Source: Tildeniella nuda ZEHNDER 1965/U140
Lineage (GTDB): Bacteria; Cyanobacteriota; Cyanobacteriia; Leptolyngbyales; Leptolyngbyaceae
Direction of reading: 5' to 3'
DNA: 64,000 nucleotides
NCBI GenBank assembly: GCA_019358895.1
Contig: JAHHIG010000019.1
Span: forward strand, 1-64,000
Notes under the pieces: generated by a model
What the model was told of the DNA's origin: nothing
The model's database searches: none
The model's input: only the letters and a program-made list of their open reading frames with translations
Position numbers and translations under genes: made by a program
Part shown: piece by piece, positions 1 through 64,000 of the stretch
How positions within the stretch are numbered: the stretch's first letter is position 1
How the letters are laid out: the number at the start of each line of letters is the position of its first letter

Positions 1-75
1 TCGCTTCTCCCCAAGGAGAAGGGAGGTAGAAGTCTTGTCCTCTCTACCTTTGGGTGAGAGTGAGGGTGTAGCTTG
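1..75. repeat. Fragment of a CCCTCACCC-type palindromic repeat
   Basis: The first bases carry a short hairpin (CTTCTCC, loop, GGAGAAG) followed by a GGGTGAGAGTGAGGG stretch. This resembles the GC-rich core of the MITE-like elements at 36511-36663 and 43994-44133. No complete termini are visible, so it is either degenerate or cut by the window edge. No gene is evident between here and about 460. Confidence 0.4.
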
Positions 76-461
76 CTTCCCGAAGGTGGGCGGCTTTCGC
101 GGTTCATACCTTGATTCAGCAACGCCTAATTTAGTAGGACTTCCGAAAGCACACTTGACTTAAACACATCGAAGTATTGCGGTATACCGTTTACGGGTCA
201 ATTATTGGTCGAAGCGAAAACTTTAGACAAAGTGAGTTGAACCAGGCTGCATTGTAAAGACTTTGTAAAGCAACGCCTCACGTATCGGTAATCCGGCAGT
301 GATTTTCTATAGTTAGCAAATAAACGCGAACGGACAAGCCCAGAAGCACTTGATTCACAAAAGTTTGCCAGACGCTTGTGTCTCTGATGAATCACCTCTA
401 TCTGGGGAAGACGAATCTACTCTATTCGCTGTAATACTATCGGCGACTGAAACTCAAGACC

Positions 462-872
462 TTGCAATTGAATCAAACTATGTTGTTAGGCTATGTCGAC
501 ATGACGCTTATTCACGAGAGAAAATGTGTGCAGTTTCAACCCCCAACTCACCTTAATTCACATGGAGCCAATGTTTTTCAACAGCAGCTCGCCGCGATCG
601 AATCTCAACAAACCGATCGCTGGCTCATTGATATGGCTCAGGTCGAGTTTATTGATAGCGATGGCATTTTAGCTCTAGTCGGCGCTTTGAATCTTGCTCA
701 GCGTAAAGGCTGTCGTTTGACCGTTTGTAACCTTCGTCCGTCGATTCAAATGGTCTTTGAAATTACCCAACTTGATCAGGTCTTTGACATTTTGGATACT
801 AGCGTCGCCGCGCTTGGAACATCGATCGCTGCTTCAGTACAGCCGATTGTCCCTCAACCTGTTGCTGTCTGA
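462..872 (+). CDS. STAS-domain protein (anti-sigma factor antagonist-like)
   Basis: A single STAS domain covers most of the 136 residues. Its hallmark beta-strand and helix read LIDMAQVEFIDSDGILALVG around residues 55-72. Family members act as anti-anti-sigma factors or partner-switch regulators controlled by Ser/Thr phosphorylation. At the loop where SpoIIAA-type proteins have Asp-Ser-Ser-Gly, this protein has Asp65-Ser66-Asp67-Gly68, so the usual phospho-acceptor serine is replaced by Asp. The start is uncertain: in-frame ATGs lie at 462, 480 and 501, and 501 would give a roughly 123-residue protein closer to the usual length. No kinase or phosphatase partner gene is adjacent. The C-terminal 25 residues are low-complexity and lie outside the domain. 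Confidence 0.8.
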   Translation: MQLNQTMLLGYVDMTLIHERKCVQFQPPTHLNSHGANVFQQQLAAIESQQTDRWLIDMAQVEFIDSDGILALVGALNLAQRKGCRLTVCNLRPSIQMVFEITQLDQVFDILDTSVAALGTSIAASVQPIVPQPVAV

Positions 873-893
873 CGTGAGCGTTTCGGCTTTCGG

Positions 894-2372
894 TTAACCT
901 GTTTGGGTGGCGGCATTATAAATAGTTTCATTTGCCGCAGCAGACTTAAACAAATCTACCAGCGGGCTGGGATAGTCCACACCAATTCTGATACCGAACC
1001 GTTGTTGCTCTACAGGCAGTAGTTTCCACGGCTCATGTACTTTACTAGCAGGAAGCTGACTCAAGGCTGGAAGCCAATGCTTCACATATTCGCCCTGCGG
1101 ATCGTAGTCTTTGGACTGCTTGAGGATATTAAAAAAGCGGAAACCACGAGCATCGTTACCGACACCAGCGGTATAGTTCCAATTGCCCCAATTGCTACAT
1201 ACGTCATAGTCCACTAGCAGCGACTCAAACCACTCTGCGCCCATGCGCCAGTCAATGCCCAAATTTTTGGTCAGGAAACTTGCCACATTTTGTCTGCCTC
1301 TGTTGGACATATAGCCCGTTGCGGCTAATTCCTGCATATTGGCATCGATAAGCGGAAAGCCAGTTGCGCCCTCTCGCCACCGATCGAACCGTTGCCAGTC
1401 TTCTTTCCAGGCAATGTCGATGCCCTGCAAGCCCGATCGCCGGAAGATGCGATCGCCATGCTTGGCGCAGATAAAGCGAAAATAGTCTCGCCAGAGCAGT
1501 TCAAAGACCAACCAGTAGGTGGAATCGTTTCGCACCCGCTCTGCTTCATATTGCTGCACCTGCTCGTAGATATAGCGTGGCGATAGACAGCCCAATGCTA
1601 ACCAGGGCGAAAATTTAGAGGAGTAGTCGGCTCCCAGCATCTCATTTCGCGTTTCTTTGTAGACCTTGAGGCGATCGTGCTGCCAAATATAGTGATTGAG
1701 TCTGGCAAGTCCGGCTGTTTCACCGCCCTTAAACGTTAAAACAGCGCGATCGTCCTGAATTGGTGCCTTCAACCCCAAATCTGCCAGTTGTGGCAACATG
1801 CCCACCTCTAGCGCTGGCAGTGACGGTAGCTGTGTTGGCGATCGCAGTGCTGGCTTAACTGTCGATTGCTGCTCCACCTGTTTCCGAAAGTGGGTAAACA
1901 ACTCTGGTAGTTTGCCAAGCTCAAACGGGAGATCATCAAGATGAAAGAGTGTCTGTCCCCAAAACGGTGTCATCTCAACCTTTAAGGATTGCAAAGCGTG
2001 TTGCAATGCAGTTTCGATCGCCGTTTCCTCGGATGTCACCTCACGATGATAGTAAAGGTCAGTAATCCCCAGTTGTTTCCCCAGTGCAGGGATGACGACC
2101 TCTGGCAAGCCTTGGCGTAAAAGCAAATTGCTGCCGATCGCCTGTAGCGATCGACGCAGATCGGCAACGCTTTCGAGCAAGAATTGGGCGCGAAAAGCTC
2201 CCGTTTTGGGAAAACCAAAGGAGGTTTGCTCAAACTGGCGGGGATCAAAGCAATAGAACGGTACAATCTGTCCCGACGTTGCTTGCACTTTCTCAATTGC
2301 CTGGTGCAGCGGCTCGTGATCATGCAAGCGTAAATCACAGCGATACCACAACAGAATTTTAGCCTGGGGCAT
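894..2372 (-). CDS. DASH-type cryptochrome / deoxyribodipyrimidine photolyase
   Basis: This is a 492-residue protein with the two-domain photolyase/cryptochrome layout: an N-terminal Rossmann-like antenna domain (about residues 5-170, opening KILLWYRCDLRLHDHEPL) and a C-terminal FAD-binding helical domain. FAD and DNA-binding motifs are visible at SSKFSPWLALG (251-261), WRDYFRF (294-300), NRGRQN (357-362) and the CSNWGNWNYTAGVGND block (391-406). The GFPKTGAFRAQFL segment and overall length favour the cryptochrome-DASH branch over class I CPD photolyase. DASH proteins are blue-light flavoproteins that repair mainly single-stranded CPD lesions and may also signal. The gene is convergent with the STAS gene, and the start ATG at 2372 is well placed. 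The family call is secure; the DASH subtype rests on motif reading, not a tree. Confidence 0.9.
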   Translation of the reverse strand: MPQAKILLWYRCDLRLHDHEPLHQAIEKVQATSGQIVPFYCFDPRQFEQTSFGFPKTGAFRAQFLLESVADLRRSLQAIGSNLLLRQGLPEVVIPALGKQLGITDLYYHREVTSEETAIETALQHALQSLKVEMTPFWGQTLFHLDDLPFELGKLPELFTHFRKQVEQQSTVKPALRSPTQLPSLPALEVGMLPQLADLGLKAPIQDDRAVLTFKGGETAGLARLNHYIWQHDRLKVYKETRNEMLGADYSSKFSPWLALGCLSPRYIYEQVQQYEAERVRNDSTYWLVFELLWRDYFRFICAKHGDRIFRRSGLQGIDIAWKEDWQRFDRWREGATGFPLIDANMQELAATGYMSNRGRQNVASFLTKNLGIDWRMGAEWFESLLVDYDVCSNWGNWNYTAGVGNDARGFRFFNILKQSKDYDPQGEYVKHWLPALSQLPASKVHEPWKLLPVEQQRFGIRIGVDYPSPLVDLFKSAAANETIYNAATQTG

Positions 2373-2606
2373 ATACGTTTAAATGCTTTACATTGAGCGG
2401 TCAGCGTTCTCCAGTGGGCAGGACTAAGTTGTAAATTGTCCAACGTTTTAGTCGACCCCTCTCAACTATGACGTTTCTACTCCTGATACAGGCAGCATAA
2501 TGGTGTCATTTTTATTTTATTGATGGCACTTCACCGTGGTAAGGGTCTGCGTGGCAACCGCTCAGCACCCTATGTGGAGGTGTCGATCGTTTAAGCAGAA
2601 CGGCTA

Positions 2607-2640
2607 AGAAAAAAGCCCCTGCTGATACAGAGGCTTTTCC
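2607..2640 (-). terminator. Rho-independent terminator of the GlsB-like gene
   Basis: Read on the minus strand, a stem GAAAAGCCTCTG / CAGGGGCTTTTTTC closes over a six-base loop and runs into a T-rich tract. It lies about 55 bases beyond the stop of the gene at 2693-2962 and is oriented to end that transcript. The rest of 2373-2692 holds no recognisable gene. Confidence 0.75.
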
Positions 2641-2692
2641 TACAGAACAAGATCTTACTAACTTGATCTTGAATCACCAGTCGCTACCCTAA

Positions 2693-2962
2693 TTAGTAGG
2701 CGCGGCGAGAGAACTGGTAGTACAGGAAGATGGCGATGATTGCGCCCAATACAGCAACGATAACGCCAGGAATGCTGAGACTTGCACCCGCTAGTGACAA
2801 CGTGCCAGTCGTTAGCAAGCTGACTACAACACCACCAATGAACGCGCCAACAATACCCAGAACCATCGTGGAAAGCAAACCGCCGCCTTGAGCACCAGGA
2901 TAAATCGCTTTGGCGATCGCTCCTGCAATGAGACCTAACACAATCCAAGCAAGAATGTTCAT
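2693..2962 (-). CDS. GlsB/YeaQ/YmgE-family small membrane protein
   Basis: This is an 89-residue, highly hydrophobic protein starting MNILAWIVLGLIAGAIAKAI. It has Gly-rich transmembrane segments and the PGAQGGG turn typical of the transglycosylase-associated (Tgly_assoc) family. It probably has three membrane helices and ends with a short basic tail. Family members are stress-induced inner-membrane proteins with no established enzymatic activity; the transglycosylase label is historical. I chose the start at 2962 over the upstream in-frame ATG at 2974 because GGAG, part of that upstream reading, sits as a ribosome-binding site 6-9 bases before it. It is monocistronic with its own terminator. 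The flanking intergenic region on the 5' side (2975-3571) is long and non-coding. Confidence 0.85.
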   Translation of the reverse strand: MNILAWIVLGLIAGAIAKAIYPGAQGGGLLSTMVLGIVGAFIGGVVVSLLTTGTLSLAGASLSIPGVIVAVLGAIIAIFLYYQFSRRAY

Positions 2963-2974
2963 TTTAAGCTCCAA

Positions 2975-3571
2975 TGAATTGATTGATTTGAACGTAACCG
3001 AAAACGCTAATCAGACACGTAATACCGCCATACACATTACCTTCTAGCTGTCTCGTCTGCGATCGCGGTCTTAAAACGGTTGTTTGCTTTGCAGTTGTAA
3101 TGCAGACATCAAGCAACTTACTTAAGGCTGTAAAACAACGCCAACATCTGACGATCGCTACAGCTAGCTTGGACAGCGGTTAACCTTTGGAAAACCAACG
3201 GAGGCAATGACGGTGAGCTGTTTAGCAGCGCAATGTCGATGCAACAAGAATACGTCGTTCCACCACCCCAAACTAACTATCGCTAGGGAGATACAGGGGT
3301 CTAGCGGAAGGGAGAGACTTCTCTGCACTTTCTATACCGCTTTACAGAGACACCTCGTGTCGGGCAAAAACGGGCATCGGTAATCCAGCTACTAAACTTA
3401 GAGCTGGCTAAAAAATAACTGCACACTTTTGGATCAGCTATCAGCTATCAGCTATCAGCTATCAGCTTTTCGCTGGCGGCTGACGGCTACAGACCCTGCT
3501 GCTATATCTGTACAACTCCTTAGTTGCTCTGCCTGTCTGCATCTGCCCCATCATGCCATTAGCAGTCGTTT
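2975..3571. other. 597-bp intergenic region without a gene
   Basis: No ORF here resembles a real protein on either strand. It should carry the promoter of the GlsB-like gene at its left end. Near the right end it holds an ATCAGCT heptamer array. Nothing else is recognisable. Confidence 0.6.
3433..3467. repeat. Heptanucleotide tandem repeat (ATCAGCT x5)
   Basis: Five perfect copies of ATCAGCT run without interruption. This is a short tandemly repeated repetitive (STRR) sequence, a class known from heterocystous and other filamentous cyanobacteria. Related heptamers occur near 10400, 19700 and 22700 in this window. Confidence 0.9.
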
Positions 3572-5233
3572 CTAACTCTTTTTGTCCACCGAATCAAACG
3601 GCTCCGAGCCAAGTGGACTGGGAACCCAGCCGTTGATCGTCTTTCGTTTGGCAAGTAATGGCTGAGAATGCACAATAGGCAGACGCAGAACTTCTTGATG
3701 CAGAATGGCATCTACCTGGCTGTAAAGCTTTCCTCTAGCGGCTTTACCACTGGTTACACGCGCCTGGTTAAGCAGTTGAAAGAGACGATCGTTCTTCCAA
3801 TTGCCTAAGTCAGCCGTACTGTTAGAACCAAAATGGTAGTACAAGAAGTTATCGGGATCGCCATAGTCGCCCGTCCAGCCCAGCATGAACGACTGATAGC
3901 CTGGTGGTTTAAGGCGATCGGCTTGATAGGCTGCCCAGTCTTTGGTTTGGAGCGAAACCCGAATGCCGATCGCACTGAGATCGGCTGCAAACGACTCCGC
4001 GATCGGCTTGGGAGTGGGGTAATACGGACGGGAAACGGGCATGTACCACAGATCGAGGTCGAACCCGTTAGGGTAGCCTGCTTCGGTAAGAAGCTGCTTA
4101 GCTTTTGTGGGATCGAAGGGATAGGCGGTTAGAGTTGCATCTTGTGACCAGGCAAGCGTTGGCGGTGTAAAGTGAGGATCATGCAGTCCCAAATCGCCCC
4201 AAAAGGCTTTGACGATCGCTGGGCGATTGATGGCATGGGCGATCGCTTGTCGCACACGCACGTCGGAGAGAGGCTTGTAGCTGGGATTCAGCGCTAAAAA
4301 ACCGACATTAAAAGAAGGACGCAAAACAACATCCAGATTGGGATCGCTTTCAACTTCCTTTTTTTGGTCTGGAGCCAGGTCAACTGTGAAATCGATTTGA
4401 CCAGCTCTCAGTTGTGCCAGACGGGCAGCAGGGTCAGTGATGAAGCGCATCACAATCTGATTAACCTTCGGTAGTCCGGCTTGCCAGTAGTTGGGATTCT
4501 TTTCTAGAACAATGCGATCGCCCGTGCGCCATTCTTTGAACACAAAGGCTCCCGTGCCGACAGCAAGCGAACCTGGAGTGCCATAGTTCGCGCCTGCTTT
4601 TTTGATTGCCGTTGGGCTGGCAATGCCAAAGAAGCCAGAGGCGATCGCATTGGGGAAGCCTGAGAATGGCTGCTTGAGCGTAAACTGCACGGTCGTACGA
4701 TCGATTGCCGTCACGCTTTGTAACAGAGAATCAGGACTACCTTTGAAGCCACCAAACAGCGAACCCCAGATTTCGTAGAGCTTGCCAGCGTTGCGATAAC
4801 CGTTAGGATGCTGCGGATTCCACCAGCGCTCAATGTTAAACTTAACCGCTTCAGCATCAAAGTCTGTTCCATCATGGAATTTCACACCCTGGCGCAGCTT
4901 AAATGTCCAGGTTTTGCCATCGGCAGCAGACCATGCCGTCGCCAGAGATGGCTCTAAATCTGTCGTACCGGGCTTGAAGGTAATGAGCCGATCGTAAAGC
5001 TGGTCTTGCACAATGATGGAGTTGCCATCCGTGATATTACCAGGCTCTAGGTTAACGGGCTGCCCAACAGAACCATACACAAGCGCACCTGATGGCGACG
5101 TGGAGCTGGTGCCGCTAGACGTTGATACAGGCTTCTGATTGCCGCCTGTGCAGTTAGTCAGGGCGATCGCGCTCACAAACGCAACGACGAGCCAGAGCGA
5201 TCGCCACTGCCGAAAGATCATCCACTGCCGCAT
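3572..5233 (-). CDS. ABC transporter solute-binding lipoprotein, oligopeptide/nickel type (SBP_bac_5)
   Basis: This 553-residue family-5 extracellular solute-binding protein opens with a signal peptide ending in a lipobox-like LTNC (about residues 25-28), so it is likely an outward-facing lipoprotein in the periplasm. Typical SBP_bac_5 blocks follow: the LEPSLATAWSAADGKTWTFKL region and the VRQAIAHAINR helix. These proteins deliver peptides, nickel or similar small ligands to an ABC permease. No permease or ATPase genes are adjacent, so the ligand cannot be inferred. It lies 13 bases downstream of the DUF2470 gene on the same strand and is probably co-transcribed with raf1. Internal ATGs near the N-terminus make the exact start slightly uncertain; the lipobox supports a start within the first few codons. 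Confidence 0.9.
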   Translation of the reverse strand: MRQWMIFRQWRSLWLVVAFVSAIALTNCTGGNQKPVSTSSGTSSTSPSGALVYGSVGQPVNLEPGNITDGNSIIVQDQLYDRLITFKPGTTDLEPSLATAWSAADGKTWTFKLRQGVKFHDGTDFDAEAVKFNIERWWNPQHPNGYRNAGKLYEIWGSLFGGFKGSPDSLLQSVTAIDRTTVQFTLKQPFSGFPNAIASGFFGIASPTAIKKAGANYGTPGSLAVGTGAFVFKEWRTGDRIVLEKNPNYWQAGLPKVNQIVMRFITDPAARLAQLRAGQIDFTVDLAPDQKKEVESDPNLDVVLRPSFNVGFLALNPSYKPLSDVRVRQAIAHAINRPAIVKAFWGDLGLHDPHFTPPTLAWSQDATLTAYPFDPTKAKQLLTEAGYPNGFDLDLWYMPVSRPYYPTPKPIAESFAADLSAIGIRVSLQTKDWAAYQADRLKPPGYQSFMLGWTGDYGDPDNFLYYHFGSNSTADLGNWKNDRLFQLLNQARVTSGKAARGKLYSQVDAILHQEVLRLPIVHSQPLLAKRKTINGWVPSPLGSEPFDSVDKKS

Positions 5234-5246
5234 GATCGTTGTTCCC

Positions 5247-5531
5247 TTACTTTCCGGCTTGCCGTGCTTGTTTGATCATGTCGATCAGTGTATGGTGTGC
5301 ATCCTCTGCATCTTGTAAAACGTGGTCAAACAAAACGCGAGTAGGCATTGGGCTGCCGTTAACCTGAGTGAGTAGATCCATACCCTGAGCATCGATCGCC
5401 ACCATCTCGGCAGTGGTTGCAGCCGTTGCATCACTAAACACTTTGGCGTAGAGTAACACCGCGTCGGCATGGTCTTCGTTCATGTGGCGACAGATGCGAT
5501 CGCTAATCTGGGGTGTAAATGATTCAGACAT
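5247..5531 (-). CDS. DUF2470 domain protein
   Basis: This 94-residue protein is essentially one DUF2470 domain, with the signature RHMNEDHADAVLLYAKVF near residues 15-32 and the AIDAQGMDLL strand near 46-55. DUF2470 is the C-terminal module of HugZ-like heme-degrading and other pyridoxamine-oxidase-fold proteins, where its histidines contact heme. The N-terminal oxidase-fold domain is absent here, so this is a stand-alone module. It starts 24 bases after raf1 and ends 13 bases before the solute-binding protein gene, all on the minus strand, suggesting one transcript. Its function as a free domain is not established; a heme-related role is only a family-based guess. Confidence 0.85.
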   Translation of the reverse strand: MSESFTPQISDRICRHMNEDHADAVLLYAKVFSDATAATTAEMVAIDAQGMDLLTQVNGSPMPTRVLFDHVLQDAEDAHHTLIDMIKQARQAGK

Positions 5532-5555
5532 AGTGTGCGTTGTTTCTAAAATTCA

Positions 5556-6665
5556 TTATTCTTCTGTTTGCCAGCCGTCATAACCCGGTCTGCTGCCAAA
5601 ATAGTCTTTTGTGTAAGCCTCGTCCAGAATCTTTTTCGGACGCATGATGAGAATTACCGTGCCCAATAGAGGCATCTCTGGCAGTACATCAGACCATTGG
5701 ATGTGGAGTTGATCTGCCTCTTCAGCAATGAAGTAGCGATCGCTCTTCCACTCGCGCTGTGCTCGATCCACCACTACCAGCACTTCCTCTCGCCTGCCAG
5801 GAAGTGGTGTGGGTAAGTCCTGACTATCGCACCAAAGCACAACCGGATCGGTTGCCGTCAGCACCACCTGCCAGCCGGGAATCGACACCCAGGCGGCAGC
5901 ACCCTCAAACTTCACCATGCCAAAGGGTTCAATGGCATCGACGACTGGCACTGCTTGAAGATCTGCTTTCGTCAGCGGCAGCCTGCCCACAACTGGCAGC
6001 ACTCGCGGCAGATCCTCGTCTTCTAAACGGTAGACGGGCAGCAGGGGAGCAGGAATCGTGCGGACAACGCTAAAGTCAGTGAGCAGCCGCTCAATTTGCT
6101 TACGCGCATCGTCACTATGCACAAACCGCAGCCCTCTGGCAATCAAGCGGGAGCGTTCTTGCAAATCTGACTTTTGGCGTGCTAGCTTCCAGGACTGGTA
6201 GGCAATCGCGTCGCCCGGATGATCGGTAAAACCCTCTGGCAAGCCACCCAACCGCGAAAAATCTTTGATGGCTTTAGCAACATCCCGCGCTTCATCCAGG
6301 TCGATTCCTTTCTCAACCGATAGAATGGCTGCGGCTGCACGCTCCGGCTGGGTTAGAATGCGAAATTCGTACAGTAGATCGCTGCCTTTGCGCTCGAAAT
6401 GGCTCTTGACGGCATCTGGTACCCCAGCACTCACCGCACTGGCGTAAACCTGACCGCCAACAATAATCTGGTTTTGTTGAATCGGCTCAAACCCAGTTGC
6501 CTCAAAAATGGCTTGAGGACTGTAGCCTGCTTTTTGCAAAGCCTGACAAGCCTGCCCCCATTCAACCCAGGTGCCTTCTTTCCGCCGCAACGACTTCAAT
6601 AAGCTCTCTGTGTCCACATCGGCTTCAGAGCGAGGCTGGGAGAAATTTTGAGGAGTCTCAGTCAT
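5556..6665 (-). CDS. raf1: RuBisCO accumulation factor 1 (Raf1)
   Basis: This 369-residue protein matches the Raf1 architecture. An N-terminal helical domain (about residues 20-190) includes RRKEGTWVEWGQACQALQKAGYSPQAIFEATGFEP-type text split by the family's helix-turn-helix. A linker with VYRLEDEDLPRVLPVVGRLPL follows, then a C-terminal beta-rich dimerisation domain (about 270-360). Raf1 binds RbcL dimers after chaperonin folding and holds them for assembly into the octameric core, so it acts in the cytosol beside carboxysome formation. Length fits the family. It is the first gene of the likely raf1 - DUF2470 - solute-binding-protein transcript. rbcL, rbcX and rbcS are not in this window. 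The start ATG at 6665 lies just downstream of a non-coding region holding a palindromic repeat. Confidence 0.92.
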   Translation of the reverse strand: MTETPQNFSQPRSEADVDTESLLKSLRRKEGTWVEWGQACQALQKAGYSPQAIFEATGFEPIQQNQIIVGGQVYASAVSAGVPDAVKSHFERKGSDLLYEFRILTQPERAAAAILSVEKGIDLDEARDVAKAIKDFSRLGGLPEGFTDHPGDAIAYQSWKLARQKSDLQERSRLIARGLRFVHSDDARKQIERLLTDFSVVRTIPAPLLPVYRLEDEDLPRVLPVVGRLPLTKADLQAVPVVDAIEPFGMVKFEGAAAWVSIPGWQVVLTATDPVVLWCDSQDLPTPLPGRREEVLVVVDRAQREWKSDRYFIAEEADQLHIQWSDVLPEMPLLGTVILIMRPKKILDEAYTKDYFGSRPGYDGWQTEE

Positions 6666-6731
6666 AAAAGCTAATTAGAACAACAGTTAGATCTACGGTG
6701 GTTTTAAGAGCGAATCAAAGTTTGGCACTTA

Positions 6732-6893
6732 AGAGGCTGTTTGAGAAGGTATGGTCTGTAAGCTTAAGCACTCAGCGATCCCCCCTGCCCCCCTTGAAAA
6801 AGGGGAAAATACGTCTGTAGTCCCCCTTTTGAAGGGGGATTGAGGGGGATCTAGCTTTTTGCTACTAACAGGAGGACCTTTAAAACATCCTCT
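6732..6893. mobile_element. MITE-like palindromic element (162 bp)
   Basis: The ends form imperfect inverted repeats: AGAGGCTGTTTGAGAAGGT on the left against AGAGGATGTTTTAAAGGT on the reversed right end. The interior is a second, C-rich/G-rich inverted repeat of the CCCCCTTGAAAAAGGGG / CCCCCTTTTGAAGGGGG type frequent in cyanobacteria. It has no coding capacity and I could not define a target duplication. It occupies the gap upstream of raf1. Confidence 0.65.
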
Positions 6894-7090
6894 AAGACAA
6901 AGGGTAAACTAAAACGCGCGATCGCTCGGCGTTCGAGCATGAAACTTGAGCCTAAATTTCTGTCAGTTCAAAAATGAAACGGAGCAGCGTCAACTGTTCT
7001 TATTGGTTGCATTCATTTTGCGATTGACTTCATAGTATCGCAGACGGAGACAGAGCGGCATTCGCTATAAGTAGGAAGACCTCATTATTT

Positions 7091-7192
7091 GTAGGATGGG
7101 TATAGCCTTCGGGAAGCAAGCGACAAGAAAAGCGAAGCGTAACCCATGCCGTTTAGGAATGGATGCGTTACGTTGTCACGAACGCATCCTAC
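7091..7192. repeat. GTAGGATG...CATCCTAC inverted-repeat element
   Basis: The termini GTAGGATGGGT and AACGCATCCTAC are inverted repeats. Internally, the GCGAAGCGTAACCCATGC segment and the later GGATGCGTTACG stretch are partly complementary. The GTAGGATGCGTTA theme is a frequent dispersed cyanobacterial palindrome. It lies just beyond the 3' end of the GT39-like gene and could fold in its transcript. Confidence 0.6.
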
Positions 7193-7197
7193 GTTGA

Positions 7198-9042
7198 TTA
7201 CACCCTATTACTTAGCTGCGCGAGTTCTCGTTTCGATACGCGCACAAGTTGATACGCACCTGCCTGATCTAGCGTTTGATACTGCCTGGTTTGCAGCCCA
7301 ATCTCTGCCAGCTTTTCGGGGTAGCCTAGCAGTAATAAAGAAGATACGTTTGACGGGCTGTGTGCTTGCTCCCGCAGGTAGCGGACGATCGAGCGGGTGT
7401 CTCGCATAAAGACCACTGGCTGCTGAGCGTAGAAGACTAAGCTCGGCTTTTTGAGGCTAATCATGACTAGCGCTTCGCCCGGTTGTCTAAGGTTGACTAC
7501 GGTTTGTGCCAACTGGCGTATGGGCAATTGACGCTGAGCATCGACGATTAGAAGCGTTGGCATCAGTGTAAAGCTCAGCAACGCAAGCCATGCGACCAGA
7601 TTCACCAGCCATAGCCAGCGTACCTGACGGCGATAGAGCAGAAAGAATACGACCAGCGCGGCTGTAGCCGCGATCGCAGCGCCCCAAGTCAACGCACCTG
7701 ATGCTTGCAGTGAAGACCCAAGGGCAGGCGTTTCAGCATCTGATGCTAACCAGCGGGGAATCGAGAGGAGACCACCAGCGACACCCAAAAAGAAAACGCT
7801 GTTGAGAAGACCGCTTAACTTCATGCCCCATCGATCGGTGCTCCTACGATCGATATTGCCGCGATCGAGGCTCTCACGATCCTGCGGAGACAATTGAGTC
7901 ATCTGTTCGCTCCACAGCAACGCCACCAGAATTGCCGCTGCGGGCATCAACGGCAGCACATAGCTGGGCAATTTGGTCACGGCAATCGTAAAAAAGCCGA
8001 AAGTGCCAGCGAACCAGAACAGAGCAAACAAACCGAGCTGGTGGGAGCGGGGTTGCTGCTGCCAGGTTGACCGCTGCCAGAATTGTAGGCGCGCGATCGC
8101 AACAGGTAGGTAGAGCGACCACGGCGCAAAGCCCACCAGAACGACAACGACGTAAAAATACCAGGGAGCCGAGTGGCGATTCACCACGCTAGTAAACCGC
8201 TCAACGTTGTGGTAGCCAAAAAACGCCTTGATGAACGTCTCACCATTTGCCAGCGTCACCAGGACATACCAGGGCAGGACGATCGCAAGGATGATAGCAA
8301 GTCCCCACAGCGGGCGCATTTCTCGCCAGACTTCACGCAAGCGACCGACGTAGAGCAGAAACGAGCCGATAATTAACCCTGGCAACACAATGCCGATCGG
8401 ACCTTTCGTCAGCACTGCCAGCCCCATCAGTACATAACATGCGAGGTACCAGGGAGAGAGTACGGTGACAGGGGGGGGTGTTGGGTTTGCATAACCACAG
8501 AAAAACGTCAGTAGCGCCAGTCCAACACAGCCCGTCAGCAGCATATCCGAGACCCCAGTTCTGCCCCAAATGAGTGTGGAAAGATTAAGCGCTATTAAAG
8601 CGGCACCAATCCAGGCAGAGAGCCATTGCTGAGTTGACAACGGTCGGGGATCGCGTAGTGGCATCCCAAAGCGGCGTAAGGTATAGAAGCCCATGCCCAT
8701 GAGGACGATCGCCGCCAGTGCGGATGGCAATCTGGTTGCCCATTCATTTGAACCGATGAGACGATAGGCGATCGCCATCAACCAATAGATGAGGGGCGGT
8801 TTGTCAAAGCGCGTTTCTCCATTGAAGTAAGGCGTAACCCAGTCTCCCGTCAACGTCATTTGGCGCGTTGCCTCGGCAAACAGTGGCTCGGTCTCATCCA
8901 CCAGCCCCACGCTACCCAAGTTCCAGATAAACGTGATGCTTCCAATCGCCAGCACCCAGAGGATTGACAAGATCCAGGCGATCGCCGAGTGCCGCTTCAA
9001 ATAGCGCCGTAAACCGTCAATCTGTTGATTGATCAAACCCAT
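7198..9042 (-). CDS. GT39/ArnT-like lipid-linked sugar glycosyltransferase, multi-membrane-spanning
   Basis: This 614-residue integral membrane protein of the dolichyl-phosphomannose mannosyltransferase/ArnT superfamily has many predicted transmembrane helices. The first spans about residues 20-42. The first periplasmic loop carries the acidic motif DETE (49-52), followed by FAEATRQM and RFDKPPLIYWL, the classic active-site loop of this family. Such enzymes move a sugar from a polyprenyl-phosphate donor to lipid, glycan or protein on the periplasmic side. A soluble loop near residues 360-385 is low-complexity and rich in D and R. It is separated by 139 bases from the upstream GT4 gene on the same strand, so co-transcription is possible. 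The acceptor cannot be deduced. Confidence 0.88.
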   Translation of the reverse strand: MGLINQQIDGLRRYLKRHSAIAWILSILWVLAIGSITFIWNLGSVGLVDETEPLFAEATRQMTLTGDWVTPYFNGETRFDKPPLIYWLMAIAYRLIGSNEWATRLPSALAAIVLMGMGFYTLRRFGMPLRDPRPLSTQQWLSAWIGAALIALNLSTLIWGRTGVSDMLLTGCVGLALLTFFCGYANPTPPPVTVLSPWYLACYVLMGLAVLTKGPIGIVLPGLIIGSFLLYVGRLREVWREMRPLWGLAIILAIVLPWYVLVTLANGETFIKAFFGYHNVERFTSVVNRHSAPWYFYVVVVLVGFAPWSLYLPVAIARLQFWQRSTWQQQPRSHQLGLFALFWFAGTFGFFTIAVTKLPSYVLPLMPAAAILVALLWSEQMTQLSPQDRESLDRGNIDRRSTDRWGMKLSGLLNSVFFLGVAGGLLSIPRWLASDAETPALGSSLQASGALTWGAAIAATAALVVFFLLYRRQVRWLWLVNLVAWLALLSFTLMPTLLIVDAQRQLPIRQLAQTVVNLRQPGEALVMISLKKPSLVFYAQQPVVFMRDTRSIVRYLREQAHSPSNVSSLLLLGYPEKLAEIGLQTRQYQTLDQAGAYQLVRVSKRELAQLSNRV

Positions 9043-9181
9043 CCCGTTCTTTACCTAAAGCACACCGTGTTTCATAGTCCACTCTACACAAAAAGGAAAG
9101 GCTGCAACGCACAAGCTGTGGCACTTTTGCGGATAAAAAACCATCGAGCTGAAACACAAGTCAGGTAAGCTGCTGCAACCA

Positions 9182-10333
9182 TTACGGTAAAACAGCCGCA
9201 GCGAGTTCGGATAAAACAGACTCTAACTGTTCAACAGCGATCGCCTGGCTGAAGTGCGAGATTGCCTTCTGCTGCCCTTTACGCGTCAATGTTTCCCAAA
9301 CGTCTGGCTGTGTCGGTAACAATGATAAACACTCAGCCAGGTCTAGGGGATTTTCGGTTTCAAAGATGAGTCCATCCTGCCCGTGCTCGACAATTTCGCC
9401 TGATCCTCCAGTGCCACTGGTGATGAGCGTCAGTCCAGCCGCCATTGCCTCTACCTGGCTAATGCCAAACGGTTCTTCAAACCGCGACGGAAAGACCAGA
9501 ACATTGCAGTGCTTGTAGAGTTCGCCAAGCGCTGGGCGCGACAAAACACCAGGAAAGTGAACACACGCTTGCAGCCCTTCAGACTCGATAAACTGCTGTA
9601 AAGCCTGTACAAAGTCAGGCTGAAGCGTTCCACCTGCGATCGTGGCAGTAAATTCAACACCGACTGCATGGAGTAGAGAAAGTGCTTCAACCAACACATC
9701 CGCACCCTTGTAGGGCATCACCAGGCTGGCATAAGCGATACGCAGCCGATCGCGGGGAGGTAGCTCTGCCTGATAAAACGCTTCAATGGCAGCACCCGGA
9801 TAAATGGTTTGAGCTGCCGCCGCCGGATAGCCTTGCTGCTGTAGCACTTGACCGACCCAATCGCTACACGTTACGTAACGGTACAGAGGACTTTGCGGTG
9901 CCAGAGACGGTAGGTAACCCGGCTGTGCATTCATCACATAATGAGCGATCGCAACTGGAGTCGCTAACACCTGCTCCAACAGCTCTACAGGCAAAAACGT
10001 GGCATTACCCACCAGGCACACATCGGGTTGAAACGTGTGCAAGTGCTGCTTGAGCACCTGACGATTGTGGTGCTTAATGGCAACAATCTCTTGCTCAGAA
10101 AACCACTCTGGTCCTCGTTCCGAATGCCATTGACCACAGAGCAATAGGCACCGTTCAATTTGAGGCTCAGGCTCAGGGCTGGGGTGGCTGCTAAAGAACG
10201 CTGTTGTATCGCTTGTTAGCACCAGAAGCTCATGCCCCCGCTGCTGGAGAAGCCGAGTAAAATCGGCGATCGCCCGCTCGTACCCTCCTAATATTTGAGG
10301 CGGATACAGGTTGGTTATGACGAGAATTCTCAT
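9182..10333 (-). CDS. GT4-family glycosyltransferase
   Basis: This 383-residue GT-B-fold enzyme has an N-terminal NLYPPQILGGYERAIADFTRLLQ loop typical of GT4 acceptor domains. The C-terminal donor domain contains the E-x7-E region EEPFGISQVEAMAAGL and a GSGEIVEHGQDGLIFE segment that contacts the nucleotide-sugar. It probably adds a hexose to a cell-surface glycan from an NDP-sugar in the cytoplasm. It lies on the minus strand between the GT39-like gene and the SPINDLY-like gene, forming a three-gene glycosylation group. Start ATG 10333 gives a complete N-terminal beta-strand (MRILVITNLYPP). Donor sugar is unknown. Confidence 0.9.
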   Translation of the reverse strand: MRILVITNLYPPQILGGYERAIADFTRLLQQRGHELLVLTSDTTAFFSSHPSPEPEPQIERCLLLCGQWHSERGPEWFSEQEIVAIKHHNRQVLKQHLHTFQPDVCLVGNATFLPVELLEQVLATPVAIAHYVMNAQPGYLPSLAPQSPLYRYVTCSDWVGQVLQQQGYPAAAAQTIYPGAAIEAFYQAELPPRDRLRIAYASLVMPYKGADVLVEALSLLHAVGVEFTATIAGGTLQPDFVQALQQFIESEGLQACVHFPGVLSRPALGELYKHCNVLVFPSRFEEPFGISQVEAMAAGLTLITSGTGGSGEIVEHGQDGLIFETENPLDLAECLSLLPTQPDVWETLTRKGQQKAISHFSQAIAVEQLESVLSELAAAVLP

Positions 10334-10390
10334 GAAGCATCATCAAGTAGTTTGTAACGATGGCTGTTGCTAGATGATTGATCGTATTAG

Positions 10391-10516
10391 CTTTCAGCGG
10401 TCAGCCGTCAGCTTTCAGCCATGAGTGCCCTGCTGGTTGCTCATAATCCATCCATTCGTTTTATATCAGCTTTAGCGTACGAGTGTACCGCTAACTGCTG
10501 ACTGCTGACTGCTGAG
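10391..10516. repeat. Degenerate heptanucleotide repeats flanking the SPINDLY-like gene
   Basis: Positions 10391-10420 contain variants of the GTCAGC(T/G/C) heptamer, and 10493-10516 contain ACTGCTG/GACTGCT heptamers. These are decayed STRR arrays in the 195-bp spacer between the two glycosyltransferase genes. No gene is seen in the spacer. Confidence 0.7.
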
Positions 10517-10528
10517 CGCTCTACTCCT

Positions 10529-12748
10529 CTACTGAGTAATGTATGCTTGCCACATTTGCTTGTAGGCACGTTCCATTTCACGGGTGAATTGTTTCGCATT
10601 CCATAATGGCGCGGTTTGGCGCGATCGCTGCAATTTCCAGGCAACGTGCTGCCGCAGCTCGACTTCTTTGCCCAAGCGGATGCCCCACTCGACGTACTCC
10701 TCATTCGTCCAGGCAATGCCTTCCTTAATGCCCGCATTTACCATCATGGTGTAGCTATTGCGGCTGGCGAACTGTTCTCCCACTCGCGTCACCAATGGAA
10801 TGCCCATCCACAGCGTTTCCATCGTTGTTGTAGCACCGTTATAGGGGTAAGTATCCAGCACCACATCGGCAATGCTCAGGTTTGCTCGATGCACGGCTTC
10901 AGTGGAGACTTCTGGCAAAAAACGGAGTCGATCGCTGGTGACACCCTCTGCCGCTGCCACCTGAGCAAAGTAGGTTTGAATAGCGCGATCGTCGGTGATG
11001 CCTTTAACTAATAAGTAGCTGTTGGGTACGGCGGCGATAATGCGCAGTTGCGATCGCACAGTTTCAGGATGCCGCTTCGAGGCACTCTGTCCGCTGAGAT
11101 AAATGATGGCATCGTCTGGAATGCCCAAATCATCTCGACGAAGGGTAGGGATGCCGACTTCAAAACCATCGACGGCAATATAGGTTTGAGGTAAGCGCCA
11201 AATCTTTTCGGCGTAGTGGGCATCGGCAGCGTCTGAAAGGACGTAAGGATCGGCGATAAAGTAGTCGATCGCGGGCATTCCCGATGCGTCCCAGCCTAAC
11301 CACGTCGCTTGCACAGGCGCAGGTTTGAGCGCCATCACCTCAGAGCAGACATCGGCTGTAATGCTATCGAGGTCAATCAGAATATCGATATCGTCCTGAT
11401 AAATTTGTTCTGCGATCGCCAGCCCATCACGACCTAATTTACGAGCATGATCGACCTGTTCCACAAACCAGTCCTGGAGTGAATCGTTGCCGTCGTTATA
11501 ATTCCAAAAGTAGCCGTAGAGTTCAAACTGTTTGCGATCGTGATGCTGGATCAACCAGCGAGACAGCCAGCCCACGGAATGCCGCCGCAAGCAATGCGAA
11601 AAATACCCAATGCGTAAGCGTTCATGGCTCTCCTGGCGATCGCGCCGAAGCGCTAATCCCTCTTGATACCGCTCGGCTGCCTCAGCAGCGTAGGCTCGAA
11701 CACTAGACTGGCATAGTTGAAAGAGATGGTTTTGTGCCAGACGATTGTGCTCCAGATTGTCCCGCACGTAGGGCAAAAAGAAGGTTGTGGTGACTAAACG
11801 GAGAGTCGTATTTTGATTGAGCGGTTCCGTTTGCGATGCTGCCAGTGACAACAGCAAGGATTCCTGAAGGGATACCAGCTCAAAGATTTCTTTCCAGTAG
11901 CCGCCTGCACGGGTGAGTGCCCGCAGCAGCAGAAAGGCACCGAACACTTGATCAGGGAGCGATCGCGCCAGAAGGCACCATTCACGCGCGGTTTCAATCC
12001 CCTGCTCATGCTGTCCCGCATTCTGGTAGAAGGTCGATAAATGGCTGAGCACCTCTAAATCCTGGGGGCATACTTTTCGACACAACTGGACATAGCGAAT
12101 TGCCAACGAGGGACAGTGCAACTCGTAGGCAATGACGACGGATGTCAGCATGAGCGTGTGGACGACGGGCAGCGGATCAGACGCTCGATCGAGCGCTGCT
12201 TCAGCAAACGCCAGGAGCGCTGGGTCGCCGGGAGTGTGCTGTAGAACCGCTTGTAAGGTTTGCAGGAGTAATGCTTGATCGATCGCAGCAGTCGATCTTA
12301 GTAGTTCGATCGTGTCCCATGCCGCCAAATCTTCTTCAGCAAAACGATCCAGCTCGATCGCCCGTTGTACCAGATGTAGAAGATTCTGTAAATCATGGGG
12401 AGCCACTTCCCGTAGATGTTGCCGCAGCAACCAGGCGAGTGGGTGGTTAGCGCTGGCTTCTTGCTGTTCTGCCTGCGATCGCAGAAACTGCGCCAATTCG
12501 TCTGTCCACTGCTCAATCTGCTCGGCATCACCGTCCATCATTGCCAGCATCCAGGTCGTCTGAGCTTCCGCCTCGTCGCCTAGAAGCAGCGATGCCAATC
12601 CTAGATGCCAGTAGTGTGCTTTGACATGAGGCTCCATGTCGATGAGCTGTTGATACTGCTCAACTGCCTGACCATACTTGCCGCTTGCTAAGCACAGTGC
12701 TGCCTGTTGCTCGTCCGATCGCGGTTCCAAAGCATTCTCAATCATCAT
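10529..12748 (-). CDS. TPR-containing SPINDLY/OGT-like O-GlcNAc transferase (GT41)
   Basis: This 739-residue protein has an N-terminal helical TPR-like half (about residues 10-340; for example YGQAVEQYQQLIDMEP and HYWHLGLASLLLGDEAEA) and a C-terminal GT41 catalytic half. The latter includes RLRIGYFSHCLRRHSVGWL (near 385), the DILIDLDSITADV stretch, APVQATWLGWDASGMPAIDYFIAD, and YPYNGATTTMETLWMGIPLVT near 640. GT41 enzymes transfer a sugar, usually GlcNAc and in some SPINDLY forms fucose, to Ser/Thr of proteins. Cyanobacterial members are common but their substrates are poorly known. The gene precedes the GT4 gene on the minus strand and is divergent from menG, with about 160 bases of shared promoter space. 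Confidence 0.9.
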   Translation of the reverse strand: MMIENALEPRSDEQQAALCLASGKYGQAVEQYQQLIDMEPHVKAHYWHLGLASLLLGDEAEAQTTWMLAMMDGDAEQIEQWTDELAQFLRSQAEQQEASANHPLAWLLRQHLREVAPHDLQNLLHLVQRAIELDRFAEEDLAAWDTIELLRSTAAIDQALLLQTLQAVLQHTPGDPALLAFAEAALDRASDPLPVVHTLMLTSVVIAYELHCPSLAIRYVQLCRKVCPQDLEVLSHLSTFYQNAGQHEQGIETAREWCLLARSLPDQVFGAFLLLRALTRAGGYWKEIFELVSLQESLLLSLAASQTEPLNQNTTLRLVTTTFFLPYVRDNLEHNRLAQNHLFQLCQSSVRAYAAEAAERYQEGLALRRDRQESHERLRIGYFSHCLRRHSVGWLSRWLIQHHDRKQFELYGYFWNYNDGNDSLQDWFVEQVDHARKLGRDGLAIAEQIYQDDIDILIDLDSITADVCSEVMALKPAPVQATWLGWDASGMPAIDYFIADPYVLSDAADAHYAEKIWRLPQTYIAVDGFEVGIPTLRRDDLGIPDDAIIYLSGQSASKRHPETVRSQLRIIAAVPNSYLLVKGITDDRAIQTYFAQVAAAEGVTSDRLRFLPEVSTEAVHRANLSIADVVLDTYPYNGATTTMETLWMGIPLVTRVGEQFASRNSYTMMVNAGIKEGIAWTNEEYVEWGIRLGKEVELRQHVAWKLQRSRQTAPLWNAKQFTREMERAYKQMWQAYITQ

Positions 12749-12907
12749 GTCACCGATGCCTCAAGGAGATGGGGTGCCCTCCGGCTTCCAGTATGCCCTT
12801 AGCAGCCTTAGCTTTGATCAAGCGCGATCGTACATCTTGACACCGGACTGCTCACTAAACGGTATCCTCAGAGCACGCCTAAATCTACACTCTCACGCTC
12901 AAAACCA

Positions 12908-13597
12908 ATGTCCGATCGCATCCGCACACTGTTTAACCGCATCGCCCCTGTTTACGACCAATTGAATACCCTGCTCAGTTTAGGGCAACATCGCATTTGG
13001 AAGCAGATGGCAGTGAAATGGAGTGGAGCCACAGTAGGAAGTACCTGTCTGGATGTGTGCTGTGGCAGTGGCGATCTGGCGTTGTTGCTGGCAGAACGGG
13101 TTGGCTTGACCGGGCAGGTGATTGGGCTGGATTTTGCCACGGCACAGTTGGCGATCGCGCAGCAGCGTGCCCAAGAACGCTATCCTATCCCGTCGATCAC
13201 CTGGCTGGAAGGTGATGCGCTGGAGCTACCGTTTCCGAATAACCACTTTGATGCGGCGACGATGGGCTACGGTTTGCGGAACGTCACCGATATTCCCCGC
13301 AGCCTTAAAGAACTGCACCGCGTGCTCAAGCCCAGCGCCAAAGCTGCCATTCTCGACTTTCATCGTCCGTCCAATGCCCAGATACGCACCTTGCAGCAAT
13401 GGTATCTGGATGCGATCGTGGTGCCTGCCGCCCAGCAGTTTGGCTTGACCGAAGAATATGCGTATATCGCGCCTAGCCTCGATCGCTTCCCCACTGGCAC
13501 CGAGCAGATTGCACTAGCACGTCAGGCTGGCTTCGCTACTGCCACACACTACCCCATCGCGGGCGGTACGATGGGAGTGTTGGTTGTAAGCAAGTAG
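12908..13597 (+). CDS. menG: Demethylphylloquinone/demethylmenaquinone methyltransferase (MenG/UbiE)
   Basis: This 229-residue class I SAM methyltransferase has a UbiE/MenG opening (FNRIAPVYDQLNTLLSLGQHRIWK). SAM motif I is LDVCCGSGDLALLL (48-61). The family-specific block GYGLRNVTDIPRSLKELHRVLKP (near 120-142) and the C-terminal GGTMGVLVVSK are also present. In cyanobacteria this enzyme methylates 2-phytyl-1,4-naphthoquinone in the last step of phylloquinone synthesis, the secondary electron acceptor of photosystem I. It stands alone, divergent from the SPINDLY-like gene, and is followed by a long hairpin. The orthology call is strong; the phylloquinone rather than menaquinone assignment rests on the cyanobacterial context. 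Confidence 0.92.
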   Translation: MSDRIRTLFNRIAPVYDQLNTLLSLGQHRIWKQMAVKWSGATVGSTCLDVCCGSGDLALLLAERVGLTGQVIGLDFATAQLAIAQQRAQERYPIPSITWLEGDALELPFPNNHFDAATMGYGLRNVTDIPRSLKELHRVLKPSAKAAILDFHRPSNAQIRTLQQWYLDAIVVPAAQQFGLTEEYAYIAPSLDRFPTGTEQIALARQAGFATATHYPIAGGTMGVLVVSK

Positions 13598-13604
13598 TTA
13601 GCTG

Positions 13605-13653
13605 TTAGTTTTTGGTTGTTAGTCGCAGCTGAAACCTAACAACTAAAAACTAA
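13605..13653. repeat. Long inverted repeat downstream of menG
   Basis: Arms TTAGTTTTTGGTTGTTAG (13605-13622) and CTAACAACTAAAAACTAA (13636-13653) pair over 18 positions with one mismatch around a 13-base loop. The right arm runs into further CTAAAAA heptamers. It could stabilise or terminate the menG transcript, but there is no terminal T-tract immediately after it, and the DUF445 gene follows only 25 bases later. Confidence 0.65.
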
Positions 13654-13678
13654 AAACTAAAAACTGGTCTTCTTTGCT

Positions 13679-14908
13679 TTGGATCTTTCTTCGCTCTGGC
13701 TTTTCCTCGGTCCTCCGATCGTTGGCGGCATCATTGGCTACTTCACTAATGACATCGCCATCAAAATGCTGTTTCGCCCTTACACAGCTCGCTACATTGG
13801 TGGGAAGCAAATTCCGTTTACACCGGGACTCATTCCCCGTAATCAGGAGCGTCTGGCAAAGCGCATTTCTGACACGATTATGGGGTCGCTGCTCACGCCA
13901 GAAGAGTTGCAAAAGCTGGCGAAACGGCTGTTAGAAACTGAACGCGTACAGGCTGCCATCCTGTGGCTACTCAAACTGGCGCTGGAGCAGATTCAAACGG
14001 ACAAAGAACAAAAAACGGCGAAAGTGCTGGCAAGTATTCTGCGTGATCTGCTGGGCGAGTCGCTGCCACGCTTGCTTAAAGTGTTAGCCCGCCGCGAAGA
14101 TTTTTTAGAGGCACAGTTGAACCAGATTTTTGATCAGGTGCTGCTGGAGTTTCAGTTGAATGATGAGCAGTCGATCAAACTCGCAGATTGGTTGCTGCAA
14201 GTGGTTTTGCCGCCGGATGCTATCCGTTTGACACTCATTGACTTTTTGACCGATCGCAACATCCAGGTCATTGATGAGGGCTTTCGGGAGCGCACGAGCG
14301 GTACATCCTGGGTGGTCGCCAACTTGTTTGGTGTCCGCAATTCTCTAACGCGGCTGCGGACATTCTGCCTGGATGAAAAAGAAGCCAGCAATACGCGTAT
14401 CGCCGAGTTGGTTTCAACCCTCAACCTGCGACGACGTTTGCAAGAGTGGCTGCAAAATTTATCGCTGCAAAATCTACCCATTTCCACCGTGCGTCAACTG
14501 CGGAAAACCTTGCGCGATAGCGTGCGTGGTTACGTTCAAGAGAAAGGCTCTGATGTTCTTCAGGAGTTGGGCAAATCGGTTGATTGGGATAATGTTGCAA
14601 CCGTGATTCTCAATCGCTTACGCACGTCTGAAGTCGTCAATGCATCCCTGGAAGTGATCAGCCTGGATTTAGCGCTGATTCTAGAACGCTATCTGGAGCG
14701 TGATTTGGAATCACTTGTGACGCAAGCAATTCCCATTCTCAATATTGATCAGGTGATTATCGATCGCGTGAAAGCTACTTCACCCGCCGATTTGGAGGGC
14801 GCAATTAACGGTATTGTGCAGAGCGAACTACAGGCGATCGTCAATCTAGGTGGCATTTTGGGCTTGGTGATTGGGCTACTTCAATCTGCCTCGCTGCTAT
14901 TGCGTTAG
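13679..14908 (+). CDS. DUF445 family membrane-anchored protein
   Basis: This 409-residue protein starts with a TTG codon. An N-terminal hydrophobic segment with [24 protein letters not shown] is the DUF445 signature. A long amphipathic helical region follows, then a C-terminal hydrophobic anchor ([18 protein letters not shown]). The family (B. subtilis YheB group) is peripheral or anchored at the membrane and has no established biochemical activity. The TTG start is chosen because no upstream in-frame ATG/GTG follows the repeat region and the conserved N-terminal hydrophobic segment begins within ten codons. It lies in the same direction as menG but is separated by a hairpin, so co-expression is uncertain. 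Confidence 0.82.
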
Positions 14909-14918
14909 AGCGATCCTG

Positions 14919-15049
14919 CTAGGGCGCGTCATCAATTAGCTCCAAAACCTTGCGGTATCAGCATAATCGCGCCCGCCCCAACACACCAGGCTAGGGGCTG
15001 GCACCCTTGCTGCAAGTCATGTGTAGTTGTAATGGATGACAGCCCCTAG
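14919..15049. mobile_element. 131-bp MITE, copy A (CTAGGGCGCGTCATCAATT termini)
   Basis: Terminal inverted repeats CTAGGGCGCGTCATCAATT and, on the reversed right end, CTAGGGGCTGTCATCCATT enclose a non-coding interior with another CTAGGGGCTGG copy. An inverted copy of exactly the same length occurs at 45051-45181 with a closely similar interior. This supports a mobile, non-autonomous element. TA at each end suggests a TA target as in IS630/Tc1-type elements, but this is inference. Confidence 0.85.
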
Positions 15050-15078
15050 CAAAAATCCTGTCAAGATACCTCAACGTT

Positions 15079-16410
15079 TCAGGCAGGAAAACACTTGCCA
15101 AACGCCTGAAGCAGTTTAAGAGAACCTTTGAGACGAATTTTGCGTCGTAGCATTGCCCAGAGCAGGTTTTGCTCTTTTGCCAGGAACCCTAGCCAGGTTT
15201 CACTATCCGCCACGATCGCCAGATCAGCCGTTCCAACAAACCCTTTTTCGACATGAAGAGCACGATCGCGAATCGTCACCGTTGCCTGACAGGATTCTGC
15301 ACCAAAGAAGGTGAAATGATACGTCACATTCAATCCCCTGGACTGCTCGCGCTGAAACAACAGCGGTAAACCAAAGAGAAAGCCAGGAATGGATTGCGGG
15401 CGAATGCCACTGCTAACGCGGCGGATGGTTTTGTGGGGAAAACGCTTTGCCACGTAGGCTTCAGCGTCTGATCCGGGCACCACATAGATCGGTTCGGGTT
15501 TCTCTTGCAGGGGCTTAACAATCTCTTGCACAAACCCGACGCGATCGCTCAAAAAAGGGGCAATCACATCCTCTCCGGCTGGACAAGCAGCAATGCAATA
15601 AGCAGCTTTGTAGTTGGCTTTAAAGGAGAGACTTTGCCACATGGAAGCGGACTCTGACGCATTCACTTTTTGGCGGTAGTCGTGTGCGTTTTTGCTATCG
15701 GCGATCGTTTCTGCCCAATCGGTGAAGCCACTCATCAGTTCACGGTAGTTATGGGTATAGCAGGCGGAAAAATTGAAGTGCCCATCAGGGGCGATCGCTC
15801 CAACCGGGCAAGCCGCGACACAGAGCTTACAATCGATGCAGGGATTGTAAGCGATCGGTTGGTTGTACTCGGTTACTTCGGCATCGATCAGGACTGTACC
15901 TAGTGAAATGAAGTTGCCAAACTTGGGATGGATCACGTTCCGGTGCAGCCCCATGTGCCCTAAGCCTGCCGCCACAGCTACAGGCTTATGGGAAACAACC
16001 CAGATTTTTCCCGGAAAGCGATCCATTTCCATAGGAAATCCGGCTGATGGATACAAGGCTCTCACCCCAACCTGATCCAACCGTTTGACGATCGCACGGG
16101 CAACCTCGTTCACCTCGTCGTAGTTGGCATGAAATTCCAGGTTGGCAACCGATCGCGCCGGAGCCCGCACGTTTTCTCGATTCATCCGACAAACAATGCT
16201 AATCAACGTTTGGGTTGGAGCAAAAGCGGTCAGGATATCTGACCGCTGATCGGCGATTGTCGATCGATTCAACTCTACAAACCCAACATCATCGGCTCCG
16301 GCTTCCAAACACAGCGATCGCAGTGAGTCAACATTCAGCTTGGCGCGGGCAGGGGCAACGGGCTGTTCCCGCCACCAGCGCACGGTGGGATGATGGTCAA
16401 ATTTCGCCAT
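15079..16410 (-). CDS. Epoxyqueuosine-reductase-like 4Fe-4S protein fused to an SCP2-like domain
   Basis: This is a 443-residue protein. The N-terminal 300 residues resemble the QueG/reductive-dehalogenase-type iron-sulfur family: a vitamin-B12-reductase-like segment (GLGHMGLHRNVIHP) and a ferredoxin motif CIDCKLCVAACP (about residues 192-203), followed later by a second, incomplete-looking set (CIAACPAG). The C-terminal about 110 residues (FQREQSRGLNVTYHFTFFG... TADLAIVADSETWLGFLAKEQNLLWAMLRRKIRLKG, read in parts) resemble SCP2 sterol-carrier-type lipid-binding domains. The true QueG acts on tRNA; this one lacks the HEAT-like C-terminus of QueG, so tRNA modification should not be assumed. 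Redox chemistry on a hydrophobic substrate is a plausible inference. The neighbouring minus-strand SDR starts upstream; the gap is 19 bases, so the two are likely co-transcribed. Confidence 0.75.
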   Translation of the reverse strand: MAKFDHHPTVRWWREQPVAPARAKLNVDSLRSLCLEAGADDVGFVELNRSTIADQRSDILTAFAPTQTLISIVCRMNRENVRAPARSVANLEFHANYDEVNEVARAIVKRLDQVGVRALYPSAGFPMEMDRFPGKIWVVSHKPVAVAAGLGHMGLHRNVIHPKFGNFISLGTVLIDAEVTEYNQPIAYNPCIDCKLCVAACPVGAIAPDGHFNFSACYTHNYRELMSGFTDWAETIADSKNAHDYRQKVNASESASMWQSLSFKANYKAAYCIAACPAGEDVIAPFLSDRVGFVQEIVKPLQEKPEPIYVVPGSDAEAYVAKRFPHKTIRRVSSGIRPQSIPGFLFGLPLLFQREQSRGLNVTYHFTFFGAESCQATVTIRDRALHVEKGFVGTADLAIVADSETWLGFLAKEQNLLWAMLRRKIRLKGSLKLLQAFGKCFPA

Positions 16411-16429
16411 TGACTTTCCTTATGATGGA

Positions 16430-17206
16430 TTAACCGACAAACGCACCCGCACAAACAGTAACCACCTGCCCCGTCATGCCACTCGCTGCATCAGAAGCCA
16501 GGAATGCTGCTGTTGCAGCCGTCTCAGCCACCGAGATAGGGCGACCGAGCGGTGGCAGTGACATCGGTGGCATTTCGCCAAAAATCTGGATCTGTCCTGC
16601 CATTGTTTCCTGAATCGTACGCGTTTCGGGCATAGCAGAACCCCGTACGCAGTTCACACGCACCCCCGCTCGACCAAACTCACCCGCCAACGATCGCGTC
16701 ATTGCTTCAATAGCACCACAGGTGGCGCTAATGCCTGCCATATTTGCCGCTGTCATGCTGCTCAACGTGGCAGAAAGGGTCACGATCGCCCCGCTGCCTT
16801 GCTGCATCATCTGTGCCCCAACGGTGCGGGAGGTGAGAAAGGTAGAACCCAAAATGATCTGCAATGGTTTTAAGAATTGGCTCAATGCCACCGTCGTTGC
16901 AGGTTCTGGGTAGCCCAGATCGACAGGTCTCCCACCAATGCCATTGAAAACCGCATCAAGTGAACCTGCTGTCGCTGCAATTCGAGTTACATAATCGCTC
17001 ACAGTCGCGGGATCGGTCGCATCTACCACATCTGCCTTAGCCGTGCCGCCTGCATCGGTAATCTGGCTGACTAACTTTTCTAGAGCCTCAGCATTGCGCC
17101 CCGATACCCAAACTTGTGCCCCTTCACGGGCAAACTTGCGAGCCACCTCGCTGCCGATCGCACCCGTTGCCGCAAAGACCAGAACATTTTTGGAAGACAA
17201 AAGCAT
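16430..17206 (-). CDS. SDR-family protein lacking the catalytic Tyr/Lys pair
   Basis: This 258-residue Rossmann-fold protein has the cofactor loop ATGAIG near residues 13-18 and the GRN motif at 36-38 that favours NADP(H). The usual catalytic Tyr-x3-Lys is not seen: aligning on EAMTRSLA places Ile159 at the Tyr position and Cys163 at the Lys position, while Ser145 is kept. The C-terminal GMTGQVVTVCAGAFVG is a typical SDR tail. The start at 17206 is preferred over an upstream ATG at 17242, because AAGGA lies eight bases before it and the upstream part would overlap the operator. It is divergent from a TetR regulator and very probably its target. It may be an inactive or altered SDR, a sensor, or an enzyme with other chemistry. 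Confidence 0.85.
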   Translation of the reverse strand: MLLSSKNVLVFAATGAIGSEVARKFAREGAQVWVSGRNAEALEKLVSQITDAGGTAKADVVDATDPATVSDYVTRIAATAGSLDAVFNGIGGRPVDLGYPEPATTVALSQFLKPLQIILGSTFLTSRTVGAQMMQQGSGAIVTLSATLSSMTAANMAGISATCGAIEAMTRSLAGEFGRAGVRVNCVRGSAMPETRTIQETMAGQIQIFGEMPPMSLPPLGRPISVAETAATAAFLASDAASGMTGQVVTVCAGAFVG

Positions 17207-17233
17207 AGATCGGTTCCTTGCCAATTGAATTAA

Positions 17234-17250
17234 TCTAAACACTGTTTAGA
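17234..17250. promoter_or_regulatory. Palindromic operator between SDR and TetR genes
   Basis: TCTAAACACTGTTTAGA is a perfect 8-bp-arm palindrome around one central base. It sits in the 109-bp divergent spacer, 28 bases before the SDR start codon. Its size and symmetry match TetR-family operators, so the adjacent regulator probably binds it and represses the SDR gene. Confidence 0.75.
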
Positions 17251-17278
17251 ATCTGAACAATACTAAGATGCAGTAAAA

Positions 17279-17295
17279 TCTAAACGTTGTCAAGA
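17279..17295. promoter_or_regulatory. Second, degenerate operator-like half-palindrome
   Basis: TCTAAACGTTGTCAAGA matches the 17-bp palindrome at 17234-17250 in 13 of 17 positions and has one intact half-site. It lies 20 bases before the TetR start. It may allow autoregulation or cooperative binding; it could also be chance. Confidence 0.5.
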
Positions 17296-17315
17296 TCCCA
17301 GATTGGATTGCTTCA

Positions 17316-17948
17316 GTGCCGCAAAAAACTACAAAAAAATCAGATGCCTATCATCACGGCAACCTGCGCCTTGCTCTACTAGAGGCAGCAAGAGTGCTGA
17401 TGAAAGAATCTGGTATTGAATCGCTGACGCTGCGAGAAGTTGCTCGTCGATCCGGCGTTAGTTCTGGTGCGCCCTATCATCATTTCAAGGACAAAGCCGA
17501 TCTCATTCGTGAACTGGTTTCGCATGGGTTTCAACGTCTCGATCGCGCGTCTCGTGAAGCACTACAGGGAAAGACAACCCCCCATGAAAAACTGCAGGCG
17601 ATCGGCATCACCTACATCATGTATGCGGTGCAGTATCCGGATGAGTTTCGGCTCATGTTTCGCCCTGAAATGGGTTCCCCGTTGGAGGATGAAAACCCAA
17701 CCTGCACACCTGTCTTTCGAGTCTTGCTGGAGGTGATTGATGAATTTCACTTAGGGGAAAGCGATCGCAATACCGCTGCAATCTCGGTGTGGAGCCTGGT
17801 GCATGGGCTTGCCTCGCTATTAGTGGATGGACCGCTGCACTCAATGACGACTAACATGGAAACAGTCCATGCCCTGGCAATTCAAGTCACCAGTGCTGTG
17901 AATTTAGCTGCTTTCAACCATTCTGCAACCCCAATTTTTGACATCTAG
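17316..17948 (+). CDS. TetR/AcrR-family transcriptional repressor
   Basis: This 210-residue regulator begins with GTG. The N-terminal DNA-binding domain holds the helix-turn-helix SLTLREVARRSGVSSGAPYHH followed by FKDKADLIREL (about residues 36-68). The C-terminal ligand-binding half is of the WHG type (residues about 90-190, with FRLMFRPEMG and a conserved HGLASLL). It is divergent from the SDR at 16430-17206, and the spacer carries a perfect palindrome plus a weaker copy, so it most likely represses the SDR/iron-sulfur gene pair and itself. The inducing ligand is unknown; neighbours suggest a small organic or reactive carbonyl compound. Confidence 0.9.
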   Translation: MPQKTTKKSDAYHHGNLRLALLEAARVLMKESGIESLTLREVARRSGVSSGAPYHHFKDKADLIRELVSHGFQRLDRASREALQGKTTPHEKLQAIGITYIMYAVQYPDEFRLMFRPEMGSPLEDENPTCTPVFRVLLEVIDEFHLGESDRNTAAISVWSLVHGLASLLVDGPLHSMTTNMETVHALAIQVTSAVNLAAFNHSATPIFDI

Positions 17949-17960
17949 CTGCCGTCACAT

Positions 17961-18028
17961 GGGTTAGGAAGGGGTGCAGGGGTTTGACCCCTGGTTGGGG
18001 GCGAAGCCCCCAGATCCCCTTTAATCCC
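17961..18028. repeat. GC-rich nested palindrome
   Basis: Two adjacent hairpins, GCAGGGGTTTGACCCCTG and TGGGGGCGAAGCCCCCA, are framed by GGGTTA/TAATCCC. This is a frequent style of dispersed cyanobacterial repeat and may act as a bidirectional transcript end between the convergent TetR and SDR genes. Confidence 0.6.
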
Positions 18029-18094
18029 AACGTCCTAATTTTTACGGCGATAGCTAGAAAACGCGCGGTGCGGTCATTGTGATGGCATCGATAT

Positions 18095-18871
18095 TCACCA
18101 GGGCAAGCGGCTGCCATCCCAGGAAAAGAACTCGCCGCTATCACTTTCTTGAAGTTGGTTGAGCACCGTCAATAATTGCGTGACGGTACGATCGACACCA
18201 AACAATTTTTCTGGTGGCACGTTTCGCTGGAAGGGTTTGGATAGCTGTGTATCTGTAGTGCCAGGATGTAAGGTGACGACGATCGCCCGTGGGCAAGTGC
18301 GCTTGTATTCAATTGCGGTCGATCGCATGAACATATTCAGCGCTGCCTTCGATGCCCGGTAGCCATACCAACCGCCCAACTGATTGTCGCCAATGCTGCC
18401 CACCTTGGCGGAAATGGTGGCGAGGATCGCGCGATCGCGATGCTTCAACAACGGTTGCACATGCTTTGCCAGCAGCACAGCACCAATGCTGTTCACTTGA
18501 AAATAGTGCAATAGCTGATCCGCGTTGAGTTGCCGCAAACTCTTTTCTGGCTGCATGATGCCTTCGTGTAGCACGCCCACACAATTGATGACAGAGTGCA
18601 GTGCGGTGCTCTCTGTTTGAATGTCTTTGATGACTGTAGCAATCTGCGCTTCGTCTGTAATATCCATTGGCAAACAGCGAAGGCGCGCATCAGCGATCGC
18701 CAACAGCGCTGATTCTGGGTTGCGGTAGGTCGCATAGAGGCGATCGACGCGATCGCCTTGCAACAGTTGCCGCACAAACTCTAGCCCAATCCCTTGTCCC
18801 GCGCCAACAACGAGCGCAGTTTTCGGAGTGCTAACTGATTCAACAGACGCATCAACCACTTGCATCATCAA
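18095..18871 (-). CDS. SDR-family NAD(P)-dependent oxidoreductase (C-factor-like)
   Basis: This is a 258-residue short-chain dehydrogenase with the cofactor-binding motif GAGQGIG (about residues 23-29) and an intact Tyr-x3-Lys in GYRASKAALN. It has the NSIGAVLL helix and a catalytic Ser in the TISAKVGSIG loop. It resembles the CsgA/C-factor-like group of small cytosolic SDRs acting on carbonyl substrates, but the substrate is not deducible. The two-Met start (MMMQVVD) leaves a few codons of uncertainty. The nitroreductase gene lies upstream on the same strand but its 3' end is followed by an inverted repeat at 18896-18930, so they may be separate transcripts. Confidence 0.88.
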   Translation of the reverse strand: MMMQVVDASVESVSTPKTALVVGAGQGIGLEFVRQLLQGDRVDRLYATYRNPESALLAIADARLRCLPMDITDEAQIATVIKDIQTESTALHSVINCVGVLHEGIMQPEKSLRQLNADQLLHYFQVNSIGAVLLAKHVQPLLKHRDRAILATISAKVGSIGDNQLGGWYGYRASKAALNMFMRSTAIEYKRTCPRAIVVTLHPGTTDTQLSKPFQRNVPPEKLFGVDRTVTQLLTVLNQLQESDSGEFFSWDGSRLPW

Positions 18872-18895
18872 TCAAAAGTGCCCTCAACGCATCAC

Positions 18896-18930
18896 TAGAC
18901 CTCCAATTTTTTCAATAAATCGGAGGTCTA
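18896..18930 (-). terminator. Hairpin between nitroreductase and SDR genes
   Basis: TAGACCTCC and GGAGGTCTA form nine-base perfect arms, with further AT-rich pairing (GATTTATTGAAAAAATT) inside. It belongs to the AGATCCCCG-style family of cyanobacterial hairpins and lies just after the nitroreductase stop. It could terminate that transcript; no strong T-tract follows, so this is tentative. Confidence 0.5.
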
Positions 18931-18961
18931 AATTAATTGAATCTCTGAGCTAAATGCATTC

Positions 18962-19618
18962 CTAAACGTACTGCACCAGATCTTGAGCTGGATAGCGGAC
19001 TTTCGCTTGAGTGGCGGTCTTATCATCTTCTGCCCGATAGCCCGCCGGACAAACGACCACAGACGCATAGCCTTGCTCTGCCAGCCCTAGAACTTCATCG
19101 TATTTGGGTGGGTTGAACCCTTCCATTGGGCAAGTATCAATACCCAACAGAGCGGCACTGGTCATGAACTGCCCCAGCGCAATATAAACCTGCCGCTTTG
19201 ACCACTCATCAATGTCAAGAGAATAGGGAGGTTTTTCGAGGAAACCCTTGATCACGTTAGAAAACCCTTGCAAGTTATCAACTGGTACCTGACGCACGTC
19301 CGCTATATTTTGCATGTAGCGATCGACATCTGCTGCATTCATATCCTTTTTGAACGCCAACACCACCAGGTGAGATGCATCAATTACCTGCGTTTGCCCC
19401 CAGCTATGCTCAACTAACTGCTGGCGAACGTCTGGATTCGTGACGACAAAAAATTTCCAGGGCTGCAAACCAAATGAAGACGGGGCAAGGATCAAGCTTT
19501 CTATTAACGCTTGCCAAACATCATCCGCGATCGTCTTTGTGGGATCAAACTTCTTGGTGGCATAGCGCCAATGTAGCTGTTGCAGTAATTGTTCAGTTGA
19601 AACGACAGCGCTGCTCAT
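18962..19618 (-). CDS. NAD(P)H-dependent nitroreductase-family flavoprotein (NfsB-like)
   Basis: This 218-residue FMN protein of the nitroreductase superfamily has an N-terminal RYATKKFDPTKTI basic FMN-phosphate contact. LAPSSFGLQPWKFFVV (about residues 41-56) is the isoalloxazine loop, and TCPMEGFNPPKYDEVLGL and a late YRAEDD are also present. Family members reduce quinones, nitroaromatics or flavins using NAD(P)H as dimers in the cytosol. I chose the start MSSAVVSTEQ at 19618; an in-frame ATG eight codons upstream would add a non-conserved extension. Neighbouring SDRs and the TetR gene suggest a detoxification or carbonyl/quinone-reduction context. Confidence 0.88.
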   Translation of the reverse strand: MSSAVVSTEQLLQQLHWRYATKKFDPTKTIADDVWQALIESLILAPSSFGLQPWKFFVVTNPDVRQQLVEHSWGQTQVIDASHLVVLAFKKDMNAADVDRYMQNIADVRQVPVDNLQGFSNVIKGFLEKPPYSLDIDEWSKRQVYIALGQFMTSAALLGIDTCPMEGFNPPKYDEVLGLAEQGYASVVVCPAGYRAEDDKTATQAKVRYPAQDLVQYV

Positions 19619-19648
19619 ATGTATCGCTCTGTAAAGGCACATCGATTA

Positions 19649-19760
19649 TAGCTTTTAGCTTTTAGCTTTTAGCGGTCAGCAGTTAGCTTTCAGCGGTCAG
19701 CAGTTAGCGGTCAGCAGTTAGCGGTCAGCGGTCAGCGGTCAGCCTTTAGCTTTTAGTTCT
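19649..19760. repeat. GGTCAGC/AGTTAGC/CTTTTAG heptamer array (STRR)
   Basis: An interleaved array of heptamers (TTTTAGC, GGTCAGC, AGTTAGC, TTTCAGC) fills most of the space between the nitroreductase and the epimerase gene. Further short repeats (GAGGTGT, CTTCTGCCTC/CTGCCT) continue to 19895 and enter the last codons of the epimerase gene. Confidence 0.85.
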
Positions 19761-19866
19761 AAAATCCATTACTGCCTTCTGCCTCTTCGCGGAAGTGAGG
19801 TGTGAGGTGTGAGGTGTATTAGCTTCTGCCTTCTGCCTCCTGCCTTCTGCCTCAAACTGCTGCCTT

Positions 19867-21054
19867 CTACCTTCTGCCTCCTGCCTCAAACTGCTGCCAG
19901 CAAAGATAAAGCGCTCTTGGTACATGGAAGCAGCCTTTCCATTTGCCGCCTTTGAGGTTGAGCAAGACATCGCCACGACGATCGAGATAACCAAACCACT
20001 CCCCATATTGGGGATCAGCAAAATGTGACCAGGTGTAGCTGTGCAGTTTTTGATACCACTCCCAGCAAGCTTCTCGTCCCGTCAGGCGATAGCCCATTGC
20101 CAGCGCCACTAGCGATTCCAGGTGTACCCACCACAGCTTTTGATCCCATTCCAATTGCTGTGGCGGATGACCGTCTGCATCCATAAAGTAGTACAGTCCG
20201 CCATACTCAGCATCCCAGGCGAAGTCAAGGATATTGAGGACGACATCAACCGCTTGATGAATGAGAGTGATGTCGTTACGACGATCGGCGATCGCCATCA
20301 TGAACCACATGGCTTCGATACCGTGACCGGGGTTGATAAGTCGTCCTTCAAAGCAATTAATGTGCGAACCATCGGGCGCAACGTTTTCGTACATCAGTCC
20401 TCGATCGCCATCCAAAAAGTCAGTCATCACTTCTTGAACCGTAGCAGCCAGAATTCCCTCCAATTTGGCACTCGGCAATAACCAATCCATTTCCAACGAT
20501 AGGTTAGCCAGAATCATCGGCACTGCCAGGGACTTTAGCGATCGCGTACCAGGATAGGTTTTGTTATAGCTGCCTTTTGGATTGTCTTTGCGACGCAGCA
20601 CGTTGTCATACGCCTGTAAAGCTACATCTTTTGCCCAGTCTTCGCCCGATGCCAACGCATATTTGCTAAATGCCATTGCCGCAAAGCAGTCAGAAAAGAT
20701 GTTGTAGGGCTGTACGAGTGGATTGCCCGCGCGATCGAGCGCAAAATACCAGTTGCCCTCCCGATCGCGCCCATGTTTGGCGAGAAAGTTCGCCCCGTTT
20801 GCAGCAATCTCAAGCCAGCGATCGCGTTTCTCAAACTGGTCTTCAAGCTGGTTACACAGCATCGAAAACAGCCACACCTGCCGATTTTGCAACCAGATAA
20901 ATTTGTCGGTATCGTACACGTTGCCTGCGCGATCGAGACAGGTAAAGTAGCCGCCCTGCTCCCAGTCGATCGAATGCCGCTCCCAAAACGGAATCACATC
21001 ATCCAGTAACGCCTTCTTGTACTGGTCAGCCAATGTTCTAAAATTTTGTTCCAT
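19867..21054 (-). CDS. AGE-family epimerase/isomerase (N-acylglucosamine 2-epimerase-like)
   Basis: This 395-residue (alpha/alpha)6-barrel protein contains AGE-family blocks: [19 protein letters not shown]-like text near 52-72, [21 protein letters not shown] near 235-255, and [15 protein letters not shown] near 310. The family histidines near PGHG and WVHLE are visible. AGE members interconvert N-acyl-D-glucosamine and mannosamine or other aldoses; several cyanobacterial ones are ATP-independent or act on mannose-type sugars. The last residues (FEAGGRR) are encoded within the start of a CTTCTGCCTC repeat tract, so the C-terminus may have been rewritten by repeat expansion. It has no operon partner; substrate is not certain. 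Confidence 0.88.
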
Positions 21055-21244
21055 CCAACTTCCCCACAGTATTAACCAGCAGCATTCTATTTTATCTGTG
21101 AATATGAGTAGAAAAATATAAAGCTTATAAAAAGCAGCTAGTATTTACCGAAGTGTTGATATCCACCCATAAAAACAACAGTTCTAACTACGGAAAATAA
21201 TGCTCAGAAATGTATCTTCTCTTATCCTTTCTAGAGCTTATCTT

Positions 21245-21685
21245 ATGTCCATTGAAAGCAGTTTGAACTACCTTTTCTTCGACAAAGCACTTCTTGAACG
21301 TGCTTTAACCCGCAGGGCATATGCTGACGAGCAAAATCGTTGTGGGAAGCTATACAAGGATCAAGAAGCTTTTCGTACGCTTGGTGATGCTGTTCTGAAA
21401 ACTATTTTATCTGATCTTCTGATGAATGCTGGATGTCAAACTAGAGATTCAATAACTAAGAAAAAAGAGCAGCTTGAATGTCAACCAATGCTCGGAAAAA
21501 TCGCTCGCGAAGTAGAGGTTGGTTCTTACATTAGGTTAGGAAAGGGAGAAGCGAAACACAACGCTCAGCAAAACCTCAGCGTCCTTGCTGAAACGCTTGA
21601 AGCATTGATTGCTGCCATCTACTTTGATGGTGGCTATGAGGCTGCAAAGCGAGTTGTCAGTCGTTTGTTTGAACGGCTGATTTAG
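21245..21685 (+). CDS. Stand-alone ribonuclease III domain protein
   Basis: This 146-residue RNase III catalytic domain has no dsRNA-binding domain. Aligned to E. coli RNase III, catalytic Glu38 and Asp45 correspond to Glu41 and Asp48 (QEAFRTLGDAVL), Asp114 corresponds to Glu116 and Glu117 to Glu119 (LAETLEALIAAIYFDGG). The signature residue Glu41 of the enterobacterial enzyme is Arg44 here. The pattern (TLGDAVL, LAETLEA) looks closer to archaeal/methanogen RNase III domains than to bacterial Rnc or Mini-III. The local DNA is AT-richer than its neighbours and lacks HIP1, consistent with transfer. I chose the start at 21245 because the domain begins there; an upstream ATG at 21200 adds a non-conserved extension. 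Its RNA targets are unknown. Confidence 0.82.
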   Translation: MSIESSLNYLFFDKALLERALTRRAYADEQNRCGKLYKDQEAFRTLGDAVLKTILSDLLMNAGCQTRDSITKKKEQLECQPMLGKIAREVEVGSYIRLGKGEAKHNAQQNLSVLAETLEALIAAIYFDGGYEAAKRVVSRLFERLI

Positions 21686-21691
21686 ACAGTG

Positions 21692-22570
21692 CTAACTATC
21701 TAGAAACTCCCGCATTAACTGATTCACCACCTGCGGTTGCTCTTGCTGCACCCAGTGACTGCAATTGGGAATGTAGCGGATACGAAAATCCTGCACGTAC
21801 TTTTCGGTGCCGTAGGTGAGTTCTTTGCCCAGAGCCGTATCCGCTTCGCCCCAAATCATCAGGGTAGGCACATGCAAAATACCCCAGTCAGTTGTAGTCA
21901 ATCCTTGTGCAAAAACATTGCGGTAATAGTTGAGTGCTGCCGTTAAAGCATTTCGTTTCGCAAAGGCATTTTTGTATGCCTCAATATCATCGTCGCTGAA
22001 GGTTGTCTTATCGACAGCCATCCCTTTGAAGGCGGCTTCTAACATCTGAAAATCGTTCAATTGAATCAGCAGTTCTGGCAAGATGGGAAGCTGGAAGAAG
22101 CCGATGTACCAGCTTCGTAAGAGCTGTTGGGGTGTGCGTAAGCCTTCAGCAAATTTGGCGGGATGGGGCAGATTCAGCACAATCAAGCGATCGACCAACG
22201 CTGGATACGCATAGGCAAACGACCAGGCGATCGCACCCCCCCAATCGTGTCCGACTAAGACGCAGCGATCGTAACCCAGACCTTCGATCACACCTTTAAT
22301 ATCTTTGATGAACTCTACCATCACATAGGCAGACTGTGCGTCTGGCTTGTCGCTATCGTTGTAGCCCCGCAAGTCTAGAGCCACCACTTTATAATCATTC
22401 GCAAACGCCGGAATTTGATGCCGCCAGGAATACCAGAATTCTGGAAAGCCGTGCAGCAGTAGCATAAGTGAACCTTCGCCCTGTGTCACATAGTGCAGCT
22501 TGATGCCATTTGTATGGATCGTGTCGTGGTGCCAGGATGGTTCAGGCATAGTCGCTTTACTTGCTGTCAA
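21692..22570 (-). CDS. Alpha/beta-hydrolase, epoxide-hydrolase/haloalkane-dehalogenase-like
   Basis: This 292-residue alpha/beta-hydrolase has the oxyanion motif HGFPEFW (40-46) and a nucleophile elbow GHDWGG with Asp109 as nucleophile. A catalytic His is likely in CSHWVQQEQP near the C-terminus. An Asp nucleophile with HGFPE and a cap domain (about 130-210) places it in the soluble epoxide hydrolase / fluoroacetate-haloalkane dehalogenase group, which act through an ester intermediate. Which of these it performs cannot be read reliably. It is convergent with the RNase III gene and ends only six bases from it. Confidence 0.88.
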   Translation of the reverse strand: MTASKATMPEPSWHHDTIHTNGIKLHYVTQGEGSLMLLLHGFPEFWYSWRHQIPAFANDYKVVALDLRGYNDSDKPDAQSAYVMVEFIKDIKGVIEGLGYDRCVLVGHDWGGAIAWSFAYAYPALVDRLIVLNLPHPAKFAEGLRTPQQLLRSWYIGFFQLPILPELLIQLNDFQMLEAAFKGMAVDKTTFSDDDIEAYKNAFAKRNALTAALNYYRNVFAQGLTTTDWGILHVPTLMIWGEADTALGKELTYGTEKYVQDFRIRYIPNCSHWVQQEQPQVVNQLMREFLDS

Positions 22571-22698
22571 TCGTTAAGGGCAATCTCTAACAAAGGCAGT
22601 CTAACAAGCATTCGCCCGTCGCCGACAACCTTCTGAGTAAAAACTCTCCCGGAACTTACACCGATTCTATAAAATCGCCCTACAGATTCGTTTTTGCT

Positions 22699-22771
<73 letters not shown>

Positions 22772-22903
22772 AAACGAATCTTGCCTGTGTAGCCACAGTT
22801 TAGTGAAATGGTATGACGCAGACCTTGGAGGTTTTAACCAAGCATCAAGCATCGGCATCACGGTAGCGCTCAAATCTCCGCGGTTTTGGTCAGATGCTCG
22901 TTT

Positions 22904-23815
22904 CTATTTGACAGGTTTTTGGAGGACGTTGAAGGTCGTTTTGAAGGCTGTGTTGGTTGGGTTGAGAACAATTGCCTGCTGATAGGCTGACCACGCGGCT
23001 TTCTGCTCTCCCTGACGTTCCAAAACAACGCCAAGATTGTAGTGAAAAAGAGCGCTTTTGGGGTTCAACCGCACGGCAGCGCGGTAAGCGCCGATCGCCT
23101 CCTCCAGTTTGCCTTGCAGAGTGAAAAGATTGCCCAAGCTAGCATACGCAGCCGTGTAGTGAGGATCAAGCTGAATGACCTGGCGGTGAATGTCGATCGC
23201 CTCCTCTAGTTTGCCTTGCTTTCTTAACGCTAAACCCAAATGGTTATAGGCAAGCGCGTGCTTGGGATCAACTTGAATGGCTTGGCGGTAGACGACAATC
23301 GCTGCATCGAGTTTCTGCTGCTTGCTGAGCAGATCGCCGATGCAGGTGTAGGTAAATGCGTAACTAGGATTGAAGGCGATGGCTTTCTGATACGCCATGA
23401 TCGCTGCATCTGGTTTTCCTTGCTTTTCCAGTGCAAACCCAATGTTGCTGTAGGCAAACGTATAGCGATCGTCCAGCTGAATGGCGTTTTGATAGGCAGC
23501 GATCGCCCCGTCTAACGTCTCTTGTTTTTCTAGAACAACTCCCAGATTGTAGTGAGTGAAGGCATCGGTCGGATTAACGCGAAGGGCATTTTGATAAGTG
23601 GCGATCGCTTCATCAAGTTTGCCCTGTTGCTCTAAGGCAAGACCTCGCTCTACAAACGCACTGTAGAGACTGCGACTGATTAACACCAGCACTGTAATGC
23701 TCACGATGCCGCTCAGCAACAACAGGTGAGGCTTTGTCCAACGCTGTTGTGGACTGTCGGGTGCAAGTACAGGTCTTTTTGTTAGAACCTGTTGCACCAT
23801 CTGACAAAGTTTCAT
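22904..23815 (-). CDS. Membrane-anchored TPR-repeat protein
   Basis: This 303-residue protein has an N-terminal hydrophobic anchor (about residues 31-50, LLLLSGIVSITVLVLISRSL) and then about seven consecutive 34-residue TPR repeats with the consensus W/Y-x2-LG-x3-..-A-x6-P (for example GKLDEAIATYQNALRVNP, GKPDAAIMAYQKAIAFNP). TPRs form a superhelical protein-binding scaffold; this one would face the periplasm or cytoplasm depending on topology. The high regularity of the repeats suggests recent expansion. No functional partner is evident among the neighbours, and the function is unknown. Confidence 0.85.
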   Translation of the reverse strand: MKLCQMVQQVLTKRPVLAPDSPQQRWTKPHLLLLSGIVSITVLVLISRSLYSAFVERGLALEQQGKLDEAIATYQNALRVNPTDAFTHYNLGVVLEKQETLDGAIAAYQNAIQLDDRYTFAYSNIGFALEKQGKPDAAIMAYQKAIAFNPSYAFTYTCIGDLLSKQQKLDAAIVVYRQAIQVDPKHALAYNHLGLALRKQGKLEEAIDIHRQVIQLDPHYTAAYASLGNLFTLQGKLEEAIGAYRAAVRLNPKSALFHYNLGVVLERQGEQKAAWSAYQQAIVLNPTNTAFKTTFNVLQKPVK

Positions 23816-23915
23816 GCGATCGAGCCAGCAAGGTGCCCCGATTCTAACCTACGCTTTGGGTCTTTCAGAAAGGGGCTGCGCGCGATTCATCCTAACGTTG
23901 GCAACTTCACTTGCT

Positions 23916-24146
23916 TCACCACTCTCTTTCAGGCGTGGCACGAATTTGCCAGCAGTTTTCTAGCCAATCGATTAAGGCTTGACGCGGCATTGTTGCTTGC
24001 TTCACGACGCACCAGATCTGAATAGCCGTCGTAGCATTAGTAACCTGAGCTGTCAAAGGTTGGTAACAATGGCAACAGCAAGAAATTTCCAACGCTTGCA
24101 AGCGGTGGTAGACCTGCCACCGATCGTCGCACTGGATCTCAATCAT
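23916..24146 (-). CDS. Small conserved cyanobacterial protein (Asr1405/Asl0597-like)
   Basis: This 76-residue protein starts MIEIQCDDRWQVYHRLQALE, with paired cysteines in a CCCHC cluster (about residues 23-28) and a C-terminal VVKQATMPRQALIDWLENCWQ helix. It resembles a small hypothetical family known from Nostoc/Anabaena (Asr1405/Asl0597 type); I recognise it by this text, not from a search. Function is unknown; the Cys/His cluster could bind a metal. A longer start at 24203 exists, but MIEIQ is preferred because it fits the family opening and has a purine-rich AGAGAA just upstream. Confidence 0.6.
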   Translation of the reverse strand: MIEIQCDDRWQVYHRLQALEISCCCHCYQPLTAQVTNATTAIQIWCVVKQATMPRQALIDWLENCWQIRATPEREW

Positions 24147-24293
24147 TTTCTCTGTTTGAACATTCTTCTTGTTGCAGTTCACGCGATCGCTCCTAGAAAT
24201 CAAATGGACGAGTAGACTTGTTGAAAATCATTCTTGATTGCTTTCAGGTTGTGTCTGCTTTGCTTGAAAAGGTTGCACAACCTGGTCATGATT

Positions 24294-24716
24294 TTAGTAG
24301 ACAGAGCCACTTTTGCAGGTTTGAATGGGCTGAGTAGTAAGCGCGTCAAAACTTTTAACGTTTAGCCATTTTTTCTTCTTTTGCATCACAAGCGCTTGTT
24401 GTTGATTCAAGGTATCAGGTACTGGGGCGATCGCTTGATTTTCTTCGGCTTCCGCTTCGTCAACTAAGGCACCATTTGCGGCTCTAACCCAGTTAATGAC
24501 GGTATTATGGCTAATACCAGTTTCTCGTTCGATCGCACGGTAACCCATGCCATTGGCACGCATTTTCAGGCAGATTTTTTTAGCATCATTAGAGTAACCT
24601 CTCAGACTATAAGTCTCTATAAACTGCCGACCACACTGCTTACAAATGTAGTTTTGCTTACCGCGATGATGACCATTTTTACTGATTTGAAGCGATTCGC
24701 ATCTAGGGCATTTCAT
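24294..24716 (-). CDS. IS1-type zinc-ribbon/HTH protein (transposase N-terminal half, possibly domesticated)
   Basis: This is a 140-residue protein. Residues 1-40 form a zinc ribbon (MKCPRCES ... YICKQCGRQF), followed by a helix-turn-helix RGYSNDAKKICLKMRANGMGYRAIERETGISHNTVINWVR. Both are the InsA-like DNA-binding half of IS1-family transposases. The DDE catalytic half is missing; after residue 90 the text becomes acidic and then Lys-rich and does not resemble InsB. No IS1 terminal repeats were found around it. It is either a truncated IS remnant or a domesticated DNA-binding protein. It is divergent from dps with a 234-bp spacer. An in-frame ATG at 24731 would add five residues. Confidence 0.7.
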   Translation of the reverse strand: MKCPRCESLQISKNGHHRGKQNYICKQCGRQFIETYSLRGYSNDAKKICLKMRANGMGYRAIERETGISHNTVINWVRAANGALVDEAEAEENQAIAPVPDTLNQQQALVMQKKKKWLNVKSFDALTTQPIQTCKSGSVY

Positions 24717-24950
24717 ACTCTGATTGTGCAATGCTGTTTAATTGTGAAAAAAATAGATAATTTTAAAGTGAGGCAACTGATAGAAACTCTCAATTTCTGT
24801 TGGCAGGCAATAAAAATAGGGTTATTTTGGGGGGAAGTTGGTAGACTAAATATCTGACGAGCTTCATGTGTTCATCATGCAGTTTCGTCAAATGACTGAT
24901 AGCAACCTTCAGTTTGTTGCCAGGTCATCTACATTGCAAAGGAGAACCTT

Positions 24951-25487
24951 ATGTCTGAAGTTCAAAGTTTAATTCGTCCTTTCGGTCAAGTGATGGCTAA
25001 TCCGATCTTGCTGGAGCGATCGGTCACTGAACCTGTTTGTGAGGGTATGAACATCCTGCTGGCAAGTTTTCAAGCGTTGTATTTGCAGTATCAAAAGCAT
25101 CATTTTGTAGTTGAGGGCGCTGAGTTTTATTCTCTGCATCAGTTCTTTGCCGATCACTATGGACAAGTACAGGATCACGTGCATGAACTGGGGGAGCGTC
25201 TAGATGGTTTGGGTGGTGTGCCTGCTGCTAGCTTTACCAAGTTGGCAGAGCTGTGCTGCTTTACGCCTGAAGCGGATGATGCTTACACCTGCCGCCCAAT
25301 GCTGGAACATGATTTGGCAGCAGAGCAGGCAATTATTGGTGTGTTGCGCCGTCAAGCAGCTCAGGCAGAGACATTGGGCGATCGGGCGACTCGTTATCTA
25401 TATGAGACAATCTTGCTTAAAACCGAAGAGAGAGCCTATCACATCGCGCATTTCCTGGCACACGATACGCTGGTTGTGTTGAATTAA
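24951..25487 (+). CDS. dps: Dps-family DNA-protection/ferritin-like protein with His-type ferroxidase positions
   Basis: This 178-residue four-helix-bundle protein of the Dps family has helices with [21 protein letters not shown] and [14 protein letters not shown]. Aligned with Listeria Dps, His31 and His43 correspond to His51 and His63, Glu62 to Glu82, but Asp47 falls at Ala67 and Asp58 at His78. The inter-subunit ferroxidase site therefore departs from the standard His-His-Asp-Asp-Glu set and resembles the His-type centre reported for some cyanobacterial Dps proteins. It should form dodecamers that oxidise and store iron and limit hydroxyl radicals. A GGAGAA ribosome-binding site precedes the ATG. 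It sits next to the TonB island, which fits an iron theme. Confidence 0.88.
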
Positions 25488-25554
25488 GAGCGTTGGTTCA
25501 ACCGTTCATAGTCACCTCCATTTTTTGAGTGATGGCTTGGATCAAACCACTGCT

Positions 25555-26742
25555 TCACTGACCAGGTGTTGGTGGCGGAGCCGTTTCCACAAGTGCAGGT
25601 TCTGGTGGTGGAGCCGCCTCTACAGGTGCAGAAGGGGATTCTACAGGTGCAGGTGTGGCTTCGGGTAAAGGTGCAACAGTCTCACTAGCAGGCTTCTCAA
25701 CAGGGGGCACTTCTACCGGAGCCACGGAAGGAGCCGGAGCAGGTTTTATCGGTGTTTCAGCAGCAGTGGACGGCTGTTGACGCTGACGTTCCTCAGCTTC
25801 CCGCTGTTGACGTTCCTGTTCTGCAACCTGCCGCTGTTCTGCTTGCTGACGACGACGTTCTTCGTTACGCCGTTGATTGTTGGAACCCTCTTCTTCGTAT
25901 TCCACTCGTACCCGTTTCTTCACGCCGCCTTCGGGAACAGTTTTGGGGTCGAACCGCCACTTGCTCATGGTTTCTAGCGTCTCGCGATCGGTCTCTGGGT
26001 TACCGCTGGATTTTCGTAGCTGTACCTCCACACTCCCATCGGGTCGGACGGTCATATCCACACGGGGACTGCCTTCAGATCCCCGATATTTTGGTTTGGG
26101 GCAGCTCACGCAAGCGGGTTGGTTCGGCTTTGGCGCGGTTACAAGAGGAGCCGTTGTCCGGGTCGCAGTGCTGCCCGGTGTGCCTCCAGGTGTGCCACCG
26201 GGCGTACCTTTGGAGTCTCCATCGGGTCGTCCCAGAGGGTTAAAACCTGTGGGTCGGCTGGCATTGCCGAACCCGAAACCTGTCCCAAACGGACTAAAAA
26301 TGGGTCCACCGCCAATCCGCAGCCCACTATCTTCACCTGTTTTACTGGTAATAGGATTCACGACTTCCGAGGAGCGAGAGGGCGGTTGATTGCTGGGGGC
26401 ATCTTCGCCTGCCTCTTGTGGAGCCTGACTGTCGGGTGCTAGCGGTGGGGGTGGCGCAAAGGCAACTTCGGCGGCAGCTTCTGGTGGTGGCGGCTCAACC
26501 TTCTGCTCGATCGCCTGCTCTACAGGCTTTTCTGGCTCGATCGGCGTTTCGGGTTCCGCTACAACTTCGATCATCTCTTCTTCGGCTTCGGGCAGAGTGT
26601 TCCAAAAAGTAGTGGGTGCCGATGCTATTGCGATCGCGTGGAACGCAGCCGATCCCAAAAAACTCCATAGCAGAAAGGTTTTGATTGCCTTTCCTTCCTT
26701 TGCGCGTTGGGCAGTGGTTAAGTCTGAGGTACGCATAATCAC
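25555..26742 (-). CDS. tonB: TonB energy transducer with long tail after the TonB C-domain
   Basis: This 395-residue TonB has an N-terminal membrane anchor (about 22-42) and a Pro/Glu-rich periplasm-spanning region (about 50-130) with a Gly/Thr-Pro linker (PGGTPGGTPG). The TonB C-terminal domain lies about residues 214-285 (KPKYRGSEGSPRVDMTVRPDGSV ... MSKWRFDPKTVPEGG, in parts). Normally TonB ends with this domain; here about 110 further residues follow, first Arg/Gln/Glu-rich (likely helical), then Pro/Ala-rich. It spans the periplasm and passes proton-motive-force energy from ExbB/ExbD to outer-membrane receptors. Its start overlaps the exbD stop by four bases (ATGA), so it is the last gene of exbB-exbD-tonB. 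Confidence 0.88.
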   Translation of the reverse strand: MIMRTSDLTTAQRAKEGKAIKTFLLWSFLGSAAFHAIAIASAPTTFWNTLPEAEEEMIEVVAEPETPIEPEKPVEQAIEQKVEPPPPEAAAEVAFAPPPPLAPDSQAPQEAGEDAPSNQPPSRSSEVVNPITSKTGEDSGLRIGGGPIFSPFGTGFGFGNASRPTGFNPLGRPDGDSKGTPGGTPGGTPGSTATRTTAPLVTAPKPNQPACVSCPKPKYRGSEGSPRVDMTVRPDGSVEVQLRKSSGNPETDRETLETMSKWRFDPKTVPEGGVKKRVRVEYEEEGSNNQRRNEERRRQQAEQRQVAEQERQQREAEERQRQQPSTAAETPIKPAPAPSVAPVEVPPVEKPASETVAPLPEATPAPVESPSAPVEAAPPPEPALVETAPPPTPGQ

Positions 26743-27158
26743 TTCCGTTGAGTTGCAATTGCTAGTTTGGCTCCGGGAACCTGGCGCAGTTGATCCATCA
26801 CTTCGATGACATGATCGTGAGTGACCGCACCATCCGCATTCAGCACCACAATGAGTTCTTGACCAGAACTGAGTTGCGTTTTAATGGTGGTTGCCAGATT
26901 GTCAACTTGAATGGGTGCTTTGTTCAAAAAGACGTTTCCCGCTTTGTCGATGCTTACCGTCGATCGACTCGCCGCTTGTGGTTTAGCGGTGGTCGCTTTG
27001 GGTAAATTCACGGGTAAGCCTTCAATGCGCGTCAGAAATAAAGTGGAGAGCACAAAGAAGGTAAGCAGCGCGAACATGACATCGAGTAAAGGCACGACGT
27101 TCTTAATCTCTAGAGGCTGATCGAGCAAATCAGGATCAGACCGACGTTTTCTAGACAC
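26739..27158 (-). CDS. exbD: ExbD/TolR-family proton channel subunit
   Basis: This 139-residue protein has one N-terminal transmembrane segment (about 22-42) with PLLDVMFALLTFFVLSTLF, in which the Asp before VMF is the conserved proton-conducting residue. A periplasmic C-terminal domain (VDNLATTIKTQLSSGQELIVVLNADGAV) follows. ExbD forms the ion channel core with ExbB and energises TonB. It overlaps exbB by eight bases upstream and tonB by four bases downstream, so the three genes are translationally coupled. Length is typical. The TolR alternative is less likely given the adjacent TonB and receptors. Confidence 0.92.
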   Translation of the reverse strand: MSRKRRSDPDLLDQPLEIKNVVPLLDVMFALLTFFVLSTLFLTRIEGLPVNLPKATTAKPQAASRSTVSIDKAGNVFLNKAPIQVDNLATTIKTQLSSGQELIVVLNADGAVTHDHVIEVMDQLRQVPGAKLAIATQRK

Positions 27159-27795
27159 GAGAAACCTCCTGCCGCCTGTACGATCGCAGTTGCAACAGTT
27201 CTAACTGTGTGCAGCATTCGTCAATGTAGGCAATTTGTTGGGCGTAGAAGGAGCGAAACGTATTCGCCGCGATTAACGCTAAAACAGCGACCACTAAGCC
27301 AACGGCGGTCGAGACCAGCGCTTCGCTAATACCAGCCGTCACCCCGATCGTTTTAGAACTGCCAACATCGCCAAGCGTGAGTGAGCCAAAAGAGCGAATC
27401 AGACCTGTGACAGTACCCAGCAAGCCCAGGAGGGGAGCCAACCCAACAATGGTTTCAAAAATATTGTTGAAACGCTTGAGGTTGGGTATTTCTGCCTGAG
27501 TGCCAGCATCAAGCGCGAGTCGAAACTCATCTGGTGTTGCATTCGGTAAGGAGACTGCTTCCAGGAAAACGCGGGCAATGGGCAAATGCAGATGTTTCTG
27601 GAGCGTCGCTTCAGTGAGGGCAAGGTCGTCTTGATAGAGCTGCAACACACTCCGCACAACACGCTTTTGCTGTTTTCTAGCCCGTCTCCAAAAAAGAGCA
27701 CGCTCGATCGCCAGGGCAATGACCGCGATCGAAAACACAAGTAGCGGCACCATGACGATGCCGCCTGTGGCAATCAATTCATAAATTCTTTGCAT
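27151..27795 (-). CDS. exbB: ExbB/TolQ-family proton channel subunit
   Basis: This 214-residue protein has three transmembrane helices (about 8-30, 110-135 and 155-180 by text). The MotA/TolQ/ExbB signature GLAPLLGLLGTVTGLIRSF is present, and TAGISEALVSTAVGLVVAVLALIAAN includes the conserved Thr/Ala proton path. It forms the pentameric scaffold around ExbD. I preferred ATG 27795 (MQRIYELIATGG) over an upstream ATG at 27873; the upstream 26 codons are non-conserved and GAGA precedes 27795. First gene of exbB-exbD-tonB. It is divergent from the first receptor gene, with about 510 bases of shared upstream DNA. Confidence 0.9.
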   Translation of the reverse strand: MQRIYELIATGGIVMVPLLVFSIAVIALAIERALFWRRARKQQKRVVRSVLQLYQDDLALTEATLQKHLHLPIARVFLEAVSLPNATPDEFRLALDAGTQAEIPNLKRFNNIFETIVGLAPLLGLLGTVTGLIRSFGSLTLGDVGSSKTIGVTAGISEALVSTAVGLVVAVLALIAANTFRSFYAQQIAYIDECCTQLELLQLRSYRRQEVSRV

Positions 27796-27873
27796 GCATT
27801 CTCTACGTAAAGGTAAACGACAGTCAGTACTGGCGATCGCGCGACTCACACTGACACCATCTTTCCAAAGCAC

Positions 27874-28308
27874 TATAGAACTTAATAGGAACTTATATCA
27901 AGTAGCTTACCCAATTAATTTCTGATACTCACACTGCGCTGCTCGATCGCCAAACGCAAACCTGGCTTCAGTCTCTTAAGACACGATCGACAGTGTTCTC
28001 AACTAAATCAAGACGAAAACCAAGAACTTTTGTGCTGACCTCAAAGCATTGATCAGTGCCGAAAAGACTGAAAAACCCCTCTCTGAGCCGTAAAAACCGT
28101 TTTCAGGGTACCCTGAACCAAATTATCCTTTAATCACAAAAGGCTTGACTTTAGGCAGCAGTCATCATAATTTCTTGATCATTACTAAAAGTAATTTGCA
28201 ATAAGCCGAGTCAGTTCTCTTGCTAGGACTGAGAAAGCGCTGTCACTCGTCTACCTGAGACGGGCAGTTTCTGTTGCAAATAAGGTCATTCGCCTGTGAG
28301 GATGTGTT
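27874..28308. other. Divergent promoter region between exbB and the first receptor
   Basis: About 435 bases without a gene. It should hold promoters for both the exbB-exbD-tonB operon and the receptor/PepSY operon. It is AT-rich around 28130-28200, where a short inverted repeat lies. A clear Fur box matching GATAATGATAATCATTATC could not be identified. Confidence 0.6.
28181..28195. promoter_or_regulatory. ATTACT-N3-AGTAAT inverted repeat
   Basis: Six-base arms separated by three bases lie 113 bases before the first receptor start and within the exbB divergent region. It is a candidate for an iron-responsive regulator site; it does not fit the canonical Fur consensus well, so the regulator is unassigned. 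Confidence 0.4.
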
Positions 28309-30831
28309 GTGAAGCTATTGCATTTAAGGCTGGGGGTGGCGATCGCTGCCGTGTTCTCTGTCGGTACTGCCCCGATCGCTTGGGCGGAAACGAGCGACGG
28401 GAACAACTTGCGCTTGCGTGACTTTAACCGTCCCGCAATGACGGTCAAAGAGTGGTTGGCACAAGTGGAAGCCGTAACGGTGACGGTGACGGGGGTAAAG
28501 CTGGAGCGCACCGAAGCAGGTTTAAACATCACCCTGGAAACCGCCGATGGCAGGCTGCTGCAAATTGACGCAACCAAATTCCGCAGTGAAAACAAGAACC
28601 TGATTGCAGACATTCCCAATGCAGTATTGGCGCTGCCCGATGCTCAAGAGTTTAGTGCCGAGAACCCAACGGGAGAGATTGCGAATGTCCGCGTGACGCA
28701 AGTGGATGCAGCCAACATTCGAGTCATCGTAGCGGGTAAAAATGCGTTGCCAACCGAGGAAGTGACGCTAAAAACGGGCGCGTTGGCATACAGCCTCAAC
28801 CCGGAAGGAGAAACACCAGAAGAAGAACTGGTGGTGACGGGCGATCGTTCTGGTAGCGCTTATTTTGCGCCCAACTCAACCACGGCTACCAAGCTGGATG
28901 TGCCACTGCGTGATGTCCCGGCATCGATCCAGGTGATTCCACGTCAGTTGATTGAAGATAAACAACTTGTGCGGTTGAATGACCTGGCTGATTATGTCAG
29001 TGGGGTTCAAGCGCAGTCTGGTTATGGGGGATTGTCTTCCCAGGGGTATTACTTCCGGGGGTTTGAAACCAGTTTTGAAACGCTGCGTAATGGCTTCCGC
29101 GATTTTGGGTTTCTCAGTCCCCGCGATGTCGCAAATGTGGAGCGGGTAGAGTTTCTCAAAGGACCTGCTTCGGTGTTGTATGGCGGTTCCTTTGGTAGCA
29201 TCGCTGGCGTTGTCAACACCATTACCAAAAAGCCGTTAGAGACTCCGTTCCGTCAGGTGGGCATCACCGTTGGCAGCTACAGTTTTTACCGTCCCACGAT
29301 CGACCTTACGGGTCCACTCACACCAGATAAATCCTTGCTCTACCGTCTGAATCTGGCGTATGAGAATGCCGGAAGTTACCGAGATTTCGTTGATAGCGAA
29401 AGCATTTTCGTTGCGCCTGCGTTGACCTGGCGGCTTGGTCCCAAAACCACCTTCACGATCGAACTGGAGTATCAGAAGTATGACTATGTGTTCGATCGCG
29501 GCTTGCTCCCCAATGCTGTCTTTCTGACACTTCCCAGAGAGCGCTTTTTAGGAGAGCCTGGGTTCAATCGGGCTGAAGTTGAGTCACTCGCTGTTACCTA
29601 TAACTTTGAGCACAACTTTAGTGACAATTGGAAGTTCAGGCAGGGCTTTAATGCCAACCTGGTTTCAAACTTTCAGCAGAATGTGCGCGGTTCTCGCTTT
29701 TCCGAGCCTTTGTTAGAAGCGGACGGACGATCGCTCCCCCGACGAGCCGAGAGAGAGCCAGATTCCGATCAGCAAAACTTCACGCTGCAAAATGAGGTGT
29801 TTGGCAAGTTCAATACGGGTTCTATTCGTCATAATCTGTTGTTTGGTGTTGAGCTTTCTCGCTATCGCTTCAACTACTCGTTCTTCAGGGCATCGATCGA
29901 TTCCTTGGATATTTTTAACCCCGTCTATGGCGCGAAACCTGGAGCGTTTGAACTCGCGTATTCGCCAGAAGAATACGGAGCCGATAACGTGGGTGTTTAT
30001 GTACAGGATTTGATCGAACTTCTGCCCAACCTGAAACTTTTAGCGGGACTGCGCTTTGATGCCAACGATAGCTTTTACCGCAATGAAGACCGCACAACAG
30101 ATTTAAGCCAAACTGATACCGGAGTTTCTCCCCGACTGGGACTGGTTTACCAACCGACTGACACCACCGCGCTTTATTTCAGTTGGTCTAGGTCATTCAA
30201 TCCGCAATTCTTCAGCCGTAACCGTACTGGTGAAGCCTTTAAACCAGAAGAAGGCGAGCAGTTTGAGATCGGTGTGAAACAAGAATTGTTCAATAAACGC
30301 CTGTCATTCAACCTGGCTTTCTACCAAATCACAAAGCAGAACGTACTGACGACTGATCCTAACGATTCTGACTTCAGCATTCAGACAGGAGAGCAGAAGA
30401 GCAGAGGTATTGAGCTAGATATTACTGGTCAAATTTTGCCGGGATGGGATGTAATTGCAACCTATGCCTACACGGATGCGTTTGTCAGTGAAGATAATGT
30501 GCTTCCAGTTGGTGAAACGCTAGTGAATGCGGCAAAGCATCGAGCGAGCTTGTGGACAAAGTACGAAATTCAGGACGGTAATTTGCGCGGCTTGGGGTTT
30601 GGCGTTGGCGTTGTCTTCAGCGACGATCGCCCGATCGGGCTGCCCAATGTGCTGATTCTTCCATCTTACGTGCGGGCTGATGCTGCACTTTTCTACCGCC
30701 GAGAGGGATGGCGGTTAGCGCTTAACTTCCGCAACATTTCCAACACCAAATATCAAGAGTCGCAGGGCAATTTCTATTTCATTCCGGCGGCACCCTTCAC
30801 GGTCTACGGTACGGTTTCATACCAGTTCTAG
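28309..30831 (+). CDS. TonB-dependent receptor with N-terminal AMIN domain (siderophore type)
   Basis: This is an 840-residue outer-membrane receptor beginning with GTG. A signal peptide (about 1-25) precedes an AMIN domain (about 40-165, ANIRVIVAGKNALP). A TonB box-like EELVVTG follows near 175, then a plug domain (DVPASIQVIPRQLIEDKQLVRLNDLADYVSGV, read in parts). A 22-stranded barrel ends in the aromatic residue of YQF. FLKGPASVLYG is the classical siderophore-receptor plug signature. AMIN domains bind peptidoglycan or cell-envelope structures and recur in cyanobacterial receptors. It takes up a ferric chelate or similar ligand using the ExbBD-TonB system encoded divergently. Followed 20 bases later by a PepSY gene. 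A GTGAGG ribosome-binding site supports the GTG start. Ligand unknown. Confidence 0.9.
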   Translation: MKLLHLRLGVAIAAVFSVGTAPIAWAETSDGNNLRLRDFNRPAMTVKEWLAQVEAVTVTVTGVKLERTEAGLNITLETADGRLLQIDATKFRSENKNLIADIPNAVLALPDAQEFSAENPTGEIANVRVTQVDAANIRVIVAGKNALPTEEVTLKTGALAYSLNPEGETPEEELVVTGDRSGSAYFAPNSTTATKLDVPLRDVPASIQVIPRQLIEDKQLVRLNDLADYVSGVQAQSGYGGLSSQGYYFRGFETSFETLRNGFRDFGFLSPRDVANVERVEFLKGPASVLYGGSFGSIAGVVNTITKKPLETPFRQVGITVGSYSFYRPTIDLTGPLTPDKSLLYRLNLAYENAGSYRDFVDSESIFVAPALTWRLGPKTTFTIELEYQKYDYVFDRGLLPNAVFLTLPRERFLGEPGFNRAEVESLAVTYNFEHNFSDNWKFRQGFNANLVSNFQQNVRGSRFSEPLLEADGRSLPRRAEREPDSDQQNFTLQNEVFGKFNTGSIRHNLLFGVELSRYRFNYSFFRASIDSLDIFNPVYGAKPGAFELAYSPEEYGADNVGVYVQDLIELLPNLKLLAGLRFDANDSFYRNEDRTTDLSQTDTGVSPRLGLVYQPTDTTALYFSWSRSFNPQFFSRNRTGEAFKPEEGEQFEIGVKQELFNKRLSFNLAFYQITKQNVLTTDPNDSDFSIQTGEQKSRGIELDITGQILPGWDVIATYAYTDAFVSEDNVLPVGETLVNAAKHRASLWTKYEIQDGNLRGLGFGVGVVFSDDRPIGLPNVLILPSYVRADAALFYRREGWRLALNFRNISNTKYQESQGNFYFIPAAPFTVYGTVSYQF

Positions 30832-30851
30832 GATTTAAAGGAGACTGACTA

Positions 30852-32018
30852 ATGCGTACAGCAAAGCTGATCCCTCTAGGCTCGCTTCGACTCCGTTCCC
30901 TGGTGTTCCAATTGCACCGTTATCTGGGACTATTCTGCGGCTTCATTTTGATCATCATTGGAATTACTGGCAGTTTGCTCGTCTTTGAACCGGAACTAGA
31001 ACATCAGTTGATTGAACACCGCATCGGGGCGATCGTGCCTCAAGCAAACCTGATCAGCATTGATACCGTTGTTGCAACCGTGCAGGCAGAATTGAAACGT
31101 GCTCCCAATCTTACCCTGGGCAACATTTTGCTGCCGCAAGATACCACCTCTCCTTACCAGGCTCGATTGTGGGATACCAACAATCATCTTGTGCAACTGT
31201 TTATTCATCCCTATAGCGGACACGTGATGGGAATGATTTCAGAAGCCGAGAGTTGGCTACAGATCGCGCTACGTCTGCATTATCAACTGCTTGCTGGTGA
31301 CACGGGGGCTATGATTACGGGCATTGTCGGCTTGCTCTCATTCCTTTTAAGCCTTACTGGCATTGTGTTGTGGACAGGGTGGCGTAAGTTGATTGCAGGC
31401 TTCAAAATCAAGTGGAACGCCCATCCCAAACGGCGCAATTTTGATCTTCACAAAGTTACTGGTGTCGTTGCGGCTGTGTTTCTTGCTCTCACAGGTTTCA
31501 CAGGCTTCTGTTGGAATTTTTACGACTGGTCGAGTGCGCTGATTTACACGCTTACCTTAACGCCCAAACCACCAGAATTGATCGCTAAACCACTACCAGG
31601 GCAAGCTGCGTTACCGGCTTCAACCATTTTGCAGATGGCGGATACGACCTTTCCCAATGCCATCACGACTTATCTGGGCATTCCCAGCACGCCAGAAGGT
31701 GTGGTTCGAGTCGGCAAGCGCCAACCGCACGAATCCTTTCGCTATGGGGAAAGTGAACTGCTGGTAGATCCCTATACGGGAAAGGCTCTGCGCGTTCAAG
31801 ATAGCAAAACTCTGGCATTCGGCGATCGCATCCTCAATGCCTTTGTTCCCCTCCACTACGGCACCTTTGGTGGGCTAAGCACTCGTATTTTCTATGTCTT
31901 TGTCGGTCTAACACCGCTGATTCTTTTTACAACGGGCTTTGTCATGTGGTGGTATCGCAAACGCAAAGACGTTCGGGTAGTGGAAACAACTGGGGTAGGG
32001 ACGATCGCCAAACATTGA
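30852..32018 (+). CDS. PepSY-associated transmembrane protein, first copy
   Basis: This 388-residue membrane protein of the PepSY-TM family has helices at about 22-45 (HRYLGLFCGFILIIIGITGSLLVF), 145-170, 195-220 and 345-365. Large periplasmic regions between them contain the PepSY-like fold. Conserved histidines lie near the helix ends (LHRYLG, LRLHYQLLAG, DLHKVTGVV), as in heme-binding or ferric-reductase-related members. The family is repeatedly linked to TonB-dependent siderophore uptake, where it probably reduces or handles iron at the inner membrane (FoxB/PiuB-like). It follows the first receptor by 20 bases with a GGAGA ribosome-binding site, so the two form an operon. Electron donor unknown. 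Confidence 0.85.
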   Translation: MRTAKLIPLGSLRLRSLVFQLHRYLGLFCGFILIIIGITGSLLVFEPELEHQLIEHRIGAIVPQANLISIDTVVATVQAELKRAPNLTLGNILLPQDTTSPYQARLWDTNNHLVQLFIHPYSGHVMGMISEAESWLQIALRLHYQLLAGDTGAMITGIVGLLSFLLSLTGIVLWTGWRKLIAGFKIKWNAHPKRRNFDLHKVTGVVAAVFLALTGFTGFCWNFYDWSSALIYTLTLTPKPPELIAKPLPGQAALPASTILQMADTTFPNAITTYLGIPSTPEGVVRVGKRQPHESFRYGESELLVDPYTGKALRVQDSKTLAFGDRILNAFVPLHYGTFGGLSTRIFYVFVGLTPLILFTTGFVMWWYRKRKDVRVVETTGVGTIAKH

Positions 32019-32120
32019 GCGATCGCTACAATCTAGTGCGATCGCATCCTCAATGCTTCTGAAGCAGTAAGCACCTGCTTACGCTTTTCTAAGAACTCAA
32101 TCAGCAAACAGGCAATTTGC

Positions 32121-32313
32121 TTTCTCCTTTTGACCATTTATTTTCTCATTTCAGTAGTTTCCGCAAGCAAAATGATCATTTACTTTCTCAATCTACGGTT
32201 TGCTTTCTCATTTCAGTAAATCGCGTACTCATTCCAGTAGTTTCCGCAAGCAAAATGACCATTTACTTTCTCAATCTACGGTTTGCTTTCTCATTTCAGT
32301 AAATCGCGCACTC
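32121..32313. promoter_or_regulatory. Direct-repeat array upstream of the second receptor
   Basis: An 83-bp unit occurs twice in tandem (32152-32234 and 32235-32313, the second cut short). Within and just before it the hexamer TTTCTC, in the context TTTRYTTTCTC(A/C), begins at 32121, 32142, 32184, 32204, 32267 and 32287. The spacings are 21, 42, 20, 63 and 20, all near whole multiples of 21 bp (two helical turns). The array ends 70 bases before the receptor start. AraC-type siderophore regulators bind direct repeats at such places, but no regulator gene is adjacent. The region 32019-32382 contains no gene. Confidence 0.7.
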
Positions 32314-32382
32314 GTTATCACGCATCGCAGCTTCAGATTTCGACTCAACTTTTCAAGTTTTTCCACCGTGTGAGGCTTTGTT

Positions 32383-34932
32383 GTGAAACCATTTTTGCCG
32401 ATTCATTCCCTATGCATTATGAGTGCTGCTGCTTTATGGATAGTGCCAACCGTGCAAGCTAACGAAGCAGCACAACCATTACCATCGGCTGAAACTATCA
32501 AGTTGCGGGACTTCAAACGCCCTGCAATCACCGTCAAAGAATGGCTGGCACAGGTGGAAGCCGCAACGGTGCAAGTGACAGGCGTAACGTTAGAGCGTAC
32601 CGAAGTGGGTTTCAACATCACCCTGGAAACGGTAGATGGCAAACCGTTACAAGTAGATGCCACTAAATTCAAAACCGAGGGCAACAGTTTGATTGCCGAC
32701 ATTCCCAATGCGGTGTTGGCACTGACTAATGCTCAAGAGTTTAGTGCCGATAACCCAACGGGAGAGATTGCCAATGTCCGCGTGACGCAAGTGGATGCAG
32801 CCAACATTCGAGTCATCGTAGCGGGTAAAAATGCGTTGCCAACCGAGGAAGTGACGCTAAAAACGGGCGCGTTGGCGTACAGTCTCAACCCGGAAGGGGA
32901 GACACCGGAAGAAGAACTCGTGGTGACGGGAGAAGGACAGCGGGGTTACAGCGCTCCCAATGCATCAACGGCAACTGGAACAGACGCACCGATTCTAGAA
33001 ACCCCTTTTTCAGTGCAGGTCGTCCCGCAGGATGTGCTTCGTGATCAGCAGGTGATCCGTCTTGAGGATGCCTTGACGAACATCAGTGGTGTGATCTCTG
33101 CAGGCAATAACGGGGGACGTGAAGCCGCTTTCAGCATTCGGGGTTTTGGCAATCAGTTTAGTAGCTCCGTGCCAACCCTCAGAGATGGGTATCGCTTATA
33201 CGGCAGCTTTCAAGGTATTTCAGAGATCGGTATTTTAGAACGGGTTGAAGTGCTGAAAGGTCCCGCTTCCATTTTGTATGGAGAAATTGAACCGGGCGGC
33301 GTGATTAATCTGGTATCTAAAAAACCACTGGCAAAACCATTTTATGAAGCAGAACTTCAGGTGGGCAGTCGAGCATTGGTGCGCCCTCGCATTGATTTAA
33401 CGGGTTCTCTCACTACAGATGGGAGTTTGCTCTACCGCTTGAATGCTCTCTATCAGCACGATCGCAGTTTTCGCAATTTTGATACCGATACCAACCGTTT
33501 TGCCATTGCCCCAACATTGACCTGGAAAATGAGCGATCGCACGGATCTAACGGTTAGCCTGGACTACATCCATCAGGAAAGTCCCGCAGATTTTGGCATT
33601 ACTAAATTTGGCGATGGAGTGGCTCCCGTTTCACGAGCGTTCGTGGCAAATAACCCGGATGATTCGATTACAACGGACTATTTAAGTGCAGGCTACAGCT
33701 TTGAACATCGCTTTAGTGATCACTGGAAAATTCGGAATGGCTTTCGCTACATCAGCTACGACTACGACTACAGTGTTGTCGCACTGCCATTTCTTGTCAT
33801 TGATTCGGATATCATTCGCTTTTTTGCCGATCAAGACGGTCAGGATCGTTCCTATGCTCTTACTACCAGTGTTGTCGGTAAATTTGCCACTGGCTCAATC
33901 AAACATACCCTTACCGCAGGCGTTGATCTAAATCGCAGTGAATCGCGCATTCTCACCGTCTTTGGCGATCCCTCACCGCTTAATATCTTCGCTCCAGACT
34001 ATGACCTCATTCCTAAACCCGATCGCGCTGCTTTACCGCTGTTTGGCGACACACTCACAACAGCAAACCGACTGGGTCTCTACCTGCAAGATCAGGTCTA
34101 CTTGCTAGACAATTTGATTCTTGTGGCTGGCTTACGCTATGACACAATCACTCAAAAGACGACAAATGTGGAAACTGCCTTCAGTGAAGGTGGCGCATCA
34201 GAGCAAACCAATGATGCTCTAACTCCGCGTGTGGGATTGTTATACCGTCCGATTCCAGCACTGGCAATCTTTGCCAACTATTCCCAATCGTTTAGACCCA
34301 GCACGTCTCTCACAGCCAGTGGCTCCCCGCTACAACCCGAAAGAGGTGAAGGGTTTGAAGTAGGCGTGAAAACCGAGTTATTGAATCAAAAATTGCTGGC
34401 AACCTTAACCTACTTTGACATCACCAAGAAAAATGTCGGCGTTGCTGATCCAAACAATCCTCTGTTCTCGATCGCAACGGGTGAGCAAAAGAGTCGAGGA
34501 ATGGAGTTCGACATTGCTGGCGAATTGGCACCAGGATGGAAAGTCATTGCTTCTTACGCCTATACCAATGCAAAAATCTCTGACGATACCGATGAAACCA
34601 TCGTTGGCAATCGGTTATTTGGAATTCCTAGAAGTAAGGCGAGTTTATGGACAACCTATGAAATCCAGCAAGGCAGCTTCAAAGGGCTAGGGTTTGGGGT
34701 GGGCTTTGAGTATGTCAGTAATCGCTTTGGTGACCTGGCAAATAGTTTTCGCGTAGGCGACTACCTGGTTGGCAATGCAGCCATTTATTATCGCCGTGAC
34801 AACTATCGCTTTGCCGTCAATATCAGAAATTTTGCCAACGCCAATTACATTAGGGCGCTGACTGGCAATGAAGGTGGCATTGAACCCGGAGAGCCATTAA
34901 CCGTCATTGGTTCGGTTTCAGTGCAATTTTGA
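32383..34932 (+). CDS. TonB-dependent receptor with N-terminal AMIN domain, second copy
   Basis: This is an 849-residue receptor with the same layout as the first: GTG start after a GTGAGG site, signal peptide, AMIN domain, EELVVTG TonB-box-like motif, plug (LERVEVLKGPASILYGEIEPGG) and a barrel ending VQF. The EIEPGGVINLVSKKPL text is typical of hydroxamate/ferrichrome-like siderophore receptors. From about residue 110 to 185 it is almost identical to the first receptor at DNA level, while the plug and barrel have diverged, so ligand range likely differs. Preceded by the phased repeat array and followed by a hairpin and a second PepSY gene. The ligand cannot be read. Confidence 0.9.
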   Translation: MKPFLPIHSLCIMSAAALWIVPTVQANEAAQPLPSAETIKLRDFKRPAITVKEWLAQVEAATVQVTGVTLERTEVGFNITLETVDGKPLQVDATKFKTEGNSLIADIPNAVLALTNAQEFSADNPTGEIANVRVTQVDAANIRVIVAGKNALPTEEVTLKTGALAYSLNPEGETPEEELVVTGEGQRGYSAPNASTATGTDAPILETPFSVQVVPQDVLRDQQVIRLEDALTNISGVISAGNNGGREAAFSIRGFGNQFSSSVPTLRDGYRLYGSFQGISEIGILERVEVLKGPASILYGEIEPGGVINLVSKKPLAKPFYEAELQVGSRALVRPRIDLTGSLTTDGSLLYRLNALYQHDRSFRNFDTDTNRFAIAPTLTWKMSDRTDLTVSLDYIHQESPADFGITKFGDGVAPVSRAFVANNPDDSITTDYLSAGYSFEHRFSDHWKIRNGFRYISYDYDYSVVALPFLVIDSDIIRFFADQDGQDRSYALTTSVVGKFATGSIKHTLTAGVDLNRSESRILTVFGDPSPLNIFAPDYDLIPKPDRAALPLFGDTLTTANRLGLYLQDQVYLLDNLILVAGLRYDTITQKTTNVETAFSEGGASEQTNDALTPRVGLLYRPIPALAIFANYSQSFRPSTSLTASGSPLQPERGEGFEVGVKTELLNQKLLATLTYFDITKKNVGVADPNNPLFSIATGEQKSRGMEFDIAGELAPGWKVIASYAYTNAKISDDTDETIVGNRLFGIPRSKASLWTTYEIQQGSFKGLGFGVGFEYVSNRFGDLANSFRVGDYLVGNAAIYYRRDNYRFAVNIRNFANANYIRALTGNEGGIEPGEPLTVIGSVSVQF

Positions 34933-34941
34933 TACAAACAC

Positions 34942-34976
34942 TAGATCCCCGACTTCTTTAAGAAGCCGGGGATCTA
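34942..34976. repeat. TAGATCCCCG hairpin between receptor and PepSY genes
   Basis: TAGATCCCCG and CGGGGATCTA pair, with inner CTTCTTTAAGAAG also pairing, giving an almost complete 35-base stem. This AGATCCCCGACTTCT palindrome is a widespread cyanobacterial repeat. Being 67 bases past the receptor start-to-stop end and just before the PepSY ribosome-binding site, it may attenuate or stabilise the message. Confidence 0.7.
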
Positions 34977-34999
34977 AACACTAACTAGGAGACGTTGTT

Positions 35000-36136
35000 A
35001 TGAATACAAACCGCTTGCGTCAGTGGGTTTTAAGATTGCATGGTTCGATCGGCATTGCAATGGGATTGCTGCTGGTCATGATTAGCTTGTCGGGTGCGGG
35101 CATTGTGTTCCAGGAAGAACTGGATCACGGGTTGCATCGATCGCTCTGGCACGTTACACCACAAGCCGAACAGGTGCCATTAGATGCCATGTTTGCCTCG
35201 GCTCAGGCAATCCATCCTAATTTGCCTGTGAGTTATATTCAGGCTCCTAAAACACCCACAGAAAGCTATGTGTTTAACCAATACACACCCAATGAACGCC
35301 GACTGCAAACCTTTGTGAATCCATACACGGGACAGGTTTTGGGTTCGCGTACTTGGGAGTATTCTTTCATTGGCTTTCTCTACACAGTGCATCACGATCT
35401 CTTTGCAGGCAAAGTGGGACAAATTACGGTCGGTGTGACAGGTGTTTTACTGCTGTTAATGGCAATGACCGGAGTGATGCTGTGGACGGGCTGGCGTAAG
35501 TTAGCAACGGGTTTCAACATTCGGTGGAATGCTCCATTGCCACTGGTTAGCTACGACTTCCATCAGGTTAGCGGCATTGTTTCCAACATCTTTCTGACGA
35601 TTACTGCCGTCACAGGGGTTGTGATTGTCGTCCTTCACTTTTTACCAATGTTCAATCAAACACCAACAGCGAAGCCTGCTGTTAACGCGCCAACAGTTGC
35701 TTTGAGTACGCTGATGCAAAAAGCGGATGCTGCCATCCCAGACGGCATCACAACGTCGATCGAATTACCTGATCACGATCCGCAAAAAATGACGGTGCGT
35801 AAAAAACTGCCCAATCAGGATACGGGACGGTTTGATCTCAGCGTGGTGGAGATCGATCGCACCAGCGGTGAAGTAATTCAATCGACTAAAGTTGAAAAAG
35901 CGGAAGGCTTATTCAAGTTTATTGTGGCGATCGCCGACCTCCACTTCGGTACCTTTGGTGGTTTGCCCACCCGCATTCTTTACGTTTTTGTGGGGTTAAT
36001 GCCCACCGTTTTATTCATTACAGGTCTAGTGAATTGGCGACGTAGACGGACGATCGGTACCCGGCGAGAAACTGCCTTGCAATTTGCAGAGACACAAGAC
36101 AGTCGGCGATCGCTCAGCAATCCTGACTACGATTGA
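35000..36136 (+). CDS. PepSY-associated transmembrane protein, second copy
   Basis: This 378-residue PepSY-TM protein is a paralogue of the one at 30852-32018. N-terminal helix LRLHGSIGIAMGLLLVMISLSGAGIVF, middle helices near 135-160 and 185-210, and a C-terminal helix before the stop are similarly placed. Conserved histidines occur in LHGSIG, VHHDLFAG and DFHQVSGIV. It follows the second receptor by 67 bases with a GGAGA ribosome-binding site and ends the TonB island. Like its paralogue it is likely an inner-membrane partner of ferric-chelate uptake, possibly a reductase subunit; this is inferred from family context only. The C-terminal about 30 residues are charged and cytoplasmic. Confidence 0.83.
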   Translation: MNTNRLRQWVLRLHGSIGIAMGLLLVMISLSGAGIVFQEELDHGLHRSLWHVTPQAEQVPLDAMFASAQAIHPNLPVSYIQAPKTPTESYVFNQYTPNERRLQTFVNPYTGQVLGSRTWEYSFIGFLYTVHHDLFAGKVGQITVGVTGVLLLLMAMTGVMLWTGWRKLATGFNIRWNAPLPLVSYDFHQVSGIVSNIFLTITAVTGVVIVVLHFLPMFNQTPTAKPAVNAPTVALSTLMQKADAAIPDGITTSIELPDHDPQKMTVRKKLPNQDTGRFDLSVVEIDRTSGEVIQSTKVEKAEGLFKFIVAIADLHFGTFGGLPTRILYVFVGLMPTVLFITGLVNWRRRRTIGTRRETALQFAETQDSRRSLSNPDYD

Positions 36137-36269
36137 AATACACATTCAGGGATTGGGATGGTTGGAGGAGCCGACCATCAGCAACGTTTTGGCAAGTTAA
36201 TTCTGCTCATTGAGCCGCTGTTGTTTTGAATCGACTGTGCTGCCAAAGCCAATTGCAATCACTGACCAC

Positions 36270-36414
36270 TAGGCAGTGTTTTAAAACTCCTAATTGCTTT
36301 GTTACCGAGAACTTCTGCCCCCTCAATCCCCCAATTCTGGGGGACTTTGAAGCTGGTTTGTAAGCCCCCAAGTTTGGGGGTTGGGGGCTTTCGAGGGTTT
36401 TAAAACACGCCCTA
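36270..36414. mobile_element. 145-bp MITE (TAGGCAGTGTTTTAAAAC termini), copy A
   Basis: Termini TAGGCAGTGTTTTAAAAC and, reversed, TAGGGCGTGTTTTAAAAC enclose C-rich/G-rich inner palindromes. It lies inside the IS1 remnant between codons for RL and VVS, with TA at both ends as a two-base target duplication. This is the mark of IS630/Tc1-type insertion. An inverted relative lies at 41427-41570. Confidence 0.85.
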
Positions 36415-36510
36415 GCCGCGTAGTCACTTTCGTTTGCTCCCACCATTTGCCAAACTTATTCTGTCTGCGACACCATCTGCCAGTTTGTTGCCGGACAATA
36501 CCATTGGTTT

Positions 36511-36663
36511 GGTACTTATATACTTAACCCACCAACGCTGCCGCCCTCACCCCCAACCCCTCTCCCAGTGGAGAAGGGCGTAGATGCTCTCTTGTTCCCT
36601 CTCCCAGCGGGAGAGGGCTAGGGTGAGGGCGCTCTGTCCTGGTGAGGCAAGTATATAAATGCC
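36511..36663. mobile_element. 153-bp MITE with 8-bp target duplication
   Basis: Termini GGTACTTATATACTT and, reversed, GGCATTTATATACTT match at 13 of 15 positions. ATTGGTTT is directly repeated at 36503-36510 and 36664-36671. The interior carries the GCCCTCACCC...GGGTGAGGGC palindrome. It interrupts the IS1 remnant within TNGI/VRQQ. An 8-bp duplication points to a transposase family other than that of the neighbouring TA-type MITE. Confidence 0.88.
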
Positions 36664-37522
36664 ATTGGTTTGCTCTAAGCGCTGCGTTTTGTTTTTGCCA
36701 AGCGAGTGCAGAATTTCAGAGGGCAGTATCCGTTCATAGCCTTCCCAATCAGCACTGTGCCAGCGCTTGCCAGCCGTTTTTCCTTCTGTACTAACCACCA
36801 GTGCCTCAATCAGTGCATCAGTGTGTTTGCCGACCCGTGCCGCTAAAATCAATCCACTCGAATCAGCTAAACTCAGCTCTATCAAGACTGACAATGGTGT
36901 TGTCTGCCAGTCCTGTGATGCGGCTGATGCCTCGGAGACGACTGCCTTCACTATGGGCTTGGAGCACCTGTTGCACTTGCGCTGGACTCACTTGCCGCCA
37001 GTAGTAAAGCGTGTTAAAGCGCTCAGAGAAGTGCCTACACCTGGGAGCAATAGCGTTGATGTCCATTGGGCATCTTGCCAGGTTTGTGAGACTTAGAATG
37101 ACCACAGAGCCGACATTCCATAGCTTGCTGAGGGAAAGAGTTCGCTCTAACTCTACCAATCCCACAATCTTTTAAGGCACAATCTGCTCATCGATCGCCT
37201 ACAAAGGTAGCCACTATCCAGAATTGTCACCAGGACGGTTCAAAGCATTCTGGACAGATTGAGACCCAAATCCGCCTATGATCTTCAGAATAGGAGCGTC
37301 TATGTGTCTTCAGGCTGCATCTCTCCTACGGTGTCCTCCTGGAACGCCTACAATGCCAGTAGGTTTGACTCATTCAGTCGAATGAGTGATGGCAATGCTC
37401 ACTTGAATGCGGTATTCCTTAGTTCTCTTAGCTCTTTGATCATCTGTATAAAGATGAACTCTCTTAGTTGAAATCCTCCTATAGCTTTAACGTAGATTGG
37501 ACGCGAACCAGAGGTACTGCTG

Positions 37523-38236
37523 ATGCATTCCCCCGAAGACGGCAAGAAACATAAAACACGACGAAATTTTTTAGGACAGGCGTTGACCGCAGCAGGAACA
37601 GCGATCGCGGCTCCCTCACTGCTCAATCAAGCAACAGCCGCTCAAACTGAAAAGCCTGCTCCTGGACAAGGTGAACTGTCTGTATCTCTTAACATTAACG
37701 GCAAGCAACAAACGCTGGCGATCGAGCCACGCGTCACGCTGCTGGATACTCTGCGCGAACGACTGGGGCTGACTGGCAGCAAAAAAGGCTGTGACCACGG
37801 ACAATGCGGAGCCTGTACGGTACTGGTGGATGGACAGCGGATCTATTCCTGTCTCGCGCTGGCAGTCATGCAGGAGGGCAAGCAAATTGTCACCGTGGAA
37901 GGACTGGCAAAAGGAGATGTGCTGCATCCGGTACAAACTGCCTTTATCGAGAACGATGGGCTTCAGTGCGGCTACTGTACCCCCGGACAAATCTGCGCCT
38001 CGGTTGCTTTGCTGGATGAAGTAAAACGAGGCTGTGCCAGCGCCGTTACAGTGGATCTGACCAAACCTCAACTGATGAATCTTTCGGAAGCTGAAATCAA
38101 AGAGCGATTAAGCGGTAATCTCTGTCGCTGTAGCGCTTACAACGGAATCGTGGCTGCTGTTCAGCAAGCAACTGGACAAACGCCTCCCTCTCCTGCGGCG
38201 GCAATGTTGGTGCGTGAAGCAGGAGTTCCGGCATGA
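37523..38236 (+). CDS. paoA: Aldehyde oxidoreductase 2Fe-2S subunit, Tat-exported (PaoA/YagT-like)
   Basis: This 237-residue iron-sulfur subunit of a xanthine-oxidase-family molybdoenzyme carries a twin-arginine signal (RRNFLG at 13-18, hydrophobic to about 31, cleavage near ATAAQ). The first [2Fe-2S] cluster is plant-type with Cys90, Cys95, Cys98 and Cys110; the second uses Cys149, Cys152, Cys201 and Cys203. The Tat signal implies export of the folded heterotrimer to the periplasm, as for E. coli PaoABC. The stop overlaps the start of the FAD subunit gene by four bases. The enzyme oxidises aldehydes to carboxylic acids in known homologues; the physiological substrate here is unknown. First gene of the Mo-enzyme operon. 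Confidence 0.92.
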   Translation: MHSPEDGKKHKTRRNFLGQALTAAGTAIAAPSLLNQATAAQTEKPAPGQGELSVSLNINGKQQTLAIEPRVTLLDTLRERLGLTGSKKGCDHGQCGACTVLVDGQRIYSCLALAVMQEGKQIVTVEGLAKGDVLHPVQTAFIENDGLQCGYCTPGQICASVALLDEVKRGCASAVTVDLTKPQLMNLSEAEIKERLSGNLCRCSAYNGIVAAVQQATGQTPPSPAAAMLVREAGVPA

Positions 38237-39222
38237 AAAACTTTTCCTATGTCCGCGCTACCTCGGTGAAAGAAGCCGTTCAGCAGGCATCGAGCAGTCC
38301 AACTGCGATGTTCATCGCGGGTGGCACCAATCTGGTCGATCGCATGAAAGTCTTTTTAGACGAACCCTCCCAACTGATTGATATCAACCGTCTGGGAATG
38401 ACGCGCATTGAGCAAACGAGCAGCGGTCTACGCCTTGGCGCACTCGTTAGCAACACCGCTGTTGCCGATCATCCCGAAGTCCGGCGCAACTATCCCATGT
38501 TGTCCCGTGCCATTCTACTGGGAGCGTCTCAGCAAATTCGCAATGTGGCAACGACGGGCGGCAACCTGCTGCAACGGACTCGCTGCCCCTACTACTACGA
38601 CACCGCATTTAACTGCAACAAACGAGAACCCGGAACGGGCTGTGCAGCACTGACTGGCATTAACCGGATACACGCCCTGTTTGGAGCCAGCGATCAGTGC
38701 GTGGCAGTACATCCCTCTGATATGTGCGTGCCTCTGGCAGCGCTGGAGGCGATCGTGGAAGTAGAAGGAGCCAAAGGCAAGCGCCAAATTCCGTTTACCA
38801 ACTTCCATCGGCTACCGGGCGACACTCCACAACGAGATACCAATTTGGAACCGGGGGAACTGATTACAGCAGTGATCTTACCGTCTGCATCGTTTGCTAA
38901 CAGCGTGTATTTGAAGCTGCGCGATCGGGCCTCCTATGCGTTTGCGCTGGTTTCGGTTGCAGCGGCGGTTGAAATGGCAGACAACCGTATCAAAACAGCA
39001 CGGCTGGCGATGGGCGGCATGGCTCACAAACCCTGGCGGTTTACGGAGGCGGAGACCTTTCTCACGGGCAAAGCGGCAACGACCGAAACGTTCCAACAGG
39101 CAGCCGAGGTTGCCTTGCAAGGAGCCAAACCGCTCGAGCACAACGGCTTCAAAGTCGAATTAGCCAAACGGGCGATCAGACGCGCCCTCACAGTTTCAGC
39201 CAAAGGAGGCGGGATCGCATGA
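38233..39222 (+). CDS. paoB: Aldehyde oxidoreductase FAD-binding subunit with extra 4Fe-4S site (PaoB/YagS-like)
   Basis: This 329-residue FAD-binding subunit (CO dehydrogenase medium-chain type) has the FAD phosphate motifs FIAGGTNLVD (about 27-36) and ATTGGNLLQ (106-114). A cysteine-rich insertion follows (RCPYYY ... FNCNKREPGTGCAAL ... SDQCVAVHPSDM) with Cys118, Cys128, Cys137 and Cys156, matching the [4Fe-4S] cluster that distinguishes PaoB and some relatives from plain xanthine dehydrogenases. It takes electrons from the 2Fe-2S clusters and passes them to an acceptor. It overlaps paoA by four bases and paoC by four bases. Confidence 0.92.
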   Translation: MKNFSYVRATSVKEAVQQASSSPTAMFIAGGTNLVDRMKVFLDEPSQLIDINRLGMTRIEQTSSGLRLGALVSNTAVADHPEVRRNYPMLSRAILLGASQQIRNVATTGGNLLQRTRCPYYYDTAFNCNKREPGTGCAALTGINRIHALFGASDQCVAVHPSDMCVPLAALEAIVEVEGAKGKRQIPFTNFHRLPGDTPQRDTNLEPGELITAVILPSASFANSVYLKLRDRASYAFALVSVAAAVEMADNRIKTARLAMGGMAHKPWRFTEAETFLTGKAATTETFQQAAEVALQGAKPLEHNGFKVELAKRAIRRALTVSAKGGGIA

Positions 39223-41333
39223 GTAAGGTGATTGGTACGGCGGTCAACCGCAAAGATGGCTACGCAAAAGTAACGGGCACGGCGACTTACTCGGCAGAGC
39301 ATGACGTTCCGGGACTGGTGCATGGGGTTGTGGTCACGTCTACGATCGCGAATGGACGGATTAAGGCGATCGACACCCGCGAAGCAGAAAAGGCTCCCGG
39401 CGTGATTGCTGTCTTCACGCCCAAGAATGCCCCCAAGGTGTTTAAACCCAGCAACGACTTTATGAAGTCGAAAATTTACGAAGCGCGTTTGCCGCTGGCA
39501 GATGACAAGGTTCACTACGCAGGGCAAATCATCGGCTTGGTGGTAGCCGATACCTTTGAACGGGCAAGACACGGCGCGCAACTGGTGAAGGTCGAGTACG
39601 ACGCTCAGAAGCCCACGATCGAGGCGAAAAACGCAGTTTACAAAGAAGCGCCGCCACAGATGGGTGAGGAATTTAAGTTTACAAAAGGGGATTTTGCCGC
39701 TGGGATGGCAAGTGCCGCCACGAAAATCGAGGCAACTTACACAACTTCGACCGAGCTACACGCGCCGCTGGAACCCCACGCCACGATCGCCCACTGGCAA
39801 GGAACAGATTCTCTCACCGTCTACGAGCCGTCCCAGTGGGTTGCGTTAACTCAGCGTACCTACGCTGAACTATTTGGGCTACCGTCAGAAAAGGTTCGCA
39901 TCGTGATTCCTTACCTGGGCGGAGCGTTTGGCTGTAAAGGGTTTCCTTGGCCCCACGCGATTTTGACTGCTGCCGCCGCTCGTCAAATCAAGCGTCCCCT
40001 CAAAGTTGTGATGAGCCGTAGACAGATGACTGCCAACACGGGGCATCGGTCTGAAACAGAACAAACGATTCGACTGGCGGCAGCGGCAGATGGAATGCTG
40101 AGCGCGATCGCCCATGAAGTGAAGTCCACCACATCACCCGTGGATGTCTTCACAGAGCCTTGTACCTCTGTCACGCCAGTCATGTACACCGCTCCCAATC
40201 TGCTGCTGAATCAAGAGTTGGCAGTGATGAATATCGGCACACCTACTTTTATGCGGGGTCCTGGCGAAACTCCAGGCATGTGGGCGTTGGAGTCGGCGAT
40301 GGATGAACTCGCCTGGGCGTTGAAGCTAGACCCAGTAGCACTGCGGCTGAAGAACGAAACAAAGGAGCATCAGCGCAAGGGACTCCCCTTCTCCGCCAAA
40401 CATTTTGCCGATTGTCTCAAGGTTGGGGCAGAGCGGTTTGGTTGGAAAGACAGACCACAGCCGCGATCGCTGACCCGCGATGGTGCACTCGTGGGCTGGG
40501 GCATGGCGGCTGCCACCTTCCCTGGTTCTCGCGGCGCAACCTCCGCTAAAGTGCGTTTGTTGCCCGATGGCACGGTTCATGTTCTCACCTCTGGCAACGA
40601 TATGGGGACGGGTTCGTACACGGTTGTGGCGATCGCCGCCGCCGATACATTGGGCATTCCGGTTGAAAAGGTGCGAGTGGAGATGGGTGACTCACAGTTG
40701 CCCGATGGCGGCTTGGCAGGCGGTTCTCAGATGACTGCATCCCTCGTCCCCAGCGTCACCAAAGCGTGCCAGGATATCCTCAAAACTGCCAACTGCACCA
40801 GTGGAACTGAAGCCTGTGCAGCGCTTCAGAAGTCGGGACGGGCGGCGATCGAAGCCTCTGCGTCTTCTGCTCCTGGTGACGAAGACAAGAAATGGGCATT
40901 CCAGTCCTGGGGCGCTCACTTTTGCGAAGTCACCGTCGATGAAGAAATTGGACGGTTGCGAGTCACCCGCTGGGTATCGGTGATGGATGTTGGGCGCGTG
41001 ATCAATACCAAAGCCGCTGCCAGTCAGGTGCGCGGTGGGGTGATTATGGGGCTTGGACAGGCACTGATGGAAGAGTGCCATTTTGATCCAAACACCGGGT
41101 ATCCCGTCGTCTATGATCTTGCGACCTATCACTTCCCTGCCCATGCAGACACGCCTCGGATTGATGTTGCCTTTGTCGGCGAACCGGATTTGAACTTTAA
41201 TCCGGCAGGTGCACGCGGTGTCGGTGAGATTTGCATCACGGGTGTCTCAGCAGCCGTTGCCAATGCGGTCTACCACGCCACGGGCAAGCGATTACGCAGT
41301 TTGCCACTCACACCCGACAAGTTGATTGCGTAA
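39219..41333 (+). CDS. paoC: Aldehyde oxidoreductase molybdenum-binding subunit (PaoC/YagR-like)
   Basis: This 704-residue Mo-pyranopterin subunit of the xanthine-oxidase family has the two-domain layout: an aldehyde-oxidase a/b-hammerhead domain (about 15-125) and the cofactor domain after about 140. Typical blocks are LGGAFGCKG, RGPGETPG and, near the C-terminus, GARGVGEIC with the conserved base Glu670. Substrate is oxidised at the Mo centre using water-derived oxygen. Homologues use the cytidine dinucleotide form of the cofactor, which matches the MocA-like gene downstream. It overlaps paoB by four bases. The inverted MITE copy lies just after it, before the ABM gene. Substrate is unknown; aromatic or aliphatic aldehydes are likely from homology to PaoABC and isoquinoline oxidoreductase. 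Confidence 0.92.
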   Translation: MSKVIGTAVNRKDGYAKVTGTATYSAEHDVPGLVHGVVVTSTIANGRIKAIDTREAEKAPGVIAVFTPKNAPKVFKPSNDFMKSKIYEARLPLADDKVHYAGQIIGLVVADTFERARHGAQLVKVEYDAQKPTIEAKNAVYKEAPPQMGEEFKFTKGDFAAGMASAATKIEATYTTSTELHAPLEPHATIAHWQGTDSLTVYEPSQWVALTQRTYAELFGLPSEKVRIVIPYLGGAFGCKGFPWPHAILTAAAARQIKRPLKVVMSRRQMTANTGHRSETEQTIRLAAAADGMLSAIAHEVKSTTSPVDVFTEPCTSVTPVMYTAPNLLLNQELAVMNIGTPTFMRGPGETPGMWALESAMDELAWALKLDPVALRLKNETKEHQRKGLPFSAKHFADCLKVGAERFGWKDRPQPRSLTRDGALVGWGMAAATFPGSRGATSAKVRLLPDGTVHVLTSGNDMGTGSYTVVAIAAADTLGIPVEKVRVEMGDSQLPDGGLAGGSQMTASLVPSVTKACQDILKTANCTSGTEACAALQKSGRAAIEASASSAPGDEDKKWAFQSWGAHFCEVTVDEEIGRLRVTRWVSVMDVGRVINTKAAASQVRGGVIMGLGQALMEECHFDPNTGYPVVYDLATYHFPAHADTPRIDVAFVGEPDLNFNPAGARGVGEICITGVSAAVANAVYHATGKRLRSLPLTPDKLIA

Positions 41334-41426
41334 ACTTAGTTTACTTCAAACATCTTCAGACTCTGGCTCATACCAGTCTTTTGAAGACGTACAGAGCTGC
41401 CGATCGTCGGTTGGGTTCCCTAGACC

Positions 41427-41570
41427 TAGGGCGTGTTTTAAAATCCTTAGAAGCCCCCAATCCCCAATTCTGGGGGCTGCCAAACCATCCTTAAAGTCCC
41501 CCAACGTTGGGGGATTAGGGGGCAGAACCTTACAGCAACAAAGTGATGGGAAGTTTTAAAACACTGCCTA
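41427..41570. mobile_element. 144-bp MITE (TAGGGCGTGTTTTAAAA termini), copy B
   Basis: Termini TAGGGCGTGTTTTAAAA and, reversed, TAGGCAGTGTTTTAAAA match those of the element at 36270-36414, in the opposite orientation. The inner CCCCCAATCCCCAATTCTGGGGG-type text (read in parts) is also alike. It lies between paoC and the ABM gene and could split the operon or carry a processed hairpin. Confidence 0.85.
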
Positions 41571-41607
41571 GCCCAACCGACCATTCTCAGTCAATCAACC
41601 CCTTGTT

Positions 41608-42192
41608 ATGGAAAATCCCGATCGACCAGCCGATCCAATTACATTAGTCATTTCAGAGGTGGTTGAACCAAGTCAGATTCAAGCGTATGAAGCATGGTCT
41701 AGAGGGTTTAACCAGGCAGTTCAACAATTTGAGGGTTTCCTGGGTGTGGATGTCATTCGTCCTCGTGACCACGCCTATCCTGAGTACGTGGTGATTGTGA
41801 AGTTTGACAGCTACACCCACTTCAGGCATTGGCGAACCTCCCCAACCTTCCAGCAGTGGGTTGATAAGGGGCGTAATCTGGTGCTCGATCGCTCACAGCA
41901 ACAGCTTGGTGGCGTTGAATTATGGTTTACTCTACCGCCTGCCGCCAATAAACTGCCCCAAACACCCTATTACAAGAAAGTAATTCTCGGTATCCTGGCG
42001 GTTTATCCACTCATTCTGCTGGCAGATGTACTGTTGGGACCGTTTTTGAAACCATTGCCATCCTTACTTGGTTTATTCATTTCAGTGACGTTTGTGTCCG
42101 CGTTACTAACCTATCCGGTGATGCCCTGGCTGTCCCGCTTACTCGGCTTCTGGCTCTATCCATCGTCAGCCCGTAGCACCAGGAAGGGTTAG
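41608..42192 (+). CDS. ABM-domain protein with C-terminal membrane anchor
   Basis: This is a 194-residue protein. The N-terminal about 110 residues form an antibiotic-biosynthesis-monooxygenase-type ferredoxin-like fold (VISEVVEPSQIQAYEAWSRGFNQAV, FKQ-like core strands and RHWRTSPTFQQWV, in parts). Two transmembrane helices follow (about 128-150 and 155-180). Such membrane-tethered ABM proteins are common but their substrates are unknown; some ABM domains carry out oxygenation without metals. It lies after the aldehyde oxidoreductase subunits, separated by the MITE, and is transcribed in the same direction as xdhC. It may handle a related carbonyl compound; this is only suggested by neighbourhood. 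Confidence 0.75.
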   Translation: MENPDRPADPITLVISEVVEPSQIQAYEAWSRGFNQAVQQFEGFLGVDVIRPRDHAYPEYVVIVKFDSYTHFRHWRTSPTFQQWVDKGRNLVLDRSQQQLGGVELWFTLPPAANKLPQTPYYKKVILGILAVYPLILLADVLLGPFLKPLPSLLGLFISVTFVSALLTYPVMPWLSRLLGFWLYPSSARSTRKG

Positions 42193-42217
42193 AAATCGTT
42201 TATTTTTCCATCATGTA

Positions 42218-43375
42218 ATGAAAGAATTACAAGCTATTCTCAAGGTGTTTGAGCAGAGCCAGATTGCGGGTCAAAGGATGGCGATCGCCACTGTGGTTAA
42301 AACAATGGGTTCCGTCTACCGCAGACCGGGCGCACGGATGTTGCTGACTGAAACGGGGCAAATGGTGGGGGCGATTAGCGGCGGCTGTCTCGAAAGTGAT
42401 GTGTTTGAACGGGCAAAACCATTGCTGCTGCAAAGCTCCAAATCCATCCTTGTGCAATACGACACAACTGCCAGTGATGATGTCATTTGGGGCATGGGCA
42501 TGGGCTGTAACGGTGCCGTTCAAGTGCTCATTGAGTCGCTACATACGGTGTCTGCCAAGCGCCAGCTTGAAGTTATTGCAGACTGTTTTCAGCAGAACCA
42601 AGCGGGCGCGATCGCCACGATCTTTCAAGTTGAAGGAGACATTGATGTCCAGGTTACCGATCGATTGTTCCTAAAACCTGACGGTACTGTTGCGCATGGT
42701 ATTGCGAACCCCCAACTGGTCAGCCGTCTATTGCAGGACACTTACAGGGTACTTGCGGAAGCAAAAACTCAAGTTATCTCCTATCGTTTGGATGATGGTT
42801 CGGTTGAGGTGCTGATCGAAGCCATTCATCCGCCGGTACCACTGCTGATCTTTGGGGCAGGGTACGATGCCATTCCAGTGATGCAATTGGCAAAGCAGCT
42901 TGGCTGGCACGTCACAGTCATTGATCATCGATCGATATATGCCACGCGCGATCGCTTTCCTCAAGCAGACGAAATCATTCTTTGCCATCCCCATGAGCTT
43001 GAAGCTCGTCTCATGCTGCACTCACGCACGATCGCCGTCGTCATGACGCATCATTATCAACATGATCAAACCTTGTTGCGATCATTGTTACCTTCTCCCA
43101 TTCATTACTTAGGAGTGCTTGGACCGAAACAACGCACTCAGCAATTGTTGGAGGATTTACGCATTCAAGGGTTTTCCTCAACCAACATTCAACGGCAACG
43201 CCTTTATCATCCCATTGGGCTGGATCTGGGCGCTGAAACCCCTGAGGAAATTGCGTTGGCGATCGTGGCAGAAATTCAGGCTGTTTTAACCAACCGTACT
43301 GGCGGGATGCTGCGCGATCGTCACGCTCCCATTCACGCCCCTAATCCAGAGCGCCTATGTCTACCATCGGCTTAA
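42218..43375 (+). CDS. XdhC/PaoD-like molybdenum cofactor insertion chaperone
   Basis: This 385-residue XdhC/CoxI-family protein has an N-terminal domain with VKTMGSVYRRPGARMLLTE and GAISGGCLESDVF (about residues 30-65). A C-terminal Rossmann-like XdhC domain with FGAGYDAIPVMQLAKQLGW (about 211-229) and a late YLGVLGPKQRTQQLL follows. These proteins bind the mature molybdenum cofactor, deliver it to the oxidoreductase, and protect the sulfurated form. It is transcribed with the MocA-like gene, overlapping its start by 19 bases. It therefore serves the aldehyde oxidoreductase encoded just upstream. Start ATG 42218 is preceded only by a weak ribosome-binding site, so a slightly different start is possible. 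Confidence 0.9.
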   Translation: MKELQAILKVFEQSQIAGQRMAIATVVKTMGSVYRRPGARMLLTETGQMVGAISGGCLESDVFERAKPLLLQSSKSILVQYDTTASDDVIWGMGMGCNGAVQVLIESLHTVSAKRQLEVIADCFQQNQAGAIATIFQVEGDIDVQVTDRLFLKPDGTVAHGIANPQLVSRLLQDTYRVLAEAKTQVISYRLDDGSVEVLIEAIHPPVPLLIFGAGYDAIPVMQLAKQLGWHVTVIDHRSIYATRDRFPQADEIILCHPHELEARLMLHSRTIAVVMTHHYQHDQTLLRSLLPSPIHYLGVLGPKQRTQQLLEDLRIQGFSSTNIQRQRLYHPIGLDLGAETPEEIALAIVAEIQAVLTNRTGGMLRDRHAPIHAPNPERLCLPSA

Positions 43376-43986
43376 TGATTCTGGCAGCAGGCGCGTCTAC
43401 CCGGATGGGAACGCCCAAGCAATTATTGTTGTTTCAAGGGCGCAGTCTGTTGCGCTACATCGCTGAAGTGGCGATCGCCTCTTGCTGTGACCCCGTTGTG
43501 GTGGTGTTAGGGTCACAAGCTGAACGTATGAAGTTAGAGGTTGATGCGCTCGCCCTGCATCTGGTTGAAAATCAACGGTGGGCAGAAGGCATGGGCACTT
43601 CCATTGCTGCTGGCATGACAACACTCACAGCCATCAACCCGGCTTTAGACGCAGTAATCATTGTTCTATGCGATCAACCGTTTGTTTCCGCTTCTTTAAT
43701 GAATCAATTAGCCGCGTCCTATCAATCGACGCAACGCCCCATTATTGCGTCTGCCTATGCAGATACTGTCGGTGTGCCTGCGCTGTTCGATCGGTCTCTA
43801 TTCAGAGAATTAATGACGCTGAATGTAACTGTCGGAGCTAAGTACTTAATCAAACAGCACACCGAAAAAGTTCTTCAGGTCTCCTTTCCAAAAGGAGCCA
43901 TTGACTTAGATACGCCTGCACAGTATCAGCAATTACTCAAAGACACAACAACTGTTGCGTTGAGCAGCGATAGCAAGTCTCCTTGA
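43357..43986 (+). CDS. mocA: Molybdenum cofactor cytidylyltransferase (MocA-like)
   Basis: This 209-residue nucleotidyltransferase begins with the signature LAAGASTRMGTPKQLL (residues 9-24) and has CDQPFVS near residue 108. These mark MocA-type enzymes, which transfer CMP from CTP to molybdopterin to make the cytosine-dinucleotide cofactor needed by PaoABC-type enzymes. GTP-specific MobA proteins differ at these positions; I infer the CTP preference from this text and the context. It is the last gene of the Mo operon, overlapping the XdhC-like gene by 19 bases. A MITE begins eight bases after the stop codon. Confidence 0.88.
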   Translation: MSTIGLMILAAGASTRMGTPKQLLLFQGRSLLRYIAEVAIASCCDPVVVVLGSQAERMKLEVDALALHLVENQRWAEGMGTSIAAGMTTLTAINPALDAVIIVLCDQPFVSASLMNQLAASYQSTQRPIIASAYADTVGVPALFDRSLFRELMTLNVTVGAKYLIKQHTEKVLQVSFPKGAIDLDTPAQYQQLLKDTTTVALSSDSKSP

Positions 43987-43993
43987 ATGTAAA

Positions 43994-44133
43994 TGGGAGC
44001 ATGTCACTTTCGCAAGTGCTAGATTCTGCCCTCATCCCCAACCCTTCTCCCCCAGGAGAAGGGAGCAAGGATTCAAAGTCCCTCTCCCTAGGGAGAGGGA
44101 TTTAGGGTGAGGGCGCAAAGGTGACACGCTCCC
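43994..44133. mobile_element. 140-bp MITE with TGGGAGC termini and 8-bp target duplication
   Basis: The ends TGGGAGCATGTCACTTT and, reversed, GGGAGCGTGTCACCTTT are inverted repeats. AATGTAAA is repeated at 43986-43993 and 44134-44141. The interior has the same CCCTCATCCC...GGGTGAGGGC core as the element at 36511-36663 but the termini differ. It abuts the mocA stop codon. Confidence 0.85.
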
Positions 44134-44258
44134 AATGTAAACTGTAGAACCTCCCGTTTGGACTCAGCACGAAAGGTGATTGCCCTTCACAGAAAGGTAG
44201 TGCTCAAGATGTAATGATGGAGAAGTAAAGTCTTTGCTGTCCGCCTACCCTGCCTGCC

Positions 44259-44423
44259 TGCCCCATTTGTGCCTCCGCCAAAACGGTTAAGAACGGTCAC
44301 ACCCATAACGGTAAACAACGATTGGTAGTGCATCACAATACCGTTGGTGCACTCTAAGCGCTGCGTTCTGTCTTTGCCAATGTCAGGCGGCATGTCAGGC
44401 GGTAAAACTCGTTCATACCTGCC
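44259..44423. pseudogene. Two rearranged IS1-type transposase fragments
   Basis: On the plus strand from 44259 a short stretch reads CPICASAKTVKNGHTHNGKQR, the zinc-ribbon start of an InsA-like protein (here written only to identify it). On the minus strand about 44325-44420 reads DIGKDRTQRLECTNGIV, matching the InsB-like text of the remnant at 36207-37121. The two are head-to-head and broken, so this is debris from at least two events. No function. Confidence 0.7.
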
Positions 44424-44428
44424 TCAAT

Positions 44429-44727
44429 TGAGCATGTCATCGATCCACATTTTTTGCAAAAAGTGCTCAAAACAGGAAAAATGATTGATGCGGAAAGTGC
44501 GATCGGCTGAAATTAGAGCTGTAGCAGCCAATATGCTGGCGGAGCTGGCAAAATTGCAACGACTGGAAGCGCAGATACGGTAAGTGCAAAGAGAGCTAAA
44601 CGCTGATCCTACACGCGCTGACTTCTTATATGAAAATTTTGCGCTCAAGTTGCATAACTCCTACACAGGTTGCGCGCGTATTTTTCAGATCATGGCGACG
44701 GAACTGAATGGTAGTGTGCGTGTATTC
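44429..44727 (+). pseudogene. Degenerate MNT/HepT-like gene pair remnant
   Basis: Text here parallels the intact pair at 47686-48538. First the nucleotidyltransferase tail (DPHFLQKVLKTGKMID) ends at about 44487. Then a HepT-like start at ATG 44488 (MRKVRSAEIRAV) is stopped by TAA at 44581. After the stop, text resumes in frame with VQRELNADPTRADFLYENFA and LHNSYTGCARIF. The rest diverges after about 44727. It shows that a second copy of this module once lay here, and the IS1 fragments at 44259-44423 abut its broken upstream side. Confidence 0.7.
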
Positions 44728-45050
44728 AGGTGGCACGCAGAAACCTGGTTTCTCTCCCGGTACCTAGCAACCATGTATCGGTGTCGATCGCAGCAGGATG
44801 GCATTCCAGGTCGGTTGCTTGTTGGGGAAGGATGGTTGCTACTTGGCGAAGCATGGTTGCTACCGGGCAACGGACGATCGCAGGCGGATGTGACTCGGTT
44901 GCTTCTAGCTAATCGATGGGTTGCATGAGGGGGACGGATTATTGTGTGCGATCGCAGGATGAATGCATGTCCAAAAAGAAACGTTCCTACGGGACGGTAA
45001 GAACGTTCTAGAGTACTTGAGAACGTATGCTTGCACCGCAAGGAACGATG
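44728..45050. other. Non-coding stretch after the HepT remnant
   Basis: No gene is recognisable. It contains a loose series of GGTTGCT motifs (44814-44875) and a run of GAACGT(T)C half-palindromes around 44978-45046. These look like decayed simple repeats. The 131-bp MITE copy follows directly. Confidence 0.45.
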
Positions 45051-45181
45051 CTAGGGGCTGTCATCAATTACAACTACACATGACTTGCAGCAAGGGTTCC
45101 AGCCCCTAGCCTGGTGTGTTGGGGCAGGCGCAATCATGCTGATACCGCAGGGTTTTAGAGCCAATTGATGACGCGCCCTAG
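45051..45181. mobile_element. 131-bp MITE, copy B (inverted relative of 14919-15049)
   Basis: It begins CTAGGGGCTGTCATCAATT and ends with the reverse complement of CTAGGGCGCGTCATCAATT. The length is identical to copy A, and the internal text (AACTACACATGACTTGCAGC, CTGGTGTGTTGGGGC) is shared in the opposite orientation. No coding capacity. Confidence 0.88.
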
Positions 45182-45262
45182 TGTTCTGTCAAAAACATAC
45201 CTCACACCCATCCCAGCTTTGGTTTACCCGTCAACTAAAAGTTGACAGACGACTAGCGAACG

Positions 45263-45757
45263 TTAGGCGAGGGCTGGGGCGAGGGCTGCCACAGGCGTGG
45301 GGGTGGACGCTTTTTTGGTGCGACGGGCAAATTGTTGTTTCAGTTGTTCGACGACGGTTTCCATCCCCGGCATATCTTTGTGCGCTTTAGCACAGTCATA
45401 GACTTTGAGCGCCGCTGTATAGGCTTCGCAGTTGGCGGCGGTGTAGGTGTCGTTGACCACACTTTGCAGTTGAGTGATCGCCATCAAAATCGGATGAAGG
45501 TCTTCCATCAATTGCACGTCTTTTTGCATTTCTTCAATGTCAAACGATCGCGGCAGACAATCGTTATGACGTTGAGCCACTTCCAGCGCATTTAAGATGA
45601 AGCCCCGTGAGCGATCGCCAGTTTTGGGCAGTGCCTTACGTTCGTCAGCAGTAAAGGAGGTCAGGAAGGGCATGGCTGTTTTGAGCGTTTCAATCGCTTC
45701 TACGACGGTAGTTTTGTCGCTGGCACTGAGCGTAGCACTGACTCGATTTTGGATCAT
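45263..45757 (-). CDS. Conserved hypothetical helical protein
   Basis: This 164-residue protein is predicted mainly helical, with no signal peptide or membrane segment. Recognisable text includes ALPKTGDRSRGFILNALEVAQRHND, split across residues 44-68, and an Ala/Lys-rich C-terminus (KKASTPTPVAALAPALA) that is low-complexity. I have a general memory of similar proteins in cyanobacteria and other bacteria annotated hypothetical; I cannot name a family function. An AAGG ribosome-binding site precedes the ATG. It lies immediately before the 71-bp tandem array, in a region rich in mobile debris. Codon use appears ordinary, so it is probably a real gene. Confidence 0.7.
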   Translation of the reverse strand: MIQNRVSATLSASDKTTVVEAIETLKTAMPFLTSFTADERKALPKTGDRSRGFILNALEVAQRHNDCLPRSFDIEEMQKDVQLMEDLHPILMAITQLQSVVNDTYTAANCEAYTAALKVYDCAKAHKDMPGMETVVEQLKQQFARRTKKASTPTPVAALAPALA

Positions 45758-45855
45758 TTTGTTACCTTCTAAGGTGGTTACTACTTAGATAGCTTGCCGC
45801 TGCGGTGGCTGACCAAGGGCGATCACCCCTCACCGAAGATCTACGGAGCACTCAG

Positions 45856-46207
45856 TGACAGCAGCATTCAGGAGTCAGGAGCCAGAAGTCAGAAGTGAAC
45901 AAGGCTTCCAGGATGGCTTTCAGGTGTGACAGCAGCATTCAGGAGTCAGGAGCCAGAAGTCAGAAGTGAACAAGGCTTCCAGGATGGCTTTCAGGTGTGA
46001 CAGCAGCATTCAGGAGTCAGGAGCCAGAAGTCAGAAGTGAACAAGGCTTCCAGGATGGCTTTCAGGTGTGACAGCAGCATTCAGGAGTCAGGAGCTAGAA
46101 GTCAGAAGTGAACAAGGCTTCCAGGATGGCTTTCAGGTGTGACAGCAGCATTCAGGAGTCAGGAGCTAGAAGTCAGAAGTGAACAAGGCTTCCAGGATGG
46201 CTTTCAG
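45856..46207. repeat. 71-bp tandem repeat array, about five copies
   Basis: Units start at 45856, 45927, 45998, 46069 and 46140. Copies 1-3 read GAGCCAG and copies 4-5 read GAGCTAG at the same place, so one point change was spread by duplication. Inside each unit the heptamer-like AGTCAGAA/AGTCAGGA recurs. It has no coding frame and no spacer variety. Region 45758-46526 holds no other gene. Confidence 0.95.
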
Positions 46208-46526
46208 ACTGAGTGATGGACTTCATTTGGCTGCAAACTGCTGTATGAATCACTGGTACAAGATTTAAGGCCTTTTTGTGACTTTTTGGAAGCACTTAAG
46301 GACGCTGAGCGAAACAGGCCATGGCGATCGCCAAGAAATATTTGAGCCAATCGTCCTGCACGCGCTGCCTCGATTTAAATCTGACCGGAGGCCATTGAAG
46401 AACGGATGAAGATATCTGTGGAAGCATCCGTTCTTCCTGTTTAGCTGATTGAGGAGAGAAGGATCGGTATAAGGATCACAGCTAAAAACGCCCAGATGAA
46501 TCTGAAACAGTAGAGCAAGCAGGCCA

Positions 46527-47369
46527 ATGAATACGAAACAGGTACACCATAAAGAACTGGTCATTGAGGCAGGTCGGGCAGAGCGCCAATATTGGAAGGA
46601 TCTCTGGAAGTACCGGGAACTGTTTTATTTTTTAGCGTGGCGCGATATTTTGGTGCGTTACAAGCAAACAGTGATCGGGCTGGCGTGGGCACTGATAAGA
46701 CCCTTTTTGACGATGGTCGTGTTTACAGTGGTGTTTGGCAATTTGGCAAAGTTACCCGCACCAGCAGGGGTGCCATATCCCATCTTGGTTTTTGCTGCTA
46801 TGTTGCCCTGGCAGTTCTTTTCAGGAGCGATGTCTGAGTGTAGCAATAGCCTGATCGCGAACTCAAACCTGATTTCTAAGGTCTACTTTCCGCGTTTGAT
46901 TGTGCCGACGAGTGCGGTAATTGTGAGCTTTGTCGATTTCTTGATTTCGGGTATGATTTTGCTGGGGCTAATGGCGTGGTATAACTTTGTGCCCGATTGG
47001 CATATTCTGACGCTGCCGCTGTTTATCGTCATTGCGTTTGCAGCCGCGATCGGCATTGGTCTCTGGTTAGCGGCATTAAATGTGGAGTACCGCGATTTTC
47101 GCTACATCGTGCCGTTTATTGTGCAGTTTGGGCTGTATATCTCGCCAGTGGGCTTTAGCAGTAGTGTGGTGCCTGACCAGTGGCGATTGCTGTACTCGCT
47201 CAATCCAATGGTAAGTGTGATTGATGGCTTTCGGTGGGCAATTTTGAAGGGCAATGCGGAGATTTATCTACCAGGCTTTGCGCTGTCGCTGGGTTTGGTG
47301 GTGCTGTTGTTTTTTAGTGGCATCTGGTACTTCCGCCGTATGGAACGCACGTTTGCCGATGTCATTTAG
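46527..47369 (+). CDS. wzm: ABC-2 polysaccharide/O-antigen export permease (Wzm-like)
   Basis: This 280-residue membrane permease of the ABC-2 family has an N-terminal cytoplasmic stretch with KYRELFYFLAWRDILVRYKQTVIGLAWALIRP (read in parts). Six transmembrane helices follow, with the FSGAMSECSNSLIANSNLISKVYFPR loop characteristic of Wzm/TagG proteins. It forms the pore through which an undecaprenyl-linked glycan crosses the inner membrane, working with an ATPase like that at 49870-51156. The two genes usually adjoin; here they are 2.5 kb apart with toxin-antitoxin genes and remnants between. Start ATG 46527 has a weak site upstream. Sugar substrate unknown. Confidence 0.92.
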   Translation: MNTKQVHHKELVIEAGRAERQYWKDLWKYRELFYFLAWRDILVRYKQTVIGLAWALIRPFLTMVVFTVVFGNLAKLPAPAGVPYPILVFAAMLPWQFFSGAMSECSNSLIANSNLISKVYFPRLIVPTSAVIVSFVDFLISGMILLGLMAWYNFVPDWHILTLPLFIVIAFAAAIGIGLWLAALNVEYRDFRYIVPFIVQFGLYISPVGFSSSVVPDQWRLLYSLNPMVSVIDGFRWAILKGNAEIYLPGFALSLGLVVLLFFSGIWYFRRMERTFADVI

Positions 47370-47685
47370 GCTGGCTGTAGTTTGGTAACGCGGCTGGTGC
47401 TGTTTGCCTACGGCATGACATCCTCTAAAGCGAGGCGTAATTCTGGAAAGAGCGTTGACTGAGTCATCACATCGGGACGTCACACTGTTGCCTCGGTTGC
47501 AGGAGGGCGAATCAAACACGTTTTAAGAATCGTTCAATTTCGCTGTAAGCGCAGCATTTCTCCTGAACGCTTTCGCCGGAAACTGCAAGAACTCACCCAG
47601 GTGATGGAACGCTCTCAAACGTTGCGTCAGTCCTATACACTTGAGACAGAGTAGGATCGATCGTGCGGTAGGATCGAGCAAACGA
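47370..47685 (+). other. Gap with unassigned gene fragments
   Basis: In one frame 47532-47654 reads as a plausible protein end (SPERFRRKLQELTQVMERSQ, ending at TAG). Slightly upstream another frame ends RLQEGESNTF. Neither has a start or a recognisable family. They look like tails of decayed genes in the debris zone between wzm and wzt. Confidence 0.4.
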
Positions 47686-48048
47686 ATGATTGAACAAAAA
47701 TACATCGACTATTGGCGCGATCGCCAAGCGAAGCAAGCGGCTGAAGCGAAAGCATTGGCTCAACAAGCATGGATCGATGTACAGCAAATTGCTGATTTAT
47801 TAGTGTCTGAGTTTGGGGCAACCCAGATTATTGTCTTTGGCTCTTTAGTGAAGGATGATTGTTTTGACGCTGAATCAGACCTTGATATCGCTGTAGCAGG
47901 TATTCCACCCGCACAATTTTTCTCAGCAATGGCAGCGGCTAATCGGATCACGCAGCAATGGGTAGATCTAAAACCGATGGAGTCGCTCGATCCGCACTTT
48001 CTTCAAAAAGTTCTCAAAACGGGAAAACGCATCAATGCGGAAGGTTAA
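47686..48048 (+). CDS. MNT-type nucleotidyltransferase-fold protein, likely antitoxin of a HEPN/MNT pair
   Basis: This 120-residue minimal nucleotidyltransferase has the signature FGSLVKDDCFDAESDLDIAVAG with GS and the D-x-D pair (about residues 50-70). In HepT/MntA systems this protein modifies (AMPylates) or binds the HEPN toxin to neutralise it. The chosen start MIEQKYIDYW at 47686 leaves out an upstream in-frame stretch from 47641 that lies inside the previous gene fragment. It overlaps the next gene by 14 bases, as is normal for these pairs. The extended N-terminal helix rich in Ala/Lys/Gln is typical of the cyanobacterial subgroup. Confidence 0.82.
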   Translation: MIEQKYIDYWRDRQAKQAAEAKALAQQAWIDVQQIADLLVSEFGATQIIVFGSLVKDDCFDAESDLDIAVAGIPPAQFFSAMAAANRITQQWVDLKPMESLDPHFLQKVLKTGKRINAEG

Positions 48049-48538
48049 GGCGGCTGAAATTATGGCGCTGGTAGCGGATCTTTCGACAGAGTTGGCAAAA
48101 ATGCAACAGCTCGAAGCGCAAATGCAGCGAGTGCAAACAGAGCTAGACGCTGATCCTGCACGTGCTGATCTGCTCTACGAGAATTTTGCACTCAAGCTGC
48201 ATAATTTTTATACGGGGTGTGAACGTATTTTTCAACTCATTTCAACTGAGCTAAATGGCGGTGTGCCATCGGGTAGTGACTGGCACCGACGACTGCTAGA
48301 CCGGATGAAGGTTGAGCGCGAAGACCGACCGGCTGTAATCTCAGCAGCAATGGCGTTGAAACTACAAAACTACCTGGGCTTTCGCCACGTTGTTCGCAGT
48401 TTGTACGGATACGAACTTGATCCGCAGCGGATTGCAGAGCTGGTGAGAGCCTACCCAGCTGTGTGTGGTCAATTTGAGGGAGAGATACAAGCGTTTATGA
48501 CGTGGCTGAGAGAACTGTCAACCAGCCTGGATGTCTAG
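48035..48538 (+). CDS. HepT-like HEPN-domain protein with altered R-x4-H-x-Y motif
   Basis: This 167-residue, mainly helical HEPN-type protein is paired with the nucleotidyltransferase just before it. The HEPN RNase motif is usually R-x(4-6)-H-x-Y; here GFRHVVRSLYGYEL gives Arg117-x4-Ser122-x-Tyr124, so the canonical His is Ser. It may still be a member of the larger HepT-like_2 group in which this position varies, or an inactive variant. In active pairs the HEPN protein is an RNase toxin. The neighbouring genome has a broken copy (44488-44727). Start ATG 48035 overlaps the previous gene. Confidence 0.75.
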   Translation: MRKVKAAEIMALVADLSTELAKMQQLEAQMQRVQTELDADPARADLLYENFALKLHNFYTGCERIFQLISTELNGGVPSGSDWHRRLLDRMKVEREDRPAVISAAMALKLQNYLGFRHVVRSLYGYELDPQRIAELVRAYPAVCGQFEGEIQAFMTWLRELSTSLDV

Positions 48539-48651
48539 AGGAGCGATCGAACGGCAAAGGGTGACGTCTCTCAACTTGAGAACACAAGGTTTTGGGTTCT
48601 TGCGGGAGTAAGATAAAGGGAGATCTGGTGATCGCGTGGGAGTTGCGACGC

Positions 48652-49029
48652 ATGACAGTGCCTCTGATTGCTGCAGAAACGATGGTGGCTTATCGGGCTG
48701 CTGCTCGAAGACGAGAACGGTAACGGTGTGATGTGTTGCACGATCGCCATCAATTGGGGTTAGCGGTGGCAACGCAAGCGGCAGTTTTGCTGAAGCAAGA
48801 ATTTAAGGCTGAGAAAGTCGTTTTATTTGGATCGATGCTGTCGGTTGCTCACATTCACATACGATCGGATGTCGATTTAGCTGTGTGGGGTCTCAACCCT
48901 CAAGCCTACTACCGGGCTGTCGGTTGTCTACTAGCGTTGGACTCTAGAATTCAGATTGACTTGGTAGAAGCAGAATTAGCCTCTCCGCGCATCCTCCATG
49001 CCATTGAAACGACAGGGGTGGTCTTGTGA
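48652..49029 (+). pseudogene. Nucleotidyltransferase gene with an in-frame stop
   Basis: A second MNT-like reading frame starts at ATG 48652 (MTVPLIAAETMVAYRAAARR) and is cut by TAA at 48721, then continues in the same frame from the region of ATG 48733 with LFGSMLSVAHIHIRSDVDLAVWG (in parts). A single base change in a Gln codon (CAA to TAA) would explain it, since the family has Gln-rich text at this place. Translation could restart at 48733 to give about 98 residues lacking the N-terminal helix. No partner HepT gene follows. Confidence 0.75.
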
Positions 49030-49030
49030 A

Positions 49031-49168
49031 GCCATTTTCCTCGTCATTGGTAATGTAACCGAGGGGAATTTTTGTCGTAAGCCTCATCCGGATATTGCTG
49101 GAAAGTCTGCAATCCTGGGTAATATTATTGACACCGTGCCAGACACAGATTGGAATCTTGGTGAATGA
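49031..49168 (+). pseudogene. Antitoxin C-terminal remnant
   Basis: In one frame, text from 49061 reads EGNFCRKPHPDIAGKSAIL, then GNIIDTVPDTDWNLGE and a TGA at 49166-49168. It resembles the C-terminal tails of small antitoxins that precede PIN toxins. Its stop overlaps the start of the PIN pseudogene as ATGA. No convincing start is left upstream, so it is broken. Confidence 0.6.
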
Positions 49169-49551
49169 TCATACTCGATACGCATATATAGCTATGGTGG
49201 ATCAATGAAGATGCCAACAAGCTTGGGGCGACTAAAAAGGAGCAAATAGAATCGAGTGATAAGGTTGCGGTGTCTGCAATCAGCTGCTTTGAAGTTGCCT
49301 GGCTTGAACGCCATGGACGAATGTACTCCCCCTTGATAGGGCAATCTGGTTTGAAAAAGCGCTAGAGGGTTCTTATCCTGTTGCTACCAATAACGCCACA
49401 GATTGCGAGCATTGCGGTAGATTTGCCAGAGCACCACCGCGGTCTCTAGGAAAGGCTGATTATTGTAACCGCGATCGCGTACAACGCTTGTTTGATGTCG
49501 GCAAATAGTCAATTCCCAAATTATGCAGCATTGACGGATAGGCTATTGTGA
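49165..49551 (+). pseudogene. VapC-type PIN-domain toxin pseudogene
   Basis: Three pieces in different frames reconstruct a PIN toxin. MIILDTHI then TAG at 49189 (Trp codon expected), then LWWINEDANKL and VAVSAISCFEVAWLERHG. A frameshift near 49335 leads to DRAIWFEKALEGS. A last piece reads ITPQIASIAVDLPEHH, a stop within CGCGGTCTCTAG, and then RLIIVTAIAYNACLMSANS to TGA at 49549-49551. PIN proteins are metal-dependent RNases; the inactivating changes make this one dead. Confidence 0.8.
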
Positions 49552-49685
49552 GCGATCGCCTGACGCATGGAATCTTTCAAGCGTTCAGTCGGGTTGCTAC
49601 TGTTTGAATGGCGCGATCGACAGTCGATCGCGCCGCAATGCGCCTCATGGGTAACAACGTCTTGCCAAAAGAATAATGTAAGGCG

Positions 49686-49727
49686 ATCTGTAGTAGGGAC
49701 GTTCCATGGAACGTCCCTACTACAGAT
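49686..49727. repeat. Perfect 42-bp palindrome
   Basis: ATCTGTAGTAGGGACGTTCC and its exact complement in reverse meet at a CCATGG centre to make a perfect 42-base palindrome. It lies 143 bases before the wzt start. Palindromes with GTAGGGACGTTCC ends are widespread in cyanobacteria and behave like minimal MITEs. Region 49552-49869 contains no gene. Confidence 0.95.
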
Positions 49728-49869
49728 TATGAACTCTCTGCGTAATGTGAAGAGCAGAAGAAGGATGCAGGTTTCTCGGTATTCTTCCTGATTCTGTAAC
49801 GAAATGTTTGTACAACCTAAAAGACACAGGGCATTGTACCAACCACTTTAACTTGATGAGGTTTTCCGC

Positions 49870-51156
49870 ATGAGTGACACGGTTATTCGAGTTGAGAATC
49901 TGAGCAAGAAGTATATCCTCAGCCACCAGCAGGAAGGGCAGAAGTATAAGGCGCTGCGGGATGTGATGGCGGATAGTGCTAAGGCAGTTGGGAAGAAGCT
50001 GCTTAAGCCATCGAGCAAAACAGTGAACTCAATCCGCGAGGAGTTTTGGGCGCTGAAGGATGTGTCGTTTGAGATTAAGCAAGGCGACAGAGTGGGCATT
50101 ATTGGGCGCAATGGAGCAGGTAAATCGACGCTGTTGAAAGTGTTGAGCCGCATTGTAGAACCAACGAGCGGCAGCATTGGTATTCGTGGACGAGTGGCAA
50201 GTTTGCTAGAGGTGGGTACGGGATTTCACGCGGAATTGACAGGTAGAGAAAATGTTTATCTCAACGGTGCCATTTTGGGCATGAGCCGGGAGGAAATTAA
50301 ACGCAAGTTTGATGAAATTGTAGCGTTTGCTGAGGTAGAGAAGTTTTTAGATACTCCTGTCAAACGTTACTCATCAGGAATGTATGTCCGTTTAGCCTTT
50401 TCAGTGGCAGCTCATTTAGAACCAGAGATTTTAATTGTGGATGAAGTGCTAGCCGTTGGGGATGCTAATTTTCAGAAGAAGTGCCTTGGCAAAATGCAGG
50501 ATGTTTCTAAGAACCAGGGTCGAACCATTTTATTTGTTAGTCATAATAGCGATGCAATCCAGAGACTATGCTCGAAGTGTCTAATGCTCGAACGAGGCCA
50601 AGTAGCAGCATATGGTGATATGACTGGCGTAATGTCACGTTACTTATCTAGCAGTAATCATCAAGCTTCACCGATTCAATGGTTTGATCTTTCTAGCAGT
50701 CCTAGGGTGAGAGGAAATAAAAAAGCTCAGTTTACAGCTATTCATTACAACAGTACAAACAAAGCAGTGGCATTTAATCCTTATCCAGATGGGCCACTTG
50801 AATTTTCAGTATCTATCGAATCTGAGGTTCCACAAACAGTTGGTAGCTTTGCATTAACTTTATACGACCAGAATGGAGCCAAGTTAGTGAATGCTGATAC
50901 CCTCTCTACTGGTCAAGTGTTTTCTCTTCAAAGAGGAAAGAATTTAGTTAATCTTACACTTAAACAGTTACACCTAAATCCAGGCATCTATATCCTTGGA
51001 TTATGGCTATCTGATCCCTTGTCAAACACTATATTTGACCATATCGAGTCTGCATTTGAAATGGAAGTTGTCGATCCTGGATTTGAAAGCTTAGGTGCTA
51101 GATCATCGGCAGATGGTGTTGTTACATCTTCTTTTGAGTTTTCACTAGTTAATTGA
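49870..51156 (+). CDS. wzt: ABC polysaccharide exporter ATPase with carbohydrate-binding tail (Wzt-like)
   Basis: This 428-residue ABC ATPase has Walker A GRNGAGKST (about residues 80-88), signature region YSSGMYVRLAFS, and Walker B ILIVDEVLAVGD (about 187-198). The C-terminal domain (about 275-420) is a beta-sandwich of the Wzt type that in homologues recognises the finished or terminally modified glycan. It powers export through the Wzm-like permease at 46527-47369, from which it is separated by the debris zone. Codon use and base composition shift toward AT in its 3' half, where the polysaccharide cluster begins. Confidence 0.92.
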   Translation: MSDTVIRVENLSKKYILSHQQEGQKYKALRDVMADSAKAVGKKLLKPSSKTVNSIREEFWALKDVSFEIKQGDRVGIIGRNGAGKSTLLKVLSRIVEPTSGSIGIRGRVASLLEVGTGFHAELTGRENVYLNGAILGMSREEIKRKFDEIVAFAEVEKFLDTPVKRYSSGMYVRLAFSVAAHLEPEILIVDEVLAVGDANFQKKCLGKMQDVSKNQGRTILFVSHNSDAIQRLCSKCLMLERGQVAAYGDMTGVMSRYLSSSNHQASPIQWFDLSSSPRVRGNKKAQFTAIHYNSTNKAVAFNPYPDGPLEFSVSIESEVPQTVGSFALTLYDQNGAKLVNADTLSTGQVFSLQRGKNLVNLTLKQLHLNPGIYILGLWLSDPLSNTIFDHIESAFEMEVVDPGFESLGARSSADGVVTSSFEFSLVN

Positions 51157-51169
51157 TTCCACGCTAATT

Positions 51170-51212
51170 AGTCTTTCCAAAACAATGTGCTTCACGATTA
51201 TCTGGAAAGACT
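51170..51212 (+). terminator. Hairpin after wzt
   Basis: AGTCTTTCCA and TGGAAAGACT form ten-base perfect arms with a 23-base loop just after the wzt stop. The large loop makes a classical terminator doubtful, but it could still fold in the transcript. Confidence 0.4.
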
Positions 51213-51309
51213 GTAACAAGCGGCAGAAACTGGTCAATGCTTTGAGATTGGTGCTGGTTTCTGTCCTCATATTGTTAAAAACAACCAAAAAACACAAATT
51301 ATTGAGCGT
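51203..51309 (+). pseudogene. Possible class I methyltransferase remnant
   Basis: In one frame the spacer reads YLERL, a stop, then QAAETGQCFEIGAGFCPHIV and KNNQKTQIIERM. The ECFEIGAG-like text resembles SAM motif I of class I methyltransferases. There is no start and no downstream continuation. It may be a fragment of a sugar methyltransferase once present between wzt and the glycosyltransferases, or a coincidence. Confidence 0.35.
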
Positions 51310-52647
51310 ATGAATACTTGTCAAGAGCCAACAATAGCACTACTGCCGTGGGGACACGTCTGGGAAGACTTTTACGATAGCATTGGTGTTTCACTTGAAG
51401 CCTTTTGCAATGAAATGACTGGTGGTTGGCAATTTGGGTACATTGATGCACTCAAACTGGCTGGAGTACGAACACTAGTTATTTATCCATCAACCCGCGT
51501 AACTGAACCTACTCGCTTTACACACAAGCCCACAGGTTGCACAATTTGTCTATTACCAGTACCCAAATCTTATCTCGCAATTCGTCGTCGAATGAAGCTA
51601 CAGTATCCTTCATTTGGTGGAAGTATAGAGGCTTTGTTTGGTGAAGCTAAGGGCACTCGTCGGACAGTCCACAAAATTCTTGGTGACATTGCTCCTTATC
51701 TTGCGACACCAATAGGGTTAGTCGCTCAGGAGCTGCGAAAGGAAGGCTGCCACGCCATTTTATGCCAGGAATATGAATACTTTCGCTTTGATGTTTGCGC
51801 TCTTTTAGGGCGTATGACAGGTTTACCAGTATTTGCGACTTTTCAAGGAACAAACGGTGATGGAAACTGGTTCGGTCGAAAATTACATCCTCTCACAATT
51901 AAATCATGTGGAGGTTTGATTATTGGTCCTCAAACTGAGATCCAACGAGTTCGCACCTCCTACAGCCTTCCACCTCAAAAAACAGCTCAGATTTTTAATC
52001 CTCTTGATTTGGATTTATGGCACCCTGTTGATCGGGCTGAAGCTCGCGCAAAATTGAATTTGCCTGCTCATGCTCATGTTGTCATATGGCATGGACGGGT
52101 AGAAATGCATATCAAAGGGCTTGATGTGTTACTGGATGCATGGAAGCAGATTTGCTTGGAGCTTGCAGGACGGGATCTCCGGTTGCTATTAATTGGTACA
52201 GGTAGAGATGCTGAAAAGCTAAAACAACGAATTGCCGAGTTACCTCTGAAAAATGTGCAGTGGGTGAATGAATATATTAATGATCGGGCTGCGATGCGGC
52301 AACTTTTATCTGCTGCTGATGTCTACGCCTTTCCATCTCGCTTCGAAGGTTTTCCGGTTGCACCAACTGAAGCAATGGCTTGTGGATTACCTGTTGTTGC
52401 AGCCGCAGCTCCTGGAATTCCTGATATCTTTAAAGCTGGGGAGCAGGATGGCGGTATTGTTGTACCTTGTGATGACGCAATAGCTTTTGCATCTGCTCTT
52501 AAACAAGTTTTAGAAGATACGGTTTACAGAGATAAACTCGCATACTGTGCTCGTCGCCGCATAGAGGAACACTTTTCGTTAGAGGCTATTGGCAAACAGC
52601 TACGAAGTTTTCTGTTACAGGAAATGAAAACGGTTGCAGACCTTTAG
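51310..52647 (+). CDS. GT4-family glycosyltransferase
   Basis: This 445-residue GT-B enzyme has a long acceptor domain containing FQGTNGDGNWFGRKLHP and a donor domain with VIWHGRVEMHIKGLDVLLDAW, FPSRFEGFPVAPTEAMACGLP and VVAAAAPGIPDIF. The E-x7-E motif is in EGFPVAPTE. It probably adds a sugar from an NDP donor to the growing repeat unit exported by Wzm/Wzt. It is the first intact gene of the polysaccharide cluster after wzt. Low GC and few HIP1 sites set it apart from the genes at the left of the window. Confidence 0.9.
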   Translation: MNTCQEPTIALLPWGHVWEDFYDSIGVSLEAFCNEMTGGWQFGYIDALKLAGVRTLVIYPSTRVTEPTRFTHKPTGCTICLLPVPKSYLAIRRRMKLQYPSFGGSIEALFGEAKGTRRTVHKILGDIAPYLATPIGLVAQELRKEGCHAILCQEYEYFRFDVCALLGRMTGLPVFATFQGTNGDGNWFGRKLHPLTIKSCGGLIIGPQTEIQRVRTSYSLPPQKTAQIFNPLDLDLWHPVDRAEARAKLNLPAHAHVVIWHGRVEMHIKGLDVLLDAWKQICLELAGRDLRLLLIGTGRDAEKLKQRIAELPLKNVQWVNEYINDRAAMRQLLSAADVYAFPSRFEGFPVAPTEAMACGLPVVAAAAPGIPDIFKAGEQDGGIVVPCDDAIAFASALKQVLEDTVYRDKLAYCARRRIEEHFSLEAIGKQLRSFLLQEMKTVADL

Positions 52648-52726
52648 AATTTGCAACAAAAACAAGGTTGACTGTCAAAGAAACGCTTAATTCATTATCA
52701 ACAAAAATGTAGGAAGAAGTAAGCTT

Positions 52727-53806
52727 ATGTTTTTCAAAGATATTTACCAGTATTTAAGGACATTTCAGCAAAGAATCACAAGACGCATGCAGATGTCATA
52801 TATCTTGGAGAATTATATCCATCCCTTAATTGTTTCTTTGAGTGTTAAGCACGTCTATGGTCCAAGGCGAATCAAATATAACATTGACGAATTGCTAGTG
52901 CTATGTTTGCTTAGAGACGGAGAGCTATACATCACATCTTTTATCCATCACTATTTTTCATTGGGGGTTAAACACATAGTTTTCTTAGATAATGGCTCAA
53001 CTGATGACACCATCAAAATAGCGCGTCAACATGAAAACGTCACCATTCTTCGTACAAAAATTCCTTACAGAAAATACGAAACTTTTATGAAGAAGTACTT
53101 GGTAAAACGTTTTTCAAGAAACAGATGGAACTTATTTTCTGATATAGACGAGTTATTTGATTATCCTTACTCTGACAAACTCGGTTTAAAGTCTTTTTTG
53201 AATTACCTGAATGCAAACTCTTATACCGCTGTTTTAGCGCACATGCTTGATATGTTTTCAGAAGTTCCATTAGGACTTTTGAAGAGCGATAAGAGTGACG
53301 ATCTGAAGAAGACATACACGTTTTATGACATCTCTAATCTTAGAAGAGAAAGATATCCTTCAGGGTATGGAGATAGCAAGGAAAATATCAATTGGCATAT
53401 CGGTGGGGTTCGTAAAACCTTGTTCAACACAGATAATTATCTAACAAAAGCTGCTTTGATTCTCTATAAGCAGAAAATGCGTATCTTTGTTAATTGCCAT
53501 CAAGTTGAATTTGCATCAATAGCTGATGTTACAACTGTACTTCTACACTATCCCTTCACAAGTTTATTCTATAAAAAGGTTGCTGATGCGGTAGAAACTG
53601 ATAGGTATGCATCATCAGCGAGTCAAGAGTATGAAATGTACTGGAAGAGATTGCAGGAGGATAAGAACCTTCCTATTAAACAAGAAAATGCCTGCCAGTT
53701 GACAAGAGTTGATGAATTAATAGAAAGGGATTTTTTAGTTATTTCTGAAAGCTATGTTCAATGGGTAAAGCAATATGGCAAAGCTGCTAAAAGCATCAAT
53801 TATTAA
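52727..53806 (+). CDS. GT2/GT92-like glycosyltransferase
   Basis: This 359-residue GT-A-fold candidate has LLVLCLLRDGELYITSFIHHYFSLGVKHIVFLDNGSTDDT-like text (in parts, about residues 45-88), typical of the Glyco_tranf_2_4/GT92 group. FSDIDELFDYP (near 137-147) supplies the metal-binding D-x-D. The C-terminal half is less conserved. It should use a nucleotide-sugar and act in the cytoplasm on a lipid-linked intermediate. It starts 79 bases after the GT4 gene with a GGAAGAAGTAAG site. AT-rich and HIP1-poor, consistent with lateral exchange of polysaccharide genes. Confidence 0.8.
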   Translation: MFFKDIYQYLRTFQQRITRRMQMSYILENYIHPLIVSLSVKHVYGPRRIKYNIDELLVLCLLRDGELYITSFIHHYFSLGVKHIVFLDNGSTDDTIKIARQHENVTILRTKIPYRKYETFMKKYLVKRFSRNRWNLFSDIDELFDYPYSDKLGLKSFLNYLNANSYTAVLAHMLDMFSEVPLGLLKSDKSDDLKKTYTFYDISNLRRERYPSGYGDSKENINWHIGGVRKTLFNTDNYLTKAALILYKQKMRIFVNCHQVEFASIADVTTVLLHYPFTSLFYKKVADAVETDRYASSASQEYEMYWKRLQEDKNLPIKQENACQLTRVDELIERDFLVISESYVQWVKQYGKAAKSINY

Positions 53807-53880
53807 CTTGGTCATTTAAGACGTGACATCAATGGCTGGGTGCTGTATAGCCGTACAGATATGCTTCTCTAGAGCGCCAG

Positions 53881-53916
53881 CGTGACGCACTAAGCGATCG
53901 CCAATGGTGCGTTACG
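53881..53916. repeat. Inverted repeat with HIP1 in its loop
   Basis: CGTGACGCAC and GTGCGTTACG form ten-base arms with one mismatch around a loop containing GCGATCGCC. It lies in the 257-base gap 53807-54063, where no gene is seen. It may end the upstream transcript. Confidence 0.5.
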
Positions 53917-54063
53917 GTGATGAAAATAAACTCTATACCGTTTTCCTGTCACCATAAATAATTATTGTCATGCTAATAAAAGCCCTTTGACTTTAATAGC
54001 GAAAATTCTATGAAAACAAATCAATAAACTTAAAAGCTGGAATCAAAAGAATTTACTAATTTA

Positions 54064-55110
54064 ATGGATAGACTTATGCCAGAAACATATCAGACCCTTT
54101 ATCGCACACTAATTTCACCTATTTCTGATGGAACTCCTCGCCCTTTGTGGTCTGTAATGATTCCAACTTACAACTGTGCGTACTATCTACGTAAAACCCT
54201 AGCGAGCGTCTTAGAGCAAGATCCAGGCGCAGAGATGATGCAGATCGAAGTGGTTGATGATCACTCTACTAAAGACGATCCTCAAGCGGTTGTAGAAGAA
54301 TTAGGTAAGGGACGGGTTGGATTTTATCAACAGCCACAAAACGTAGGCTATATCAAGAATTTTGAAACTTGTTTACAGCGATCGCGTGGGAGGTTAGTTC
54401 ATCTTTTGCACGGAGATGATCGCGTATTACAAGGGTTTTACAGGAAACTACAACAAGGTTTTGAACAGCATCCTGAAATTGGTGCTGCTTTCTGTCGCCA
54501 TATTTATATGGACGAACGGGGAAACTGGACTGGCATCTCCTGGTTAGAGCAGCCTGAGCCTGGCATTTTGACTAATTGGTTAGAACGCATCGCCGTTCAG
54601 CAAAGAATTCAAACGCCCTCGATCGTTGTTCGACGAGATGTGTATGAGCGACTCGGCGGTTTTGATCACCGTATGTCTTGCTGGGGAGAGGATTGGGAGA
54701 TGTGGGTACGCATTGCTGCTAATTATCCAGTTTGGTATGAAGTTGAACCGTTAGCTTTATACCGTAAGAGTTCAACTTCATTAACTGGAACATCAATACG
54801 CATAGGTAAGAATATCCAGGACTTTCGAAAAGCAGTTGGCATTGTTCAGAACTATTTACCCAATGGAGATGCTCAGAAACTCACAAAAATTGCATTACAG
54901 AATTATGCGTTCTATGCATTGAACACAGCTAATGAATTTGCTCAGTCAGGAGATACTTCATCCGCTATTAACCAGCTTAAAGAAGCCTTAAAGTGCTGCC
55001 ATTCATCAAGGGTTCTTCAATCCTCAATGAAGCTAGGTATGAAATTATTCTATCTAGAGTCCTTAAGAAAAATACGCATAAAATCAGGTACTAGGGAAGT
55101 AAATCTCTAA
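54064..55110 (+). CDS. GT2-family glycosyltransferase
   Basis: This 348-residue GT-A enzyme starts the catalytic domain with SVMIPTYNCAYYLRKTLASVLEQ (about 30-52), followed by EVVDDHSTKDDP. The acidic HLLHGDDRVL (near 119-128) supplies the D-x-D-like metal site. FGGFDHRMSCWGEDWEMWVRIA-type text (in parts, near 200-220) holds the ED catalytic-base region. The C-terminal helical extension is common in surface-polysaccharide GT2 proteins. A second ATG at 54076 would remove four residues. Substrate unknown. Confidence 0.9.
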   Translation: MDRLMPETYQTLYRTLISPISDGTPRPLWSVMIPTYNCAYYLRKTLASVLEQDPGAEMMQIEVVDDHSTKDDPQAVVEELGKGRVGFYQQPQNVGYIKNFETCLQRSRGRLVHLLHGDDRVLQGFYRKLQQGFEQHPEIGAAFCRHIYMDERGNWTGISWLEQPEPGILTNWLERIAVQQRIQTPSIVVRRDVYERLGGFDHRMSCWGEDWEMWVRIAANYPVWYEVEPLALYRKSSTSLTGTSIRIGKNIQDFRKAVGIVQNYLPNGDAQKLTKIALQNYAFYALNTANEFAQSGDTSSAINQLKEALKCCHSSRVLQSSMKLGMKLFYLESLRKIRIKSGTREVNL

Positions 55111-55224
55111 AGCCTCAATTCCTGGCTCCCTTTAAGCACTTATAAATGGTATCTGGGAATTATGTGTGCTTCACTCTAACGCTTAAATTGTTCCTTACTT
55201 TTCGTCTAACTCCGTCTGGCTACT

Positions 55225-56133
55225 ATGAAACCACCCATCAGTGTCATAATCTGTGCTCACAACCCTCGACGTAGTTATATTGACAAAGTGCTAACTGCAC
55301 TAATGTCTCAAACCCTACCCTTTGAGCAATGGGAATTACTGTTGATTGATAATGCGAGTGAGCAAAAGCTTTCTACAAAACTGGACTTGAGCTGGCACTC
55401 TAATGCTCGGCACATTCAAGAAACTCAACTCGGGCTCACTCATGCTCGACTAAGGGGAATTCGAGAGGCTCAAGGTGAAATCTTAGTTTTTGTAGATGAT
55501 GATAATGTACTAGAGTTAGATTACTTAGAAATTACCCTACAGATTAGCAAAAGCTACCCAATGGTTGGCTCCTGGGGAGGACAAATCAAAGCAGTATTTG
55601 AAGAAGAACCTCCGGAGTGGGCAAAACCATATTTGCCATACTTAGCAATCCGAGAATTTAACCAAGACCAGTGGTCAAATTTCTCGTATATGAATGAGAG
55701 TACTCCTTGTGGGGCGGGACTTTGTGTACGAAAAGCTGTAGCTGAAAAATATGCTGAATTAATTCATAGTGATCCTAAGCGAGCAGGTTTGGGTCGCAAG
55801 GGTAAAGTTCTAACTTCCTGTGAAGATTCAGATTTAGCGCTTGTTGCTTGCGATATTGGGTTAGGGATGGGGCAATTCAAAGCACTAAAATTGACGCATT
55901 TAATTCCATCTAGTCGACTTCAAGAAGAGTATCTAATCAAGCTGACCGAGAGTATGGTTTTTTCTAAGGTTATCTTGGATTCTCTTCGGGGCAAATATCC
56001 TCAAAAGCCTTCTTGGGGAACCCAGATAAAGCAATACTACAAACGTTCGCGGAAATCAGCTATGGAACGTCGTTTTCATGATGCTGTGCAAAGAGGCTAC
56101 GGTTTGGCTCTGAAAACCCTCTCTTCTGGTTAA
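55225..56133 (+). CDS. GT2-family glycosyltransferase
   Basis: This 302-residue GT-A enzyme has an N-terminal SVIICAHNPRRSYIDKVLTALMSQ (about 5-28), LLIDNASEQ, and FVDDDNVLELDYLE (near 91-104), where DDD supplies the metal ligands. CGAGLCVRKAVAEKY and the later CEDSDLALV give the acceptor/base region. It is typical of WcaA-like glycosyltransferases of capsular or exopolysaccharide clusters. It follows the previous GT2 by 114 bases. The stop codon lies inside a short hairpin (AGCAGTAC/GTACTGCT, 56133-56151), which may end the transcript. Confidence 0.9.
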   Translation: MKPPISVIICAHNPRRSYIDKVLTALMSQTLPFEQWELLLIDNASEQKLSTKLDLSWHSNARHIQETQLGLTHARLRGIREAQGEILVFVDDDNVLELDYLEITLQISKSYPMVGSWGGQIKAVFEEEPPEWAKPYLPYLAIREFNQDQWSNFSYMNESTPCGAGLCVRKAVAEKYAELIHSDPKRAGLGRKGKVLTSCEDSDLALVACDIGLGMGQFKALKLTHLIPSSRLQEEYLIKLTESMVFSKVILDSLRGKYPQKPSWGTQIKQYYKRSRKSAMERRFHDAVQRGYGLALKTLSSG

Positions 56134-56181
56134 GCAGTACTATGTACTGCTCTTCACAGATGTTAAAAAAAGACCCCAACC

Positions 56182-56228
56182 TTTTTTCTACCAGGCTTGC
56201 GCGATTTTTTTCTACTAGGCTTGCACGA
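56182..56228. repeat. Tandem duplication with TTTTTTCTAC start
   Basis: A 23-24 base unit, TTTTTTCTAC then CAGGCTTGCGCGA, is repeated once with two changes and one extra T. It lies in the 330-base spacer between two glycosyltransferase genes. No gene is seen in the spacer; a 68-codon ORF there has no family character. Confidence 0.75.
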
Positions 56229-56463
56229 GGTTAAGAGGAGACCTTACAAGTGCTATTCCGATCCAGTTCTTCATAAGAAAGGAGACGATTCATTTAACAT
56301 TCCTCTTTTTAAGATGGATTTTGGGGACCTAATCTTAATATATGGAACGATATGGTATCGTCTCAAAAACTCATGTAGAAACAACGAAATGAGAAGAACT
56401 TAGTCCAGACATTTATTAAGGTTTAGCTTCTAAGTATAGCTTCTCTAAGATAGGTTAGCACTT

Positions 56464-57396
56464 ATGAAAATTCCTGTAATCATTGCTCATTTTGATACCG
56501 CTCCAGCTTATCTAGGTTATTCCTTGAGTTCTGCCGCAGGCTTAAACAGTCAAGTTATACTGATTGGTGATAAAGCTAATCAACACGTATGGAAGAACCA
56601 TTGGGATGCTTCTTCTATAGAACCTGAGAAGTATCAGAACTTCATGAGAAATTATGTTCAAATGTCTGATTACTCGAAGAAGTATGAAATCAGCTTCTGG
56701 AAGCGCATGTTTCTTCTCGAAGAATGGATGAAAGTTCATGGATCAGACAAAGCGTTTTTGTTAGACAGCGATATTATCACCTTTGCCAACTACACAGCAG
56801 ATGTTTACCCTCTACTTCCGCAGGATTGTATTGCAGGCTTAACTACTCCTGAAAAACAAGATAACTTTTTTTGGGCAGCCTCTACTCACTTCTCTTACTG
56901 GACCTTAGAGGGAATTGAAAGCTTTACAAACTTTTGCATTGACACGTATACCAATAGAAATAATCTACGCAGTCTACTAGAAGCAAAACACAAATGGCAT
57001 CTTGAAAACTGTGCTCCTGGTGGCGTTAGCGAAATGACCCTCTTGTATTTGTGGTCTAAAGACAATAGCAGAATTTATAACTTTGCTAAGACTCTAGAAG
57101 GTATGGCTTCAGATCACAGTATCAGCACACCAACCAACTATCATGAAAATGAATATAAATTAAGATTTGGCGTGAAACAATTTGTTTTTAAAAACGGAAT
57201 TCCCTATGGATATAACAATGTTCTAAACAAAAAAATAAAATTTGTTTGCCTGCATTGCCAAGGTGATGCCAAGCTGGCGATGAAACTTTTAGTTAGCAAA
57301 AGATGGAGAAGGTTCTATTTTGCTGGCAGGCTAATAGGACAAACAAGAGCTTTTCTTGGAGCAAGAAAAGCGGCTTTAAAGCAAATGAAGATATAA
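56464..57396 (+). CDS. Putative GT-A-fold glycosyltransferase
   Basis: This 310-residue protein has AFLLDSDIITFANY (about residues 97-110), with LDSD giving a D-x-D-like site as in GT8/GT77-type enzymes. FWKRMFLLEEWMKVH and a later GGVSEMTLLYLW resemble acceptor helices. No clear family can be named from text alone, but its place in a glycosyltransferase cluster and the D-x-D favour a nucleotide-sugar-dependent enzyme. The 3' end is Lys-rich and probably cytoplasmic. AT-rich and HIP1-free. Confidence 0.65.
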   Translation: MKIPVIIAHFDTAPAYLGYSLSSAAGLNSQVILIGDKANQHVWKNHWDASSIEPEKYQNFMRNYVQMSDYSKKYEISFWKRMFLLEEWMKVHGSDKAFLLDSDIITFANYTADVYPLLPQDCIAGLTTPEKQDNFFWAASTHFSYWTLEGIESFTNFCIDTYTNRNNLRSLLEAKHKWHLENCAPGGVSEMTLLYLWSKDNSRIYNFAKTLEGMASDHSISTPTNYHENEYKLRFGVKQFVFKNGIPYGYNNVLNKKIKFVCLHCQGDAKLAMKLLVSKRWRRFYFAGRLIGQTRAFLGARKAALKQMKI

Positions 57397-57600
57397 ATTA
57401 AAAGAGCTACACCTCAGGTCAAAAGACTGATTGATAAATTCGATCAAAAAGCACCAATTTACTTTGCACTGCCGCTGGATCTACCAGATATAGAGAAGCT
57501 TTTCCTAAAACGATCGCTTTATGGCAGTAGATATTTTTCAGCTCATTGCCATTTACTCTCTGCTCATAGCTCTACTGGCGCTAAGGCTTGAGCCAATAAC

Positions 57601-58827
57601 TTACATACACTCTAAAATAACTTTCAACTGTTGGCGTAATTGAGCAATAGAGTGAATATGCCTGTATTCCTCAAAGTTAGGTTTGATTATGCATTCTTGA
57701 TTGAGCCATTTGCCGAGAGTCCGTAGGGCGACGAGGGCCTCAGAAAGATGATTGGGAGTTGCAGTTACTCCTAACTGATAACGACGAGCTCTTTCCCCAA
57801 TGCAAAATTGGTTACTTGTGATTATAGGTTTTTCAAAAATAGCAGCTTTTGTGAGGATGTTACTGCTATGTGGATAGTCATATAGAGCAAATAGCGCATC
57901 GCAGGTTGAAATGATAGCATTGAATTGTGGTTCACCCGGAATTCGCTCAAGATGAAATAAACAATTATCGGGATTTGACTCAATTACACAATTAATTTCT
58001 GTCTGCTCATCAATTGAGTACTCTTGCCTGTATAGCTTTCCTGCAAAAACAAAAAAAAAGTTTTCCTCAACTGTTTCTCTAGACATCCTAAGCATCGTTA
58101 AAAAGCCCTTATACCTGCCCAGAGCACCTAGTAACCCAATTATTTTCCGGCCCTTTGCTTTTTCCTGGATTGTTTGCACTAATTCAAAGCTTAAATCTGG
58201 TGGTGACTCATCTGCAAAATCAGGAAAAGTAATAACAGGTTTATTGCCGAGAGACGCTTGAAGAGCCTCTGCCACTCCCTCATCTAGAAGAGCGATGGAT
58301 TGGCAGTAGGCGGAGTGCAGAAGTGAGTGTCTTTGAAGGAGGTGTCTCCCCATGAAACTAAACCGTTGCTTTTGACGCAGGTGCCGAGGCTGAAAATACA
58401 GTCCAGACCACTTATAGGGAAAGATTCGATCAATAGTTTGGCAATTGAGATACGAGCTTAAATAGCTATCAATCCACAAGCAAAATACCAGGTCGGGATA
58501 CTTGCCAAGTTTTGATGCAGCAAATTGGATCGATCGAGCCATATCCTTCCAATGTTCTAGGACATCAACGGCTCCGTGCAGTTGCCTGGCTCCTGGAAGT
58601 TTAGGATAAATAGCTTTTTTGACTGTCGGTCTGTGAATTTCAAATACACTAATATTTTGAATATAATCTTGAAGCTGAGAAGAAATCCAATCCTGAAGAT
58701 TTTTAGGATCGGGGCAGAATGCTATTACCTGACAACCAAGTTCAAGAGCTAAGCGAGTAATGCTTTTGAAATAAGTTTCATGATGACCATCCCAAAATAT
58801 GTCAACTAAGGCAATAACTTTTCTCAA
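57601..58827 (-). CDS. GT4-like glycosyltransferase on the opposite strand
   Basis: This 408-residue GT-B-type protein begins ALVDIFWDGHHETYFKSITRLALELG, with a His-rich acceptor loop. The donor half has KIIGLLGALGRYKGFLTMLRM and DALFALYDYPHSSNILTKAAIFEKPIITS (in parts). This resembles family-4 enzymes, though the E-x7-E is poorly kept. It is the only minus-strand gene between 46 and 64 kb, so it probably has its own promoter in the 58828-59299 gap. Function in the cluster is unclear. Confidence 0.78.
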   Translation of the reverse strand: MRKVIALVDIFWDGHHETYFKSITRLALELGCQVIAFCPDPKNLQDWISSQLQDYIQNISVFEIHRPTVKKAIYPKLPGARQLHGAVDVLEHWKDMARSIQFAASKLGKYPDLVFCLWIDSYLSSYLNCQTIDRIFPYKWSGLYFQPRHLRQKQRFSFMGRHLLQRHSLLHSAYCQSIALLDEGVAEALQASLGNKPVITFPDFADESPPDLSFELVQTIQEKAKGRKIIGLLGALGRYKGFLTMLRMSRETVEENFFFVFAGKLYRQEYSIDEQTEINCVIESNPDNCLFHLERIPGEPQFNAIISTCDALFALYDYPHSSNILTKAAIFEKPIITSNQFCIGERARRYQLGVTATPNHLSEALVALRTLGKWLNQECIIKPNFEEYRHIHSIAQLRQQLKVILECM

Positions 58828-59299
58828 GCTTCTAGCTCCAAACTTGTACCGCTGTTCAGAATCTTCAAGTGGTTAAGAGTGACCACCAATAGACTCATCT
58901 TGTTATTACTGAGTTTAAAGCGTCAATCAGGAAACTTTTCGCATCTTGAGCTATTTATTTATCTGCTTTCTCTCGATCGTTATCATCAACAATCAAGTCA
59001 CTTGAATGTCTCAGACAGCACTACAAGCTTCTGAGTCTTTGTGAAAGTAAATCTTAGTACGAGTTGTTCAGTGTGAAATGAAACCTCCGTTTTGCTGGAG
59101 CCTCGTAAGTTGAGGTTGAGCGAAGGATTCCCTCTTCCTAGCATAATCGTCAGGAATGTAAAGATTTGATGGAGATAACCTGACACCTCAGGAGAATTCC
59201 TGATTGCAGATTTGCGAGTTGAAATATGTAAGCGATGATAGCTAAACTCGACTGTTCGAAGTATATCAACTAAGCCTTGGTAGCTTTAGTCCTACTGTT
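58828..59299. other. 472-bp divergent spacer without a gene
   Basis: Lies between the minus-strand GT4-like gene and the plus-strand polymerase gene and should carry promoters for both. Short minus-strand ORFs here look random. No repeat or hairpin of note is visible. Confidence 0.55.
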
Positions 59300-60664
59300 G
59301 TGGAGATTATGGAGATAATTTCATTAGCAATTCTATTAATTGGATGTAGCTTATCCATGATCTTCTTTGTAGTTGTGTTCCACTACACTAGCAAAAAGAA
59401 AGTAACCGACAAGCTAGACAAGCTATTTACTCTGGCTGTGGTTATCTTTATTCTGCCAACAGTCATTCTTTCTCCTTTTCAGTTCCAGGATCTAGCGATC
59501 GGAGATATCCCGCTCACAAAGCTGGTTGTAAGGCTGGCTTTTTATAGTGTAATACTTATTTTCTTCAGAGCTTGGTTTCGTGGGTTTCTACGTAACTCAG
59601 TTGAGTTGTTTAAAGAGCCCTTTTTGGCTCTCCTTCTCGTTCTAGCGCTTTTATCTTTTGGATGGTCTGACACTCCTGGTTTAACCTTCCGCGGGAGCTT
59701 GGCAGCGCTGATAGTAGCTATGCTCGCTGCACACATTGCAAAACGATATAGTTGGGAAGAGCTGAATTATTTCATTCGATGGAGCTTAACAATTACAGCT
59801 ATTTTAAGCCTGTTTGCTGTTGTCTTACTACCTTCGATCGGACGACTTGAGCTTTCGTATTGGAGAGGCATTTTCGTAGGTAGCAAGGCTATGCCTATTG
59901 AAATGAGCCTAAATATCCTTTTATGGTATTGGTACATCCTTTGTCACTCAAAACACCGCTTAATATCGCTTGGCATTATATTTCTATCAGTTGTTCTGCT
60001 AAGTATGGGGAGAGCCATATCAAGTGTTTTTATCCTTCTTGCTCTACTTTGTTTGTTGACGGCACTACGGTCTATCCGGTTGTATAAACATAGGCAGGCT
60101 CCATTGATTATTTTATTTTTTCTAATAGTTGGGATTCTTGGCGGTTCAATCATCACTGAGAATGCAGCTAGCATCATTGTGGCATCTGGAAGGAACACCA
60201 ATTTGACAGGTCGTGCAGAAATTTGGCCCCAAGTTCTAGGGTACATTGCGCAAAGACCATGGACCGGGTATGGGTATGCAGGTTTTTGGCAGTTTTGGAG
60301 GGGTTCAGATAATCCCGCTGCAAGTATTTTTCTTCCTGGTTATGTTCCAGGTCATGCCCATAATGGCTTTCTAGAGATTCTTCTACAACTAGGAATTCCC
60401 GGGCTAGTGTTTTATCTTGGTGCATACTTAAGAGCCATCACTTCAGCATTTACTCACAGTATGAACAGTAAGCTGAGTGAAGCAACTCTGCCACTTATAG
60501 TGCTACTGTTTCTCGCACTTACCAATAATACAGAAACCGAGCGCCAAGGTTTAATTGGAGCAAATTTCTACTGGTTTTACTTTGTGCTAATGCACATTCG
60601 ACTAAACATTGAAGCTAGAAGAAGCTTCAAGAGAAATAGACTCATAGAGAATTTTAGTACATAG
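59300..60664 (+). CDS. Wzy/O-antigen-ligase-like polymerase
   Basis: This 454-residue integral membrane protein has about ten to twelve transmembrane helices. The Wzy_C/O-antigen ligase signature region lies about 285-350, including TNLTGRAEIWPQVLGYIAQR and GYGYAGFWQFW, followed by GHAHNGFLEILLQLGIPGLV. The GRAEIW and HNGFLEILLQ text is the best conserved part of this superfamily. It polymerises or ligates lipid-linked glycan units on the periplasmic side. Possible alternative ATG at 59309. It ends five bases before the next gene, so they form one unit. In an ABC-exported pathway a Wzy is not required, so it may be a ligase or belong to a second pathway. Confidence 0.85.
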   Translation: MEIMEIISLAILLIGCSLSMIFFVVVFHYTSKKKVTDKLDKLFTLAVVIFILPTVILSPFQFQDLAIGDIPLTKLVVRLAFYSVILIFFRAWFRGFLRNSVELFKEPFLALLLVLALLSFGWSDTPGLTFRGSLAALIVAMLAAHIAKRYSWEELNYFIRWSLTITAILSLFAVVLLPSIGRLELSYWRGIFVGSKAMPIEMSLNILLWYWYILCHSKHRLISLGIIFLSVVLLSMGRAISSVFILLALLCLLTALRSIRLYKHRQAPLIILFFLIVGILGGSIITENAASIIVASGRNTNLTGRAEIWPQVLGYIAQRPWTGYGYAGFWQFWRGSDNPAASIFLPGYVPGHAHNGFLEILLQLGIPGLVFYLGAYLRAITSAFTHSMNSKLSEATLPLIVLLFLALTNNTETERQGLIGANFYWFYFVLMHIRLNIEARRSFKRNRLIENFST

Positions 60665-60668
60665 CATT

Positions 60669-61586
60669 ATGAATACCCCAGTTGCCTTACTGATCTTTAA
60701 ACGACCTGACACAACTGAAAAGGTCTTTGAAGTAATTCGTCAAGTTAAACCTTCTAAATTGCTGGTAGTTGCTGATGGTCCGCGTTCTGACCGCCCAGGC
60801 GAAGCAGAGAAGTGTGAGGCAGCTCGTGCTGTTATCGATCGTGTCGATTGGGACTGCGAAGTCCTAAGAAATTATGCCGATTTTAATTTAGGGTGCCAGC
60901 AGCGTGTGGTGAGTGGGCTAGATTGGGTATTCGACACGGTTGAAGAAGCGATTATTTTAGAAGACGATTGCTTACCCCATCCATCATTCTTTCGTTTTTG
61001 TGAAGAACTGTTAGACCGTTACCGACATGACGAACGCGTCTTTGCAATCTCAGGACAAAATGTGCAAAAGAGTTGGAACCGAAGTCAGTACAGCTACTAC
61101 TTTTCTCGTTACCACCACGGTTGGGGCTGGGCAAGTTGGCGCAGAACCTGGAAGCATTTTGATGTTGAAATCCCGCTCTGGCCACTGATCCGCGATCAGG
61201 GCTTACTAGAGGATATCTTAAGGGATGCTAATGCCATAAAAGTCTGGACTCAAGTGTTTCAATCCATGTATGAACAGGAGAGAGACACAATTTGGGATTA
61301 TCAAATGATGTTCACCTGCTGGATACAAAGTGGCTTGACTATCTTACCTCGCGTGAAGTTAGTCGAAAATATCGGCTTCAGCCAAGATGGAACGCATACC
61401 CTTTCTGAAAACAATCCTTACAGCAAAATTCCACTTGGAGCGGTTACTTTTCCCTTAAAGCATCCCCCTTATATTATCCGAGATGCCCAAGCCGATGACT
61501 TTACACAACAGACGTTGTTTGATTACCAGCCAAACTTGTTCAAACGTGTCGTGAAAAAAATGAGAAGTTTCAAACATAATTCCTAG
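60669..61586 (+). CDS. HlpA-like GT2-type glycosyltransferase
   Basis: This 305-residue GT-A protein starts TPVALLIFKRPDTTEKVFEVIRQVKP, with ILEDDCLPHPSFFRF (near 96-110) providing the D-D-x metal site. HHGWGWASWRRTWKHFD (about 155-171) is a conserved acceptor block. Proteins of this text are often annotated as hemolytic protein HlpA-like; they are more likely glycosyltransferases. It starts five bases after the polymerase stop and ends 37 bases before the next glycosyltransferase, so the three genes form a short operon. Confidence 0.85.
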   Translation: MNTPVALLIFKRPDTTEKVFEVIRQVKPSKLLVVADGPRSDRPGEAEKCEAARAVIDRVDWDCEVLRNYADFNLGCQQRVVSGLDWVFDTVEEAIILEDDCLPHPSFFRFCEELLDRYRHDERVFAISGQNVQKSWNRSQYSYYFSRYHHGWGWASWRRTWKHFDVEIPLWPLIRDQGLLEDILRDANAIKVWTQVFQSMYEQERDTIWDYQMMFTCWIQSGLTILPRVKLVENIGFSQDGTHTLSENNPYSKIPLGAVTFPLKHPPYIIRDAQADDFTQQTLFDYQPNLFKRVVKKMRSFKHNS

Positions 61587-61622
61587 TCTAAGAATTGGAC
61601 GACCACCCTACTGATTTGAACT

Positions 61623-62894
61623 ATGCAAGTTTTACATTTAAGTAGCTCTGATGATGGAGGTGCGGGTCGGGCAGCGCACCGTCTACATAAAGGTTTACGG
61701 AACCTAGCTGTAACGTCTCATCTACTGACACAACATAAAACCAGTGATGATACAACGGTCTTATGTCCACAAACAAAGCTAGAAAAGGTAATTCATCGGT
61801 TAAAATTACCTGAACGTCTAGACGCTCTGCCACTGAAACGGTACGCTAACCCTAAAGAGATTGCGTTTACGCCACAGTGGTTTCCAGACAATGCCCTCTC
61901 TAAGGTGGCTCAAATTGATACAGATATTGTTAATCTCCATTGGCTGGGTCATGGTTACTTACAGCTTGAAACAATTGCCAAACTAAATAAACCCATTGTC
62001 TGGACGCTGCACGATATGTGGGCATTTACCGGTGGATGCCACTACACCGGAGACTGCGATCGTTATGTTGTTAATTGTGGTAACTGCCCGCAATTACAAA
62101 GTGACAAGGAGCACGACCTATCACGCTGGGTTTGGCAGCGCAAAGCAAAGGCTTGGAAGCAGCTAGATCTAACTATTGTGACTCCCAGCATCTGGCTTGC
62201 CCGCTGTGCCTCTTCTAGTGCGTTGTTTCATAATTTGCAGGTAAAAGTGATTCCCAATGGACTAGATACCCAGATCTATAAACCATTGAATCGACAACTT
62301 GCTCGCGATCGGCTGAATTTACCTCAAGATAAATCACTTATTTTGTTTGGAGCTATGCGTCCAACAGGAGACCCCCGAAAAGGATTTCATTTATTACACT
62401 CTGCCTTGCAACGCCTGAAACAAACAGAATGGCAAGACAAAATTGAGTTGGTTATTTTTGGTGTATCTCAACCTAGCACTTCAGTTGATTTAGGATTCTC
62501 TACCCATTATCTCGGTAAATTGAGTGATGATATTTCATTGGCGCTAGTATATGCTGCAGCTGATGTCTTTGTTGCACCTTCTGTGCAAGACAATCTGCCA
62601 AATACGATTATGGAGGCGATCGCTTGCGGGACTCCTTGCGTTGCCTTCAATCTCGGAGGGATGCCAGACATGATTGAGCATAAACGTAACGGTTATCTAG
62701 CTCAACCTTATGAAGTTGACGATTTGGCTCAAGGAGTTGCTTGGGTGTTAGGCGACGAGGAACGACATTTGAAGTTATGCGACCGTGCACGCCAGAAAGC
62801 TGAACAAAAATTTACTTTGGAAATGCAAGCCAAAGAATATTTGCGGCTTTATCAAGAGATAACAGATAAAACTTCGACGCGTCAAATTGTTTAG
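61623..62894 (+). CDS. GT4-family glycosyltransferase
   Basis: This 423-residue GT-B enzyme begins VLHLSSSDDGGAGRAAHRLHKGL, a GT4 acceptor loop with GGAGRA. PIVWTLHDMWAFTGGCHYTGDC carries a Cys/His-rich loop seen in WcaC-like proteins. The donor half holds SVQDNLPNTIMEAIACGTPCVAFNLGGMPDMI (in parts), where DNLPNTIME gives the E-x7-E-like site. WcaC is a colanic-acid glycosyltransferase; orthology is not claimed. It is the last gene of the group starting with the polymerase. A 550-base gap follows. Confidence 0.9.
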   Translation: MQVLHLSSSDDGGAGRAAHRLHKGLRNLAVTSHLLTQHKTSDDTTVLCPQTKLEKVIHRLKLPERLDALPLKRYANPKEIAFTPQWFPDNALSKVAQIDTDIVNLHWLGHGYLQLETIAKLNKPIVWTLHDMWAFTGGCHYTGDCDRYVVNCGNCPQLQSDKEHDLSRWVWQRKAKAWKQLDLTIVTPSIWLARCASSSALFHNLQVKVIPNGLDTQIYKPLNRQLARDRLNLPQDKSLILFGAMRPTGDPRKGFHLLHSALQRLKQTEWQDKIELVIFGVSQPSTSVDLGFSTHYLGKLSDDISLALVYAAADVFVAPSVQDNLPNTIMEAIACGTPCVAFNLGGMPDMIEHKRNGYLAQPYEVDDLAQGVAWVLGDEERHLKLCDRARQKAEQKFTLEMQAKEYLRLYQEITDKTSTRQIV

Positions 62895-63445
62895 AAATAA
62901 CTTAATGGTTGGCTGAGAGCTTGCACTACCCTCAAGGAGGGTTACCAAAAGAGTAAACGTCTGGAGAAGAAGGCATAGTAATAATTTGGATTGACAATTA
63001 TAGGAAGGCTCGCCATTCACACTCAAGAGCTTACTACAAATTTCTTTCCTTAATACTTAAGATGTATCGAAAAGCAGACTCAATGCTTTGTTTGGGCTAT
63101 CTCTAGAAGCCCAAGGACATCACTTATCCCAATACACCTATGTGAACCAACACGTTCGTCGAGTCTATAAGCGAACCACTATAGTTGGTTTACCCACAAG
63201 GCAGTTCGCACTAACCTCCGAGATCTTTTGTAGCAAACTAGCAAACTTTTGCCTTGTTCAACAGTTCCACTGTGCGAAAGCATTTCGGACGAACGACTAG
63301 TTGTGAAGAAATAGTGAAGAATGACTGTAGGGCTTTTCATTTCTCCTGATAGTGGAGCTTTAGAAGGAATAACGAAATGTAAGCAGTCATAGATTTATTC
63401 CTGTTACTGCACTACTTGTATCAACTCAACCCCAATTTGTTAATT
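62895..63445. other. 551-bp gap without a recognised gene
   Basis: No ORF has protein-like character; a 70-codon ORF at 63088-63300 has no family resemblance. It contains a GGAGGG/CCCTC short inverted repeat (62931-62941). It should include the promoter of the following glycosyltransferase. Confidence 0.5.
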
Positions 63446-64000
63446 ATGGGAAGTCATCGTCTTGCAGTCCTCATGACGTGTCATAACCGGAGGGAAAAGA
63501 CTTTAGCTTGCTTGTCCGCTTTGTACAAACAACAGTCTCCAACAAATCTCGCTCTCAGCATTTACTTGGTGGATGATGGTAGTACTGATGGTACTTTTCA
63601 GGCAGTGCGCCAGAGCTATCCCCAAGTTTGCCTACTTAAGGGTAGCGGAAGCTTATTCTGGACAGGCGGCATGCATCGAGCATTTGCAGAAGCGCTTGAG
63701 CATGAGCATGACTTCTACTTGTGGCTAAATGACGACACTATCCTCTATCCACAAGCACTGGATACATTGCTTCACACCTGGAATGAGTTAGATAAGCAGG
63801 GTGAGCATCATGCGCTCATCATCGGATCTACACAAGACCCAGAGAGCAATGAACTAACCTATGGAGGTTTACGCTGCACTGCTTGGTTTCGTCCTCTCAA
63901 CTTTTCGCTTGTAAAACCAATGGAAGTTTCACAACAGTGTCAAACCATGAATGGCAACTGTGTATTAATTCCTCATGAGGTTGCTAAAAGGGTGGGTAAC
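63446..64000 (+). CDS. GT2-family glycosyltransferase, cut by the window end
   Basis: At least 185 residues of an open GT-A frame begin at ATG 63446 (MGSHRLAVLMTCHNRREKTL). SIYLVDDGSTDGTFQAVRQSYP is the nucleotide-binding core. GSGSLFWTGGMHRAFAEALEHEHDFYLWLNDDT (in parts) has NDDT as the metal site and the FWTGG block seen in rhamnosyl- and related surface-sugar transferases. The frame is still open at 64000, so the C-terminal part lies outside. It follows the same direction as the cluster. Confidence 0.88.
   Translation, partial: MGSHRLAVLMTCHNRREKTLACLSALYKQQSPTNLALSIYLVDDGSTDGTFQAVRQSYPQVCLLKGSGSLFWTGGMHRAFAEALEHEHDFYLWLNDDTILYPQALDTLLHTWNELDKQGEHHALIIGSTQDPESNELTYGGLRCTAWFRPLNFSLVKPMEVSQQCQTMNGNCVLIPHEVAKRVGN

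Follow-up and report, generated by a model that had tools for sequence, protein, structure and literature searches.

The array of helically phased direct repeats that lies between a PepSY-associated protein gene and a TonB-dependent receptor gene in the window (the whole stretch of 64,000 nucleotides analysed here) is best explained as a solo copy of an array type which, in filamentous cyanobacteria, precedes P0001, a gene whose small protein product is uncharacterised. We propose that array and gene form a partnership resembling that of REPIN sequences and RAYT proteins, with an unrelated protein as the partner that would bind the array, a reading to which we give about an even chance of being right. 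Sequence comparison establishes the linkage of gene and array, the ~21-bp period, the specificity of array sequence for protein subgroups, the presence of solo arrays and a home locus found across genera.

A sequence-only reading of this DNA had listed six copies of TTTCTC (at 32121, 32142, 32184, 32204, 32267 and 32287), and the pattern search returned exactly these positions. Within the window, the longer motif TTTRYTTTCTC was found six times on the forward strand and never on the reverse strand, always inside the element (Table 1), and in the whole own genome (a 6.08-Mb draft of 38 contigs) it was found 40 times vs 9 for the reversed pattern, several of the further matches being clustered with equal spacing at contigs C24, C36 and C18. 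After alignment it turned out that the six copies represent one kind of module within a longer array (~220 bp) of ~11 modules of 20 or 21 bp, the mean column identity being 80% for the 11 aligned elements. The proposed phasing of the copies by two helical turns is real, with the best-fitting period of 20.75-20.8 bp and not 21 (mean cosine of 0.989 at 20.75, 0.953 at 21.0 and 0.83 at 10.5, for 64 spacings below 200 bp compiled by hand), and the 83-bp duplication was likewise located by tandem-repeat search. The reversed GAGAAAGCGC copy at 28231, once counted with the array, lost its support, as this position is missing from the BLAST matches (up to E 1) of the element in the own genome; TTTCTC itself is common in the window (51 occurrences on both strands together). 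No inverted repeat pairs, as would form the ends of a MITE or the inverted doublets of palindromic REP sequences, were detected between 31701 and 32600 of the window at default settings; short AAGCAAA/TTTGCTT inversions between modules were seen by eye. Stronger constraint against indels on the element than on its flanks was considered and dropped, because indels are not clearly rarer within the element, and several pairs of orthologs show equal conservation of the element and its flank.

Table 1. Features of the window around the array
Feature	Position	Strand	Remarks
PepSY-associated TM protein (PF03929), upstream neighbour	30852..32018	+	
Element, array of ~11 modules of 20/21 bp	32096..32316	+	BLAST and alignment of 11 elements; solo copy of the array type preceding P0001
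Six TTTRYTTTCTC modules	32116, 32137, 32179, 32199, 32262, 32282 (32116..32292)	+	Pattern search
Tandem duplication of 83 bp, four modules each, inside the element	32145..32310	+	96% identical
Receptor leader TTTTCAAGTTTTTCCACCGTGTGAGGCTTTGTTGTGAAACC	32350..32390	+	Similar leader at the paralogous junction of G005:C79, which lacks the element
TonB-dependent receptor with AMIN domain, downstream neighbour	32383..34932	+	

The most conserved place of the element is upstream of P0001 and not of the receptor. The element lies ~120-165 bp upstream of this gene of ~148 aa, and in the own family (42 genomes, among the 30 loci listed) the array was found upstream of all seven full-length P0001 orthologs (at least 70% identity, four genera), of none of 22 paralogs, and not upstream of one truncated ortholog. 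Seven element loci run into the 148-aa-type ORF, and an eighth, L089, has only the flank in common. In two other families, the leader and an array of this type precede the orthologs of G113 (82%, L264) and G213 (73%, L257), and in G140 the array type precedes a truncated ortholog (L320). At the nine intact orthologs the forward motifs (3-8) always outnumbered the reverse ones (0-1). No array was found at L170:6019-7063 (G001:C155) between a truncated integron integrase and the truncated P0001 ortholog that it runs directly into.

The element was detected in 13 of 97 genomes including the own (12 of the 96 others), all 13 belonging to the own family, of which 42 genomes were searched. Seven of these genomes carry a full ortholog and G001 a truncated one; in the remaining five (G002, G003, G009, G010 and G023), some of them fragmented assemblies, no ortholog was found at 70% identity, and in three of the five the matches are short or weak only. 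Solo copies are not dependent on the presence of the gene. In searches with a 19-mer, carriers were 18 of 80 genomes of the family of G213 and 8 of 194 genomes of the class, with the reversed pattern scoring zero in every row of both searches. The seven genomes of the class with the best P0001 scores are all among the eight with the 19-mer, giving the co-occurrence table 7/1/0/186. This table equates the 194 genomes sampled for the 19-mer with the 194 sampled for P0001, and it omits G140, in which the array type stands at a truncated ortholog without the exact 19-mer (7/1/1/185 when counted). A degenerate 27-base pattern found 19 stretches in named genomes, 6 in Stenomitos, Lyngbya, Phormidesmis and Scytolyngbya and 13 in Nostoc and its relatives.

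The linkage extends over the whole gene family. Using TRF within 700 bp, and counting periods of 19-22 bp and near-multiples of 20.85, we detected an array with a period of ~21 bp, or of a multiple of this length, upstream of 50 and downstream of 1 of 71 family genes (3 of 74 genes, with less than 400 bp on one side, were dropped); a first look had given 22/33 upstream and 1/33 downstream, and without the ten genes of the P0001 group upstream arrays were found at 41 of 61. For control genes, drawn from L137-L174 (loci of intI) and from the window, the numbers were 17 upstream and 7 downstream among 225, several of the 17 being ~41-bp repeats near intI and one the window element itself (Fisher p 3e-25 for family vs controls upstream, a value that ignores relatedness). 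Outside the own family the arrays were upstream of 16 and downstream of none of 21 genes (14/19 upstream minus L309 and L310, which are the earlier loci L264 and L257). The autocorrelation, averaged over the regions upstream of 62 paralogs, peaked only at lags 21, 42, 63 and 84 (0.363, 0.356, 0.346 and 0.339; all-lag mean 0.258, sd 0.022), and for 61 paralogs the best lag in the range 15-30 was significant in 43, being lag 21 in 40 of these, and in none downstream. The family arrays end ~120-465 bp ahead of the start codon, and in the P0001 group a period of 20.8 bp is kept by mixing 20- and 21-bp modules. The phasing is kept in relatives, and the ~21-bp period persists across the gene family despite the change in sequence, which is what a protein reading the helix from one side would lead one to expect. 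Common descent links the family genes with one another, and likewise the arrays, so that the counts do not represent independent events, and by itself it could account for the coupling between array and protein; also against a partnership, 21 of the 71 genes are arrayless by the TRF rule.

A period of 21 could also represent seven codons, but coding heptad repeats were dropped after analysis of the reading frames: codon phase in the variability was detected in none of 24 gap-free arrays (threshold p<0.05; median p 0.55), and an ATG is absent from 5 of the 11 frames inspected. In the same 24 arrays the most open of the six frames carried 2 stops in total vs 5.2 after column shuffling, with none in 22, a result that taken by itself would be compatible with coding, and among 40 arrays of at least 100 bp there was no open forward frame in 15 and no open reverse frame in 19. 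Translation of the arrays is unlikely on these sequence features.

Array sequences are specific for one protein subgroup each and mostly uniform within that subgroup across genera. For 50 genes (1225 gene pairs), arrays were similar in only 1 of 1096 pairs with protein identity below 60%, in 35 of 70 at 60-75% and in 53 of 59 above 75% (Mantel r 0.425; 0/999 permutations). Solo arrays were found for other subgroups as well. In the own genome the L293-type array, besides a match to a home array at C4, occurs at 8 places with at least seven 21-bp units (TRF) and flanks to 1.5 kb without family gene, at least seven of which count as solo, the one at C17 starting 142 bp from the contig end; for the L304 type, the places at C7 and C11 lie beside family gene sequence and a single place, at C16, is solo.

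BLAST of the own genome gave five homologous arrays, i.e. the window array together with those at C36 (neighbours including an integron integrase and also a pentapeptide protein), C18 (a LuxR-type protein and the 148-aa ORF, the home gene), C24 (an IS1 transposase match) and a short one at C11. In several comparisons the homology stops at the element edges. Along these lines, a neutral or selfish mosaic repeat, spread by recombination and local duplication without any cognate protein, would owe its position before P0001 to inherited history; we regard this as a possible but rather unlikely explanation. It fits the three copies with unrelated flanks in G016 (two of them, L095 and L097, with elements 92% identical), the loci having only one flank in common (the 3' flank for L081, L086 and L091, the 5' flank for L010 and L082), the exchange of modules with the local 83-bp duplication, and the elements in genomes lacking the gene. 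It does not predict, however, that ~21-bp arrays should lie upstream and not downstream at 50 of 71 family genes, nor that the period should stay constant across subgroups with different sequences. The motif GCGATCGC, known as HIP1, is frequent in such genomes and stands close to or directly at the ends of some elements, among them L095, L097, L081 and L085. Phage or plasmid origin was dropped, with no match found among phages and viral contigs, and with plasmid matches in three Tolypothrix/Microchaete records besides a single match of the protein to a Kovacikia replicon.

REPIN-RAYT systems are described as a single-copy gene beside its own repeat cluster, with copies scattered between genes, and some genomes as carrying more than one such pair of gene and repeat, with a distinct repeat in each (PMC3116915). 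The present system is alike in the private repeat type by each gene (50 genes) and in the scattered copies (the window, L293 and one L304 place), and unlike in having no transposase among the families listed for the protein, tandem direct modules of ~21 bp in place of palindromic doublets, and few copies. As no Y1 (HUH) transposase was detected for 29 family members among the families listed (25 of 42 for Pfam, 25 of 33 for PHROGs and 21 of 21 for NCBIfam) and the palindromic repeats are likewise lacking, we do not class it as REPIN-RAYT. By analogy it may nevertheless work most like these systems, and would possibly be a categorically new one if the protein binds its array. Repeats in helical phase are also found in plasmid iterons, parC/parS clusters and AraC half-sites placed 21 bp apart, and the arrays share the phased direct repeats with such iteron and operator arrays; the differences are a partner protein without known DNA-binding domain and solo arrays scattered over the chromosome. 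With the short tandemly repeated repetitive sequences of cyanobacteria, which have a heptamer unit, they share the location as intergenic tandem repeats in filamentous cyanobacteria, differing in the 20/21-bp unit and the link to a gene family. Heptamer arrays are present elsewhere in the window at 22699-22771 (GCTGACC, 10.4 copies), 19649-19898 and 3433-3467, and a 71-bp tandem repeat at 45855-46207 consists of five near-identical copies (99%).

Type III toxin-antitoxin systems (toxIN, cptIN and tenpIN) carry tandem repeats upstream of the toxin gene (PMC5086642), and the present arrays likewise stand ahead of a small-protein gene, with repeats that differ between subgroups. It is nevertheless quite improbable that the array is transcribed into RNA antitoxin-like repeats restraining the downstream protein: no ToxN/CptN/TenpN-type toxin was detected among the families listed for the 29 members, solo arrays exist without gene, and a two-turn period of ~21 bp is needless for RNA. 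At L011, the only home locus scanned, two terminator-like sites were found, near the chance level of 0.8 +- 1.0, and both inside the array. A structured RNA in general was considered and not adopted as the explanation: there was no Rfam match in the window, L009, L010 or L011, and the window element folds weakly (z of -0.47 and +0.19), with L080 folding better (-2.95 and -2.12).

An integron recombination site was suggested by the presence of intI or its remnants, on the same strand, within 700 bp 5' of 9 of 33 element loci (three remnants being weak, with E of 0.0006-0.004), ending within ~105 bp, with none 3' of the element in the 33 loci and none in the reversed-flank control. In addition, a different 21-bp array of ~10 copies follows the integron integrase of G035 (L153:3900-4125), this solo array of a second type resembling the L293 type (69%, E 2e-11). 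The element is, however, not general at integrase genes: by eye, only 6 of 43 intI loci, all from the own genus, carry it in the 3' flank (one locus being partial and one flankless), 14 of the 43 have tandem repeats of 39-42 bp in the position expected for attI, 18-133 bp 5' of the integrase gene, and the element precedes P0001 orthologs at loci free of intI. We therefore dropped this candidate, giving it very little credence. The integron sites attI and attC are characterized by RYYYAAC/GTTRRRY cores and a folded bottom strand. Integron integrases (TIGR02249) are frequent in the own family, where 28 of 42 genomes score above the curated cut-off; the 43 loci include L010:8461-9558.

The array had initially been read as a site for an iron-responsive regulator of the TonB receptor, which we now consider highly unlikely. 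Its end lies ~70 bp ahead of the receptor start and, in the congener G005, it is still located before the receptor (L090); in the congener G006 the element stands beside the PepSY gene only (L083). The reading fails because the four further arrays of the own genome are all away from receptors and paralogous receptor junctions in relatives are without array, so that the array is neither restricted to receptor promoters nor regularly kept there. Boxes for a receptor regulator, of the AraC/PchR type or another, were rejected on the same grounds, with 10 ORFs of the window scanned. The second PepSY-receptor junction of G005 (G005:C79) has the leader without the element, two receptor starts in G005:C4 have no element, and at one junction of G006:C8 just ~25 bp separate the PepSY end from the receptor leader (BLAST coordinates), and the window element is thus extra relative to these paralogs. 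The window copy is most likely an insertion between the PepSY and receptor genes that predates the split from G005; no clean target duplication was readable, the paralogous empty-site junctions being too diverged. Given its retention at this receptor in G005 and behind the PepSY gene in G006, the element may have a local effect, with any effect on the receptor being putative at most. Among the 10 ORFs scanned, an iron cluster is located at 24951-36136 of the window (ferritin-like, TonB, ExbB and two receptor/PepSY pairs, whose receptors carry the AMIN domain), followed by molybdenum hydroxylase-type genes at 37523-41333.

The proteins of the P0001 family (~120-155 aa) have basic ends, a predicted helical core and 12 invariant columns in the alignment of 29 members, for which no convincing match was found in Pfam, NCBIfam, PHROGs or PDB. 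Weak matches of single members to Med9 (E 0.00015) and a phage tail fibre (E 0.00085), and of 9 members to a hypothetical NCBIfam model (best E 0.00069, scores far below its cut-off), are taken as chance similarity of helices or coiled coils. The AlphaFold model is poor (pLDDT 62 and pTM 0.28, with two sequences), only the helical core of residues 39-89 being confident. In the class search, with up to 21 scored candidates per genome, the family was detected in 37 of 194 genomes with 1-14 matches each.

Among the readings considered, we prefer the protein as a reader of DNA because what stays constant is the two-turn period and not the sequence; against it are the lack of a match to any known DNA-binding family or solved structure and the elements in genomes without the gene. 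In this partnership the P0001-family protein would bind its own array, presumably occupying one helical face of it at intervals of two turns; an array at home might then serve for autoregulation or assembly, and the solo arrays might be further landing sites or drifting derivatives. More tentatively, each protein may have co-diversified with its private two-turn arrays, acting in trans on home and solo sites as a new sequence-specific filament for chromosome organisation or silencing. No description of the element or of the gene-array pair was found in the literature covered, which is mostly outside subscription papers. For a family that reaches 14 matches in a genome and is without convincing match in the libraries searched, the linkage to arrays is the first strong clue to function, and the matched and mismatched gene-array pairs offer ready-made material for the study of protein-DNA (or protein-RNA) specificity. 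If true, the partnership would represent an apparently undescribed, repeatedly duplicated small-protein system of filamentous cyanobacteria, and would explain a class of the intergenic repeats scattered in cyanobacterial genomes.
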